DNA from: Porphyra umbilicalis
Lineage: Eukaryota > Rhodophyta > Bangiophyceae > Bangiales > Bangiaceae
DNA: 64,000 nucleotides
Direction of reading: 5' to 3'
NCBI GenBank assembly: GCA_002049455.2
Contig: KV919036.1
Span: 1-64,000, forward strand
Both the position numbers and the translations under genes were made by a program. This document shows positions 1 to 64,000 of this stretch, in pieces. Under the pieces are notes generated by a model. That model had not been told where the DNA came from, searched no databases, and worked only from the letters and a program-made list of their open reading frames with translations. Each line of letters begins with the position of its first letter. Positions within the stretch are counted from its first letter, which is position 1.

Positions 1-183
1 CTTCGCAGATGTGGGAAAACACGCGCACGAGGTTGCGCACCAACAGCCTCATGACACCAAAGTCCAGAACCTGCAGCATGAAGGAGAGCACCAGCAGCGG
101 GGCACCCAATAATCACGAAAAGGGGCTGGGATGGCAATGGTAAGCATGCTGTGGGTAGGCCGGAAAAGGTCGGGTAATGACTG

Positions 184-1619
184 ATGCGGTGCTCAATCAA
201 GACGACACGGGCGTTGCCACCAGAGAAAAGGAAAGCAGGTCACTTACATGAAGGGCATCGAATCCAATGGTCTTGTAAAGCAGAAAGGGGGCACTTGCAA
301 GACCGGCCATGCCCGACCGGTCCGGAGGCGGAGGGGTGGCCGACTCAAACCTCCCCGACACCCCCAACTCGGGTGGTGCCGCCCAAGATTGTGGTGAACC
401 ACCCATACTACCGGATGATGTTCGATTGCGAGGCCTACGCGCTAGACAACAATTCGGTCGTCTACACGCGGCGCCAGGCCCGTACTTTGGGCCGGCGCAA
501 GAAGAAGGTGGCTCAGTCCTTCGGGGTACAAGAAGAGTGGGACGGTTCCGTCCCGGCCAAGGTCTTCCAGTTCTTGCGCAAGTTCGCTAAAGCCTGTGAC
601 GACAACGTCATCTCCGATGGCAAAGCCTTCTACATCCTCCAAGACTTGACGAAGGAACCTCTTAAGTCAGAGGTGATGATGAGTAGCCAACTCGCCGGGC
701 GGGTATCCCCGGCGAGGTCGCTTTCTACCTGGAGCTCATCAAATGGATGCTCCGGCGACACGTCGACGAGGGCTCAGTGGCTACTCTAGTCGAGACCCTT
801 AACGTCGCGGTCCAACGGGATGACGAGGACGATTTGTCCTTCGCCGAGCGCCTCAGCCGCCTCAACACGGAGTGCGGGTTCATGTACGGGGAAGGCGCTC
901 TCAAGGGACGCTTTGTGGAAGGTGTCCACCGCGCGGTGCGCTCCAGTGTGCGCGAGCGAAACACCCCCGATATGACTATGGCGGAGCTGGCTCACGTCGC
1001 CTAGCCTAAGGGCGACGAACACCGCTGGCTACAACTTGAGCAGCTTGAGGAGCGGACCAAGGAGCGATATGCGCTCACGGAGGAGGCCTGGCTCCGGCGG
1101 AAAGCTCGTGCGGCCGCCCTTCCCCAGGTCACCCGGGTAAAACGGGGTTACCAACCGCGGGACGCCCCCGTCTTGGCCGTCGGTTCCGTAAGTGCCCCAA
1201 CTCCGGGCCCCCGATACGATGGGTCCCGACCCTAGGCCCCGGGCAGCTCGACTCCAGGGGGCGGCGACAACACGAGCTACCGATATTGACCGAGGGATGA
1301 GCCTTCCCGACCCAAGCCCCGGGCGGGAGAGTACCTCTGCTGGCAGTGTGGCAAGGTGGTTCATTGGGCCGAGCTGTGCCCCGACTTGGACGCACGCCTA
1401 CGGGACCGATTGGCCATAGCCAGTCGGTGGTCCCCTCTCGAGACGTCCTCGGGCTCCCGTGATACCCAGAGAACGAGCCGGCGAGTAGCCGTTGCCACTC
1501 CCGACGAGTTATCCAGCTCAAGCGGCGAGGAGCCGACGCCACTTGAGAAGGAAGAACCGCAGACCGAGCCCGAGTGCGGACCCGCCACCTCCTCTGAGTC
1601 CGAGGAGGGAAACGAGTAG
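184..1619 (+). pseudogene. gag-like region with CCHC zinc knuckle, broken
   Basis: The first part reads in frame 1 (residues such as MMFDCEAYALDNNS and a helical capsid-like stretch). A frameshift near 690 moves it to frame 3, which continues to a TAG at 1617-1619. Frame 3 is interrupted by TAG at 1002 and 1233 and by TGA at 1287. A CCHC knuckle of the form C-x2-C-x4-H-x4-C (CWQC...H...C) lies at about 1338-1380, the expected place near the gag C-terminus. In the intact family gag forms the RNA-binding particle. This copy cannot make it. The start is uncertain because the upstream sequence gives no signal. Confidence 0.65.
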
Positions 1620-1651
1620 CCACCGGTGTTGGGCCTTCCCCGCGGCAACCG

Positions 1652-2248
1652 GTGGACCCAATCCGGGGCGTAAATGTGATGCCAGTAGGCATCCAATCCC
1701 GACCCAAGGGGATACGCTCTCGGGACGCGCCCCTCCTGAAGGGGGTGGACGGCCGAAAGGTGGTGGCCATCCTGAAGGGGTCCAACTATCAGGTGGCCAG
1801 TCGCATCTGGCTAGACGCGGGGCGTGAGTTAGCCCTCCGCGTCATTGTCGACACGGGATCGTGTGTCTCCCTAGTGCGGGAAGCGCTACTCCCCCCGGTG
1901 ATGAAGGTGGCGCCCTTAAACGCGGCGACCGCCCAGTTATTTGACGTGAATGGGGGACTCCTTCCCATCACGGGCACCGTGACTCTTACGGTGCGAGTCG
2001 GCACTTACTCCACCCCAGTCACGTGTGGAGTAGTGCGCGGCATGTCGGTCCTTCTACTCCTAGGGACCGACTACACTGACGTCCATGATGCCAACATTTG
2101 CGAGCCCAAGGGGTACATCCGGTTACAAAATGGATGTAAGGTCCCCATCCTTTGTCGGGGTAAGACGGTGTCGTATGCCAGGGCGGACCAACTCAGCAAG
2201 TCTGATGCCGCTAGTGAGGCGGACGCCAAGGTGCGCCTGGTACACTAG
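1652..2248 (+). pseudogene. Retropepsin-like aspartic protease region
   Basis: An open stretch of 198 codons contains VIVDTGSCVSLV, the catalytic DTG/S loop of a retroviral-type aspartic protease. A downstream hydrophobic segment (MSVLLLLGTDY) fits the second conserved motif of retropepsins. It follows gag after a change to frame 2, as expected for a pol frame. It ends at a TAG where the polyprotein should continue into RT, so it is a fragment. The protease would have processed the gag-pol polyprotein. Confidence 0.65.
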
Positions 2249-2400
2249 GTGGTCCTACCCCGCGGTCCCGGGGATACGTCCCAGTACAGACGTCATTCCA
2301 AGGGAATTGGGTAATCACCCAGCGCCATCGAGTGTATGAGCGCCACCGCGTGCATGTTGCAACTGGCACCATGGCCTGCACCGCCAACCAGACGTGGTGA

Positions 2401-4104
2401 GTGGAGGTAGCCAATACGGGGAACACGAGTAAGCGATTCCCCAAGGGCATGGTCCTAGGGCATATGTCGGCCTACTGCGGTACGGTAGCCGCCATATCCA
2501 AAGAGGACTGTGCTGCACTCAGTCCCAGTCCGACCACCGCGCCCGACGCGGCAGACCCCGTGGATAAGCCCCACGTTCATACTTCGAACGTGCCCGAGGG
2601 GTTGCGGCCTCAAGTGCTCGCCCTACTGGAGAAGCACCGAGCCCTCTGGAGTGCGCACTTGGGCTCCATCAAGGCCACGGAGCACCGGATCGAGTTGAAG
2701 CTGGGCTCCAAGCCCGTCCGGCTCAACCCCTACCGGATGGGTCCTCGAACTAGGGAACTCATCAAGGCCCAAGTCGACCGAATTCTCAAGCTCGAAGTTT
2801 TAGAGCCCTGCCAGAATGAATGGGCTAGCCCGGTGGTCCTCATCCCGAAACCCGACGGGAGTCCCCGGTTCTGAATCGACTATCGGCAGTTGAACGAGCG
2901 CACAGTACGCCACTCGTATCCATTACCCCGGATGGACGGCAACCTCGACTCCTGAGGGATGCCCAGTTCTTCTACACGTTGGAATGCAACGCGGGATACT
3001 GGCAGATCCCCCGAGCCGACGAGGATAAGCCTAAGACGGCATTCACTTGCCACTGTGGGACGTACTAGTGTACGCGTCTTCCGTTTGGCCTGTGCAATGC
3101 CCCTGCCACTTTCCAGCGGGCTATTGACATGATTCTATCCGAAGTCAAGTGGCAGAATGTGCTCGTCTACTTGGACGACCTCATCATCTTATCCGCCGAT
3201 GCCGAGTCGCACCTTTCCCACTTTGACACGGTGCTCACCCTACTCCGGAAGCATGGAAACACCCTCAAGGCACAGAAGTGCCACCTCTTTAGTAACGAGG
3301 TGGAGTACTTTGGCCATGTAGTGCGGCCAGGACGCTTGAGTGTGAACGAGAAGAGCCTCAAGGCCATCAAGAAGGCCATCTTCCCCCAGACCCGAACCCA
3401 ACTAGGGAGTTTCTTGGGTATGTGCAATGTCAAGGACGTATTACGGGCGGAGCAATCCTGCCCCTTGGCTGCGCATCCAGGTGGGAAGCGCATGTACCAG
3501 ACCCTGCGGGACCAATACCACTGGCCCTCGCTGGCGATGGACGTGTTAGGGTGGGTGGCAGCTTGCCCCACCTGTGCAAAGAACCGGCTCATGGGTACGC
3601 AGAGTGAAGCGTTCATGAGGTTGTTCCCCGCGACGCAACCCTTCGCAGCGCTGGCCATTGACTTACTTGGCCCCCTGCCCCGGACCTCTAAAGAATATGA
3701 GTACATCCTTGTTATTTGTGACCGATTTACTAAGGTCACTCGGGCGGTCCCGCTTCGAGACATCACGGCTCTGGACGGTCTCAGCGCGTTCCTCGACACG
3801 TGGGTTGCTAGCTATGGGATCCCTGATTTAGTGCTATCGGATAACAGACCCCAATTCGCTGCCGTACTCTGGCAAGGAGTGCTCAAGACCATGGGTATTG
3901 ACACTAACTATGCCACCTCTTACCACCCCCAGACTAATGGGCAGGTCGAACGGTTTAATAAGACCTTAATTAAGCAACTACGACACTACGTAAGTGACCA
4001 CGTAGTTACGTTGTCCCGGTACTTAAGCCTGGTAGTAACGGCGTACAATTCACAAGTGCATAGTAGCACTGGGCAAATCCCGGTATATAACCCCGCGGCG
4101 GGCC
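2401..4104 (+). pseudogene. Reverse transcriptase joined to integrase, RNase H deleted
   Basis: The RT starts with typical Ty3 linker sequence (RFPKGMVLGHM) and has palm motifs including SPVVLIPKPDGS, IDYRQLN, LPFGLCNAP and the catalytic YLDD box near 3165-3180. A TGA at 2872, a 1-base loss near 2952 and a TAG at 3066 break it. After LGSFLGMCN (about 3400-3425) the sequence jumps in frame to an H-H-C-C integrase zinc-binding motif (AHPGG...H...CPTC). The integrase core follows with D in AIDLLGPLP, D in LVLSDNRPQF and E in NGQVERFNK. Normally about 200-300 residues of connection and RNase H domain lie between these parts, so this is an internal deletion derivative. Confidence 0.85.
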
Positions 4105-4851
4105 ATGGAGAATTTCCTCCAGCGCCTCGACTCCCTGATCCCCGTAGTACGGGATACCATGGAAAAGGCGCAGGCCCCATACAAACGAGTCTTCGACAAG
4201 CGCGTGCAGACTCGCCGCGAAGCCCTTCAGGTTGGAGACTGGGTATCCGTGAAGTCCCACGAGAACCAAGGGGGTAAACTCGTCTTCAAGACACTGGGAC
4301 GCTACCAGATCTTGAAGACAGACGGGCGTCAGCTCACCATCGAAAGTGACGATGGTATCCGTACCATCAATGGGAACCACGCCTCCCGGGCCCCGGAACC
4401 ACCCGAGGGTGACCCTGCGTGGGCACGGGCACTGGCCGCGTGGCGGATCCCCTCCCTCCCCTCATCGGCAAGTAAATCGATTGGGGCTGTCTTCGACCAC
4501 TTTTTCGGACAGGGGTATGACGACAAGGAGCGACTCGTGCTCAAGGTAAGATGGTTCGGGTATGGACCCCGGGAGGACTCCTGGCCCTACGTGGAGGACC
4601 TCCCGGCTGAAAAGGTCCGCCAGTATTGCCAGCGCCACCAACTCAAGGTGCGCAGGAGGGCCTCAGCTCCCCCACCCCTAGTACGGGGTGGGGTCAGGGG
4701 AAGTCGCCGCCGCTGCCTCCGCTCGCGGCGCCCCCCCCCGTTCCCCCCTCCCCGCCTCGCCCCGCAGGCTGGAGCGGGCCGACCCCCTCCTTGCCGATGG
4801 CAGCGGCGCCCCACGACACCGGGCGCCCGCCGATACGGCACCATCGCTTGA
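4105..4851 (+). pseudogene. Integrase C-terminal region with chromodomain
   Basis: A shift to frame 1 at about 4100 continues the integrase with a GPY/F-like module (VGDWVSVKSHE, FKTLGRYQIL) and then a chromodomain at about 4484-4640 (aromatic residues in VLKVRWFGYGPREDSWPYVEDL). Chromodomains at the integrase C-terminus define chromoviruses and help target heterochromatin. Beyond about 4650 the frame is Pro/Arg-rich and probably no longer retroelement coding sequence. Confidence 0.75.
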
Positions 4852-5404
4852 AGTCTCGGCGCCCTGTGCCGTCGCCTTGCCGCCGGACTTGACAACGACG
4901 CCGCAGGCCGACTGCACCGGGCGGCGGCCGTAGAGACGGTGCGGCACCGCTAGACTTGGTGGTGCCCACGAGCGGGCGCCACCACTTGCGTGGGCTCCTA
5001 CCGCTGCGGTCCGGAGGCTCTAGCTGCGCCCCCTCGACCAGCGCGGCGACGACACAGCCGCCCACCCCACGCTCGGGGCAAGGGCGTCCCCACCCCCGCC
5101 CCTGGTTGGCCGTCGGCCCGGCTCTCGGCCGGCGTTACCTACGCCGGCCCCCACTGACCCCGGCGTCGGCATTGTAGGCCGTGCCGCTCCTTCCTACCCC
5201 AAAAGTGGAGGGCGGGGAGGGTCGCCCCGATCCGGGGGTGACACGCTGGAGCAAGGAGGTTGGGAACGGGTGGGGGGGGTTCGTCCGGTGGTACAGCCGG
5301 GAAGCGCTGGAAGTCCCACCGGGACCCCGTACTACACCCACCCGCCCCTGATCTGGGTCTTATGGGCCCCTGTGCACTGGCAGGAGGCCCTACTTCCGGG
5401 GCTA
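4852..5404. other. GC-rich non-coding stretch after the retrotransposon
   Basis: Very GC-rich sequence in which all frames are fairly open by composition. No recognisable domain, repeat family or LTR end was seen. It may include the 3' untranslated region or LTR of the retrotransposon. Confidence 0.4.
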
Positions 5405-6085
5405 CGCACCTCCCTGGGCCGGGTTGCGTGGCACAATGGGGACCCACCCCCGCCCCACACCGGTGCAGGGCGCGACGCACTGCCCTGAGGCGCGGGGCCA
5501 CTCACCCCCGCGCAACGGCCGCGGATCGCGCGCCGCGTGGCAGGACGGGGATGCACCCCTACCCCACACCGGTGCAGCCCTACCCCGGCGCCCGGCCCGT
5601 GCGGCGTAGGGCCACTGACCCCCACGCCACAGTCGCGGATCGCGCGTCACGTTGCACGGCGGGGACGCACCCCGGCGCCCGGACCGTGCAACGCGGGGCC
5701 ACTGACCCCCGCGCCACAGTCACAGATCGCGCGTCGCGTGGCACGGCGGGGACGCACCCCGGCGCCCGAACAGTGCGGCGCGGGGCCACTCACCCCCGAG
5801 CCACGGTCGAGGATGGCGCGTTCCGTGGCATGGCGGAAATGCACCCCGGCCCCACACTGGGAAAGCCCAGCCCCGGCGACCGGACCGTGCGGCGCGGGGC
5901 CACTGACCCCCGCGCCACGGTCGCGGATCGCGCGTCGCGTGGCACGGCGGTGACGCACCCCGTCGCCCGGACCGCGCGGCGCGGGGCCACTCACCCCCGT
6001 GCCTCAGTCGCGGATCGCGCGCTGCGTGGCACGGCGGGAACGCACCCCCTCCCTACACTGGTCGATCCCTGCCCCGGCGCTCGGA
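5405..6085 (+). repeat. GC-rich minisatellite with alternating unit lengths
   Basis: About six to seven diverged units contain a core like GCGGATCGCGCGTCGCGTGG followed by GGGGCCACTSACCCCCG. Core spacings are about 112, 87, 88, 113 and 88 bp. The longer units carry an extra 25-bp block (CCCCACACCGGTGCAG type). The flanks at both ends are partial units. Any long reading frame here is a by-product of the repeat composition. Confidence 0.75.
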
Positions 6086-6254
6086 CCGGTCACACAACTC
6101 GTGTTTGTCGCTCGGGGCGCCTTCCCCCGGTCGACGCCGTCCGTGTGTGCTCTTCGGGGTTTTCTTCCGGGGCGGGTATTCCCCGACAGGACTACCCGGC
6201 GACACGGTTTGGCTCGCCCTCCCCCCAACTGGGTGGGGTGGGCTGAGCGTGTTG

Positions 6255-6833
6255 TCACACCGCCCTGACCTCGCCGTCGTCTTCAACCGTGCTGCCGCCC
6301 GTCGCGCTGCCAGCCTTGTCAGCCGTGCTGACCCCGCCCGTTGTGCCGCTGACAGCTGCTCCATCTGGACCGGACGCCCCTCTCAACACCTCCCCCGAGA
6401 CAACACCGGCCCTCACAGTACCGCTCATCCGCCCGAGCGCGCCCAAAGCAGCATCTCGGATGGAGACAGCAGCGTCGAGCTCACCTCGGGCATTGGACTT
6501 GCGCAAATGGGAGTTCATGCGGTGCCATACGAGGCCAGAGCGCGACTTTGCGGGAAATCCGCACTGAGGGCAGTCAAGTGCGCGCCGCACGGACGGCCGG
6601 GGCGCCGCCCCGCCTCCTTCACCCAAAAAAGCGCCCCCAGGAGAGATGTCGGACATCTTTGGTCTCCCTGGCGGGCACCGACGGGCCGCCAGCCATGAGA
6701 ACCGAGAGGGAGTCGGCGACGGCCGACACCTTGGCACCGGCAACAGGTACGGACGGCGCCACGCTAGAGTGATACAACGCGTAGCAAGTGTTGGGCGACC
6801 TCGTTGCGCCAGAGGCGGCCACCCCCGGGGCAC
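6255..6833 (-). CDS. Possible C2H2 zinc-finger reading frame, unknown origin
   Basis: A 192-codon minus-strand frame contains one good C2H2 finger, C-x2-C-x12-H-x4-H (CPQCGFPAK...HRMNSH). Single fingers of this CPxCG type occur at the N-terminus of some R2/NeSL-like non-LTR retrotransposon proteins and in unrelated nuclear proteins. No reverse transcriptase is visible nearby. The rest of the frame is low complexity. It could be a remnant exon or chance; the start is unsupported. Confidence 0.2.
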   Translation of the reverse strand: MPRGWPPLAQRGRPTLATRCITLAWRRPYLLPVPRCRPSPTPSRFSWLAARRCPPGRPKMSDISPGGAFLGEGGGAAPRPSVRRALDCPQCGFPAKSRSGLVWHRMNSHLRKSNARGELDAAVSIRDAALGALGRMSGTVRAGVVSGEVLRGASGPDGAAVSGTTGGVSTADKAGSATGGSTVEDDGEVRAV

Positions 6834-6920
6834 GGCCGGAGTGAAACCTAATGGCCGTCACGGAGGTGCCGCCAACGATGGCAGCGGCCGGGGGGGCGCG
6901 CGCCGGCAACGAGCACCTGA

Positions 6921-7078
6921 GGCGCGACGCCAAAGAGCGCGACGCCAACGAGTGCCGACGGCGTGACGCCAACGCGTGCCGACGGCGGGACGCCAAGGAG
7001 CGTCTACAGCGTGACGCCAAGGAGCGCCGACGGCAGGACTTCAAGGAGCGCCGACGGTGGGACCCCAACGAGAGTCGA
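6921..7078 (+). repeat. 24-bp tandem repeat
   Basis: About six diverged copies of a GACGCCAASGAGYGCCGACGG-type unit lie head to tail. The period is 24 bp, so the repeat encodes an 8-residue motif of the RDAKERRR kind on the plus strand. There is no supporting gene structure around it. Confidence 0.7.
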
Positions 7079-7099
7079 CTGCCAGGTGCACGGGGGTAG

Positions 7100-8804
7100 A
7101 CGGCACGAGGCTTGTTCAGTTGAGGCGGAAAATGTTGGTCGTGCTTTGAGAACCGGGGATGGTGGACGCCACCGCTGTTAAAAAGGGCGGAATGAGGTGT
7201 GGGATTGCACGCGGGGGCGGCGTGAAATGCCTGGATACCACAACATCGCAACACAGAAAAATGCACAGAAACTAACATGCAGCAAAGCACGAGAACGGCA
7301 TATCAGAAACGGCGCTGCAGTGCAGGTATCCACCAGTACAAACCCCTTCGAGCACTGCGGGATGTTCAGCAACACCTGTCAACATCACCAAACTTACACG
7401 TTGCAGGTAGCTTCATGACTTGCGCGGCCACTATGCTAGGGCACGGTTGTGGCAGGTGCAAGCTCCCACCGGAGCAGACGTCTACGACGCGGACACTGGC
7501 AACTAAAAACCGACGTGGCCGTCGGAAGGCGTGACACGCTTAAGTGAGAGGTGTCCGACAGCAAGAACTTTAGAGTGGGGAGAGTTGGGCAGCACGCCAA
7601 CAGACAAGTGACAGCACGTCGCGTGACGCAGGAGGTGGCACAGAACGTGTCTGTCACCACGCAGTCGTCGTCGGAAAGAGAGAGGCCAACTCTGGGAGAG
7701 AGAGCATGCATTGAGGTACGCACTGGCAACGAGCTGACGACGTACGAGCAAACAAATATTTGAGTGTGACTTGCCGAACAGACGACGTTTCCTCTAACTA
7801 CAAAAAAGGCACAAGAGAACCCGCACCATTTCACCAGGTGCAAGCCAAATATTGCTGGCGTTGTACGTCTTGGGCCAGTGTGCTGTCTTGTCAAGAAAAC
7901 GACGGAGGGTGCTTCTTTTTCGTATTGAAAACTTTGTTTTTAAGTTGTGCAAGAAAATCTGGGCTGGGAATAGTCAAGTCGGTCGGTTCAGTCCACCAGC
8001 TTTGGCCCTGACCTGAGCTCAACGCCGAGATGCTCCGCCGAGAGCTGAAATGGCGATGGGCCGAGGTGGCGCTACGTCGGTGGACAGCACGTCGTCGAGC
8101 CGCCCTCAAACAAACGCTGTTGACCTTCGCCCACTGCTTCCCGTTTGACGCTTGTACCGCTGCGTGCAGGTATGCAGGACTCTCACACGTTTGACGAAGA
8201 CGGGGTGCGACGGAGGCAGCTGTCGCCGTCCGCACGTCAGCGGCATACAGTACCGGTGTTGCGCGTACAAGGTCGTGAGTGGGGGAGGAGCACCACGATG
8301 CCAATGGCTTGGCCTGTCTCGGACGCTGTCTGCGCGTCGTATTGACAACGCCCTGGTCCACCATCGTGGTCGATCATTGAGCTGACCACTGTCCAAGCGC
8401 TGTTGAGCCTTGCCGTCACTTCTCCATTCGCTCTTTTTTCTACGCCTTGCCCTTCTTTTTCAGCCACCGTCAGCATGATCTTTGCCCGACAGGGCGGCAG
8501 ACGGCCTGACTTCACAGCCGCTAGACAGCCGTCCGCTTGTCCCTCTCCGCCCGTAGTTTGCTGCGGGTCGATTCTATCTCCTGCACGCCCCCGCTTGAGG
8601 TGCTCCGGTGGTGATTGTCCTTGTCTCGTTTGCGTGCGGTCCTTGGTCGTCATGCTGTCCAGTGGATCGTTCTTGCTCACTTGCATCATGCCATCGCCTC
8701 ATGATCAGGCGATTTTGGTCGCCTTTCTGCGTCGTGGAACGTATGGTACTGACGCTTGGCACGTGCGCAAGATGACTTGTCCGGCCCGGGCTGTTCTTGT
8801 CAAT
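7100..8804. other. Non-coding or unrecognised stretch
   Basis: Composition drops to moderate GC. Short frames on both strands show no domain, signal peptide or codon pattern I can support. No RNA gene was recognised. Confidence 0.5.
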
Positions 8805-8972
8805 GGCTCTGCAGACACGTCATGCACCCTTACTGAGACAGGCAGACACCACTCGCTGTTTGTGGCGTCGTGGAGATTCTGGCCCTTTGGCTGTGCAGAC
8901 ACGCCATGCACCCTTTCCGAGACAGGCAGACACCACTCGCTCTCTGCGGCGTCGTGGAGATTCTGGCCCTTT
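8805..8972 (+). repeat. 84-bp tandem duplication
   Basis: Two adjacent 84-bp copies (8805-8888 and 8889-8972) differ at only a few positions. Each begins GGCTSTGCAGACACG and ends with GAGATTCTGGCCCTTT. Because 84 is a multiple of three, the duplication preserves reading frame on either strand (28 residues). The open frames across it are not otherwise supported as genes. Confidence 0.8.
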
Positions 8973-9111
8973 GGTTCCCACGAAATGGCTGCTATCCGAC
9001 GCCTCTGGTACGTTCTTGCTTGCTTGTGTGCGTTGGGTCGCGCTGGTTGATCCCTTGGTTCTCCCGTGTCGCAGAGCTCCCATCCGTCGAGCGGAGAGCG
9101 CGAGGTGGCAC

Positions 9112-9117
9112 TATAAG
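9112..9117 (+). promoter_or_regulatory. TATA box candidate (TATAAG)
   Basis: TATAAG followed by TAGCGCC lies about 90 bp before the first ATG of the downstream broken gene. A second site in the window (61114) has the same AGTAGCGC tail after its TATA. Confidence 0.4.
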
Positions 9118-9205
9118 TAGCGCCTTCTTGAGGCCGATTCCGCCCCTTCAGTGAGACTCTCATCCCACTCACGCCCTTCACCTGCCCCCCCCTGGTTTTC
9201 CGGCA

Positions 9206-12132
9206 TTGGCCCCCTCCCTTGCGACACCCCACGGCCCCCCTGGGTCTCACGCCCCGCCTGCTCCCTCCGCAGCTGCTGTTTCTGTGTGTGCCGTCTCCAT
9301 CAACATAGCGGGCCGAGGCGGTCATGGTGGCAAGCGCGCGTTGTTCTCAGGTGCAGGTAATGAGGGTCGCAAAGTGCCGCGCATTGCCAACGCGGCCGGC
9401 GCGGCCGCTCCACCGTCGGTACGGGATGAACACGCCGAGGATGGCGTACAAGCTGGTGCGTCTTCCACTCCGCTTGCGCCTAACGCCAGTGCTGCCGCGG
9501 TCTTCCCTAGTGGCGTGCCAATCCACAACGGAGCGGCGGAGGGGCAGATTCCGACCGCTTTTCCCAACGTCTCTGGTGGGTCGGCCATCGCGCCAATGGT
9601 GGAGTTCACCGCCCCACCGCCGCCGCCGCTTTTCGAGGCGCCGCTGTTCCCGTTCTCCTCGAGTATGACTGCGACGGCTGGCATGCCACCGCCCATGAGC
9701 TTTCCTGGTATGCCAGGCATGCCTGTTCCAGGGTACAGCCCGTACGGCTCGCAGCCGCACATGGCTCATCCGCAGATGATGCCGCCCGGGGTGACGCCGA
9801 TGACGCCGGCGGGAATGATGGGTCCGTTCCCGACCAACTCGTTTTTTGGGACGGCGATGGCCGTCAACGCCCAGTCTGGCGCGCTGCTGCCGCCGGCTGG
9901 CAGCCCGACGAGCCCACTTTCTCTGCAGCGTCAGAGCCTCCTGTTCATGTTGGCGCCGCGGCTTTGTCGTCATTGTCCGCCCCGTCGTCCGCAGCGGCGG
10001 CGCCTGCGGTAAGTTTTTCTCCGACGACGCCGGCGCCGGCGGCGTCTTCGCCCGGTGCGGCTGCTCCTGGTGCGGCATTGACGAACCCATCGTCCAGCCG
10101 TTCTCCGACTGTCCACTTGTCATCGCTGGCCGCGACTTCGCAAGCGACATCACCCACTACGCTGGCTCGTGTTGCTGCTCCTCCTTTGGTGCGTCCCGCC
10201 ACTCCACCGGCGCTCAGGCGGGCTGGCCGTCGCAGCGGTCCGCGCCGCACGCGGATTGTGGCGGCGCCGAGTTTGCCGCAAGGGTCGGGCCGAGTGGCGC
10301 CCCCATCACGCCCGGTAAAGCCTGCTGCGCGACCAATATTGGCTGCTGCGCCCCCTGTCGATGGTGCCGCTCGCCGGTTGGCGCCTGCCGTGCCAATGGT
10401 CCCGCCGGTTTCGACCCTCTTTGCTGCTCTCCCGGCTGCTTCGCTCCTTGCTGTTGTGCCGAGCCGCGCGTCGGCCAGTACTGGGCCTTTGGCGGTGTCT
10501 GCCGCCCCCCCGGTCGCGCCCTGTGTGCCCCCGACGGAGCACCTTGCACCCCCTGTTGCGTGTGGTGCTGCCATCGAGTCGTCGCCGCGCGCAGCTGCCT
10601 CCACTCGCGCGCCGCATGGTACTTATGCAAGCGGGCGAGGCAATGGAGGCATCAAGTCTGTCCGCTCGATTGGGGCTGCAGGGCAAGCCGTGTCACACGG
10701 GCCTGTGGGCGACCAAGTCGCGACGCAGTCCGAGATGAATACACTGGCGAAGCTGATAACGACGGCTACCGGCTTGGTGTCCGCCCTCTCCGCGGAGGTC
10801 AAGAGCATGTAGCAAGAGGTGTAGACGCAAGGTGGTTCCATCGAGCGGCTGGGTGTCGCTATCAGAGAGTTCCAGAAGCGCCCCCGCCCCACCCGAAGCT
10901 TTGTGCCCCCCGACGTCGAGGAGTACTCTAACCATGAGGAGCTCATCTAGATGTTCGGGTATGGCGTCCCCATCCTTTCGGAGGCCGCCGATTATGTCAC
11001 CAAGGCTGGTGTCAAGCTGTCGGAGATGAAAAAGGGCGCTCTCATAATGCTGAATATTCGGGCCCGCTTCAAGTCTCGCTCCTTTGGCGACGTCGGCGGT
11101 GCTGTTATCACCAAGGACGTTATGCATCACCCTGACGTTGACTTTGAGATGGTCATAGAGGTGACCATGGACGAGCACAAGAAGAATGAGGCGGAGGCGT
11201 GCAAGTACCTCACCAACTGGATTGCCGGGCCCGAGCCGCGTCTCAAAACGCCCAAGCAGGTGGCTGCTGAGAAGAAGCGGGCCGAAGCTTTTAAGGCCAA
11301 GAACGGAAAGGAGAAGCCAAATTCCAACCCGTCGGAGAAGCGCCGCGCGTACCAGCCTGTGATGCAGTCAATCTCGCACATGTACGAGGCGATCAAGCGG
11401 CCCGTCGTGGTGGCGTGGTTTGAGGCGGTCGAGAGGTCGGAGCTGGCCATGACGCCAGCAGAGGCCGCCGAGTGGCTGACGGACGTGAACCCCAGGAAGA
11501 AGCCGGAGGAGCTGTCTCAGGCGCGCTTCATGGCATCAGCCCGTGGGCGCCCGGCAATGACGGTCGCCATTCACGCAATGTACATCAACTTGGGCGTTTC
11601 CGACCGCATCCGCGCGCCCAAGCACTGCGGCGACGTAGAGGCGGCGCACGGGACGTCGGGGCACTACGCCCTGGCGCTAATGTTCGTGCGCAATGCACTC
11701 ACGCTCTTTGCGTCGGGACGACGTCGGCGCTCGGGAGTCGACAATAGGTGGTACGACTTCTGGCGGGTGGAGCTCGAGGGCTTGAAGGACCTCCTGCCCA
11801 ACAGCACCGCTCCGTGGAATGGCCTCGTCTTCACGGACGACAATGACACGCGTCGTTTTGAGTTCGATGTGGCGCTGGCACCTATTGTCGGTAAGCGCGG
11901 ACGCTTTCGTTTACCACAGGCTCCTGGTGGCGGCGGCGGCACCGTGGCTGGCAGCAGCGCATTGGCTGACGTCAGCAGCGCGAGTGGTGGCAGCCCCGTC
12001 GGTGCTAGCAGCGCCGACGGGGTTGGCCTCGCACCCAGAGGCAGTGCGCCAGGGGGCGACACCGCCGGGGGGATTGTCTTGCTGTCGGTGCCAGACTGTT
12101 GGGCGCCTCATTGGGCGGGGAAAGTGCCGTGA
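9206..12132 (+). pseudogene. Broken gene of unknown family, three in-frame TAG codons
   Basis: An N-terminal Pro/Ala/Met-rich segment (about 230 codons, frame 2, with a run such as GMPGMPVPGYSPYG) is followed after a frame change near 9880-9930 by a Ser/Ala/Pro-rich segment in frame 1. The same frame then continues through TAG codons at 10810, 10822 and 10948 into a 393-codon block (from 10951) that looks like a folded domain. That block is rich in charged helices, with segments such as MLNIRARFKSRSF, ISHMYEAIKRPVVVAWFEA and WYDFWRVELEGLKDLL, and has a Gly/Ser-rich tail. I do not recognise the family. The frame change could be an intron, but the three nonsense codons argue for a pseudogene. 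If any part is expressed, the C-terminal block from the ATG at 10951 is the candidate. Confidence 0.5.
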
Positions 12133-13410
12133 CGGACGATCCTGCGATGGAGGCCGGCGACGCGGAGAGTAGCGCGGAAGGCGGCACCGAAGCTTTTTGA
12201 GAGTTCCCGCAGGTGCGGCGCATCGTCACAACCACGAGCGTGATGAGGACGGGCGCTGAGCCGGGCGGAAATGGCTTGCGCGGCGCCGGCTTGGGCTGCG
12301 CGAGGCGCGCGTCAAGTCTGCCAGCGTTGGCATTGGTGAGCAGCGGCGCTGCCGCTGTCACCATCGGTTGAGAGGTGCGCTTTTCTCACCCCATTGTGCA
12401 TGCATTGTTGTGATTGTTTTTCGCTTTTGACACGCGCCTTCCTCTTTGCCTGGGTCGGTGCAGCCGCTCTTTTTGGCTGCCAGGTCGCTATCGCTTCCTG
12501 GCTCATTGTGTGTGCTTTGGCTCATGCTGTTCAAACGACGGCACTGTCGTCCTCGCTTGGCTTTCTTGTTTGTCGCCACTGTTCACGTTTGGGGTGAGTC
12601 TGCCTGGTTCTGCGTGGACTCTGCGTGACATTGTGACCTATGATCTTTCTTTTCTTGGTGACTACATGGCACAAGGGTGCGGCCACTGGCTAGAGGAGCC
12701 TGGCAGGCAGCAGGCGCCAAGGTGGGGCCCGTACCGCCCCCCCCCCCCCCCTAACAGCGATACAACAGCCGTAACAGCGATACAACAGCCGCAGCAGCTG
12801 CCCCCCCCCCCCCCCCCAGCAGCAGATAATAGCCGTAGCAGCCCCCCCAGATGGCGAGCAGCAGCCCCCGCCGAACGCCAGTATCCGCGTACCTGCATTG
12901 CAGACCCGCCAGTACCCCCAAAAAATGTGCACCAGCTGACGCGCTGGGGGCAGCTGGTCAGTGCGCTAGGGAAGGTCACAGGTGCTGACCGGGAGACGTG
13001 CCCCAGACAGGTGCGGAAGATTTGGTCTCCGTATCTGGAATCTCCGCTCATCGGCCGATGGGTTGACCCCCATCGACGAAAGTCCATCGCAAACCCCAAC
13101 AATGTCCATCGAACACCCCCCCCTCTTGACAAACTCTCGGTGGGTGCTCGGTCCATCGCAAACAGCGTCTCAATGGGAAAAAGTCACCATCTGACGATGG
13201 CTTGCCATACAACTGAGGGATTTTTCTTGCCCGAAGGCGCACGAGAACGCAGTACGTATTCAACTGTTTGCAGACGACCGAGACGCCAGAGGGCATCTCA
13301 TTGGTCAGATCTTGCAAATGTGGCAACGCAGTCAGCAACAATCCAGCAACTTGGACAGTTGACCAAGTGCGCAAGGGTGTCATATAAGCAGATATTGACT
13401 ATAAATACTA
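12133..13410. other. Non-coding stretch with poly-C tracts
   Basis: Contains long C homopolymers (about 12740 and 12800) next to short direct repeats of the AACAGCGATACAACAGCCG type, and repeated CCATCG motifs at 13050-13160. A long plus-strand frame covers part of it but runs through the neighbouring MITE and shows no domain, so I do not call it a gene. Confidence 0.5.
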
Positions 13411-13562
13411 CAGCCGTTCTCCCAAAAATTCCGCACCCCAACAGTTGCAAAAGAGTTCCAAATCGGCCTCTGCGGGGTCGTAGAGGGCGTCTGCGGGGTC
13501 GTAGAGGCCGATTGGGAATTCTTTTGCAACTGTTGGAGTGCGGAATTTTGGGAGAACGGCTG
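13411..13562. mobile_element. Hairpin MITE family A, copy 1 (TA target site)
   Basis: The ends are inverted repeats beginning CAGCCGTTCTCCCAAAA, flanked by TA on both sides (13409-13410 and 13563-13564). The arms extend almost through the whole element, so the single strand would fold into one long hairpin with a short centre that repeats GCGGGGTCGTAGAGG. TA duplication and a CAG start are typical of Tc1/mariner-derived non-autonomous elements. Two further copies lie at 33348 and 50952. Confidence 0.85.
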
Positions 13563-13643
13563 TATGATAGTGTACTAAATAGCACGGAGGGACGTCCACA
13601 CAGAAGGTCCTGCGGCAGGCTACAGTCATTATTCGCTTATGTT

Positions 13644-13679
13644 CCATTCACTTGGAGAGCATGCTCTACAAGTGAATGG
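13644..13679. repeat. 36-bp near-perfect palindrome
   Basis: CCATTCACTTG and its complement flank a palindromic AGAGCATGCTCT centre with one mismatched pair. It would form a hairpin in single-stranded form. No function is assigned. Confidence 0.7.
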
Positions 13680-14200
13680 CCCCTAGAGCCTCAGGACCGC
13701 GATCTCTCGTGATCTCTGACTGAAAACGGGTGCTACTTGTGTGGCGCACCCCTGCCTTGAAAACGCATTACGACTGTAAACGTCTCTGTGATTGGCCGTC
13801 CAGACGAATCTGTGGCGCGCTTAAGCAATGCCACGTGCGATTCTATTGGCTGTCCTTCGTGCGCAGCACAGCCGGGCATGGTCTGTGCATGTGGGAAAAA
13901 CTGCGAGAAAGGGCAAAGAACGCAGTGTTTGGCCACCCGTGCACCGACCCACCGACGCTCCCCTGCTTGGGGTGCGGCGGCACTCGGTGTCTGGGCTGCC
14001 GGGCCGGTCACCCCCCTTCTAGCTGGTGTGGGGTGCCCTCAAATGCCCGCACACGCGCATGCACGCGGGCCAACCCGGCCAAACAGCGACCCAAGCAGCT
14101 TTCTGAACACGGCGCATCTAACCGCTCTACCGCAGCGACCGTCGATCCATCCTCCTCGACGCAGCGGCACGTGCCGACCGGACTGCAGTGCGGGTGAACT
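13680..14200. other. Upstream region of the NB-ARC/TPR gene
   Basis: No clear TATA box and no supported gene. It presumably holds the promoter and 5' untranslated region of the downstream gene. An upstream exon cannot be excluded. Confidence 0.4.
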
Positions 14201-16408
14201 ATGCCGCTGCGGACGCTGGACAAGGAACTCGCCAACGTGTGCGCGGTCACTAGTGTCGACGCTTTGGAAGACAAGACGGCCTCGTTGGTGTCCACGATGG
14301 GCGCGTCAGAGCCGGCGCCTGGCCGCAACGGACCCGACACATCTTACGAGATTCGGTATCGCCCCCCCCCTCTTGATTGTGGCTACGTGCCCGGGGTGGA
14401 AAATGCCGACCGCGCGGAGCACGCCATTGTCGCCGCGTTGCAGGCATCCCAAGCGGGGGTGCGCATGGCGCCACGGATTGGTGTCTGCGCGGTCGGCGGG
14501 AGCGGGAAGACTACCACGTGCGCAGGGGTGGCAGCATGTGAATGGGTGCGCACGCGCTTCAGCAAGGGCACCGTATGGGTGCAGTTAGACACCTCATCAA
14601 CGCTGCGAACCGTGGCGGAAGCCGCCGTGGCGCTTGTGTATCGCTTTTGTGGCTCCGACGCAGCCAAGCGATTGGCGACCTTGTCGGAGGACAAGGACTT
14701 CGTGGCGGTTGCGGCGGGCTATGTGCAATCCGTTCGGGTCGTGGACGCAGCCGAGTGGCTGGTGGTGATTGATGATGTCTTGCACAAGAAGCGGGAGCTG
14801 CTGCGACAGCTCCTTCGGCTGATCCCGCCGTCCACCCCTGTGCTGTTCTCGACCCGGTCTGAGGCGGTCGTTTCCGCGGTGCCTGGCGCGATACTGGTGT
14901 CCATCGACGCCCTGCCTATCGACGACGCGCTGCTGGTGCTGGCCGCGGCGACGGGCAAGGCGGCGGCAGCGGGGAAATCTCCGTTTTCAGCCGCAGAAGA
15001 AGTGGGTTGGGTCCGCCGAGTACTGATCAAGACAGAGTGCCATGCATTGTCGCTGGCCATTGTCGGCTCCATGATTGGCGCCCGCGGTGGCGCGTGGCAA
15101 GCGGTGGTGGAGGCGCTGGAGCGCCGGTGGATGGACCCGGATTTTCGGTGCTCGGACAGCGACTCGCCCCGGCCGTCTGTGCGTGCGACGTTGGACGTGA
15201 GCCTCGGGCTCCTGCCCGATGGTGTCTGCCGCGAAGCTTTTGCAGCGATGGGCGTTCTCCCTACTGACGTGCATCTGCCCGTACTGATGCGGCTGTGGCA
15301 GTCTTTGCTCGAAGCGGCGGCTGCAGTGGGCTGGCGATCAGCGGCGCAATCGAGCAGCCTGAGCAGTTCGGAAGTAGAGCACTTCGTCGACGCGCTCGTA
15401 CGGGCGGGGCTTCTTCGCAGGAATGTGAACAAGTCCAGCGGGAAGCTGGTTGGTGTCTTTATCCACCCAGTTGTTGGCCAGTACGCTCTGAGCTTGCTGG
15501 GCGATGCTGTCCGCGCTACGCACCAGCGAATAGTGGACAGCTACATGGGTGGGGTGGTCGTCGACCGCCTGGACATGCACGCGTGGCGGCAGCTCCCTTT
15601 GTGGGAAGTTGCTGATGATGGCTACTGGTACGACCATGCGGTCCGCCACCTTGCGGCGGCAGGGGACGTGTGCGGGCTGGTGTCAGCCATGGATCCGGCT
15701 TGGCGAGCCGCGCGTGTGCGGGTGAGCTCGCCGCTGGCCTTCCAGGCGGACGTGGAGGTTGTGCTATCCACATTGTCGGTGGTGGTGGGCGGCACCACCC
15801 CAGAGGCTGTCCGGTCACCTGTGCTACTCGGCCGCGTGCACGCGGCGCTGGCGTTGACCCATGCTGTGCGGATTACCGGGAGCCGGCGGACCAACATGGA
15901 GGCGGCCATTATGCACTGGGACAAGGCGCTGGAGCTTGTGACTAAAGTGGATGCGCCGGCACTTTGGGCAGATTTTCAAGCGGGCTGCGGCCGTGCTTAC
16001 CGTGTCCGTGTCGACGGCTCCCGGGCGGCCAACATTGAGGAGACGATTGCCTGCTACCACCGGGCGCTTGAGGTTCGCACGCGTGAGGCGGTGCCTTTCA
16101 AGTGGGCGGAGACGCAGAGCAACCTCGGCGCCGCGCACGTCGACCGGGTGGCTGGGGACAAGGCCACCAATGTGGAGGCGGCCATTGATTGCTACAAGGG
16201 TGCGCTCACTGTCCGCACGCGGGCGGCGGCGCCACTTGAGTGGGCGTCAACGCAAAACAGCCTCGGGGCGGCCTACAGCCGCCGCGTCGACGGAGACAAG
16301 GCATCTAATTTGGAGGCGGCGATCACCTGCTATCGTGAGAGCAAACCCTGCAACGTCGATCCCATCTTCCAATTGGGGAATCTAGAGGCGCAACGTGTGG
16401 CATGCTGA
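14201..16408 (+). CDS. NB-ARC/TPR STAND protein, 5' part, interrupted by a transposon
   Basis: A STAND-type signalling ATPase. The P-loop GGSGKTT is at residues 99-105, a Walker B/kinase-2 segment (WLVVIDDV) at about 186-193, an RNBS-B-like LFSTRS at about 215-220 and a GLPL-like CHALSLAIVG further on. A winged-helix/linker region follows. TPR-like repeats of about 49 residues start at about residue 546, with the signature (A/T)I.CY..AL.VRTR...P..WA.TQ.NLG.A....R..GDKA.N.E, as in NB-ARC/TPR and CHAT-associated proteins. Host coding sequence stops at 16338. The last 22 or so codons to the TGA at 16406 come from the left end of the inserted Harbinger element, so the present product would be a 735-residue truncated protein. 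Such proteins usually sense a ligand through the repeats and oligomerise through the ATPase; the ligand here is unknown. The start is the first ATG of the open frame; an upstream exon is possible. Confidence 0.88.
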   Translation: MPLRTLDKELANVCAVTSVDALEDKTASLVSTMGASEPAPGRNGPDTSYEIRYRPPPLDCGYVPGVENADRAEHAIVAALQASQAGVRMAPRIGVCAVGGSGKTTTCAGVAACEWVRTRFSKGTVWVQLDTSSTLRTVAEAAVALVYRFCGSDAAKRLATLSEDKDFVAVAAGYVQSVRVVDAAEWLVVIDDVLHKKRELLRQLLRLIPPSTPVLFSTRSEAVVSAVPGAILVSIDALPIDDALLVLAAATGKAAAAGKSPFSAAEEVGWVRRVLIKTECHALSLAIVGSMIGARGGAWQAVVEALERRWMDPDFRCSDSDSPRPSVRATLDVSLGLLPDGVCREAFAAMGVLPTDVHLPVLMRLWQSLLEAAAAVGWRSAAQSSSLSSSEVEHFVDALVRAGLLRRNVNKSSGKLVGVFIHPVVGQYALSLLGDAVRATHQRIVDSYMGGVVVDRLDMHAWRQLPLWEVADDGYWYDHAVRHLAAAGDVCGLVSAMDPAWRAARVRVSSPLAFQADVEVVLSTLSVVVGGTTPEAVRSPVLLGRVHAALALTHAVRITGSRRTNMEAAIMHWDKALELVTKVDAPALWADFQAGCGRAYRVRVDGSRAANIEETIACYHRALEVRTREAVPFKWAETQSNLGAAHVDRVAGDKATNVEAAIDCYKGALTVRTRAAAPLEWASTQNSLGAAYSRRVDGDKASNLEAAITCYRESKPCNVDPIFQLGNLEAQRVAC
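16336..16338. repeat. Target-site duplication TGA, left copy
   Basis: TGA precedes the left terminal inverted repeat and is repeated directly after the right one at 29879-29881. A 3-bp duplication of T-N-A form is the PIF/Harbinger hallmark. Removing one TGA and the element restores the codons of the NB-ARC/TPR gene. Confidence 0.9.
16339..16358 (+). repeat. Left terminal inverted repeat, Harbinger copy 1
   Basis: GAGCAAACCCTGCAACGTCG matches the reverse complement of the right end over all 20 bases. Similarity fades after this (ATCCCA against GCCCCA). It is the presumed cleavage and recognition end for the DDE nuclease. Confidence 0.93.
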
Positions 16409-16496
16409 ATGGAGAGCCCATTCTGGGGGCCCTGTTTGGGGCCAGACGCGATGTAGTTGGGCATCGAGCTGTCTGAAACGAGCCACGAGACGGTCT

Positions 16497-16540
16497 GAAT
16501 GGGGTCGTCATTGCTGGGTTATGTGTAGCCCCATTCTGGT
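16497..16540. promoter_or_regulatory. Left subterminal AATGGGG motif pair
   Basis: GAATGGGG and its inverted partner CCCCATTC flank about 28 bp. The same motif recurs many times at the right end of the element. Subterminal repeats of this kind often bind the transposase or its Myb-like partner; that role is inferred. Confidence 0.5.
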
Positions 16541-16599
16541 AGTCCAAATCCGAATGAAAGCGAAGGAGCGCTAAGGGATCTCGATCAGCGCTTAATGAA

Positions 16600-18130
16600 A
16601 CGAAACCACCGAAAAGTTGTCCGGAAAGTGTGCCCAACAGTCGCGGTGAGATTGCCACGTCCTCGTCAAGCGCCAGATATGCCGCTAATAATCGTCGAAA
16701 CCGATGACAACGTCGAAGAAAGAGGCATTCAAAGGGACGAACGGGCCGACACCTGGCACGGCCACGACATAAATCGGGCACCTCATTGGAACTAGGCCCC
16801 TGGGAAGAATCCGATCTCCTCGTGCGCAGTCCTGTCGATTGTAAACGGATTGGATCGGGCCACAGAAGAAGCGGTAAGCGGCTGGGCGGGGAAACTGGAG
16901 AGCGGGCGTCGCCACTGGCACGATCCGCATAGTGCGGAAGGCTCGTCGCGAGATATCAACAGGTCAGATGTCGTTGCCGTTGACACTCTCGGGAGCTGTT
17001 TTGAAACCGCCCAGTTTGGAGGGAAGTGCAGTCATTGGCTGATCCAGTGAATCGAACCAATCTGTCGTCCTGGATGGCATCACTTTTCTCAAAAGCTGCA
17101 CTTTCGGTGACTAGTCGACGCCACAAACTGTCGGTTTCGGTGCCACTTGCACAATGCTCGGTTGAAGCTGGGTCGCGTCATCGGATGAGATCGTGCGTGA
17201 GTGGGCCACTGGAGGGGTGCGAAGCGCTCTGCGCATTGGGTGGACACGGCGACGCCTCAGAACGGATGGCCAGCCGGTCACGTGACCAACTGGTCATCCT
17301 TTTGACGTTGGAACGGCCGCCGCGCCAACGCCCTCGCTGGCTCAGGAGGCGTGACGGCATTCAGCGCCGCGACTCGTCAGGGGCCGCCTCGCGGCCCCTC
17401 AGCCGTCCGACGTGTGCCGCGCCCGGCGTGTCAGTCTGACGCGTGCCGCTCGACCCCCCAGCCGTCCAACGTGTGTGGCGTAGGGGCGTATGATTCCCGC
17501 CTGTAAACGGGTCTGCGTTGTCAGGCTGCCGTGGCGGGTCTCTCCGGCTCGTCCCACCCGCTCGTTCATATTTTATCGGGCGGGCACGGCGCCTCTGTGG
17601 ACGGGCTGCACGTGGGACGACGAGACGCATGCGCGCTGGTCGGTTCTCAACCGTGACCAGTTTCTGGGAGCCAGGTGTCCTGCGGGGCGGGCCAGGCTGA
17701 CGCAGTCCCCCCACACTCGCTCACCCGCCGTCGGACGGCAGGTGGGATTGGGCGGGCGGCGGGGACGCGTCTCCTCTGTGTGCGCAATCGCGCCGGTGTG
17801 GTGGGACGTCTGTGCAGCGCGCGCGCTCCGGCTGCCATCCCGCCCACCCCTCCCCTCCACCCACCACGCCCACCCCTCCCCCCCTCTGTAACCGCGCTCA
17901 TGACGCGTGTGAAGGGCGCCAACGACACGCGACGACGCCGAGCGCAGCGGCAGCGCAACGGTCGCGCTGCCACCCCGCCCTCTCCGCCTTGCACCTGCGC
18001 GGGGCCGTGTGACCACGGCACCACGGACGCCCCCCCCCCCCCCCCCCCACCTGCTGAACGGTGCGCTGCACCCTGCCGCCCTTCCCGCCTCGGGTCAACG
18101 AGCTTCGCTGGTCCCAGGGAGGACGGCTCC
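16600..18130. other. Left flank of Harbinger genes, no supported gene
   Basis: Moderate-GC DNA up to about 17300, then GC-rich DNA with C-rich runs. A TATA-like CATATTTTATC near 17567 could serve the downstream SANT gene. Relative to copy 2 this copy carries 72 extra bases at about 16870-16945. Open frames here are uninterpretable. Confidence 0.4.
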
Positions 18131-19191
18131 ATGTACGCGCCTCCCCCCCCACCGCCCCGCGCTTTCGGGCCCTCCCCTCCCCGCAATCACTCCCGCCCCC
18201 CTCCTGCCGGCCGGGGTGTTGGCCGGCCGCTTAATCAAGGCGGCCGGCCTCCGGCACCACACCGGCTGCCCTGCCCTCCTCATCCCCGCCGCCTCGGACC
18301 TGACGCTGACCGCGCCGATCCTGACGACCGACGTGTTCGTCGACGCGTCGACGACGACGGGCGCTATCACCCTCAAGCCGGCGGCGACTATCCCCGTCGG
18401 TGGAGCCCGCCTCGTCGAGCAGCGGGCCCGCCCCGCGGGCCCCCTTGGCGCAGCCCCCCTCGACGCCCGGCGGGCCCCCCACAGGCCCCCCCCCCCCCCC
18501 TTGGTGGAGCCCGCAGCGAGGACCAACGGGCGCCCCACGGGGCCCTCGACGGTGCAGCCCTCCGCGACGACTGGCGGGTCCCGGACACGGATCCCCTCGC
18601 TGGAGCCCCCCGCGACGACCGGCGGGCCCGTTTGAGGACCCAAGGTGCTGGCCGCCGGAGCCACCGGTCGACGATCACCGGCGTTCGTACGGCGTTTGGC
18701 CGCCGCCGCCCCCGTCCTCGTCCACCCACGGGTACGCGAGCGCGGGCGAGCCGTGGCCAACCGGTGGGTACGACCCCACCGGTAGCTGGTCTTCCGCGTG
18801 GCGGCCACCGCCGTACCCGGTGTGCCACCGTCCGGCGCTCTGGAGCGGCGAGTCACCCGCCAAGCCACACGGCGGGCTCGCGTACCAGTGGGCGTTGACG
18901 ACGGGGCAGCCGCAGAGCACGCCTTTGCCGTTGATGTTGTTGCCCGCGCCGCCGCAGCCCTCGCTGCAGCCGACGCCGCAGGAGCCAGCGCGCCAACCTC
19001 TGTACGTGGTCGGGAGCCACCCAGCCCCGCAGCCGACGCCGCAGCCGACGCCGCAGGAGGCAGCTCGCCACCCTCTGTACGTGGTAGGCGGCCACCAAGC
19101 CCCGCCCCCCTCGACGTTTGTGCTGGTGCCTGCTCCCCCCCAGCCTCCCCAGCAGGCCCCTCTCTACCTGACGTCGCCGTTCCAGCAGTGA
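18131..19191 (+). CDS. Pro/Arg-rich reading frame upstream of the SANT gene, frame broken at poly-C
   Basis: From an ATG reading MYAPPPPPPRAFG the frame encodes a Pro/Arg-rich protein with RWSPPRR-type repeats. Protein-like sequence continues in another frame after the poly-C run at about 18485-18500 and ends with Tyr/Pro-rich PLYVVG repeats and a TGA 20 bases before the SANT ATG. It could be the disordered N-terminal part of the SANT protein, with poly-C errors or an intron breaking the frame, or a separate ORF. The two element copies differ in several C-run lengths here, so the frame is unreliable. Confidence 0.35.
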
Positions 19192-19211
19192 ACTACAACC
19201 TCCCCAAGTCC

Positions 19212-20444
19212 ATGGGCTCCAGCCTGGGATGGACGGACGAGGACCGCGTGCCGCTGTGTAGGGCCTACCTGGAGGTGAGCGAGGACCCTGTGAGCGCCAC
19301 TGGTCGCTCCAAGGACCAGCTGTGGGCGGCTGTGCACGAGAAGTGGACGGACCTGATGACCAAGAAGGGGCCCCTGCGCGTCAAGCGCAACGTCAGTGCG
19401 TTGGAGAAGCAGTTCAAGAAGATCCGGAAGGGGGTGAGCTCGTTTACTTCTTACTACCTGGCCGTCAAAAACATGCAAACTACCGGGAACCTGACGGAGG
19501 AGGACATTATCAGCGGTGCGGTCGCGCGGTACTGCTCGCTGGACATCTACGAGTCCATCCGCAGCGACCGGGAGAAGGACAAGCGCAAGGGCAAGACGGC
19601 CAAACGCAAAGCCAAACTGGCGCATTGCAAGTGGGTGGGGTGCTGGCGCGTTTTGCGCACATCTGACAAGTTCAGCGGCGCGGCCAACACGGCGGACGAC
19701 GCGAGTGTGGACGTGGGCGACTCTTCAGACGAGGACGGCGAGAGCGGGAGCACGAGCAGCCCGAACTCGCGCAACAAGGGGTATCAGAGCCGCCCGGGCG
19801 GCATCAAGGCCGCCAAGCTGATGCGGTCGGAGGACGCTGGAGTGGAGAAGCAGGTCAAGGCGAGCACGGCGGCGGTGGACAAGTTGACCGTTGCGCAGCA
19901 AGAGCGCACTGCGCTTTGCTTTTTTGACTCTCCCTCGATGCGTCACACGCCCGAGGCGGCACAGTACCGGCAGGCTGTTATGCTCAAGATGATGCAAGCT
20001 GCTGGCCTGGCGGCGCCCCCTGCACCGGCTCCCACGCCTGCGCCGCCGGCGCGCAGTGCTGCCAAGAAGATCCATGTTGTGGAAGTTGGCGACGGCGTGG
20101 CCGCCATGGAAGTCACCACTCTCGCGGCTGATGCATCGTCGTCGGCGCCGCCGGCGGCCGGCTCTGCCGCCGGAGCTAACGCGCCGCCGGGGGAGGACCC
20201 ACCGGCGGCGCGTGTGGCAGCAGATACTGCTGCTGCAACGGCTCTGGCGGCGGGGGCGAAGTCGCCGGCGGCGCCGCCGGCGCGCGGCAGCAGGGGGGGC
20301 GACAACCAGCGTGGCCGCAAGTCGCAAGCCGCGAAGCAGCGCGCCGCTTCTGCGGCTCTCAGCAAGCAGCTGGATACAACCCGCGGCCTTGACCAAAGTA
20401 GCGAGTCTGACACGACGACGACCACCACCACGGACACTGAGTAG
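19212..20444 (+). CDS. Harbinger SANT/Myb-like DNA-binding protein
   Basis: The 410-residue product begins just before a SANT/Myb-type trihelix domain (residues 1 to about 95: GWTDEDRVPLCRAYLEVSEDP, then LWAAVHEKW and SALEKQFKKIRKG). This is the form found in the second protein of PIF/Harbinger transposons, which binds the element ends and carries the nuclease into the nucleus. A basic cluster (KDKRKGKTAKRKAK) at about residues 120-135 is a likely nuclear localisation signal. The C-terminal half is Ala/Ser-rich, ending in an acidic Thr run. The start is the first ATG before the domain; a longer N-terminus in the same frame is possible. The copy 2 protein is the same length and almost identical. 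Confidence 0.85.
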   Translation: MGSSLGWTDEDRVPLCRAYLEVSEDPVSATGRSKDQLWAAVHEKWTDLMTKKGPLRVKRNVSALEKQFKKIRKGVSSFTSYYLAVKNMQTTGNLTEEDIISGAVARYCSLDIYESIRSDREKDKRKGKTAKRKAKLAHCKWVGCWRVLRTSDKFSGAANTADDASVDVGDSSDEDGESGSTSSPNSRNKGYQSRPGGIKAAKLMRSEDAGVEKQVKASTAAVDKLTVAQQERTALCFFDSPSMRHTPEAAQYRQAVMLKMMQAAGLAAPPAPAPTPAPPARSAAKKIHVVEVGDGVAAMEVTTLAADASSSAPPAAGSAAGANAPPGEDPPAARVAADTAAATALAAGAKSPAAPPARGSRGGDNQRGRKSQAAKQRAASAALSKQLDTTRGLDQSSESDTTTTTTTDTE

Positions 20445-20503
20445 CGTAGCGACTGTGTATTGCTTTGTGCTTAGTGACATGTAGCAGCAGCTCGGTGACA
20501 ACG

Positions 20504-20549
20504 AAAGGTTTTTTTTTTATCCCTCTTCGGGGGTTTTTTTTTCCTACAC
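20504..20549 (+). terminator. T-run / GC hairpin / T-run module after the SANT gene
   Basis: AAAGG, ten T, AT, a CCC-loop-GGGGG hairpin, nine T and CCTACAC. The same architecture, with the same AAAGG and CCTACAC edges, lies in sense orientation just after the DDE nuclease gene. It starts about 60 bases after the SANT stop and ends 2 bases before the next ATG. It may be an RNA 3' end signal or a polypyrimidine-rich leader for the next frame; the function is inferred. Confidence 0.45.
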
Positions 20550-20551
20550 TT

Positions 20552-21484
20552 ATGTCTTTCTCGGTGCACACAGACGACCTTGCGGCCCAACCGCGGGCAG
20601 CAACAGCCGCGGGCGAGGGGACCTCGGCGCCAGCGCCGGGGCGACGGCACGCGGCGACAGCCGCGAGCGAGCAAACGCCAGCGCAAGCGCGGGGGCAACC
20701 GCGGGCACGAAAAGCCGCGGGCGAGGGGACCGCGGCGCCAGCGCAGTGGAAACCGCGGGCAGCAACAGCCGCGGGCGAGGGGACCGCGGCGCCAGCGCCG
20801 GGGCGACGGCACGCGGCGACAGCCGCGAGCGCGCAGACGGCGGCGCAAGCGCGGGGGCAACCGCGGGCACCAACAGCCGCGGGCGAGGGGACCGCGGCGC
20901 CAGCGCCGGGGCGACGGCACACGGCGACAGCCGCGAGCGAGCAAACGCCAGCGCAAACGCGGGGGCAACCGCGGGCACGAAACGCCGCGGGCGAGGGGAC
21001 CGCGGCGCCATCTCAGAGGCAACCGCGGGCAGCAACAGCCGCGGGCGAGGGGACCGCGGCGCCAGCGCCCGGGCGACGGCACGCGGCGACAGCCGCGAGC
21101 GCGCAGACGGCGGCGCAAGCGCGGGGGCAACCGCGGGCACCAACAGCCGCGGGCGAGGGGACGGCGGCGCCAGCGCCGGGGCGACGGCACACGGCGACAG
21201 CCGCGAGCGAGCAAACGCCAGCGCAAACGCGGGGGCAACCGCGGGCACGAAAAGCCGCGGGCGAGGGGACCGCGGCGCCAGCGCAGAGGCAACCGCGGGC
21301 AGCAACAGCCGCGGGCGAGGGGACCGCGGCGCCAGCGCCGGGGCGACGGCACGCGGCGACAGCCGCGAGCGCGCAGACGGCGGCGCAAGCGCGGGGGCAA
21401 CCGCGGGCACCAACAGCCGCGGGCGAGGGGACCGCGGCGCTAGCCCGCGGGCGACGGCGGGGGGCAACAGGCGGGCAGCGGTAG
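20552..21484 (+). CDS. Possible 18-residue tandem-repeat protein
   Basis: From MSFSVHTDDLAAQPR the frame runs 310 codons through repeats of 18 residues, for example AAGEGTAAPAPGRRHAAT and AASAQTAAQARGQPRAPT. The DNA period is 54 bp, so unit gains and losses preserve frame. Copy 2 has exactly 36 residues more (two units) and stays open. An AATAAA signal lies about 145 bp downstream. No known domain is seen, and other frames across the array are also open, so coding is only plausible. The product would be basic and disordered. Confidence 0.35.
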   Translation: MSFSVHTDDLAAQPRAATAAGEGTSAPAPGRRHAATAASEQTPAQARGQPRARKAAGEGTAAPAQWKPRAATAAGEGTAAPAPGRRHAATAASAQTAAQARGQPRAPTAAGEGTAAPAPGRRHTATAASEQTPAQTRGQPRARNAAGEGTAAPSQRQPRAATAAGEGTAAPAPGRRHAATAASAQTAAQARGQPRAPTAAGEGTAAPAPGRRHTATAASEQTPAQTRGQPRARKAAGEGTAAPAQRQPRAATAAGEGTAAPAPGRRHAATAASAQTAAQARGQPRAPTAAGEGTAALARGRRRGATGGQR

Positions 21485-21500
21485 ACGCGGGCGAGCGATG
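20580..21500 (+). repeat. 54-bp minisatellite with 270-bp higher-order repeat
   Basis: The landmark GCGACGGCAC occurs at 20641, 20803, 20911, 21073, 21181 and 21343. The spacings of 162 and 108 bp alternate, i.e. three and two 54-bp units, giving a 270-bp higher-order unit. Units contain CCGCGGGC and CGAGGGGACCGCGGCGCCAGCG motifs. Copy 2 has two more 54-bp units. Confidence 0.85.
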
Positions 21501-21628
21501 CTGCCCGGTGTGGGCCGCCCGTTCGCACGTCGCCGCAGGCCCGAGTTCGGAGCCGCAAGCGAACGCGGGCGAGCGGTGAGCGCCGAGTACATTTCTTCGA
21601 ATGTTCTCGGCCAGCATGACAGTGGGAC

Positions 21629-21639
21629 AATAAAATAAA
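21629..21639 (+). promoter_or_regulatory. Overlapping poly(A) signals
   Basis: Two overlapping AATAAA hexamers are followed by a GT-rich stretch (GTGTTGTTTTTGGAGTATGTGGG), the usual arrangement of a polyadenylation site. It probably ends the plus-strand transcript covering the SANT gene and the 18-residue repeat frame. It is conserved in copy 2 at 39069-39079. Confidence 0.6.
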
Positions 21640-22199
21640 AACAGTTCTGCCGAAATCGGTGTTGTTTTTGGAGTATGTGGGCATGTTCAAATTATAGGTC
21701 GCGTGACTGACTGTACAGCCCCCGTAAGACCCCGTCTCGCGTTCTCAACTTTTGTGGCGCAAATACATGCACATGTCTTGCTGTCCGTGCTTCGTATCTC
21801 AACGCCACCGCTCAAATGGAACGAGAGGGCGCGGGGGATGTTCGCTTTCCCGCATGGGGATCAGCCCCGCGCGAAGGCCGCCCCTCCCACAACGATCTGC
21901 CGCACCGCCAGCGGCGGGGGTCGTGGGCCGGCACTGGCGGCGCGGCGCGTTCGCTGCGCCGACCGCTGCCGGGCGGCCAGTGCGGCGCGAGCGCGGCGCA
22001 GCAGAGCTTTCTACCCTCGCCGCCGCTGCTGCGGCCGCGGCGCGGCGTTAACGCGCCCGGTGACGCAACGGCCACGCTGGCGGCGGCGACACGGGCAGCG
22101 CGCCGCCGACGCTGTTGGCGGCGAAGCGCGGCGGGGACGACGGCGGCGGGCGGTCGGTGCCGTGTGCGGCCGACGGCGACGGGAAGGGCCGCGGGCTGA

Positions 22200-22990
22200 T
22201 TGGGGGGGGAAGGGTGGCGGGGAACGGGGGGGGGGGGTCTCTGCCACCGCCGCTGCCGCACCGTGGCGCAGCGCGCGCCCCTGCGCGTCGGCACTGCCGG
22301 CCGCGGCGGCACGGCGGGGGGGTTGGCGGGGGGGGGGGGGGGGGGGTCTGTGCCACCGCCGCTGCCGCATCGTGGCGCGGCGCCCGCCCCTGCGCGTCGG
22401 CAATGGCGGCCGCGGCGGCACGGCGGGGGGGTTGGCGGAGGGGGGGGGGGGGGGGTCTTTGCCACCGCCGCTGCCGCATCGTGGCGCGGCGCCCGCGCGC
22501 TGGCAATGGCGGCCGCGGCGGCGCGGCGGGGGGGTTGGCGGGGGGGGGGGGCGGGGGGGTCTTTGCCACCGCCGCTGCCGCATCGTGGCGCGGCGCCCGC
22601 GCGCTGGCAATTGCGGCCGCGGCGGCACGGCGGGGGGGTTGGCGGGGGGGGGTGGGGGGGGGGTCTCTGCCACCGCCGCTGCCGCACCGTGGCGCAGCGC
22701 GCGCCCCTGCGCGTCGGCACTGGCGGCCGCGGCGGCACGGCGGGGGGGTTGGCGGGGGGGGGGGGGGGGGGGTCTCTGCCACCGCCGCTGCCGCATCGTG
22801 GCGCGGCGCCCGCCCCTGCGCGTCGGCAATGGCGGCCGCGGCGGCGCGGCGGGGGGGTTGGCGGGGGGGGGGGGCGGGGGGGTCTTTGCCACCGCCGCTG
22901 CCGCATCGTGGCGCGGCGCCCGCCCCTGCGCGTCGGCAATGGCGGCAGCGGCGGCACGGGCGGCGCGTCGCCAACGCTTTTGGCGGGGGG
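22200..22990 (+). repeat. G-run minisatellite of about 108 bp, seven units
   Basis: Seven units of 103-110 bp start GCCACCGCCGCTGCCGCA at about 22243, 22352, 22461, 22564, 22669, 22778 and 22888. Each contains a run of 10-20 G after GGGGGGGTTGGC. Indels in the G runs destroy any common reading frame. The G-runs could form G-quadruplexes on the plus strand. Copy 2 has eleven units. Confidence 0.9.
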
Positions 22991-23425
22991 GCGCGGCGGC
23001 CGCAAGAGCGGCGGGTCCCTGCGGCCATACTGCCGTTGGCGGCGGTGGCGTGGGCGGCGGCGGCGGCGGCGAAAGCGGCGGTGGCGTGCCCGTGGCCACT
23101 CCACGGCGTTTCGTGCCGCAGTCCCCGCACCCCACACGGCCGCCGCCCGTCGGCCGCCGCCGCCACTGCCGCCGCCGCGGGGCTGCACGCGCTGGTGGCT
23201 GCCGCCGATGGCGCCGACGGCACGACGCGCCGGCGGTGGTTCTCCCTTTGCCTCCCGTGGGTGGCGACGCGGGTGCGAGGGCCGCGGCTTCTCCGGATGT
23301 TTCTTTTTTTTTTGCACCTACGTCCCACGTCTTACTTGGACTCCATCCCACTCGCGCACCACGTCTCCCAAAGAAGTAAATGAATGTAGTAAACTCAATG
23401 CAAACATGTTCCCACAACGCAAAAG

Positions 23426-23839
23426 CTACGCCCGCTCGCCATGGATGCGGCGGGCAAGCTGAATGTCCTTGGTCATGACAGTCACACGCTTTCCGTGGAT
23501 GGCGCACAGTTGAGCGTCCTGGAAGAGGCCCACCAGGTAGGCCTCGGACGCCTCCTGAAGCGCCAGTACAGCTGACGCCGAAAAGCGAGGAGAGTTGGTG
23601 TACTCCTGCGCAATCTCGCGCACCAGCCGCTGGAAGGGGAGCTTGCTGATAAGCAGCTCCCCCGACCGCTGGAATTTGCGGATGTCCCGCAGGGCGACCG
23701 TCCCAGGCCGGTAACGGCGCTTGACTGCGGCCTTGCCACCGGCCTTGGACTTGGTCGCCCGCCTGGCGGCGGCCCTGGCCAGAGAAGCCGGGGCCTTGCC
23801 GCCAGTGGACCGCCGCGCCGTCTGCTTCGTCCGCGCCAT
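23426..23839 (-). CDS. Histone H3 variant carried by the transposon
   Basis: Encodes 137 residues including Met, one more than canonical H3. The ATG gives [11 protein letters not shown], an excellent H3 N-terminus, and the frame ends ...GERA then TAG, the exact H3 C-terminus. The histone fold is intact ([64 protein letters not shown]), with C110 and H113 conserved. Compared with canonical H3, K9, K27 and K56 are arginine and K79 is replaced; K18 and K23 also appear lost, and the tail around 28-40 is rearranged with one extra residue. K4, S10, K14, K64, K115 and K122 remain. R131 is His in this copy. No metazoan-type histone stem-loop follows the stop. A TATA and CCAAT boxes lie upstream on the same strand. 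It lies wholly inside the Harbinger element and is present in both copies. Confidence 0.95.
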
Positions 23840-24178
23840 GGCTGGCGGGGCGCAGGTGTGGTAGCCGCCACGGGTGGGGGAGGAGCGGGGGGGCAGGAGG
23901 AGGGGAGTTGAGGCGGGGTGAGGGGGGGGCAGGTCCACGCCAGACAACAGTCAGCGCGGCCGGGCCAGGTCCCACCAACGGTAGAGGCTGGGGGCGCGGG
24001 GGGGGGGAAGGGGGGCAGGGTGCCAGGGGGGACAGGTCAACCCCAGAACACAGCCGGCGAGGCGGGGACAGGCCGCACCGCCAGTGGAGGTTGGCGGGGC
24101 GGGGATGGGGAAGGGGATGGGCAGAAGGGACGATGCTGCCGGATGACGCCGAGAGGAGATGGCTGGGATGGGCTCCTC

Positions 24179-24184
24179 TATATA
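24179..24184 (-). promoter_or_regulatory. TATA box of the transposon H3 gene
   Basis: TATATA in the context GGTATATAGAGG on the minus strand, about 340 bp before the H3 ATG. The long gap implies a long 5' untranslated region or a 5' intron ending near CGCCAG just before the ATG. Identical in copy 2. Confidence 0.55.
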
Positions 24185-24659
24185 CCTGGAGTGGGTCTGC
24201 CTGGGGTGCCGTGGGTGACGGTCGCGGCCACTGCCCGGCAGAGACCACCTGGGCAGCACCAGAAAGCCCTCCGCGACTCAGGTTGGATGCATCAGTGGGG
24301 ACATTCCATCGCCTTTGTATTGGGCTCGCAGAGTCACCCGAATCCGCCGTCTCTATGACTGGTTTCAAGCGTGGACATGTACACTTCTTCTCATCTTCGT
24401 GAGTTCGTGTTCAATAAAGTGCGGAATGTATTGCAAGAGAAAGGAATGCTTGTCCGAAGAACCGCGCCACCCGTACGCTGACGCCCTACGCAATGCGGGA
24501 TCGTTCACCACAGATCGCCCCATCTGATCGCCCCCCCAGGGAGCGATCTTCGGATGACAAACCGCCTCCCCCCCGCTCTGTGAGGGTCCCGCTGTCGCCG
24601 CCGTAGATCTCATTCGCAGCCATCCACTCGACGGCGTCATACAAACTGCGCGACAGCAA

Positions 24660-25154
24660 CCAATGGGGTGTGCAGATATGCTGTTAAACAACCACACGGT
24701 TCAGAGCTGTGCAGTGTCAGATGTATGCACGTGTTCTTGTTGGTTCTTCATAAGTGTACGTCGGGGACCGCGTGATTTTCTGTCGTTCGCCCTCTGTGGG
24801 CATTGAAACAGCGCCGCGACAACCAATGGAACGGCTTAGACATGTTCATTGAAATTGACGGGGGGCCAAGTCTTGCTATGTATGGTACATACCAGTGGTG
24901 TGGTTGGTTCTTGAACTTGTGTAAGTAGTCACATGAGCTGCTGGCGACCGTCAACTGTCGGACAAGAACTTTCGAGAGCCACGATAACCAATGGGGTTAC
25001 TGACAGTTGTTATTCATCAAACATGTGGTTGGAAGCCTTGCATCGATAATAGATACAGGTGTTTTGATTGGTCGTTGTCGTCATGTGAGGGATCGCATGA
25101 CCATCCACACGTTCGTGACTGGCGTATCTTCTTTGAGTGACGCCATGTCATTGG
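24660..25154 (-). promoter_or_regulatory. CCAAT-box array upstream of H3
   Basis: CCAAT occurs at 24660, 24823 and 24988 (163 and 165 bp apart) with inverted ATTGG at 25067 and 25150. The surrounding sequence is a degenerate repeat of about 164 bp, each with TTGGTTCTT and AACCAATGG elements. CCAAT boxes are common in histone promoters, where NF-Y-type factors bind. The spacing is conserved in copy 2 (42533, 42696, 42861). Confidence 0.5.
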
Positions 25155-25235
25155 ACTGTGTCATCGTCAGCACCTTATGTGGCAATGAATTGTTTGTGCG
25201 GGATTTTTGTGACGAGCGATAACGGCAGAAGCAAG

Positions 25236-25241
25236 TTTATT
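25236..25241 (-). promoter_or_regulatory. Minus-strand AATAAA signal
   Basis: TTTATT on the plus strand reads AATAAA on the minus strand, just beyond the end of the GGC-rich block. It could end a minus-strand transcript from that block. Confidence 0.3.
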
Positions 25242-25599
25242 AATGCGGTCCATGGGCAGCGTGTCGAGCCACAAGATCTTGCGAAGCTCGCACGCGCAAT
25301 CATCTGGCGGCTCTTCGCACGAAAGCCTCCCCACCGCAGGCCGCCCTGCCCACGCTGCTGCTACCCGCAATCCTGCCCCGCCCGCGCTCCCGAGCCGCCA
25401 CCGCCAGCAATCTCTGAAGCCTGGTCGCCTGGAGCCGCTCCGCCGCCGCGGCGCGGGCGCTGCGTACCCTCGCGCCGCCGCACGTGCGCTCGCCGCCAGC
25501 TGGACTCCGCAAGCGCAGTGGGCGGCGTCGCTGGCGGCCAAGTGCGCCATGTGCGGCGAAGGCGACGGCAGCAGCTGCGGCTACGGCTGTGACGGCGGC

Positions 25600-25647
25600 A
25601 GCAGCGACGGCGGCAAAGGCGGCGGCGGCGGCGGCCGCGGCGGCGGG

Positions 25648-25690
<43 letters not shown>

Positions 25691-25861
25691 TCAGCGGTGG
25701 CGGGGGCGGCGGCGGTGGCGTCGGCGGTGGCGGGGGCGGCGGCGGCGGCGGCGGCGGCGTCAGCGGTGGCGGGGGCGGCGGCGGCGGCGTCGGCGGTGGC
25801 GGGGGCGGCGGCGGCGGTGGCGGCGGCCATGGCAGTGGTGGCGGCGGTGGCGGCGGGGGCA

Positions 25862-25892
<31 letters not shown>

Positions 25893-26014
25893 CGGGGGCA
25901 GCGGCGGCGGCGGCGGTGGCGGCAGGGGCGGCGTTGGCCGTGGCGGTGGTGGCAGCGGTGGCGGCGGGGGCAGCGGCGGGGGCAGCGGCGGCGGCGGCGG
26001 CGGCGGCGGGGGCA

Positions 26015-26045
<31 letters not shown>

Positions 26046-26107
26046 CGGGGGCGGCGTTGGCCGTGGCGGTGGTGGCAGCGGTGGCGGCGGGGGCAGCGGC
26101 GGAGGCA

Positions 26108-26138
<31 letters not shown>

Positions 26139-26689
26139 CAGGGGCGGCGTTGGCCGTGGCGGTGGTGGCAGCGGTGGCGGCGGGGGCAGCGGCGGGGGCA
26201 GCGGCGGCGGCGGCGGCGGCGGCGGTGACGGCAGGGGCGGCGTTGGCCGTGGCGGTGGTGGCAGCGGTGGCGGCGGGGGCAGCGGCGGGGGCAGCGGCGG
26301 CGGCGGCGGCGGCGGTGGCGGCGGGGGCAGCGGCGGCGGCGGCGGCGGCGGCGACGACAGCGGCGGCCCGCTGCCGCTGCGTGCCACCTCCGTGCCGACC
26401 CCCTCGGTGGCTGCCGCTGTGCAGCCGTCGCCTGGCCTCCCGCCGCCGCACCTGCACTCGCCGACAGCCTCGACGCCGCCCAAGCGCAGTGGGCGGCGTC
26501 GGTGGCGGTCAACGGCGGCGGAGGAAGCAGCTGTGGTGGCGGCTGCACCGGCGGCTGCGAAGGCGGCAGCGGCGACGGCGGCGGGGGCGGCGGTGGCGGT
26601 GCGGGCGGCGGCGGGGGCGGCGGCGATGGGGGCGGCGGCGAAGGTGGGGCGGCGGCGGGGGCGGCGGCGGGGACGGGGGCGGCGGCGGG

Positions 26690-26726
<37 letters not shown>

Positions 26727-26820
26727 TTGGCGGTGGCGGCGGTGGCGGCGGCGGCGGCGGCGACCCGCCGTCGGGCGCTGCGCGGCCACCGGCGCGGGAG
26801 CCGCGAGCGCCAGCATGACC
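25600..26820. repeat. (GGC)n-rich array with open frames on both strands
   Basis: Almost uninterrupted GGC/GGT/GGG/GTC triplets that would encode poly-Gly or poly-Ala on the plus strand and poly-Pro or poly-Ala on the minus strand. Longer units are recognisable, for example GGCGGCGTTGGCCGTGGCGG repeats and a non-repetitive island GTGCCACCTCCGTGCCGACC at about 26382. All frames are open by composition, so coding strand and product cannot be decided. The minus-strand frame, ending upstream of an AATAAA, would give a proline-rich extensin-like protein. Copy 2 has an extra 536-bp duplication. Confidence 0.8.
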
Positions 26821-26989
26821 ACGGGTTGCCACCGTGTGGAGGCCGCGGCAGGCCGGCGCGGGCGGCCCTCACGACGGCGACGACCGCGGCCGAGGCAGCC
26901 CGGGGGATCCCCCGCCGGACCCGTCGGCTAGTCACTCCGGGTTAGCGGCGCTGGGGGCCTCCCGCCATTCGAACGATCGTAGCAAAGGT

Positions 26990-27032
26990 GTGTAGGAAAA
27001 AAAACCCTGCCCAGCGGGAAAAAAAAACCTTT
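26990..27032 (-). terminator. T-run / GC hairpin / T-run module after the DDE gene
   Basis: In sense orientation: AAAGG, nine T, CCCGCTGGGCAGGG, eight T, CCTACAC. It begins about 30 bases after the nuclease stop codon. The edges and layout match the module after the SANT gene, although the hairpin sequence differs, which suggests a shared 3' signal. Confidence 0.45.
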
Positions 27033-27061
27033 GTGTCTACTCTACTACGCCCTACATCGCG

Positions 27062-28648
27062 TCACCCAATGTACGGGGCAAGCAGTTCGCCTCGGTCGCG
27101 ATAAATGTCCGCGGTCAGGTCAGCTCGCAGGCGCTCGTTCTCCTGCACATTCTGCGTCTCAGCCCAAGCATCAAAAATGGCAGCCATGCCAGCGGCAGGC
27201 GGGTGGGCGACGGGATTAAGAGCAGGGGGCGCGTTGCCGACGGCGTCAATGTTATCCATTGCCGCAGCGACGCCGCTGACGCCACCGCCAGGTGCTGGAG
27301 CCCCGGCGGCAGCAATAACACCGCCGACGCCACCGGGACTGCCGCCGCCAGGTGCACCTTCCCCGGCGGCAGCAATGCCGCCAGCTGGTGTCCCACCGCT
27401 CTGTCCTTCCCCCCCATCTGACCCGCCGCCAGCATCGCCACCTACGCCACAGTTAGTCCCACCATCACCCCCCACCGCACGTCGACGGCGACTCAAAAAG
27501 TTGCTACGTCGACTCTCCACACACATGTTATGCAGAATGCAAATGGCCTTGTAGGTCGTCACTAGCTGCGACACAGAGCGGTAGCGCCCAGGGTGGAGCG
27601 CAACGTGAAAGCGCTTCATCAATACGCCAAACAGCCGCTCCACGTCCTTTCGGATGGCCTCTTGGAGGCGGTTGAACGTCGTCTGCTCCTCGGTGGACGG
27701 CTTGGGGTGTGGCGACATCAGAAAAGCGTAGCGCGGGTAAATCCCGTCGACAAGGTAGTAGGGTAGCGTGCGGGTGCGGCCATTGATAGTAAAGGGCGTG
27801 CCGCGAGGCGGCCACCTGCCGCCAGTGACGTCCAGGTACAGCGGCGACTGCTGCATGACGTTGATGTCGTTCAGACTGCCGGGGGCCCCAACAAACAGGT
27901 GCCACACCCACAGGTCCTCGTCACACACAGCTTCTACGACGATGCCCCGCTTGCCCTTGCGACTCTGGTACGCCCCCGCCATCCCCGTCGGGCACTGGTG
28001 CCACTCCCAGTGGCAACAGTCGAGGGAGCCCATGCACCCCGGCATCCCGCGTTCCTTGTTGCGCTCCATAATGGTGTTGAGCTCGTCTTGGTTCGGTCGT
28101 CGCAGGTAGGTAGGTCCCCATCGCTTGACAATAAACTCCATCAGCAACTTGGTCGACTCGGCGATCACCGTCCGGGACAGGCGCACGTACTCGTCCGCTC
28201 GGTCGGCCGCCTCGCCGTAGGCGATCACTCGAAAGGCAGCCACTACCTTCTGCAGAGGATGCGCTTGCAGCTTGCCCGTCGCATTAATGCGTTGTTGGAA
28301 GAAAGGCTCGTCCTTAACAGCCAAATAGATACGCCGAAAAACGGCGCGGGGGACACGGAACCGCGTCTCAAAGTCCCGGTCATCGTAGATAGGGAGCACA
28401 CCGCCAACACCGAAGTAGTCTCGCAAAATGGCGTGCACACCGGCCGCAAAGTCGCGGCGCTTGTTGCCACGGCGCCCCGCGGTGGAGCCACGATAAAGCC
28501 ACCGTCGCGCGATGCGCTTGGCGCGCGCGCGTCGGCGCACCGCCATGAGCACATTGACGTGCGCCTGCACCACAGCAGCAACGTCCGCGCCGTCGTCCTC
28601 GGCCAGCAGGGCGGCGGTGGCCGAGACCTCCTCCTCCTGGACGTCCAT
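27062..28648 (-). CDS. PIF/Harbinger DDE nuclease (transposase)
   Basis: A 528-residue protein of the DDE_Tnp_4 / plant transposon superfamily, which cuts and joins the element ends. Candidate catalytic residues are D210 in GSLDCCHWEW, D301 in YYLVDGIYPRY and E337 in DVERLFGVL, with the conserved GSLNDINVM (D261) between. A helical N-terminus (residues 70-190, with YDDRDFETRFRVPRAVFRRI) precedes the core; CILHNMCVE marks its end. A Gly/Ala-rich tail (about 390-490) leads to a short helical C-terminus. The ATG giving MDVQEEE was chosen because upstream sequence is low complexity, though the frame stays open for 159 more codons. It is the same length in copy 2 with a few substitutions. Confidence 0.95.
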   Translation of the reverse strand: MDVQEEEVSATAALLAEDDGADVAAVVQAHVNVLMAVRRRARAKRIARRWLYRGSTAGRRGNKRRDFAAGVHAILRDYFGVGGVLPIYDDRDFETRFRVPRAVFRRIYLAVKDEPFFQQRINATGKLQAHPLQKVVAAFRVIAYGEAADRADEYVRLSRTVIAESTKLLMEFIVKRWGPTYLRRPNQDELNTIMERNKERGMPGCMGSLDCCHWEWHQCPTGMAGAYQSRKGKRGIVVEAVCDEDLWVWHLFVGAPGSLNDINVMQQSPLYLDVTGGRWPPRGTPFTINGRTRTLPYYLVDGIYPRYAFLMSPHPKPSTEEQTTFNRLQEAIRKDVERLFGVLMKRFHVALHPGRYRSVSQLVTTYKAICILHNMCVESRRSNFLSRRRRAVGGDGGTNCGVGGDAGGGSDGGEGQSGGTPAGGIAAAGEGAPGGGSPGGVGGVIAAAGAPAPGGGVSGVAAAMDNIDAVGNAPPALNPVAHPPAAGMAAIFDAWAETQNVQENERLRADLTADIYRDRGELLAPYIG

Positions 28649-29627
28649 ACGGAAAGCAGGGACGCACACCACCGGACCCCGTGGGGGGCGGGGTGGGAAT
28701 GGGGAAGAACAGCAGGGGCGCCTGGTGCGACGTGGAAATGGAGGAGGGGGGGAGGAGGGGGGACGAGCGGTGCGAGCAGCGCGCGTGCCCAGCGAGATCG
28801 AGGAGGGGGGGGGAGTGGGATGGAGCCCAGCCGTGAGAGCAGAGCGCGTGGCCGGCGCGATGGGGGAGGGGCCGCGTCGGCCGTGCTCACGAGTGTGGTG
28901 GGTGGACGAAAATCGGCGGCGGCGGGATGGGGGTGACGACGACGGTGGCAAGCAGCGGGCGGCCCGTGCCGTCCTCTGAATGGCGTGCCCGGCCGACCAC
29001 TGCGGACAGCCACCCCAGCCCATCCCCCCACTGCAGATGCACGCCGAGATGCCCCGCCACCACCCCCCCAGGCAGCGCTCGTGCGGGCGCCCCCGGCCAC
29101 TGATGCACGGTGGCTGGGCGGCCACCCCCCTTCAAACGGTGCCGATCGCGGCCCCCGCCATCCAGGCGCGACCGTTCAGGCTGCAGGACCCCCTCAGGCT
29201 CCTGTCAGGGCGCCCCAATAGCTGTAGCATAGCGACCGGCCCAATCTCGCCCCTCCACGCGGCGCTGTCGACGGCCCGCGCCGCCCTCGTGAAACGACCA
29301 CCCTCCACGAGGGCTCCCAGAGAGGCCCTCCGCAGGCGCAGCTCACCTGGGTTGACAGCCCCTCCCCTCTCAGATTGCTCTGTGAGCGATGCGTGGGAGC
29401 CACGCAGGCGCAAAAAGATCCAACGCGCTTCCCTCTGTGCATGCCGTGACAAAATATCTGGCGAGAGCCGTGAACCCGCTTTCGAGAGGAGTGGTCCAGA
29501 TCGACAATTTCTAGTTTCTGAATGACTGTGAAAAACCGGGGCTGATCGTGGACCCACACGTTGCTCGCTTAAGCGTGCTATCTTCTATACTATTTCGAAT
29601 CGTTCGACCAATGAGAGAGCATAGAAG
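28649..29627. other. Region between the nuclease gene and the right subterminal repeats
   Basis: Probably the promoter and 5' leader of the minus-strand nuclease gene, GC-rich near the ATG and moderate further right. No separate gene or clear TATA is seen. Confidence 0.4.
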
Positions 29628-29800
29628 AATGGGGTCGGCTTCGGTCCGACCCCATTTCCGGTCGGGAATGGGGTCGGTCCGGCACGGGCCCCATTTCTGA
29701 AAGCAACATATGCGTTGTACTTACGTCATTTGCTTTGGGCGAAATGATGCCTAAATGGGGTCGGAGACGTTGATGCGGGAGCGTTCCGGCCCCATTTCCT
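29628..29800. promoter_or_regulatory. Right subterminal AATGGGG(TCGG) repeat cluster
   Basis: The motif AATGGGG or its complement CCCCATT occurs about six times in 170 bp. It includes an inverted pair GAATGGGGTCGG...CCGACCCCATT at 29628-29656 and further copies near 29668, 29690, 29752 and 29790. The left end of the element has the same motif pair. Binding sites for the SANT protein or nuclease are the likely role (inference). Confidence 0.55.
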
Positions 29801-29858
29801 TAATAATGAGACACGTTTGCGCCACGTTGCGCCACGTTTCGCAAATATGACTTGGGGC

Positions 29859-29878
29859 CGACGTTGCAGGGTTTGCTC
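29859..29878 (-). repeat. Right terminal inverted repeat, Harbinger copy 1
   Basis: Reverse complement of the left 20-bp repeat, perfect match, followed directly by the TGA duplication. Confidence 0.93.
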
Positions 29879-29881
29879 TGA
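29879..29881. repeat. Target-site duplication TGA, right copy
   Basis: Matches the TGA before the left end. The next base continues the TPR codons of the interrupted gene. Confidence 0.9.
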
Positions 29882-30515
29882 GGCGCTCACGGTGTACACG
29901 CGGTCGGCGGCGCCGCTGTGGTGGGCCAGGACCCGGTACAACCTTGGGATAGCCTACTACGACCGGCTTGTGGGCGACAAAGCAGCCACCATCGAGGCGG
30001 CCATTGCCTGCTACGACGATGCGCTCACCGTGCGTACGCGGGAGGCGGCACCGCTTCAGTGGGCGGCCACTCAGCACCACCTCGGCAAGGCGCACCGCGA
30101 TCGTATGTTTGGGGACCGGGCGTCTAACGTTGCGGCGGCGGTCGCCTGCTTTGACCGTGCCCTCACCGTGCGCACCCGGGCGGCGGTGCCGCTCAACTGG
30201 GCTGAGACGCAGTACCAAATTGGTGTGATGCACCACGGCCGCTACGAGGGGAGCGCCACGGCTGCGGTCGACTTGGACGCGGCGGTCGCCTGCTACCGGT
30301 TGGCGCTGGAGGTGCGCACGTCCGATGCGGCGCCGCAGGACTGGGCGCTCACGAGTTTCTTCTTGCTGATGGCGTTTGTCGACGGGGAGCGCTGGTCGGC
30401 AGCGGCAGAGTGCGGGCTGGCATTGGAGCGGTTCGGGCCGCGCTGGACGGCGTGGCCCGCACAGCATGCGGCTGTGGCGAGCGCCGTTGCAGAGGCCCGG
30501 CGCGTGCTTGCGTAG
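29882..30515 (+). pseudogene. NB-ARC/TPR gene, 3' part separated by the transposon
   Basis: Continues the interrupted TPR array: about four more repeats with the same AI.CY..ALTVRTR...PL.WA.TQ signature, then a C-terminal helical segment and TAG. Joined to the 5' part at the TGA duplication it is in frame, giving 923 residues in total. No decay is visible in this half, so the insertion is young. Alone it lacks a start and the ATPase domain. Confidence 0.88.
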
Positions 30516-32743
30516 CTGTTTGGTGAGGTGAGGTGCCGGCACCGTTCGGTGTGTATCGTCATGCCACTGCACCCGCGATGTCCTTCGCTTTTTTCATGAA
30601 CATGTACGTGCCGGCGGCGGTCACAGAGTGACGTCGGGGATAGCGTTAGCACAACTTGGCCCGCCGAAAACCGCGGCTGCTCGGGTGCTAGAGAGGGTTT
30701 TGATGAATACATGCGGCGTCCGCTACTAGGGGCGCTGCGAGTGGGCATGTCGTCGGCGTTGCCGGCCTCGCTGATGAGGCAGACCGTCAGAGCCGAGTCG
30801 CTGCAGAAGTACCCGATCGCGTCGTGCCACCATGACTATGTACGTTGGCGGTCACGGCCGCCCCACGGGGGGGGGCGGAGTCGGACGCACACCGCACCTA
30901 CGTGCGGCAACGTGCGCGGCGGTGGCGCCGCGCGCGTCGTCTGGTTGCGCGGTGCGCTGCGCCCGCTCGCCCTCGGGCGCCACGCCGCCGTCTGTGGGGG
31001 TAGTCCAATCCGTACCCCCTACCCCCCCGCCCCTCAAGCCCCCCTCCCCCTCCCCGCACCGCGAGGGGCGCTGCATCGGCGGCCGTGCCGCCGCCGCGGC
31101 GGCGGCACCGCCGCACACCCATGGGCGTCTGCCCCGCTCTCTCGCTGCCTGCCGGAACTGAGCGCCCATATCCTCACCACTCCACCCTCGAGGGGCGGCC
31201 GCCCCTTGCCTCCGGGACCGACCTCTTCCCCGTTCACACCCGCCCCTGATGGTAGATGCCGCAACACGGCCGCGAGCCGCAACGGGCACGCGCCACCCCG
31301 CGACCGGCCCACGTCGCGCCTGCCGAAGAGCGCACATCAACTCATGGTGTACGAAGCAGCCCCCCAACCGTCATGGCCCTCACTCGCCGCCAACTCAGGC
31401 GGGCGTCTGAGTACATGCCAGCTCGCGCCTCCGCCGGCCAGAGCACTTGCACGCACGCTGAGGCATGCGGGGCGGTCTGCCCTCGTCACAACTGCAGCAA
31501 TGGCCGGCGGTGCGAGGGGCTCAGCCGGCAGCCAATGCGGCTGTGGCCACATGACATCAGGTGACAGGACCTCGCGGCGCAGCGCCCACCGCCACGGTCG
31601 TCGTCGCAGCGCGTCTGCACGAGCATCCCTGCGGGAACAGACGCAGGATAAAACCGGGACCGACGGCATAGGCACAGACCCGCTGGGCCGCGGACGGACA
31701 GGGATCCATTGCACTTTGATTGGCTCACAATCGCGCTCACAGCCAGCCGACAGCAGCATGGCGCTCCTCCATTTTCCTCATCATTACAGCTGTTCTTTGA
31801 CCACATTCAGAACATTCAGACCATGGTTTATTTACTGGAACCAAACTCAAAGGCCGCGAGGGCGGAAGACGGCGACCACGGCCACGGCCACGAAGACCCA
31901 CCGCCACCACCACCCTCCGAGGCACCCTCGCAAAAGCGAAGATGGAGCCAAGCCCGTCACCCAGCACCACTTCGACGCCAACCAACAATCACCTGGCCCA
32001 GCCACATCGACTACGAGCCACCACATCCCCCCTCCCGCCCTCACAGAAATGCGCAACTCATCTCCCCCCCCGTAGCCCCCCGTACTGAGAAGCCAAGCCC
32101 AGTCGACCACAAGAAATAAAGCAAGAAGAGAAACACAGAAACATGAAGGCGGAACAACAGAGCAAAAGGGAAACGGTCAGAAGACGTCCCGTCGGAAGCA
32201 TGACATCATGACACGACCCTGCGCTACATCTGAAGGCCTGTGTCACACCCTCATGTCCACTGCATGCCACCCGAGAAACAAACAATGCTCCAAGAAACCG
32301 CCCCCTCCGCCCTTTTACAAAGGGACGCGACCTCTCCCCCCACATCCTGCACCCCCGAAGGAAGTCAACCGGCAGACACAGGTGGAGTAATGCACATAGA
32401 AAAGAGGAAGCACTCAAGCGCAAGAGGATATGAGAGGGAGCGGAAGGGGGTGAGGTGCGTGTGGAGACGGGACCTACATGAGGACGACGCGGCAATGTAG
32501 GCGCGACCACCGACTGCCGCAACAATCCGCGCCTCCCCCCCCCCCCCTAATAGCGGCACAAAGATGCACCCGACACATCACACACGGTGGGCAGGCGAAT
32601 CAAACAGCCTCACACACAACACACAAGAACGACGAAGGCAACACCGCTGTGCGTAGCAGATCTGCTCGCCGATGACGGGACACTTTGATCAGGTCGTGCA
32701 GTCGCCAACTTGGGCTCTCCAAGGGTCAAACACCGAGCTGACC
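30516..32743. other. No supported gene
   Basis: GC-rich to about 31300, then Pro-codon-rich and A/C-rich to 32560. Several frames of 100-450 codons exist on both strands but none has a domain, a convincing start or codon consistency. A TAA inside an AATAAA lies at about 32115 on the plus strand, and an inverted AATAAA at about 31829. Confidence 0.45.
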
Positions 32744-32854
32744 GACCAATCAGATGCCGAAAAAGTGTCCGCGCTGTCATTCTCTGCTGGAAGACGCCCA
32801 GAAGCACCTCGGTGAAGCACCTGTGAAGCACTGGAAGACGCCCAGAAGCACCTA

Positions 32855-32985
32855 CAGTGCGTTCTCGTTATAAGAGAATCGTTTACAAAAGAATATGGGT
32901 CGCGAGTCTTCCATTCCAGTCCGTGTGGGCCACTTTTTCTTCATATTGAGCCGAATCAGCTGTCTCTTATAACGAGAACGCACTG
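32855..32985. mobile_element. Tc1/mariner-type MITE family B, copy 1
   Basis: 131 bp with terminal inverted repeats CAGTGCGTTCTCGTTAT and TA at both sides (32853-32854, 32986-32987). The interior matches the copy at 61935 in reverse orientation. No coding capacity. Confidence 0.9.
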
Positions 32986-32987
32986 TA

Positions 32988-33116
32988 TTGTGCTTCTCAC
33001 AAAAACTGGATCCGCAACATCCGCTTCAGCATCATTAACCGCCCCCTGAGCCAATGAAACAGTGATTGTGCATCGGAAGCTGATGCACCGAGGTCCAGTT
33101 TTTGTGAGAAGCACAA
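32988..33116. mobile_element. MITE family C, copy 1
   Basis: 129 bp with terminal inverted repeats TTGTGCTTCTCACAAAAACT, flanked by TA. The left TA is also the right TA of the adjacent family B element, so one used the other's target duplication as its own target. A second copy of the same length is at 49348 in the opposite orientation. Confidence 0.9.
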
Positions 33117-33347
33117 TAGGTGAAGCACCTGTGAAGCACCTAGGTGCTTCTGGGCGTCTTCCAGCAGAGAATGACAGCGCGGACATTTTTTCGGGATCTG
33201 ATTGACCCAGGTACCTGGGTCCTGTACGGAAGGTGGGGTTAGGATGAAGGCAAGAATCCCATTGGTGGAGGGATGTTGAGATGCTGTAATGATGAGGGTG
33301 TCTGCATGCGCCACGTTGACATGGAAGCCGCGCTCTATAGTACTGTA

Positions 33348-33479
33348 CAGCCGTTCTCGCAAAAACCTCGCACGCCAACTGTTGCACCACTCTTACGAAT
33401 CGGCCTCTGCGACCCCCTGCAGACCGATTTGTAAGAGTTGTGTGACAGTTGGCGTGCGAGGTTTTTGAGAGATCGCCTG
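33348..33479. mobile_element. Hairpin MITE family A, copy 2
   Basis: 132 bp, begins CAGCCGTTCTCGCAAAA and ends with a slightly degraded complement, flanked by TA. The near full-length inverted arms meet at a short centre rich in CTGC. More diverged from copies 1 and 3 than they are from each other. Confidence 0.8.
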
Positions 33480-33757
33480 TATGGGGAGCAGGTGGGGTTG
33501 GGATGCGTCATCCAATCAGATGCCCCGGCACAAAGCTTGTTCACATTACTCGCGGAACACGAACAGCAGTGCACAGACTGTGGATCCCGCCAAAAAAATA
33601 GGCGCACAGAGCCGCACCATGCCCACGCGCGCGCGCCGCCCCACGACGGCCTGAATCCCCGCTGGCCAGTGGGCGGCGCTGGCCGGCGGCGCGGCCACAC
33701 TCGGCGGCGGCGGCGGCGGCGGCGGCGGGGAAGGGGGGATGGGGGGGAGTAACGGTA

Positions 33758-33758
33758 N
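33758..33758. other. Single N, probable assembly join
   Basis: The N replaces the first 13 bases of the left terminal repeat of Harbinger copy 2. The plus-strand sequence before it is G-rich and unrelated to the element. The true left flank of copy 2 is therefore unknown. Confidence 0.7.
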
Positions 33759-35464
33759 AACGTCGATCCCATCTTCCAATTGGGGAATCTAGAGGCGCAA
33801 CGTGTGGCATGCTGAATGGAGAGCCCATTCTGGGGGCCCTGTTTGGGGCCAGACGCGATGTAGTTGGGCATCGAGCTGTCTGAAACGAGCCACGAGACGG
33901 TCTGAATGGGGTCGTCATTGCTGGGTTATGTGTAGCCCCATTCTGGTAGTCCAAATCCGAATGAAAGCGAAGGAGCGCTAAGGGATCTCGATCAGCGCTT
34001 AATGAAACGAAACCACCGAAAAGTTGTCCGGAAAGTGTGCCCAACAGTCGCGGTGAGATTGCCACGTCCTCGTCAAGCGCCAGATATGCCGCTAATAATC
34101 GTCGAAACCGATGACAACGTCGAAGAAAGAGGCACTCAAAGGGACGAACGGGCCGACACCTGGCACGGCCACGACATAAATCGGGCACCTCATTGGAACT
34201 AGGCCCCTGGGAAGAATCCGATCTCCTCGTGCGCAGTCCTGTCGATTGTAAACGGATTGGATCGGGCCACAGAAGGCTCGTCGCGAGATATCAACAGGTC
34301 AGATGTCGTTGCCGTTGACACTCTCGGGAGCTGTTTTGAAACCGCCCAGTTTGGAGGGAAGTGCAGTCATTGGCTGATCCAGTGAATCGAACCAATCTGT
34401 CGTCCTGGATGGCATCACTTTTCTCAAAAGCTGCACTTTTGGTGACTAGTCGACGCCACAAACTGTCGGCTTCGGTGCCACTTGCACAATGCTCGGTTGA
34501 AGCTGGGTCGCGTCATCGGATGAGATCGTGCGTGAGTGGGCCACTGGAGGGGTGCGAAGCGCTCTGCGCATTGGGTGGACACGGCGACGCCTCAGAACGG
34601 ATGGCCAGCCGGTCACGTGACCAACTGGTCATCCTTTTGACGTTGGAACGGCCGCCGCGCCAACGCCCTCGCTGGCTCAGGAGGCGTGACGGCATTCAGC
34701 GCCGCGACTCGTCAGGGGCCGCCTCGCGGCCCCTCAGCCGTCCGACGTGTGCCGCGCCCGGCGTGTCAGTCCGACGCGTGCCGCTCGACCCCCCAGCCGT
34801 CCAACGTGTGTGGCGTAGGGGCGTATGATTCCCGCCTGTAAACGGGTCTGCGTTGTCAGGCTGCCGTGGCGGGTCTCTCCGGCTCGTCCCACCCGCTCGT
34901 TCATATTTTATCGGGCGGGCACGGCGCCTCTGTGGACGGGCTGCACGTGGGACGACGAGACGCATGCGCGCTGGTCGGTTCTCAACCGTGACCAGTTTCT
35001 GGGAGCCAGGTGTCCTGCGGGGCGGGCCAGGCTGACGCAGTCCCCCCACACTCGCTCACCCGCCGTCGGACGGCAGGTGGGATTGGGCGGGCGGCGGGGA
35101 CGCGTCTCCTCTGTGTGCGCAATCGCGCCGGTGTGGTGGGGCGTCTGTGCAGCGCGCGCGCTCCGGCTGCCATCCCGCCCACCCCTCCCCTCCACCCACC
35201 GCGCCCACCCCTCCCCCCCTCTGTAACCGCGCTCATGACGCGTGTGAAGGGCGCCAACGACACGCGACGACGCCGAGCGCAGCGGCAGCGCAACGGTCGC
35301 GCTGCCACCCCGCCCTCTCCGCCTTGCACCTGCGCGGGGCCGTGTGACCACGGCACTACGGACGCCCCCCCCCCCCCCCCCCACCTGCTGAACGGTGCGC
35401 TGCACCCTGCCGCCCTTCCCGCCTCGGGTCAACGAGCTTCGCCGGTCCCAGGGAGGACGGCTCC

Positions 35465-36503
35465 ATGTACGCGCCTCCCCCCCCACCGCCCCGCGCTTTC
35501 GGGCCCTCCCCTCCCCGCAATCACTCCCGCCCCCCTCCTGCCGGCCGGGGTGTTGGCCGGCCGCTTAATCAAGACGGCCGGCCTCCGGCACCACACCGGC
35601 TGCCCTGCCCTCCTCATCCCCGCCGCCTCGGACCTGACGCTGACCGCGCCGATCCTGACGACCGACGTGTTCGTCGACGCGTCGACGACGACGGGCGCTA
35701 TCACCCTCAAGCCGGCGGCGACTATCCCCGTCGGTGGAGCCCGCCTCGTCGAGCAGCGGGCCCGCCTCGCGGGCCCCCTTGGCGCAGCCCCCTCGACGCC
35801 CGGCGGGCCCCCCACAGGCCCCCCCCCCCCCCCGTGGTGGAGCCCGCAGCGAGGACCAACGGGCGCCCCACGGGGCCCTCGACGGTGCAGCCCTCCGCGA
35901 TGACTGGCGGGTCCCGGACACGGATCCCCTCGCTGGAGCCCCCCGCGACGACCGGCGGGCCCGTTTGAGGACCCAAGGTGCTGGCCGCCGGAGCCACCGG
36001 TCGACGATCACCGGCGTTCGTACGGCGTTTGGCCGCCGCCACCCCCGTCCTCGTCCACCCACGGGTACGCGAGCGCGGGCGAGCCGTGGCCAACCGGTGG
36101 GTACGACCCCACCGGTAGCTGGTCTTCCGCGTGGCGGCCACCGCCGTACCCGGTGTGCCACCGTCCGACGCTCTGGAGCGGCGAGTCACCCGCCAAGCCA
36201 CACGGCGGGCTCGCGTACCAGTGGGCGTTGACGACGGGGCAGCCGCAGAGCACGCCTTTGCCGTTGATGTTGTTGCCCGCGCCGCCGCAGCCCTCGCTGC
36301 AGCCGACGCCGCAGGAGCCAGCGCGCCAACCTCTGTACGTGGTCGGGAGCCACCCAGCCCCGCAGCCGACGCCGCAGCCGACGCCGCAGGAGGCAGCTCG
36401 CCACCCTCTGTACGTGGTAGGCGGCCACCAAGCCCCGCCCCCCTCGACGTTTGTGCTGGTGCCTGCTCCCCCCAGCCTCCCCAGCAGGCCCCTCTCTACC
36501 TGA
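35465..36503 (+). pseudogene. Pro/Arg-rich frame of copy 2, frameshifted at poly-C
   Basis: Counterpart of the frame upstream of the SANT gene in copy 1. C-run length differences shift the frame at about 35785, 35830 and 36470 (six C here, seven in copy 1). Either homopolymer sequencing errors or real slippage. Confidence 0.35.
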
Positions 36504-36543
36504 CGTCGCCGTTCCAGCAGTGAAATACAACCTCCCCAAGTCC

Positions 36544-37776
36544 ATGGGCTCCAGCCTGGGATGGACGGACGAGGACCGCGTGCCGCTGTGTAGGGCCTAC
36601 CTGGAGGTGAGCGAGGACCCTGTGAGCGCCACTGGTCGCTCCAAGGACCAGCTGTGGGCGGCTGTGCACGAGAAGTGGACGGACCTGATGACCAAGAAGG
36701 GGCCCCTGCGCGTCAAGCGCAACGTCAGTGCGTTGGAGAAGCAGTTCAAGAAGATCCGGAAGGGGGTGAGCTCGTTTACTTCTCACTACCTGGCCGTCAA
36801 AAACATGCAAACTACCGGGAACCTGACGGAGGAGGACATTATCAGCGGTGCGGTCGCGCGGTACTGCTCGCTGGACATCTACGAGTCCATCCGCAGCGAC
36901 CGGGAGAAGGACAAGCGCAAGGGCAAGACGGCCAAACGCAAAGCCAAACTGGCGCATTGCAAGTGGGTGGGGTGCTGGCGCGTTTTGCGCACATCTGACA
37001 AGTTCAGCGGCGCGGCCAACACGGCGGACGACGCGAGTGTCGACGTGGGCGACTCTTCAGACGAGGACGGCGAGAGCGGGAGCACGAGCAGCCCGAACTC
37101 GCGCAACAAGGGGTATCAGAGCCGCCCGGGCGGCATCAAGGCCGCCAAGCTGATGCGGTCGGAGGACGCTGGAATGGAGAAGCAGGTCAAGGCGAGCACG
37201 GCGGCGGTGGACAAGTTGACCGTTGCGCAGCAAGAGCGCACTGCGCTTTGCTTTTTTGACTCTCCCTCGATGCGTCACACGCCCGAGGCGGCACAGTACC
37301 GGCAGGCTGTTATGCTCAAGATGATGCAAGCTGCTGGCCTGGCGGCGCCCCCTGCACCGGCTCCCACGCCTGCGCCGCCGGCGCGCAGTGCTGCCAAGAA
37401 GATCCATGTTGTGGAAGTTGGCGACGGCGTGGCCGCCATGGAAGTCACCACTCTCGCGGCTGATGCGTCGTCGTCGGCGCCGCCGGCGGCCGGCTCTGCC
37501 GCCGGAGCTAACGCGCCGCCGGGGGAGGACCCACCGGCGGCGCGTGTGGCAGCAGATACTGCTGCTGCAACGGCTCTGGCGGCGGGGGCGAAGTCGCCGG
37601 CGGCGCCGCCGGCGCGCGGCAGCAGGGGGGGCGACAACCAGCGTGGCCGCAAGTCGCAAGCCGCGAAGCAGCGCGCCGCTTCTGCGGCTCTCAGCAAGCA
37701 GCTGGATACAACCCGCGGCCTTGACCAAAGTAGCGAGTCTGACACGACGACGACCACCACCACGGACACTGAGTAG
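36544..37776 (+). CDS. Harbinger SANT/Myb-like protein, copy 2
   Basis: 410 residues, same length as copy 1, with an intact SANT/Myb-like domain at the N-terminus, a basic cluster and an acidic Thr-rich C-terminus. Only a few substitutions separate the copies (for example Ser-Tyr-Tyr to Ser-His-Tyr and Val to Met). It should be able to bind the same end sequences. Confidence 0.85.
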   Translation: MGSSLGWTDEDRVPLCRAYLEVSEDPVSATGRSKDQLWAAVHEKWTDLMTKKGPLRVKRNVSALEKQFKKIRKGVSSFTSHYLAVKNMQTTGNLTEEDIISGAVARYCSLDIYESIRSDREKDKRKGKTAKRKAKLAHCKWVGCWRVLRTSDKFSGAANTADDASVDVGDSSDEDGESGSTSSPNSRNKGYQSRPGGIKAAKLMRSEDAGMEKQVKASTAAVDKLTVAQQERTALCFFDSPSMRHTPEAAQYRQAVMLKMMQAAGLAAPPAPAPTPAPPARSAAKKIHVVEVGDGVAAMEVTTLAADASSSAPPAAGSAAGANAPPGEDPPAARVAADTAAATALAAGAKSPAAPPARGSRGGDNQRGRKSQAAKQRAASAALSKQLDTTRGLDQSSESDTTTTTTTDTE

Positions 37777-37835
37777 CGTAGCGACTGTGTATTGCTTTGT
37801 GCTTAGTGACATGTAGCAGCAGCTCGGTGACAACG

Positions 37836-37881
37836 AAAGTTTTTTTTTTTATCCCTTTTCGGGGTTTTTTTTTTCCTACAC
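37836..37881 (+). terminator. T-run hairpin module, copy 2
   Basis: Same layout as in copy 1, with T-runs of 11 and 10 and a CCC-loop-GGGG hairpin whose loop bases have changed while the stem is kept. The flanking CCTACAC is conserved. Confidence 0.4.
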
Positions 37882-37883
37882 TT

Positions 37884-38924
37884 ATGTCTTTCTCGGTGCA
37901 CACAGACGACCTTGCGGCCCAACCGCGGGCAGCAACAGCCGCGGGCGAGGGGACCTCGGCGCCAGCGCCGGGGCGACGGCACGCGGCAACAGCCGCGAGC
38001 GAGCAAACGCCAGCGCAAGCGCGGGGGCAACCGCGGGCACGAAAAGCCGCGGGCGAGGGGACCGCGGCGCCAGCGCAGTGGCAACCGCGGGCAGCAACAG
38101 CCGCGGGCGAGGGGACCGCGGCGCCAGCGCCGGGGCGACGGCACGCGGCGACAGCCGCGAGCGCGCAGACGGCGGCGCAAGCGCGGGGGCAACCGCGGGC
38201 ACGAAAAGCCGCGGGCGAGGGGACCGCGGCGCCAGCGCCGGGGCGACGGCACGCGGCGACAGCCGCGAGCGCGCAGACGGCGGCGCAAGCGCGGGGGCAA
38301 CCGCGGGCACCAACAGCCGCGGGCGAGGGGACCGCGGCGCCAGCGCCGGGGCGACGGCACACGGCGACAGCCGCGAGCGAGCAAACGCCAGCGCAAACGC
38401 GGGGGCATTCGCGGGCACGAAAAGCCGCGGGCGAGGGGACCGCGGCGCCAGCGCAGAGGCAACCGCGGGCAGCAACAGCCGCGGGCGAGGGGACCGCGGC
38501 GCCAGCGCCCGGGCGACGGCACGCGGCGACAGCCGCGAGCGCGCAGACGGCGGCGCAAGCGCGGGGGCAACCGCGGGCACCAACAGCCGCGGGCGAGGGG
38601 ACCGCGGCGCCAGCGCCGGGGCGACGGCACACGGCGACAGCCGCGAGCGAGCAAACGCCAGCGCAAACGCGGGGGCAACCGCGGGCGCGAAAAGCCGCGG
38701 GCGAGGGGACCGCGGCGCCAGCGCAGAGGCAACCGCGGGCAGCAACAGCCGCGGGCGAGGGGACCGCGGCGCCAGCGCCCGGGCGACGGCACGCGGCGAC
38801 AGCCGCGAGCGCGCAGACGGCGGCGCAAGCGCGGGGGCAACCGCGGGCACCAACAGCCGCGGGCGAGGGGACCGCGGCGCCAGCGCCGGGGCGACGGCGG
38901 GGGGCAACAGGCGGGCAGCGGTAG
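37884..38924 (+). CDS. Possible 18-residue tandem-repeat protein, copy 2
   Basis: 346 codons from MSFSVHTDD, two 18-residue units longer than in copy 1 and still open. The DNA landmark spacings are 162, 108, 108, 162, 108, 162 and 108 bp, all multiples of 54. Coding is plausible but unproven. Confidence 0.35.
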   Translation: MSFSVHTDDLAAQPRAATAAGEGTSAPAPGRRHAATAASEQTPAQARGQPRARKAAGEGTAAPAQWQPRAATAAGEGTAAPAPGRRHAATAASAQTAAQARGQPRARKAAGEGTAAPAPGRRHAATAASAQTAAQARGQPRAPTAAGEGTAAPAPGRRHTATAASEQTPAQTRGHSRARKAAGEGTAAPAQRQPRAATAAGEGTAAPAPGRRHAATAASAQTAAQARGQPRAPTAAGEGTAAPAPGRRHTATAASEQTPAQTRGQPRARKAAGEGTAAPAQRQPRAATAAGEGTAAPAPGRRHAATAASAQTAAQARGQPRAPTAAGEGTAAPAPGRRRGATGGQR

Positions 38925-38950
38925 ACGCGGGCGAGCGATGCTGCCCGGTG
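37912..38950 (+). repeat. 54-bp minisatellite, copy 2
   Basis: Same 54-bp unit as in copy 1, with two more units and one irregular 108-108 step in the higher-order pattern. Confidence 0.85.
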
Positions 38951-39639
38951 TGGGCCGCCCGTTCGCACGTCGCCGCAGGCCCGAGTTCGGAGCCGGAAGC
39001 GAGCGCGGGCGAGCGGTGAGCGCCGAGTACATTTCATCGAATGTTCTCGGCCAGCATGACAGTGGGACAATAAAATAAAAACAGTTCTGCCGAAATCGGT
39101 GTTGTTTTTGGAGTATGTGGGCATGTTCAAATTATAGGTCGCGTGACTGACTGTACAGCCCCCGTAAGACCCCGTCTCGCGTTCTCAACTTTTGTGGCGC
39201 AAATACATGCACATGTCTTGCTGTCCGTGCTTCGTATCTCAACGCCACCGCTCAAATGGAACGAGAGGGCGCGGGGGATGTTCGCTTTCCCGCATGGGGA
39301 TCAGCCCCGCGCGAAGGCCGCCCCTCTCACAACGATCTGCCGCACCGCCAGCGGCGGGGGTCGTGGGCCGGCACTGGCGGCGCGGCGCGTTCGCTGCGCC
39401 GACCGCTGCCGGGCGGCCAGTGCGGCGCGAGCGCGGCGCAGCAGAGCTTTCTACCCTCGCCGCCGCTGCTGCGGCCGCGGCGCGGCGTTATCGCGCCCGG
39501 TGACGCAACGGCCACGCTGGCGGCGGCGACACGGGCAGCGCGCCGCCGACGCTGTTGGCGGCGAAGCGCGGCGGGTACGACGGCGGCGGGCGGTCGGTGC
39601 CGTGTGCGGCCGACGGCGACGGGAAGGGCCGCGGGCTGA

Positions 39640-40865
39640 TTGGGGGGGGGGGGGTGGCGGGGAACGGGGGGGGGGGGTCTCTGCCACCGCCGCTGCCGCA
39701 CCGTGGCGCAGCGCGCGCCCCTGCGCGTCGGCACTGGCGGCCGCGGCGGCACGGCGGGGGGGTTGGCGGGGGGGGGGGGGGGGGGGGGGTCTTTGCCACC
39801 GCCGCTGCCGCATCGTGGCGCGGCGCCCGCGCGCTGGCAATGGCGGCCGCGGCGGCACGGCGGGGGGGTTGGCGGGGGGGGTTGGGGGGGGGTCTTTGCC
39901 ACCGCCGCTGCCGCACCGTGGCGCAGCGCGCGCCCCTGCGCGTCGGCACTGGCGGCCGCGGCGGCACGGCGGGGGGGTTGGCGGGGGGGGGTGGGGGGGG
40001 AGTCTCTGCCACCGCCGCTGCCGCATCGTGGCGCGGCGCCCGCCCCTGCGCGTCGGCAATGGCGGCCGCGGCGGCGCGGCGGGGGGGTTGGCGGGGGGGG
40101 GGAGCGGGGGGGTCTTTGCCACCGCCGCTGCCGCATCGTGGCGCGGCGCCCGCGCGCTGGCAATGGCGGCCGCGGCGGCACGGCGGGGGGGTTGGCGGGG
40201 GGGGGTGGGGGGGGGGTCTCTGCCACCGCCGCTGCCGCACCGTGGCGCAGCGCGCGCCCCTGCGCGTCGGCACTGGCGGCCGCGGCGGCACGGCGGGGGG
40301 GTTGGCGGGGGGGGGGGGGGGGGGGGGTCTCTGCCACCGCCGCTGCCGCATCGTGGCGCGGCGCCCGCCCCTGCGCGTCGGCAATGGCGGCCGCGGCGGC
40401 GCGGCGGGGGGGTTGGCGGGGGGGGGAGCGGGGGGGTCTTTGCCACCGCCGCTGCCGCATCGTGGCGCGGCGCCCGCGCGCTGGCAATGGCGGCCGCGGC
40501 GGCACGGCGGGGGGGTTGGCGGGGGGGGTGGGGGGGGGGTCTCTGCCACCGCCGCTGCCGCACCGTGGCGCAGCGCGCGCCCCTGCGCGTCGGCACTGGC
40601 GGCCGCGGCGGCACGGCGGGGTGGTTGGCGGGGGGGGGGGGGGGGGGTCTCTGCCACCGCCGCTGCCGCATCGTGGCGCGGCGCCCGCCCCTGCGCGTCG
40701 GCAATGGCGGCCGCGGCGGCGCGGCGGGGGGGTTGGCGGGGGGGGGGAGCGGGGGGGTCTTTGCCACCGCCGCTGCCGCATCGTGGCGCGGCGCCCGCCC
40801 CTGCGCGTCGGCAATGGCGGCCGCGGCGGCACGGGCGGCGCGTCGCCAACGCTTTTGGCGGGGGG
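39640..40865 (+). repeat. G-run minisatellite, eleven units, copy 2
   Basis: Eleven units starting GCCACCGCCGCTGCCGCA at about 39681, 39794, 39897, 40009, 40118, 40222, 40332, 40440, 40544, 40651 and 40762. Copy 1 has seven, so four units (about 435 bp) were gained or lost between copies. Confidence 0.9.
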
Positions 40866-41300
40866 GCGCGGCGGCCGCAAGAGCGGCGGGTCCCTGCGGC
40901 CATACTGCCGTTGGCGGCGGTGGCGTGGGCGGCGGCGGCGGCGGCGCAAGCGGCGGTGGCGTGCCCGTGGCCACTCCACGGCGTTTCGTGCCGCAGTCCC
41001 CGCACCCCACACGGCCGCCGCCCGTCGGCCGCCGCCGCCACCGCCGCCGCCGCGGGGCTGCACGCGCTGGTGGCTGCCGTCGACGGCGCCGACGGCACGA
41101 CGCGCCGGCGGTGGTTCTCCCTTTGCCTCCCGTGGGTGGCGACGCGGGTGCGAGGGCCGCGGCTTCTCCGGATGTTTCTTTTTTTTTTGCACCTACGTCC
41201 CACGTCTTACTTGGACTCCATCCCACTCGAGCACCACGTCTCCCAAAGAAGTAAATGAATGTAGTAAACTCAATGCAAACATGTTCCCACAACGCAAAAG

Positions 41301-41714
41301 CTACGCCCGCTCGCCACGGATGCGGCGGGCAAGCTGAATGTCCTTGGTCATGACAGTCACACGCTTTCCGTGGATGGCGCACAGTTGAGCGTCCTGGAAG
41401 AGGCCCACCAGGTAGGCCTCGGACGCCTCCTGAAGCGCCAGTACAGCTGACGCCGAAAAGCGAGGAGAGTTGGTGTACTCCTGCGCAATCTCGCGCACCA
41501 GCCGCTGGAAGGGGAGCTTGCTGATAAGCAGCTCCCCCGACCGCTGGAATTTGCGGATGTCCCGCAGGGCGACCGTCCCAGGCCGGTAACGGCGCTTGAC
41601 TGCGGCCTTGCCACCGGCCTTGGGCTTGGTCGCCCGCCTGGCGGCGGCCCTGGCCAGAGAAGCCGGGGCCTTGCCGCCAGTGGACCGCCGCGCCGTCTGC
41701 TTCGTCCGCGCCAT
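41301..41714 (-). CDS. Histone H3 variant, copy 2
   Basis: 137 residues, same length as copy 1 and open from [11 protein letters not shown] to GERA-TAG. Only two bases differ from copy 1, both changing amino acids: a tail Ser to Pro and H131 to the canonical R131. The replacements at K9, K27, K56 and K79 are shared, so they predate the split of the two copies. Confidence 0.95.
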
Positions 41715-42052
41715 GGCTGGCGGGGCGCAGGTGTGGTAGCCGCCACGGGTGGGGGAGGAGCGGGGGGGCAGGAGGAGGGGAGTTGAGGCGGGGTGAGGGG
41801 GGGGGCAGGTCCACGCCAGACAACAGTCAGCGCGGCCGGGCCAGGTCCCACCAACGGTAGAGGCTGGGGGCGCGGGGGGGGGAAGGGGGCAGGGTGCCAG
41901 GGGGGACAGGTCAACCCCAGAACACAGCCGGCGAGGCGGGGACAGGCCGCACCGCCAGTGGAGGTTGGCGGGGCGGGGATGGGGAAGGGGATGGGCAGAA
42001 GGGACGATGCTGCCGGATGACGCCGAGAGGAGATGGCTGGGATGGGCTCCTC

Positions 42053-42058
42053 TATATA
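42053..42058 (-). promoter_or_regulatory. TATA box of H3, copy 2
   Basis: Same TATATA context as in copy 1, at the same distance from the ATG. Confidence 0.55.
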
Positions 42059-42532
42059 CCTGGAGTGGGTCTGCCTGGGGTGCCGTGGGTGACGGTCGCG
42101 GCCACTGCCCGGCAGAGACCACCTGGGCAGCACCAGAAAGCCCTCCGCGACTCAGGTTGGATGCATCAGTGGGGACATTCCATCGCCTTTGTATTGGGCT
42201 CGCAGAGTCACCCGAATCCGCCGTCTCTATGACTGGTTTCAAGCGTGGACATGTACACTTCTTCTCATCTTCGTGAGTTCGTGTTCAATAAAGTGCGGAA
42301 TGTATTGCAAGAGAAAGGAATGCTTGTCCGAAGAACCGCGCCACCCGTACGCTGACGCCCTACTCAATGCGGGATCGTTCACCACAGATCGCCCCATCTG
42401 ATCGCCCCCCAGGGAGCGATCTTCGGATGACAAACCGCCTCCCCCCCGCTCTGTGAGGGTCCCGCTGTCGCCGCCGTAGATCTCATTCGCAGCCATCCAC
42501 TCGACGGCGTCATACAAACTGCGCGACAGCAA

Positions 42533-43027
42533 CCAATGGGGTGTGCAGATATGCTGTTAAACAACCACACGGTTCAGAGCTGTGCAGTGTCAGATGTATG
42601 CACGTGTTCTTGTTGGTTCTTCATAAGTGTACGTCGGGGACCGCGTGATTTTCTGTCGTTCGCCCTCTGTGGGCATTGAAACAGCGCCGCGACGACCAAT
42701 GGAACGGCTTAGACATGTTCATTGAAATTGACGGGGGGCCAAGTCTTGCTATGTATGGTACATACCAGTGGTGTGGTTGGTTCTTGAACTTGTGTAAGTA
42801 GTCACGTGAGCTGCTGGCGACCGTCAACTTTCGGACAAGAACTTTCGAGAGCCACGATAACCAATGGGGTTACTGACAGTTGTTATTCATCAAACATGTG
42901 GTTGAAAGCCTTGCATCGATAATAGATACAGGTGTTTTGATTGGTCGTTGTCGTCATGTGAGGGATCGCATGACCATCCACACGTTCGTGACTGGCGTAT
43001 CTTCTTTGAGTGACGCCATGTCATTGG
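42533..43027 (-). promoter_or_regulatory. CCAAT-box array, copy 2
   Basis: CCAAT at 42533, 42696 and 42861 and inverted ATTGG further right, with the same 163 and 165 bp spacing as copy 1. Confidence 0.5.
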
Positions 43028-43469
43028 ACTGTGTCATCGTCAGCACCTTATGTGGCAATGAATTGTTTGTGCGGGATTTTTGTGACGAGCGATAACGGCA
43101 GAAGCAAGTTTATTAATGCGGTCCATGGGCAGCGTGTCGAGCCACAAGATCTTGCGAAGCTCGCACGCGCAATCATCTTGCGGCTCTTCGCACGAAAGCC
43201 TCCCCACCGCAGGCCGCCCTGCCCACGCTGCTGCTACCCGCAATCCTGCCCCGCCCGCGCTCCCGAGCCGCCACCGCCAGCAATCTCTGAAGCCTGGTCG
43301 CCTGGAGCCGCTCCGCCGCCGCGGCGCGGGCGCTGCGTACCCTCGCGCCGCCGCACGTGCGCTCGCCGCCAGCTGGACACCGCAAGCGCAGTGGGCGGCG
43401 TCGCTGGCGGCCAAGTGCGCCATGTGCGGCGAAGGCGACGGCAGCAGCTGCGGCGGCGGCTGTGACGGC

Positions 43470-43520
43470 GGCAGCAGCGACGGCGGCGGCGGCGGCGGCG
43501 GCGGCGGCCGCGGCGGCGGG

Positions 43521-43563
<43 letters not shown>

Positions 43564-43734
43564 TCAGCGGTGGCGGGGGCGGCGGCGGCGGCGTCGGCGG
43601 TGGCGGGGGCGGCGGCGGCGGCGGCGGCGGCGTCAGCGGTGGCGGGGGCGGCGGCGGCGGCGTCGGCGGTGGCGGGGGCGGCGGCGGCGGTGGCGGCGGC
43701 CATGGCAGGGGTGGCGGCGGTGGCGGCGGGGGCA

Positions 43735-43765
<31 letters not shown>

Positions 43766-43857
43766 CGGGGGCAGCGGCGGCGGCGGCGGTGGCGGCAGGG
43801 GCGGCGTTGGCCGTGGCGGTGGTGGCAGCGGTGGCGGCGGGGGCAGCGGCGGGGGCA

Positions 43858-43888
<31 letters not shown>

Positions 43889-44300
43889 CAGGGGCGGCGT
43901 TGGCCGTGGCGGTGGTGGCAGCGGTGGCGGCGGGGGCAGCGGCGGGGGCAGCGGCGGCGGCGGCGGCGGCGGTGGCGGCGGGGGCAGCGGCGGCGGCGGC
44001 GGCGGCGGCGACGACAGCGGCGGCCCGCTGCCGCTGCGTGCCACCTCCGTGCCGACCCCCTCGGTGGCTGCCGCTGTGCAGCCGTCGCCTGGCCTCCCGC
44101 CGCCGCACCTGCACTCGCAGACAGCCTCGACGCCGCCCAAGCGCAGTGGGCGGCGTCGGTGGCGGTCAACGGCGGCGGAGGAAGCAGCTGTGGTGGCGGC
44201 TGCACCGGCGGCTGCGAAGGCGTCAGCGGCGACGGCGGCGGGGGCGGCGTTGGCCGTGGCGGTGGTGGCAGCGGTGGCGGCGGGGGCAGCGGCGGGGGCA

Positions 44301-44331
<31 letters not shown>

Positions 44332-44393
44332 CAGGGGCGGCGTTGGCCGTGGCGGTGGTGGCAGCGGTGGCGGCGGGGGCAGCGGCGGGGGCA

Positions 44394-44424
<31 letters not shown>

Positions 44425-44931
44425 CAGGGGCGGCGTTGGCCGTGGCGGTGGTGGCATCGGTGGCGGCGGGGGCAGCGGCGGGGGCAGCGGCGGCGGCGGC
44501 GGCGGCGGTGGCGGCGGGGGCAGCGGCGGCGGCGGCGGCGGCGGCGACGACAGCGGCGGCCCGCTGCCGCTGCGTGCCACCTCCGTGCCGACCCCCTCGG
44601 TGGCTGCCGCTGTGCAGCCGTCGCCTGGCCTCCCGCCGCCGCACCTGCACTCGCAGACAGCCTCGACGCCGCCCAAGCGCAGTGGGCGGCGTCGGTGGCG
44701 GTCACCGGCGGCGGAGGAAGCAGCTGTGGTGGCGGCTGCACCGGCGGCTGCGAAGGCGGCAGCGGCGACGGCGGCGGGGGCGGCGGTGGCGGTGCGGGTG
44801 GCGGCGGGGGCGGCGGCGATGGGGGCGGCGGCGAAGGTGGGGGCGGCGGCGGGGGCGGCGGCGGGGACGGGGGCGGCGGCGGGGGCGGCGGCGGCGGCGG
44901 CGGCGGCGGCGGGGACGGGGGCGGCGGCGGG

Positions 44932-44962
<31 letters not shown>

Positions 44963-45055
44963 TTGGCGGTGGCGGCGGTGGCGGCGGCGGCGGCGGCGAC
45001 CCGCCGTCGGGCGCTGCGCGGCCACCGGCGCGGGAGCCGCGAGCGCCAGCATGAC
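43470..45055. repeat. (GGC)n-rich array, copy 2
   Basis: As in copy 1 but with a 536-bp internal duplication: the island GTGCCACCTCCGTGCCGACC occurs at about 44038 and 44574. Both strands remain open in several frames. Confidence 0.8.
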
Positions 45056-45225
45056 CACGGGTTGCCACCGTGTGGAGGCCGCGGCAGGCCGGCGCGGGCG
45101 GCCCTCACGACGGCGACGACCGCGGCCGAGGCAGCCCGGGGGATCCCCCGCCGAACCCGTCGGCTAGTCACTCCGGGTTAGCGGCGCTGGGGGCCTCCCG
45201 CCATTCGAACGATCGTAGCAAAGGT

Positions 45226-45268
45226 GTGTAGGAAAAAAAACCCTGCCCAGCGGGAAAAAAAAACCTTT
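45226..45268 (-). terminator. T-run hairpin module after the DDE gene, copy 2
   Basis: Identical in layout to copy 1, with AAAGG and CCTACAC edges and the CCCGCTGGGCAGGG hairpin. Confidence 0.4.
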
Positions 45269-45297
45269 GTGTCTACTCTACTACGCCCTACATCGCG

Positions 45298-46884
45298 TCA
45301 CCCAATGTACGGGGCAAGCAGTTCGCCTCGGTCGCGATAAAAGTCCGCGGTCAGGTCAGCTCGCAGGCGCTCGTTCTCCTGCACATTCTGCGTCTCAGCC
45401 CAAGCATCAAAAATGGCAGCCATGCCAGCGGCAGGCGGGTGGGCGACGGGATTAAGAGCAGGGGGCGCGTTGCCGACGGCGTCAATGTTATCCATTGCCG
45501 CAGCGACGCCGCTGACGCCACCGCCAGGGGCTGGAGCCCCGGCGGCAGCAATAACACCGCCGACGCCACCGGGACTGCCGCCGCCAGGTGCAACTGCCCC
45601 GGCGGCAGCAATGCCGCCAGCTGGTGTCCCACCGCTCTGTCCTTCCCCCCCATCTGACCCGCCGCCAGCATCGCCACCTACGCCACAGTTAGTCCCACCA
45701 TCACCCCCCACCGCACGTCGACGGCGACTCAAAAAGTTGCTACGTCGACTCTCCACACACATGTTATGCAGAATGCAAATGGCCTTGTAGGTCGTCACTA
45801 GCTGCGACACAGAGCGGTAGCGCCCAGGGTGGAGCGCAACGTGAAAGCGCTTCATCAATACGCCAAACAGCCGCTCCACGTCCTTTCGGATGGCCTCTTG
45901 GAGGCGGTTGAACGTCGTCTGCTCCTCGGTGGACGGCTTGGGGTGTGGCGACATCAGAAAAGCGTAGCGCGGGTAAATCCCGTCGACAAGGTAGTAAGGT
46001 AGCGTGCGGGTGCGGCCATTGATAGTAAAGGGCGTGCCGCGAGGCGGCCACCTGCCGCCAGTGACGTCCAGGTACAGCGGCGACTGCTGCATGACGTTGA
46101 TGTCGTTCAGACTGCCGGGGGCCCCAACAAACAGGTGCCACACCCACAGGTCCTCGTCACACACAGCTTCTACGACGATGCCCCGCTTGCCCTTGCGACT
46201 CTGGTACGCCCCCGCCATCCCCGTCGGGCACTGGTGCCACTCCCAGTGGCAACAGTCGAGGGAGCCCATGCACCCCGGCATCCCGCGTTCCTTGTTGCGC
46301 TCCATAATGGTGTTGAGCTCGTCTTGGTTCGGTCGTCGCAGGTAGGTAGGTCCCCATCGCTTGACAATAAACTCCATCAGCAACTTGGTCGACTCGGCGA
46401 TCACCGTCCGGGACAGGCGCACGTACTCGTCCGCTCGGTCGGCCGCCTCGCCGTAGGCGATCACTCGAAAGGCAGCCACTACCTTCTGCAGAGGATGCGC
46501 TTGCAGCTTGCCCGTCGCATTAATGCGTTGTTGGAAGAAAGGCTCGTCCTTAACAGCCAAATAGATACGCCGAAAGACGGCGCGGGGGACACGGAACCGC
46601 GTCTCAAAGTCCCGGTCATCGTAGATAGGGAGCACACCGCCAACACCGAAGTAGTCTCGCAAAATGGCGTGCACACCGGCCGCAAAGTCGCGGCGCTTGT
46701 TGCCACGGCGCCCCGCGGTGGAGCCACGATAAAGCCACCGTCGCGCGATGCGCTTGGCGCGCGCGCGTCGGCGCACCGCCATGAGCACATTGACGTGCGC
46801 CTGCACCACAGCAGCAACGTCCGCGCCGTCGTCCTCGGCCAGCAGGGCGGCGGTGGCCGAGACCTCCTCCTCCTGGACGTCCAT
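45298..46884 (-). CDS. PIF/Harbinger DDE nuclease, copy 2
   Basis: 528 residues with the same candidate catalytic residues D210, D301 and E337 and no frameshift. Differences from copy 1 are confined to a few positions, such as Ile to Phe near the C-terminus and changes in the Gly/Ala-rich tail. Probably functional. Confidence 0.95.
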   Translation of the reverse strand: MDVQEEEVSATAALLAEDDGADVAAVVQAHVNVLMAVRRRARAKRIARRWLYRGSTAGRRGNKRRDFAAGVHAILRDYFGVGGVLPIYDDRDFETRFRVPRAVFRRIYLAVKDEPFFQQRINATGKLQAHPLQKVVAAFRVIAYGEAADRADEYVRLSRTVIAESTKLLMEFIVKRWGPTYLRRPNQDELNTIMERNKERGMPGCMGSLDCCHWEWHQCPTGMAGAYQSRKGKRGIVVEAVCDEDLWVWHLFVGAPGSLNDINVMQQSPLYLDVTGGRWPPRGTPFTINGRTRTLPYYLVDGIYPRYAFLMSPHPKPSTEEQTTFNRLQEAIRKDVERLFGVLMKRFHVALHPGRYRSVSQLVTTYKAICILHNMCVESRRSNFLSRRRRAVGGDGGTNCGVGGDAGGGSDGGEGQSGGTPAGGIAAAGAVAPGGGSPGGVGGVIAAAGAPAPGGGVSGVAAAMDNIDAVGNAPPALNPVAHPPAAGMAAIFDAWAETQNVQENERLRADLTADFYRDRGELLAPYIG

Positions 46885-47864
46885 ACGGAAAGCAGGGACG
46901 CACACCACCGGACCCCGTGGGGGGCGGGGTGGGAATGGGGAAGAACAGCAGGGGCGCCTGGTGCGACGTGGAAATGGAGGAGGGGGGGAGGAGGGGGGAC
47001 GAGCGGTGCGAGCAGCGCGCGTGCCCAGCGAGATCGAGGAGGGGGGGGGAGTGGGATGGAGCCCAGCCGTGAGAGCAGAGCGCGTGGCCGGCGCGATGGG
47101 GGAGGGGCCGCGTCGGCCGTGCTCACGGGTGTGGTGGGTGGACGAAAATCGGCGGCGGCGGGATGGGGGTGACGACGACGGTGGCAAGCAGCGGGCGGCC
47201 CGTGCCGTCCTCTGAATGGCGTGCCCGGCCGACCACTGCGGACAGCCACCCCAGCCCACCCCCCCACTGCAGATGCACGCCGAGATGCCCCGCCACCCCC
47301 CCTTCCAGGCAGCGCTCGTGCGGGCGCCCCCGGCCACTGATGCACGGTGGCTGGGCGGCCACCCCCCTTCAAACGGTGCCGATCGCGGCCCCCGCCATCC
47401 AGGCGCGACCGTTCAGGCTGCAGGACCCCCTCAGGCTCCTGTCAGGGCGCCCCAATAGCTGTAGCACAGCGACCGGCCCAATCTCGCCCCTCCACGCGGC
47501 GCTGTCGACGGCCCGCGCCGCCCTCGTGAAACGACCACCCTCCACGAGGGCTCCCAGAGAGGCCCTCCGCAGGCGCAGCTCACCTGGGTTGACAGCCCCT
47601 CCCCTCTCAGATTGCTCTGTGAGCGATGCGTGGGAGCCACGCAGGCGCAAAAAGATCCAACGCGCTTCCCTCTGTGCATGCCGTGACAAAATATCTGGCG
47701 AGAGCCGTGAACCCGCTTTCGAGAGGAGTGGTCATGATCGACAATTTCTAGTTTCTGAATGACTGTGAAAAACCGGGGCTGATCGTGGACCCACACGTTG
47801 CTCGCTTAAGCGTGCTATCTTCTATACTATTTCGAATCATTCGACCAATGAGAGAGCATAGAAG

Positions 47865-48040
47865 AATGGGGTCGGCTTCGGTCCGACCCCATTTCCGGTC
47901 GGGAATGGGGTCGGTCCGGCACGGGCCCCATTTCTGAAAGCAACATATGCGTTGTACTTACGTCATTTGCTTTGGGCGAAATGATGCCTAAATGGGGTCG
48001 GAGACGTTGATGCGGGAGCGTTCCGGCCCCATTTCCTCAA
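47865..48040. promoter_or_regulatory. Right subterminal AATGGGG cluster, copy 2
   Basis: Same repeated AATGGGGTCGG motifs as in copy 1, essentially identical. Confidence 0.5.
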
Positions 48041-48095
48041 TAATGAGACACGTTTGCGCCACGTTGCGCCACGTTTCGCAAATATGACTTGGGGC

Positions 48096-48115
48096 CGACG
48101 TTGCAGGGTTTGCTC
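48096..48115 (-). repeat. Right terminal inverted repeat, copy 2
   Basis: Identical to the right end of copy 1. The following TCA would be the target duplication (T-N-A form), but the left partner is hidden by the N. Confidence 0.88.
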
Positions 48116-48118
48116 TCA

Positions 48119-49340
48119 GGGCCGCTGCGCCCATCGGGGCTGCAGACAGTATCGTCGGTCACTCGGGCGATAATCTTACGACTACAAATATCCAGAGCGC
48201 CCACCAAAGCGCCCAGGAATCCGTGGACGCTGGACGCTCGAGCGCACTCTGAGCATCCATTCAGCGCCTAAAATGCGCCCCAAAAAAGCGCCCTGGGCGC
48301 ACTCAACGACCCTGTTAAAGAGGGCGCAAGCGCAACGAACAGCCTCGGCGCGTGCTACCTCAGAAAGTTGTTCCCAAAGCATTGGCACCAAGCATGCCTC
48401 TCCGGCGCACGGCTCCCTGTCACCCTACTTGCCACACCCTGACCACGACGGGAGCTCCTGAGGACCGCGCCGTTCTCCACGTCATCGACCACAACTCCCT
48501 CCGCAGCTTTACTTCCTCGCGCACACTACCAGCTGCATGCCGATGACCGAGAGCGACGAGGACGCCTGCCTAGCCGCAATGGACATCTGGGAGAGCGTGC
48601 CGGGTCGCACGTGGGAGAAGCTTGCCGCGCGCACCCATCGGCCTACCGACTCCTCCAACTGAGCCCTACGGTGAACTGGACCTTGACGCCAAACTCAGAA
48701 GACTCCTACCTACCTGTTGCGCAGTTATCAAGATCACATGATCTTTCATGTCACTGGAGGAATGTCCTGTGGATGACTCTCTACTCTCTATGCTATGTCT
48801 TCGCGACCTTTCTTAGTAGTGAGCGTTCTTGGTGCTTTTTGAGCCCATCTGTGACCATCGCCATGTTTGCGTTCGTCTCCACGGCGTTAGAGTGGCTGCT
48901 CGATAGACTACGTTGTATTTGTATCTATACGTGTGGTCCTCTTCTCCTACTCTTGCAATGAAGATGGGCAGCGACGCCAATATTGATATTGACAAGAAGA
49001 TTGGACAGGTGTACCACAGGCCATAGAGATGGACTACATATTACCTATAGCTGCGTCGTCGATGGCGCGGCGGCCTGCACTTTGATTGCGAGAGCACGCA
49101 TTTTTGCGAAAGGCCAGTGCCACACAGCATGCCACCAGCCCTGCACGCGCCTGTAGCCCCCGAAGCAGTCACGTCGGCGCCGCTCGCCGTGCGAGTGGCA
49201 GTATGCTGGCCACAAAAACCCAAAAGCTCTGAAGTGGACGGCCGACCCCAACCCATCCCCTCTTCACCGTCTAACCGCAACGCTGACGGTGTATGACATG
49301 GGAAACATGTTCCCATGCGTCTCTGTCGTGCTACCGCAGA
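48119..49340. other. No supported gene
   Basis: Moderate-GC DNA right of Harbinger copy 2. Short frames only; one hydrophobic frame at 48611-48961 has no supporting start or homologous feature I recognise. Confidence 0.5.
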
Positions 49341-49347
49341 CACGCTA

Positions 49348-49476
49348 TTGTGCTTCTCACAAAAACTGGACCTCGGTGCATCAGCTTCCGTTGCAAAATC
49401 ACTGTTTCATTGGCTCAGGGGGCGGTTCATGATGCTGAAGCGGATGTTGCGGATCCAGTTATTGTGAGAAGCACAA
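49348..49476. mobile_element. MITE family C, copy 2
   Basis: 129 bp with TTGTGCTTCTCACAAAAACT ends and TA on both sides (49346-49347, 49477-49478). Internally it is the reverse complement of the copy at 32988 with few differences. Confidence 0.9.
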
Positions 49477-49479
49477 TAC

Positions 49480-50950
49480 ACGAGCACGTCAAAGATGAGC
49501 AGAACGATTGTAAGTAGCACAGGATACTTACGCACTTCCGTAGCACTTGATCTCACATTTGAAATAGCGTCGGCAATCTTTGAATGTCTCCAGACATGTG
49601 ATGGTGAACGACAAGCGGTTTTGGCCATTCTGACTAGTACAGCCGAGTGCCTCGGCTGGATGAATAATCCCATGGCCTTTAGGACAGGGTGTTGACAGGA
49701 TGGGACCAGCACCCTCAGAGCATTGTCAACAACTCAGGCTATTTCTATCGGCTATTCCATTTTAGAACCAAGTCCGCGTCCTTAGACAGCCACATGTACG
49801 TCAGCGGTTGGCTGCTTTGCTGTCAAGAGCCTAAGAACCTGCAGGATCCCTTACACCACGTCCTTTCTGGGCCCGATCAAGACGATCTTTATCGCCAGGA
49901 CTTGATTCACTGAAGCGGCAGTTGACAACTGTGGTGAGCAGCCGTATCAACCATATCGAAGGCGCAGAGAACGCTCGTCGGCAGATGGACAAAGAAACAG
50001 GTCAAAATATGCAGCGCTTGATGACGTCCACGCCTAGAAGGGCGTCGCTGTAGGACCATTGCCATGTACGACAGCTCATGCGGACGTTCCGGAACAGCGA
50101 CCATCTCTGCCCAGAAGAATTTTGCAGACGTGGTGGACACGTCTCAGCCCCGTGCTACTATTTGCTGTGAAACGGGTCGATGATCCATCGCATGGGCCAA
50201 TCGGAGACTCCCGTGAGATAGCCTCGGCTATCCTAAAAGCTATTCCGACTCGAAATAGAAAAGCGATAGCCGCACAGCGATTCTTGGTCAGCGGAAGCCA
50301 GAATCAAGTAGGGAGTTCGATTTCCATGGCCCGAACAAAAAGAGAGCTTCTTCGTCTAAAAAGTGGTGTTACATCGGACTTTAGGTGCTTAATGGGACAC
50401 GTTGTGCAACGTGGCGTGAAGATGATGATGGCATCTCATTGTTAACAATGCTCTCACGCGCTCGGCGGCACGGGGGTATGCGACCACGGTTCACCCCGGC
50501 GGACGGAGCAACCGGGCGATGGAAAGTGGGAGGACTTGCCAACTGTCTCGTGGAGCGGCCGTGCTTCCACAAAGACACACCGGACCAACTGTCTCGCTGC
50601 GGATGAGCGAGCGGGCCATGCCGTGAGCAATGATGGGACCGCACCGCTGGGGATGAGTCATGACGCAACACGCGCATACGCGCGCTACAGATAGGTTGCA
50701 TAGGAGACCCATCATGGGGAGTGAGGGAAGGGGGTGACTGTGGGATCACGGGCATAGCCCAACAGACTATATAGACAAGGGTGACGGGGGCACCCCGCCA
50801 CACCTAGAGAAAAGGCAAGCTTCCAAGGACTCCCTCGTGTTGCCGACGAGGGGACCGAGTGCGCGGCCTGCTCACTTGGTGGGTACTTTGCAACACAGGG
50901 TACTATCCAACATGCGCATAGGGGCCCCCATTCTAAGTTTTTTCCGAGCT
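49480..50950. other. No supported gene
   Basis: Moderate-GC intergenic-type DNA. A short inverted repeat (GATAGCCTCGGCTATC) lies near 50216. No gene or RNA was recognised. Confidence 0.5.
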
Positions 50951-50951
50951 A

Positions 50952-51083
50952 AAGCCGTTCTCCCACAAATCCCGCACTCAAACAGTTGCAAAAGAGTTCC
51001 GAATCGGCCTCTACGACCCCGCAGAGGCCGATTTGGAACTTTTTTGCAACTGTTGGAGTGCGGGAATTTTGGGAGAACGGCTG
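50952..51083. mobile_element. Hairpin MITE family A, copy 3
   Basis: 132 bp flanked by TA, starts AAGCCGTTCTCCC (first base changed) and ends GGGAGAACGGCTG. The arms GAGTTCC...GGCCTCTACGACC and complement make a near-perfect hairpin. Confidence 0.88.
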
Positions 51084-51085
51084 TA

Positions 51086-52351
51086 GTGCACGTTGCGGGA
51101 GTACTTGCGAAAAAGCGGGGTGGCCGCGGAGAGACCTCGCACGGCTCAGGAGGTCGCCTCCGTACGGTGAGTCCGACATGGTTAAAAGCGTCACTCTGCA
51201 ACGTATCTCTGCACGTGTTTTGGCAGCATGGCCGTACGTTGGGCGTTTGTGAGGTCCAAACATGTGAAGGAAGGGTTTTTTTCTCGTTCAGATGGCTTGA
51301 AACGGGGGGTCTGTGCTTCAGACGAGCTGGAAACGAGGATGCGTGCTGCATATCACCGCGTCGGGTGAGGAGTTGAGGGAGTAATTGGTGGAACCTGCCC
51401 CTGAGATGCTTCAGACGGTGTTAGAGCAACGCCAACAATGTCCGCATCGAGCCGCTTCCGAACTATTTAAGAGCGCCACGTAAGCAAACGTGTAGTTGTT
51501 TGATTGGGTGTCGAACTGGCGTCGAGCCTTTCCGAACTGATGCTGACAGCGGCCATGTACTTGTCAAAAAAAGGGTAGGCTACATCATTTTTATGTGCGG
51601 TAATGAGAACGCGTGCTGATGGTTGTGGCCTTCCGAGCTCAACCGTCCCAGACGCCCCAGTTGACTCTGCCGCGCCCGTCGCGTGTCGATGGGCAATCGC
51701 AGCTGTGTGCATGGGCGATCGTAGCCCGATCGTTGCGAAAAACTGTGACACGAAGCCTATTGGGAACAGAATCTGGCCTAAATTTGCGGTCATGGAGGCG
51801 ATCGTCACTTGAATAGATGCCAGTTTCATGATCACCACGTGTCTTAGTGCCAATCCTGTGCAACGCGGTGGTCAGAACGGTGACACGTTTGTCCTGATTT
51901 GATCTCGGAAGCGCAGGCACGGACTACGTTGTCAGGCGGAGCGCGAAGCTCGGCCGGAGCGACGTACCACGGCTTGAAAAGCCACTCAGGGCAGGGCACG
52001 TGCAGCGCCGATGACGGTGTCGGCGGCCCCACAGCCGAGCTGATTTGGAACCAGGTCCCGGCCGTGACGTCCCTCCCCGCCGAAAGCGAACGTGGGGGCC
52101 TGTGGCACGCACTCACACTGGATGCACTCGCACTGGCGTGGCGGAAACCGCGGTCGCTCCGACGCTTGGAACGCAGCGAGCACAACCTGAGGGATGCTGA
52201 CGGAGTCCCGGAGCTCGGGACGAGCGACATTGGGTGTATCTATCACCGCGGCCTTATCAGGGCCGAGCATCGGTGCATGCACTGGCACGCCCTGCAAGTC
52301 GTCCGCCCAGGTGAGGATCCCTCCCACGCTCACCGCTTCTCTGTAATCGCC
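51086..52351. other. Upstream region without supported gene
   Basis: Includes the open frame extending upstream of the next gene, which lacks its codon pattern. The promoter of that gene is presumably here. Confidence 0.4.
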
Positions 52352-52921
52352 ATGGACGAAGCGGCCTCGGCCGCCCGCGCGGCCGCGCTCGAGCGTGCCC
52401 GGGCCGCGGCACGCGAGGGGGCCCGTCGTCTCCCGGCCATCCTGGCCCAGCAGGCCAAGGCGGCAAAGCACCGTCGCCGATTGGCGGAGGCGATTCGTAT
52501 GGGCATGGCGGCGGCCTCGGAAGAGGCCGACTATGACGCGCCGAACGAGGCCTCGGGCAGCAGCTCCATGACGGAACCGACGGCCTCCGGCCAGGCCCAA
52601 AGCTTCTCTGACATCAAGTGCAAGCACGGCTTGCCGACGGTGGAGGAGGTCTTCCTATACGCTCCAGGAACGCCAGAAGTGAGCAGCGTCGGGGCGGCCA
52701 ACGACAAGGTCGCGCTAGGGTCCAAGTGCAAGGAGTTTGACGGCCTTTCAAGTGCCGACCTGGAGTTTTGGGACGGCGCCTCGCCGGAGAGTCCTGGTGT
52801 GAGCGGCGGCATGGCCTCGAACCAGGCCAGCGGTGCCGTCAAGCGCAGTGCCGACGGTGACGCCGCCGCTCCCAAGCGCAAAGCTCACAAGACGGTCAAG
52901 GTTGAGAAGAACGTGGCCTAG
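52352..52921 (+). CDS. Ala/Arg-rich helical protein with C-terminal nuclear signal, unknown
   Basis: 189 residues from an ATG in a good eukaryotic context (CGCCATGG), giving MDEAASAARAAALERARA. Residues 1-65 are Ala/Arg-rich and strongly helical; the middle is Ser/acidic. The C-terminus has PKRKAHK, a likely nuclear localisation signal, followed by VKVE, which fits the SUMO attachment consensus (hydrophobic-K-x-E). The upstream frame is open for 151 more codons but looks different in composition. I do not recognise the family. The next gene also has a KRKA signal followed by a VKRE site, so the two may be distant relatives. Confidence 0.5.
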   Translation: MDEAASAARAAALERARAAAREGARRLPAILAQQAKAAKHRRRLAEAIRMGMAAASEEADYDAPNEASGSSSMTEPTASGQAQSFSDIKCKHGLPTVEEVFLYAPGTPEVSSVGAANDKVALGSKCKEFDGLSSADLEFWDGASPESPGVSGGMASNQASGAVKRSADGDAAAPKRKAHKTVKVEKNVA

Positions 52922-54393
52922 GACAAAGCCGAAAGCGACCCCCAAGCTGCTCTGCGCCAAGATACGGGCCTTTTCCAGGCCTGTGGAGGGTGCCCATGCC
53001 GGGCCGCATGCCTCACATTGTGTTCCTTTTCTTCGTTCGTGCTGGGTGTGGAAGAGGCGGTAGGTGGGTGAGAAACGAGCGGTGGGGCGAGTGACGTGTC
53101 TATAGTGAATGTGATCTTCCACCCTACAGTTTTTTGTGTTCCGAAGAGGTTGCAATACGATTGTCGCAGTGCGCGCGCATGAGCTGAGCAAAACACACTG
53201 CGCTCTCTCGTATCTCATGGGGTGAAGGGAAAGAAGACAGAGGGCCCCGAGTGAGGGGGAGCAAATAGGTATTTGATGCGGCTATAGCTGTACCAGACAA
53301 AGCACGGAGAGGCGAGAGACGACGTAGCCCCGAGGGAGTTGTCTGGATGGACACAGGCACTTTGCTGTGACTGGAGGGGGCATTGAAGGAAGGCGGCCGA
53401 CGGCGTGAGAACACCCGAAGACGGCGCACGGCCCAGTAATCGAGGTGCCACCACTGTGTCGTCGGTGGTGGGGCCATATGGACCGCTGCGATCGGTTGAC
53501 GAGATCACACACCATCAAGAGAGAGACGTATCGCGGCTGCGGTCCGTCGCAAAGCACAACTGAGAGCACATGTCTATGGTTGGAGGCGGACTGCAGAGCG
53601 TGGCGACATTGACGAGAGATCAGTGTAGCGTTTCAAAACTCGGGACCAGTTGTGAGCAGCCAATCAGACTCGAACATCACAGAACCTACCTGGACACAAA
53701 ATCTTTGATCCGTGTCATGCGTTATTTTTTCAAATCAAGTCGTGGGCGTTTGGGGAGTGCCATCCTGTGGACTGGATTCCAACTAGCCAGCCGCCCGACT
53801 CGTTTATTGAGGTGCCATCACCGAGTACGATGCTGGGCGGCCCTGTAGCGTTGCGTGAGCCGCAGCGCACGGCCACCAATGATACGTTGCGGGGCGACTG
53901 GAGAGGTACCTCACAAGCCTCTCCATAAAGAAGGGGGAATCCACTGAGGGCTCGGCACGTGTGACACAATTGACGGTGGCAACGTCCCGCTGGGCAGACG
54001 GTTTGATTGTTGGAAACCTTGTGCGACCTGCATTGGAGGAGGGTCCTGGCGCGGTGCGAAAGTCGTCCAAGGGCCTGTGTTGGACTGACATGGCCAAAAG
54101 GCAGGCTCAGGTGAACGTCTCTATGCAAGACCGTCGGGCCACTGTATTCCTGGCTCGCGCGGCGTTGCTGTCTGCCAACGCGCCACAGCGCGTTCAGTGG
54201 GGAGCGGGCACTGTGACACTGGGCGTTTCCACTGGGTCGCTGACGAGGGGGGCGGTCGGCCGGCGGTTGCTTTTAGCACGGCCGACGCCCACCGTCTGGG
54301 CAAGCTCTCGAGCTGCGTCGTCGTCCTGTGCTCTCAACCTTTTGCAGCGTGCACTCCCCAGCCCTTCGAGCGCACGTCACCTGACGATCAGAG
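52922..54393. other. No supported gene
   Basis: Moderate-GC DNA with only short frames. A CCAAT box lies near 53661 in reverse, and nothing else is recognised. Confidence 0.5.
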
Positions 54394-55713
54394 ATGGATT
54401 CACCCTCTGAGGCTGGTGACGCTCCCCTCACTGCTCTCCGCGCTACACTTGTGGCCGCGCACGCGGCCACGCTGAGGCGCGCCGGCGCAGACGGCGGCAA
54501 CGACGCTCGCTCATCCTGCGCTGTCGACGCGGCACCTTGGCGGCCTGGCGACATGGCCGATGCCGGCACTGAGCGTGAACTGGCAAGCGACGGTGGCGGC
54601 GACCTCGGAGCCGTGGAGGCTGTTTCCGTAGCAGCCGCCGTAGCAGCCGCCCACGACGTCCTCGTTCAAGAGGAGGCTACTAGTGGCGGACAGACCTCTA
54701 ACAAGGCTAGCCAAGTCGATGGTCGCGAAGCGCGCGACACGGCGCACGATGAAGAGCGTTTGGCCTTCAACGAGGCCACTGACGTCAAGGGCGGCGCCTC
54801 GACAGGCTGCCGCCCTGTCAGCGGCTCGAGCCTCAAGAAGAGAGGCGCGGCGGCCTCCGACGAGGCCGGCACCGGAATCAATAACCAGGCCGCCCCTGTA
54901 GTCTAGAGCCCTGTGTGTGAGGGTGACACGAAGAGTAAGGGGGGGAGCGCGGCGGCCTCGGATGAGGCCGGCACCGGGACCAAGCGCAAGGCCGCCGACG
55001 GCCTGTCGAACGGCGACGACGTGGACGGCAAGAAGGTCAAGGTAAAGCGCGAAGCGGCCGCAGGCGCGGCCGTCGGAGCCACTGCCGCTGACAATGACGA
55101 CGACGCGGGCTACATGACGGCCCAGCAGATTGAGGCGGCCGAGCTGGCGTTGAACAAGGGATACACGGTCGCCCAGTTTGAGGCGGCCATGAAGGCCGTG
55201 AACGACATTGGCACCGTCGGGGCGCCTCTTGAGGCTCAGTTGGCCCACCTCCAGGCCGTCACCATCGACGATCGCACGCGCGAAATCCTCATGACGAGCA
55301 AGTTTCATTTTGTGCTCAAGCACCTGTGGCGGACAGGCAAGACCTACCGGGGTGCGCTTCGCTGGGCCGCGGCGTGTGACACGGCCTTGGACGCCATTAA
55401 TAGCGACCAAGTGACAGCTCTCACATCTACGGCGGTGGCCTCGACGCGCAAGGCCGTTCCTTCTTTGTGCAAGCTCTGCTCGTCCTCTCTCACGACTGAG
55501 TGGCGGGCTGTTTCTGCCCTAGTTGGTGATACGCACAAGGCCGGCGCGGCCTCAAGCGTAGCGGCATCTGACGGGGACGATGACGACGACATTGTCGTTG
55601 TCGGCGTGACGATGGCCGGCGACCGTGCCAAACTCAACCTGGCCCAGAACAAGGCCGAGAGTGTGGAAGAGCCTTCCGAGGAAAAGCTGGGTCACGCGGG
55701 CGAGGCTGTGTAG
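54394..55713 (+). CDS. Ala-rich probable nuclear protein, single in-frame TAG
   Basis: One frame runs from MDSPSEAGDAPLTALRA for 440 codons except for a TAG at codon 171 (54904-54906). A short internal duplication (AAASDEAGTG) lies on both sides of the TAG. After it come TKRKAADG, VKVKREA (a SUMO-type V-K-R-E site), a helical block (YMTAQQIEAAELALNKGYT, LKHLWRTGKTYRGALRWAAACD) and DDDDDIVVVG, which fits a SUMO-interacting motif next to acidic residues. The family is unknown. It may be a gene with a recent nonsense mutation, or two genes, the second starting at the ATG at 55114. Confidence 0.45.
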
Positions 55714-57915
55714 GGCAGAGGGCTCTATGCACCGGAGTACTTTGCCGTGAAGACGGCTTGCTGACGTTCAAGAGATGGAGGCCCTCGCCGGGCCGCCCAC
55801 GAGGGCCCATGCCAGGCCGCCATCTTAATCGTTTTGTTTATCTGCATTTCATGTCGGACGATGAGTAGGTTTGTGGGAGGAGCGAAAGGGCCCGTACAGG
55901 CTCCACGAGCTCGGTCGTCCATATCGTCTCAGATTGAATGCTATTGTGCGTATTGACGTCAAGTGGTAGTGACAAAGCCGCTGCTCCAACAAGCAGCTTG
56001 CGTCTGTCAATGTTTCTCAGTCCCACTTTGTCCCGTATGCACCAAATCCGACGGCTGAGAGGGGGGCGCAGATAGCAAGCATCACGNCGGCCTAGTTTCA
56101 CAGTATTTGAGCAGGGTCTCTACAGTCCACAAGACAGAGACTGCGCACCTGTGCCATCTGGTGCCCCAGAAGAAACGCAGATGGGCTGGATCCAGTCACT
56201 GCTGTACCCTTCATCGAGGATGATTGGTCAAAAGAATGTCAGTGACACGTCTCGATGTCAATGAACATAGGCGATCTACCGGGCATGGGGCTCACGTGTT
56301 CGGAGGGCCAATGAACGGACCGAACGGACAGAAAAGAATTGCAAGAACTCCTCAAACGACATGCATGTTCGCAGGCCGATTCAGCCTCTGCGAGCAAACA
56401 TGAGGGGCCGGTTAGGGGGGACGCTCCTGGCGGCACCGCTGTGGCCGGTGGCTTAAGAAGTCTTGTCCTGATTAGGCTGTCAGCGTGCATGTTCTGACAT
56501 CGTTTCACAAAGACCACCGCGGGTGTCAGCAGGTACTTGCCACCGGGTCACTCAGAGTGCGGTTCTCCAGCTGCTGTCAGCCTTTGTCGGCCCAAGGGCC
56601 CGGCGAACCTGGTCGGGATGCTTGACATGTCACACATCACCGGGTGATATAATGGGTCTCCCTGCAGCACACGGGTCAATGCTCGCAGTGGTCGGGTGTG
56701 CATGTTTGTTTGCGCAAACGTGCATGCTCCATTTCTCGGCAAAGCACCATATGAGAACAGCTCGGAATCGCACATTACAGGCAGAAAAAACTTAGTATGA
56801 ACGGAGTATTTGATCATGTGGAGCCCCGAGTTCCCATCCTTGTGTCGCCGTCCACCACACGAAGGAGCTGTGTGGACAGCGAAGGGAGCGCGCGTAGCTC
56901 CAGACGCTTCGCAGACGAGGGGCACATGAGTTGTTGAGGAACCTCTAGGGTCATGAGACACAAAGGGTTGCTAAAACAAGACTTTGGGCAGGGATTGAGG
57001 ATAGAGCAGGGGGGAGGGAGGGGGGGAGGCGGGGAGGGAAGGCTGCAGTCCAAGGACAGACGTGGGGACGGGGGGCGCACGGGTGGGGGAGGAAGGGGGG
57101 CGGATGGGAAGGGGGGAGGTGGGTCAGGGGGGCTCAGGGGCTATCAGATGGACGATAAAATGAAGAGTAAGCCTATGCTGGTACGCAGGGAACTGGGACA
57201 GGGTTGTGCTGTGGTGACATGAAGGCCGGGGGGTGGGGGGGGCGATGGGCAGCCCTGAAAAACTCGCCCAGTACAATGCGACCATGAAACTCGGGCTCCA
57301 GAGCCTCTCTCATGTGCTGACCACACCTCTTCGTCGACCTTGGCCGAGAAATCGACCCATACAGCCACTACGGGGCTCCGGGGTGCATCGGAGTGACTCG
57401 ACATCCGGATCTCTGTGGCGAACGCGGGCGGGAGCAAGACGCTCCGCTCGGAAATCACTGGAAGGGCTCTGTTGACGCAGAATTGCACCAATCCGGCCAT
57501 GTACTTTTTTCTGCTCTTTTCCAGGCAAACACGCTGTTCTCGTCCAGGAGTGCTCCGTTTGAGGCGCACAAGGCATCGTTGGAGAGCTGATGAGTTTACG
57601 GATCCAGTGGTGTGACTCAGACCGCGAAGATACGCTTTGTTTATTGTATAAAGAAGAGTGAACTGCGCCGTGGGCGGTTCCAGAGCATCCCCAGAAACCC
57701 GATTTCATATGTAAACACTGTGGATTTCCCACACAAGCCCGATTTGCTAAGAACTGGTACAAGTGTCAAGAACTGGTGACAGACGGATAGCCGTGCACCG
57801 CCCACCCCGCCACCCAAAAATCGGCGTGATGCACACAACCCTAGCCACGAGCGCAGAGTCCAGGATCGGACCCCGCACGAGGGCGGGGCCCCGCCCGGCT
57901 CTTAGCCGCGGGGCG
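55714..57915. other. No supported gene; contains an N and a G-rich tract
   Basis: A single N lies at 56087 and may mark another join. From about 57004 to 57135 the plus strand is GGGGAGG-rich and could form G-quadruplexes. Other frames are short and unsupported. Confidence 0.45.
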
Positions 57916-57919
57916 TCGC

Positions 57920-57956
57920 CAGGCAGCCATCCATCATCATGATGGATGGCTGCCTG
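57920..57956. repeat. Perfect 37-bp palindrome
   Basis: CAGGCAGCCATCCATCAT, one central base, then the exact complement. All 18 pairs match. Confidence 0.9.
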
Positions 57957-57975
57957 TCGTCAATAGTCTCCCATG

Positions 57976-58061
57976 TTGTCTACGCGACGAGGCCCGCTGC
58001 GCCAGCGGGGGATAGGAAATTATGTCCCCCGCTAGCGCAGCGGGCCTCGTCGCGTAGACAA
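57976..58061. repeat. 86-bp hairpin inverted repeat
   Basis: Arms of about 37 bp starting TTGTCTACGCGACGAGG and ending in a CAGCGGGGGATA-type tip enclose a short loop. Only one or two mismatches. It lies 20 bp from the preceding palindrome and about 410 bp before the membrane-protein gene. It could be a foldback transposable element or a regulatory structure. Confidence 0.85.
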
Positions 58062-58472
58062 TTTAGGAAACTCTCGACGTATTCTCCATCGTGCCGGTGC
58101 CAACGTGGCCGTACGAGCGCGCTGCGTGCGGCGGGACCTGGACAGTCCACCGCACCGGCCGTGTTGTTGACACTCCGCCGCAGAGTGTCTACACACTGGC
58201 TGGAGACGTCTCCAGCGGCGCACGTGGCGGACTGGGTGGCAGGCACAGCAGGGACGAGGCGCTGCCATCATGGCGCATGATGTGCGCACAGCTAGTGGTA
58301 GGGCTGCCGTGCCAAACGTCTGCACTGTACCACGCCGAGCAACATCTTTGCCAGTATCCGATTCCTTGCTGGTCATATTGCCTGTGAGACAGATTGAGTA
58401 CGCCGTGCGCTGTTGCCACTTGTCCCCCTCCACCGTCCTGCATGCTATTCACCCTGTCTTCCTTACTTGGAG

Positions 58473-59915
58473 ATGCTGACGCCATTGAACACGCTCGGCC
58501 GCCCGTGCGGCGCTCGGCGCAGACGATATGCCGTCGCCGATACCGCTGCCTTTGTCGCTGCCATACTTGCGGCCTTGACGGCGATCGCTGCCAGTGCGAG
58601 TGCGCTGTCCCCTGGGTTGCATCCAACGCTGTCCCCACAAGAACCGCGACAAGCAGGGTCCTCTCCGGAGCGCCCAATGATCAACAACGTGCCCGCCGAG
58701 TACCATTTGATGACCGTCGGCGCCACCGCAGCGGGCTGTCCCCGGGTCCTGAACATTTCCTACTCTGACCGCCCCGTCCCCGACCAGCCCCCGCCATGGA
58801 ACGCCGCCACGAAGATGGTCATGCCGATGGTCGGGAAGGATTGTTCGACGCGCGTATGGTACGTTGGCCCAAGCGGCGCGTCAGAGAGCCCCTACAAGCT
58901 GGACAGCAAGCCCACCTTGAGCGCCCTCATGACGCAGTCGAAATCACTTGACGATGTCAGGCGGATCATGGTGGAAGCGGTGAGAGGCTTCCTTCCGCTG
59001 CTCGGATGGACGGACGGGCCGTCGGAGCACTTAGCGCCTGAGTGCAGCGCGTGGCTGACACCAGGGTGGACTTTTTGGGCGTTTTTCACGGCTGGCTCGG
59101 CGCCGATGCCGTTGCGGCGTTTAAGCATCTCTCACGGTACGCTGCCCGCGCGCGCCAAGGGGGCGCTGCTCTCAACCGGCACCGGAAATTTTTGTGCGTA
59201 TGCCGAGGCCGGCGCCACGCTATCAACGCCGCCACCGGTCTCCCGCGGCGAGGCCGAACGCATGTGGACGCCGCTGCCCACTGCCGCGGGGACGGGCAAG
59301 GAGGGATCCTTGTCATGGCCCGTACGCCGGCCGGTGACCCTTGGGATTGGCATAGGCTCGTCGCTGGTCGCGGCGCTCGCTGTGACGGCGGGTGTAGCGG
59401 TCGTCCGGCGGCGGCTGGCAGCCGCCGCCGCAGCACGAGATATCTCGGACGGAGACGGCGTGGACCGTAGTGGCTTTTCCAACTGCGTGGGCGGGTACTG
59501 CACGGACAATGGTGTCAGCTGCCGTGTCCACGCCGGCAGCGTCGACGGCAGCGACGGCGACGTCAGCCCCACCGCCACTGGCACATGTTCCCGGAGCGGC
59601 ATGGGGGGGGTGGGGGAGGTGGTCACCAATGCAGCGGGCGGCGGTGCGGACAGTGGCGCAGCCGGTGCCATAGCGCACGAGCGGGCGCTCGACGGCACTA
59701 TGGTCAGCAGCATCGGCGACGACTTGACCGTCGACGGCTTGTTCGACACGTATCCGCCACGACCCGTCCCCGTTGACCGTAGACCGAGAGACACCACGCA
59801 GAGCATTGGGAGCTCAGAGGGTAGCGCATGCGTCTCGTCCTTGTCGGACCACATGGACATAGACGGCCTGGTGCGCGAGGCGTTGCAAATGCCGCCGCTG
59901 CCGCCGCCGACTTGA
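58473..59915 (+). CDS. Putative type I single-pass membrane protein
   Basis: 480 residues from the ATG chosen because it gives a short basic N-terminus followed by a hydrophobic signal segment (about 24-44, VAAILAALTAIAASASA). The frame is open upstream but earlier ATGs would bury the signal. An ectodomain of about 240 residues has four cysteines and one N-glycosylation site (NIS). A transmembrane helix (VTLGIGIGSSLVAALAVTAGVAV, about 288-310) is followed by RRR, the expected positive-inside stop, then a 170-residue Gly/Ser/acidic cytoplasmic tail. No family is recognised; a receptor or cell-surface adhesion role is only a guess. Confidence 0.6.
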   Translation: MLTPLNTLGRPCGARRRRYAVADTAAFVAAILAALTAIAASASALSPGLHPTLSPQEPRQAGSSPERPMINNVPAEYHLMTVGATAAGCPRVLNISYSDRPVPDQPPPWNAATKMVMPMVGKDCSTRVWYVGPSGASESPYKLDSKPTLSALMTQSKSLDDVRRIMVEAVRGFLPLLGWTDGPSEHLAPECSAWLTPGWTFWAFFTAGSAPMPLRRLSISHGTLPARAKGALLSTGTGNFCAYAEAGATLSTPPPVSRGEAERMWTPLPTAAGTGKEGSLSWPVRRPVTLGIGIGSSLVAALAVTAGVAVVRRRLAAAAAARDISDGDGVDRSGFSNCVGGYCTDNGVSCRVHAGSVDGSDGDVSPTATGTCSRSGMGGVGEVVTNAAGGGADSGAAGAIAHERALDGTMVSSIGDDLTVDGLFDTYPPRPVPVDRRPRDTTQSIGSSEGSACVSSLSDHMDIDGLVREALQMPPLPPPT

Positions 59916-61110
59916 CAGGCGGCCGGTTCCACCCACGACGCCAGTCTCAGCGGCGGTCGGCTGCGACGCCTGTCCCAGCTGCGGGGAACTCGAACAAGCG
60001 GCTGGCGTGCCGTACCCACAACGACGGGGCTCCACCGTGGCCGCGACACCGGGGGCCAGCGGACCGATGCCGACCCCTCCGCGCTGCCGCTGCCGCCGCC
60101 GCCGCCGCCGCCGTGGCTGTGTCTGGGGCTGCCGCGCGTGTTCGTGCGCCCCTTGGCGGGGACACGATGACGCGTCTCAGTGTCTCGCGGCGTGGACAAG
60201 CGGCGGATGTGAGGCGCCTGCCACCGAGCGCGCACGGCCGCATCGCCTGTACGATTCATGCGGTGTGGTGGGGTAGGGGGAGGGGAGAGCTTGACGAAGA
60301 GAGATTGGGGTGCGGCACAAAGATGTCTGACCAGCGCTATGGCTCTGTGCGTGCGGCGGCTGTGGGCGCCGGCGGCGGGGGTTGGTGAGATGGGCGCTGC
60401 TTGGGCGACGTGGAGGGGGGGCTGTTGACTGGTGGCTTTTGTCACGGCCATGTCTTGGTGTGAGCTGGGAGAGAGCAGATGGGAAAGGATGCCATTGTGG
60501 TGTGGTAGGACCACGGCGTGGGTGCTGGCGGCAATTTTTTTGTCGTGGCTGTCATGCCTCATTTTTCGTAGCAACGCTCCGGGGTTGTCCTCTGTGCTCT
60601 ACACTCTGCTTTGGCTGTCTGTGATTGGCCCCCGGAACCTTACGGGAACGGATTTCCCTTCGGTCGGGGGGGGGGCCACATGGACGCTTCCGCATGGCCG
60701 TGCTGTGCTTCCACTCGGGCGGCGGGCGGCGCCACGCTGGCGGCGCCCACCGGCGCCCGCCACCCACCGCGCGCCACGCCCGCTGCGGGTGGCGGTGATG
60801 CGGCACCCCCCCCCGGTAGCCTTGGCGGCCGGGGCGTGCGGTCGCCACGTCACCCACCGCTGACAACCAGACGCTCCTCAAATGCGAGCAGCAGCCCCCC
60901 CGCCCCCTCGCGCCCTCCCCGCAACCGCGCACGGGGCGGCCCCGCCACAATGTGCCGTCCCCCCGCGCCCCGCTTCAACGGCGGGGGCAATCGGCGGAGC
61001 GACAGACGCGCGCGCGGCCGTGCGCGCGCGCGGCGTGACCCACCGTCGGTGCGGGGTGCGGCAACGGGCGGACGGGCGGGGCAGCGAGGACGGGGGAGCG
61101 GCGGCGGCGG
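59916..61110. other. GC-rich stretch without supported gene
   Basis: Contains alternating GCGCGC runs near 61010-61035 and short GC-rich frames on both strands. No domain or RNA was recognised. It may contain the 3' untranslated region of the membrane-protein gene. Confidence 0.45.
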
Positions 61111-61113
61111 GCG

Positions 61114-61120
61114 TATATGA
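61114..61120 (+). promoter_or_regulatory. TATA box candidate (TATATGA)
   Basis: TATATGAGTAGCGC resembles the site at 9112 (TATAAGTAGCGCC). A pyrimidine-rich start-like stretch (CTCTCTCTTCCCCC) follows about 20 bp later. Confidence 0.4.
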
Positions 61121-61154
61121 GTAGCGCACTGGCTGCCCTCTCTCTTCCCCCGTC

Positions 61155-61409
61155 TTGCCACCCAACGTCCTTTGCTCTCGCGGCCCCTTTCCTCCCCTCG
61201 GTTTTTTTACCTCGCTACCTTTTGGACCGTGCACATCGGCACGTGCCTCTGCTTCTTCCTGCCGGCCGGGACCTGTGGCTACACCGGCGTGTACCCGCCA
61301 AGTACCCAATTTGTACGCGTCCGCGGCCACGACAGGCTCCGCGCCTGACACGGCCTCACGCCCCGCACAAAGCGCGTTGGCGCATGCGGACGAGTACATG
61401 ACCGGCTAG
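61155..61409 (+). CDS. Possible small protein after the TATA site
   Basis: 84 codons, Ser/Ala/Pro-rich, ending in HADEYMTG and TAG. The only support is its position about 40 bp after a plausible promoter. No domain or signal peptide is seen, and another frame is also open. Confidence 0.2.
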   Translation: MPPNVLCSRGPFPPLGFFTSLPFGPCTSARASASSCRPGPVATPACTRQVPNLYASAATTGSAPDTASRPAQSALAHADEYMTG

Positions 61410-61817
61410 ACGTGGAGCGCTTCCCCTTGGAGCATGGCCCTCACGCATTGCTTATCTGCTTTGCTGTTTAACCCCGCTCGAGTCGGCTTGTTTCCGGCTC
61501 GGGGTCCGGCGTATGGACCCTCGCTCATGCAAATGGTAAAACGCTACGTCTATGGCACCACTCTGTTCCCGGTTCTGTTCTGTTTGGCGATGAAGATCTA
61601 AAAGGCAGGATGGAGCAGGTAAAACAACTCGCTCTCACGACGTACTAACCCCTGTGTTTACTGCACTCAGTCACGTGGTCAGCGTTCCATCGTGCGCGCG
61701 CCCTGTTGGGGTTGTTCGCACGCTCCAGCGACCTCAAGAGACACCCCCTCGCCAAAAAAAAAACGTTTCAGCTTGCTCCTGGATCGCACTGACACCCGTG
61801 CTCTGAGAAAAAAATGA

Positions 61818-61902
61818 GGGTGTAAACGCACGTCCCCATTCTGGAGATCGGAACGTCAAATCGCCGTTCCGTTCTCCGGAATGGGGACGTTCTTTTACTC
61901 CA
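61818..61902. repeat. 85-bp imperfect hairpin
   Basis: Arms of 38 bp begin GGGTGTAAACGCACGTCCCC on the left and pair with the right arm with about six mismatches. The centre TCAAATCG is short. The arms contain CCCCATTCTGGAG, like the left subterminal region of the Harbinger elements. Could be a MITE. Confidence 0.7.
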
Positions 61903-61934
61903 TGGAAAAAATGGTCAACATTTGGCCCGTACTA

Positions 61935-62069
61935 CAGTGCGTTCTCGTTATATGTAAGAGACAGCTGATTCGACTCAATATGAAGAAAAAGTGGCCCACA
62001 CGGACTGGAATGGAAGACTCGAGACCCATATTCTTTTGTAAACGATTCCCTGATAACGAGAACGCACTG
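61935..62069. mobile_element. Tc1/mariner-type MITE family B, copy 2
   Basis: 135 bp with CAGTGCGTTCTCGTTAT ends, TA on both sides (61933-61934, 62070-62071). The interior is the reverse complement of the copy at 32855. It ends 3 bases before the stop codon of the minus-strand secreted-protein gene, so it forms that gene's 3' end. Confidence 0.9.
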
Positions 62070-62072
62070 TAG

Positions 62073-62519
62073 CTACTCCATGAGCTTCCCCGCCTTCAAG
62101 ACACACCTCCACGCCAAGAGGTTCCAACGTTTCAGCTCGTGCAAGGGGCGGTTCATCATATCCGTCAAGTCATACGCATAAAGACAGGTGTTCTGGCAAT
62201 TTAAGCAGTCCCGCATCTTGCGCACTAACCCCATCCTGGGCGCCGCCGTCGTGCATTGCGCATTGAGTTTGTTGCACGCGCTCACGGCTTTGGTCCAATC
62301 TGCGGCGGTGTAGACGGGCTCTTCTTCGCGCAACATTGAAGCCAGTGCGACACCTTGGTTGGCCGTTGCGTCGGACCCGCCAGAGGCCATCGGCCGTGCA
62401 ACCGACGCAATGATGGAGAGGCCCGGCATGGCTGTGGCGACGCGAGCGGCGGACAGCACAGCGATGGCCACAAAGGAGGCCGCAAAGAGGATGAGAGTAG
62501 AGGCCTTGCGCAGCGTCAT
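62073..62519 (-). CDS. Small secreted protein with six cysteines
   Basis: 148 residues. The ATG giving MTLRKASTLILFAASF was chosen because it produces a standard signal peptide with likely cleavage after VATA (about residue 30); the frame extends 16 codons upstream without that logic. The mature part has six cysteines (SAC, AQC, DC, NC, NTC, WRC), enough for three disulfides, and amphipathic segments such as DLTDMMNRPLHELKRW. No family is recognised. A MITE abuts the stop codon and supplies the 3' untranslated sequence. Confidence 0.55.
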   Translation of the reverse strand: MTLRKASTLILFAASFVAIAVLSAARVATAMPGLSIIASVARPMASGGSDATANQGVALASMLREEEPVYTAADWTKAVSACNKLNAQCTTAAPRMGLVRKMRDCLNCQNTCLYAYDLTDMMNRPLHELKRWNLLAWRCVLKAGKLME

Positions 62520-63576
62520 GTTGAAGGGAGAGCGATGGAAAGTTGGGGGGCGATGGCAGACGCACAATGCCAGCGATACGAAGCAGTTGGATTGGTACGG
62601 CTAGTGGGGGCGAGGAGGGTGAGACTGCGCACCGTGCGCTGTTCGGCCTGGGGAATGGGCCAGGACGTCCTCTCCATTCCTGCCCTCTCCACCTCTTGTA
62701 CATTCCGCCTGCAGCGTCGCCAGTGATTGCTCGCATGAGAGCCCACCGTGGCCCCGTACCTCAATGAAGCGTGTAGCTGGGGCCGTTGGGGCCATCACTT
62801 CGGATGCCATCCGTGAGGAGGGACAGTGCATGCTGCTGTCACTGAAAAGGACGGACCCGTCAAAGGGGACTCCAACGTGCCCCACTGCCTTCCCAGCACC
62901 GTCCGTATCAACAGCGACAGTCGACGAAAACGGAGGAAGCGATGAGCCGGTGGCTACCGCCTGAGCCGGGGCGTCCCCGGACGACCCCCCGCGCCGTGAC
63001 CGCCTGCCGATGCGACAGATGGCCCACCGAGACGCGGTGCTCGACCGGCGCGAGGCCGAATGTGCTGTGGGTCACGAGATCTACCTCGATCCGTGGATCA
63101 GAGGTCGGTCGCGCTTTGGGCCGCGGTCATGATCTATCGCGACGCCAGTGATTGGCCTAATCCCTTTCAGACAGCGTGTGTCAGATATCTCTCAACAACC
63201 TGGGCGCGACGTCCTTTTTCTGGGGCGCGTTGTGCTTGCCATACGTTGCTGCCGAGGCAGACCGCGGTCCCCGCCCGCGGCGACGGGTTGGCGGACCCGC
63301 AAGCACCCTATTAGCCCCCGAACTACGATCGTAGTTCGTGCTCGCGAGCACCTCCGCCGGTCGGCACCCTCTGCGTCAGTCAACCCCGCACAGTTGATCT
63401 TGAAACCAGGTTGCTTGGCCGACATGATCTTTTGTCCACTTGTGATCACATCGCGACAGAGATGTCTCTTGCAACTGAAAACAGAATGGTCACAGAGCAC
63501 CGCGAACAGCCTCGGAGCGTGCCACCCTAGCTAGAGAGTGGGCCAAGGCGAGCGCCACGGAGAAACTCAAGACAAA
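62520..63576. other. Intergenic region
   Basis: Upstream of both the minus-strand secreted-protein gene and the partial plus-strand frame. Short frames only; no RNA recognised. Confidence 0.45.
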
Positions 63577-64000
63577 ATGAGCAACAGCACAAACCACCCC
63601 GTGCCGGTGCACGACTGCCTTCCCCGCGCAGAGCATCCCCCCCACCAGGAGCACCAGGACGCCCCCCGTGCCAAACTCGCCAATCCCCCCCCCCCCCCCC
63701 ACTTGGCCGCCACTGCCGTCGTCGGTCGCGCCGCACCGCCTGCAGGGATCTCGGCTCCCCCACCCGCTCCGTCGCCTTGGTGCGCGCGCCCCTCTTCGAC
63801 GCGCGCACCCTCTCCCGCGACGCCCGCGGGCTCGGCCGAGCCGCGTGCGCCAGATTATCCAGCGGCGGCGGCGGTTGAGGCACCGCCGCCGTCGCGGCGC
63901 GTGGGGTCCCTTTACGTGGGCGGTCCACCCGCCAGGGAACCCCCGCCAGTCCGCCAAGTCCTCTGCGAGCGCAACCCACAGTCCGCGCGCCGACGGGGGC
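63577..64000 (+). CDS. Partial Pro/Ala-rich frame running off the window
   Basis: From an ATG in a good context (GACAAAATGAGC, giving MSNSTNHPVPVHDC) the plus strand is open to the end of the window, about 141 codons, Pro-rich with a 16-C run at about 63685-63700. Minus-strand frames over the same DNA are also open because of GC content. No domain is seen, so support is weak. Confidence 0.3.
   Translation, partial: MSNSTNHPVPVHDCLPRAEHPPHQEHQDAPRAKLANPPPPPHLAATAVVGRAAPPAGISAPPPAPSPWCARPSSTRAPSPATPAGSAEPRAPDYPAAAAVEAPPPSRRVGSLYVGGPPAREPPPVRQVLCERNPQSARRRG

What the first reader, a model, noticed from the sequence alone, without database searches (positions are those of the whole stretch)
16339..29878. 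A PIF/Harbinger DNA transposon that carries a complete histone H3 gene
Seen: a 20-bp TIR and TGA-flanked element holds DDE nuclease, SANT/Myb protein and an intact H3 with its own TATA and CCAAT boxes. Known: PIF/Harbinger elements normally carry only the nuclease and Myb-like genes in a few kb. I know of no Harbinger with a core histone as standard cargo. The same cargo in both copies shows it is part of the mobile unit, not a host gene caught between elements.
Basis: partly seen in the sequence, partly recalled or inferred. Interest (0 to 1): 0.93.

Follow-up and report, generated by a model that had tools for sequence, protein, structure and literature searches.

The report
Jumping gene carrying its own histone
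In a red seaweed (Porphyra umbilicalis) a family of "cut-and-paste" jumping genes carries, besides its two usual genes, a third one for a histone H3 that lacks the two classic silencing sites (lysines 9 and 27) and has been preserved about as strictly as the transposase, which suggests that it helps the element escape being switched off.

Summary
Confirmed to the base: a 13,540-bp PIF/Harbinger-type element (16339-29878) with perfect 20-bp TIRs and TGA duplications interrupts an NB-ARC/TPR gene; the joined flanks give a 923-aa frame. It holds a second-protein ORF, an intact histone H3 and a DDE nuclease. Host: Porphyra umbilicalis (inferred). H3 is a lineage rule: 23 of 27 TIR pairs contain it; 20 of 21 checked pairs have identical TNA duplications; it lies beside 31 of 39 transposases at >=82% identity and 0 of the other 65 scored. 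H3 diverged in step with the transposase (dS 0.65 and 0.66) under comparable constraint (dN/dS 0.12 and 0.09). K9R is in 43 of 43 full-length copies; K27R in 42; K4 and K14 are kept in 42 each. Best reading: a third core gene, a histone that cannot take K9/K27 silencing methylation and keeps the element expressible. Anatomy, cargo and selection are shown; deposition and anti-silencing are inferred. H3 in DNA transposons is known from fungal hAT elements (PMC3538342, PMC6710886); new are the Harbinger host, the fixed silencing-site changes and the lasting selection.

The parts
16336..16338 (.). left target site duplication TGA
16339..16358 (+). left 20-bp terminal inverted repeat
18798..20444 (+). 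second-protein ORF, SANT/NAM-associated type (548 aa as listed; conserved core from about 19176)
   Evidence: dN/dS 0.18 against the C82 copy
20534..21589 (.). 54-bp tandem repeats
22110..22990 (.). G-rich repeats of about 109 bp
23426..23839 (-). histone H3 gene, 137 aa, one open frame, with K9R, K27R, K56R, K36A, K79T and no K18
   Evidence: dN/dS 0.05 and 0.12 against C28 and C82
24179..24184 (-). TATATA word 345 bp upstream of the H3 ATG (possible promoter, not tested)
24319..24323 (-). CCAAT word 484 bp upstream of the H3 ATG (possible promoter, not tested)
25439..26800 (.). GGC-rich repeat tract (ends approximate)
27062..28648 (-). DDE nuclease of PIF/Harbinger type (528 aa; D210, D301, E337 present)
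29859..29878 (-). right 20-bp terminal inverted repeat
29879..29881 (.). right target site duplication TGA
14201..16338 (+). 5' part of the interrupted host NB-ARC/TPR gene
   Evidence: NB-ARC over its cut-off, TPR below it
29882..30515 (+). 3' part of the same host gene; joined to the 5' part it gives a 923-aa open frame
   Evidence: TPR below its cut-off
33759..48115 (.). second copy in the window; left TIR lost at an N (33758), right TIR 48096-48115; second protein 36508-37428 +, H3 41304-41714 -, DDE core 45685-46884 -

Best explanation
This is a lineage of PIF/Harbinger DNA transposons in Porphyra umbilicalis that gained a histone H3 gene, most simply once, and has kept it as a third core gene. 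Shown: the H3 lies inside TIR/TSD-bounded units, is the rule in one transposase clade and was not found beside transposases outside it, has diverged in step with the transposase and second protein, and is under comparable purifying selection. Shown: all 43 full-length copies have arginine instead of lysine at position 9 and 42 of 43 at position 27, so the protein cannot be lysine-methylated at the two classic silencing sites, while K4, K14 and most recalled DNA- and histone-contact residues remain. Inferred: the protein is made, pairs with host H4 and is built into nucleosomes on or near element copies (or genome-wide in small amounts), diluting H3 that can carry K9/K27 methylation and so keeping the transposase genes expressible. 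It would work as a transposon-coded anti-silencing factor made of chromatin itself. My estimate: about 0.95 for the third-core-gene part, about 0.45-0.5 for the anti-silencing step; the number below is for the whole.
For: Exact ends, TSD and restored host frame. 20 of 21 H3-bearing pairs with identical TNA duplications. 23 of 27 TIR pairs hold H3. DDE at >=82% identity: 31 of 39 have H3 within 12 kb on the same strand; the other 65 of the 104 scored: 0 (one search scored 104 of 852 candidates; the 82% line was drawn after seeing the data); H3 and DDE identities correlate, rho 0.95, n=31. Window copy against C82: H3 dS 0.646, dN/dS 0.12; DDE dS 0.664, 0.09; second protein dS 0.729, 0.18. Other H3 pairs between lineages: L010-L036 0.07, L010-L083 0.13, L036-L083 0.19, L010-L017 0.03, window-C28 0.05. 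Copies with a stop in the nuclease, C9 and C79, give H3 0.46 and 1.13 on few changes, as expected if selection acts on the propagating lineage. 39 of 43 copies stop-free; R9 43/43, R27 42/43, K4 42/43, K14 42/43; residues 1-16 (commonest letters) differ from host only at K9. Of 50 related proteins picked by hand from the 120 listed, nine of them P. umbilicalis: R9 46, R27 46, K4 44, K14 46. In the red alga Cyanidioschyzon merolae H3K27me3 covers 50% of repetitive elements and goes with low expression (PMC5405695, passages). Transposon-coded anti-silencing exists: VANC in Arabidopsis (PMC5735166, abstract in listing).
Against: No expression, protein or chromatin data. K18, K23, K36, K37 and K79, not tied to silencing alone, are lost as well, so the change is broader than an edit of silencing sites; R63 is S in 42 of 43. 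The alignment of residues 17-38 has gaps, so the K18, K36 and K37 columns are less certain than K9 and K27. dN/dS does not fall evenly with divergence: pN/pS is 0.85, 0.25, 0.48 and 0.61 in the dS bins 0-0.4 and about 0.2 from 0.5 on; decayed old copies give 0.52 (L010-L095) and 1.63 (L036-L090). No H3K9 methyltransferase could be named: Pre-SET gave no match, but the control genomes were silent too, and the 85 SET matches could not be read. K9R should not block methylation of other H3 molecules as K9M does (K9M: PMC5030085, abstract in listing; the contrast is recalled), so much of the local H3 would have to be replaced. Four of 27 TIR pairs lack an H3 match; whether they move on transposase from other copies is unknown.
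Confidence: 0.5

Rival explanations
1. The H3 is a selected core gene, but its job is in transposition rather than anti-silencing: a special nucleosome on the element or on donor/target DNA helps excision, repair or target choice, and the lysine losses are side effects.
For: Selection on H3 is close to that on the nuclease; fold and most recalled DNA contacts are kept; losses include K18, K23, K36, K79, not only silencing sites.
Against: Residues 1-16 are held as in host H3 except K9, odd for a tail under relaxed constraint; related Harbinger lineages in which no H3 was found also multiplied (0 of 65).
Confidence: 0.25
2. Dosage effect: dozens of extra H3 genes disturb the H3:H4 balance or crowd out host H3 and loosen chromatin in general, whatever the tail says.
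For: 43 full-length copies, 39 stop-free.
Against: A mere dosage effect does not require the uniform R9/R27 tail (43/43 and 42/43) nor a protein distinct from host H3.
Confidence: 0.12
3. Passenger: a host H3 trapped and copied along without function, as in Pseudocercospora hAT elements.
For: Such transduplication of H3 is documented in fungi, with copies inactivated by RIP (PMC6710886, abstract and passages); the closest pairs of copies here drift almost freely (pN/pS 0.85 at dS under 0.1).
Against: dN/dS 0.03-0.19 in the pairs between lineages that I named, dS up to 0.69, and 39 of 43 copies stop-free.
Confidence: 0.03
4. The H3 variant now serves the host (for example as a gamete or replication variant) and the transposon only multiplies it.
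For: Many intact copies.
Against: Selection is seen between transposon lineages while single insertions decay (C9, C79), which fits selection through transposition; intact canonical host H3 genes exist (L091-L093; L094 is frameshifted in the assembly).
Confidence: 0.05
5. Assembly artefact or a host H3 between two unrelated elements.
For: The second window copy does begin at an N.
Against: 20 of 21 pairs with matching TNA duplications (C94 and C480 share a right flank but not a left one) and a restored host frame.
Confidence: 0.01

Closest known systems
PIF/Harbinger DNA transposons
   Same: DDE_Tnp_4/Plant_tran nuclease plus a second protein gene in tail-to-tail orientation, short TIRs, 3-bp TNA duplications (two tail-to-tail genes and TNA as the classic Harbinger pattern: PMC12477816 on Ectocarpus, passages)
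   Different: a third conserved gene, histone H3; 20 of the 23 H3-bearing pairs are 11.2-14.6 kb, against a few kb usual in the family (recalled)
H3L in a hAT transposon of Pyrenophora tritici-repentis (PMC3538342, passages)
   Same: an H3-like gene inside a TIR-bounded, likely autonomous DNA transposon, 26 near-identical copies, ESTs seen
   Different: hAT superfamily; H3L has tail insertions and the authors suggest drift; the passages I saw report no selection test against the transposase and no silencing-site pattern
H3 transduplication by hAT elements in Mycosphaerellaceae (PMC6710886, abstract and passages)
   Same: H3 captured and amplified by a DNA transposon
   Different: in P. fijiensis 90% of copies are truncated, and the copies are inactivated by RIP
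VANC anti-silencing proteins of VANDAL elements (PMC5735166, PMC10398659; abstracts in listing)
   Same: proposed role: transposon-coded protein that counters silencing
   Different: VANC is a sequence-specific factor, not a histone
Viral single histones, e.g. bracovirus H4 (PMC9145170, passages)
   Same: a parasitic genome codes one host-like histone that enters host nucleosomes
   Different: virus-derived, H4, extended tail; here a DNA transposon and an H3

Membership tests
PIF/Harbinger | DDE nuclease of the DDE_Tnp_4/Plant_tran type with D, D, E residues | tested here: met
   PF04827 2e-60, PF13359 7e-16; D210, D301, E337 in 10 of 12 element copies; C82 has E and A at two of them, C48 lacks the part with D2 and E
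PIF/Harbinger | second SANT/Myb-like protein, tail-to-tail | tested here: met
   ORF 18798-20444 +, opposite to the nuclease; PF14303 2e-6; 129 genomic matches listed. That it is SANT/Myb-like rests on sight: no such Pfam model reached 1e-3
PIF/Harbinger | terminal inverted repeats | tested here: met
   perfect 20-bp TIR, 433 genomic matches at up to 3 mismatches against 11 for the control
PIF/Harbinger | 3-bp TNA target site duplication | tested here: met
   20 of 21 pairs: TGA 9, TCA 7, TTA 3, TAA 1; miss C32
PIF/Harbinger | mobility of the enzyme | not testable with these tools
   only footprints of past insertion
Histone H3 | core histone domain and H3 sequence over full length | tested here: met
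   PF00125 1e-38; full-length sequence match to solved H3, 5e-54
Histone H3 | canonical tail and core lysines | tested here: not met
   K9, K18, K23, K27, K36, K37, K56, K79 replaced or absent in 42-43 of 43; hence a variant, not canonical H3
Passenger transduplication (fungal hAT type) | cargo free of selection, decaying | tested here: not met
   dN/dS 0.03-0.19 in the named pairs between lineages; single old copies do decay (L090, L095)
Transposon anti-silencing factor (VANC-like role) | removes or prevents silencing of the element | not testable with these tools
   only the K9R/K27R pattern and selection point to it

The most novel reading that the evidence does not exclude
A transposon lineage that writes its own chromatin: it codes a silencing-proof H3 (arginine at 9 and 27) as an essential gene, so that its copies are wrapped in nucleosomes that cannot receive K9/K27 methylation.
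Probability: 0.42. Interest if true: 0.93.

Novelty: new variant of a known kind. Interest (0 to 1): 0.83.

Why it matters
How transposons fight silencing is known in few cases. A histone kept as a core transposon gene, with the two classic silencing lysines replaced, would be an anti-silencing device made of chromatin itself. It offers a natural K9R/K27R histone held by selection over a synonymous divergence of about 0.65, in a red seaweed, and a prediction that chromatin profiling can test directly.

Tried and rejected
Passenger, assembly and host-gene-between-elements readings: rejected. A second Harbinger family with H3: the divergent H3 at C61 lies near another DDE gene, but by eye none of that gene's other places has an H3 place within 12 kb, so it is taken as chance. 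Histone 3' stem-loop or any other Rfam RNA at 22900-24700: none at E<=1. Viral relatives of the H3: none confirmed. Silencing writers in the host: Pre-SET no match, with equally silent controls; 85 SET matches, sequences not obtainable. Shared promoter: L011 and L036 match at 63.6% over the gene and its flanks; constraint upstream was not tested. Ten paper searches: nothing in the listings shown (5 to 20 titles each where any, of up to 16,006 papers) reports a Harbinger with H3 or a transposon H3 in red algae; one search found no paper at all. The Porphyra genome paper was not seen. Rows dropped: of 79 H3 matches, 43 full-length transposon-type copies were analysed; 5 rows of host H3 genes and 31 fragments or divergent H3s were not. 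Of 433 TIR matches only the 100 listed were paired. Of the 23 H3-bearing pairs, C29 and C33 were not checked for duplications. The H3-less pairs (C6, C16, C76, C173) could not be read. One search scored 104 of 852 candidates, 128 of 545, 7992 candidates with 120 listed. In one search the numbering after residue 30 is off by one (short host reference); one search repeats it with L091. The Fisher p rests on rounded site counts.
Full report
OBSERVATION. The window holds a unit bounded by perfect 20-bp inverted repeats (16339-16358 and 29859-29878) and a TGA duplication. It contains a second-protein ORF (+), a histone H3 (-) and a DDE nuclease (-), with long GC-rich repeats between them. The left flank ends and the right flank resumes inside one repeat unit of an NB-ARC/TPR gene; with one copy of TGA kept, the joined flanks read as a single frame of 923 aa from the start at 14201. 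So this is an insertion, not a set of neighbouring genes. NB-ARC passes its Pfam cut-off; the TPR matches are below theirs.

HOST. The genome is an 83.8-Mb assembly in 665 contigs. Nine of the 120 listed H3 relatives are named Porphyra umbilicalis, and eight of the nine come from contigs of exactly the lengths of C33, C174, C42, C9, C73, C29, C3 and C32; P0016 has no match among the lengths I saw. I infer that the window is from P. umbilicalis.

THE CARGO IS A RULE. One search counts 433 TIR matches at up to 3 mismatches against 11 for the reversed pattern. The 100 listed form 27 adjacent pairs under 36 kb; 23 contain an H3 match and C6, C16, C76 and C173 do not. I examined the ends of 21 H3-bearing pairs: 20 have identical 3-bp duplications, all of TNA form (TGA 9, TCA 7, TTA 3, TAA 1); C32 does not match. 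C94 and C480 share the right flank sequence but not the left. Among 104 scored matches to the nuclease (of 852 candidates), 39 share at least 82% identity; 31 of these have an H3 within 12 kb downstream on the same strand, and C29 is a further case, its unit being 35 kb long. Of the other 65, none has. The 82% line was drawn after seeing the data. H3 and nuclease identities to the window copy run in parallel (rho 0.95, n=31). The simplest reading is that H3 was gained once in this clade and inherited with the transposase.

SELECTION. Window copy against C82, a member of an older lineage: H3 dS 0.646, dN/dS 0.12; nuclease dS 0.664, 0.09; second protein dS 0.729, 0.18. The three genes have diverged for about the same time under comparable constraint. 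Against C28: H3 0.05, nuclease 0.07, second protein 0.18. Other H3 pairs: L010-L036 0.07 (14 non-synonymous, 50 synonymous; Fisher p about 1e-20 on rounded sites), L010-L083 0.13, L036-L083 0.19, L010-L017 0.03. Within lineages: L010-L031 0.58, L036-L037 0.47, and decayed copies L010-L095 0.52 and L036-L090 1.63. C9 and C79, with a stop in the nuclease, give 0.46 and 1.13 on few changes. By dS bin over all transposon pairs, pN/pS is 0.85 (0-0.1), 0.25, 0.48, 0.61, 0.29 (one pair), then 0.22, 0.20, 0.23, 0.19 from 0.5 on: not an even fall, because old decayed copies sit in the middle bins, as I read it. Low values across the deep splits and drift at the tips are what a gene needed for propagation should show. 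These are pairwise counts; copies are not independent.

THE HISTONE. The 43 full-length transposon H3s separate from two host H3s (100/100); the bootstrap had not settled, two host rows are the only outgroup, and the source of the gene is not resolved. Numbered by host L091: K4 42/43 and K14 42/43 kept; K9 is R in 43/43; K27 is R in 42/43; K56 R, K36 A, K79 T and K23 A in 42/43 each; K18 is a gap in 43/43; K64 42/43, K115 43/43, K122 42/43 kept. The alignment has gaps between residues 17 and 38, so K18, K36 and K37 are less certain than K9 and K27. By commonest letters residues 1-16 match host H3 except at K9. Most DNA-contact and four-helix residues, listed from memory, are unchanged; R63S, Q85S, S86A, C107A, N108Q, A114G and others differ. 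Among 50 related proteins picked by hand from the 120 listed (nine from P. umbilicalis, the others without a name in the listing), R9 is in 46, R27 in 46, K4 in 44 and K14 in 46; one has K at 9. 39 of 43 genomic copies are free of stops.

MECHANISM. H3K9 and H3K27 methylation are tied to transposon silencing in plants, animals and some ciliates (PMC12477816, passages), and in the red alga Cyanidioschyzon merolae H3K27me3 covers 50% of the repetitive elements and goes with low expression (PMC5405695, passages). An H3 that keeps the fold, K4 and K14 but has arginine at 9 and 27 would form nucleosomes that cannot carry these marks. I infer that it is deposited on or near element copies and keeps them expressible. 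Against this: other lysines are lost as well, K9R should not poison the writer enzyme as K9M does (recalled), no K9/K27 writer was identified here, and nothing shows expression. The main rival is a role in transposition itself.

KNOWN RELATIVES. By nuclease, second protein, TIRs and TNA duplication it is a PIF/Harbinger element. H3 capture by DNA transposons is known from hAT elements of fungi: H3L in Pyrenophora (PMC3538342, passages) and RIP-inactivated copies in Mycosphaerellaceae (PMC6710886, abstract and passages). The passages I saw report no selected H3 without silencing sites in a transposon. VANC proteins (PMC5735166, abstract in listing) are a functional precedent for anti-silencing, and bracovirus H4 (PMC9145170, passages) for a parasite's histone in host nucleosomes. 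The only named species among the 120 listed nuclease relatives is Pyropia yezoensis, at 57%; no Pyropia H3 is among the 120 H3 matches listed (a capped list).

VERDICT. New variant of a known kind, with a strong and testable hypothesis.

Noticed in passing
whole genome G000: 85 SET-domain matches, several in open frames of equal length (1225 aa three times, 1247 and 1251 aa twice each), which suggests that SET genes too are amplified, perhaps by mobile elements.
   Followed up: partly
G000: C83, C121, C1, C390, C150, C2, C12, C39, C358, C17:290760: A further set of divergent H3-like genes (53-63% identical), two of them (C83, C121) with equal scores on different contigs; possible centromeric or other variants.
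   Followed up: partly
window 3129-4277 +: Fragment of an LTR-type retrotransposon polyprotein: RVT_1, integrase zinc-binding and integrase core domains.
   Followed up: no
window 33758: Single N followed directly by element sequence: a likely assembly seam that cuts off the left end of the second copy.
   Followed up: yes
window 14201-16338 and 29882-30515: NB-ARC/TPR gene with a 138-bp (46-residue) repeat, disrupted by the element.
   Followed up: yes
G000 C94 and C480: Two H3-bearing copies have the same right flank sequence but different left flanks; they may sit in copies of another repeat.
   Followed up: no
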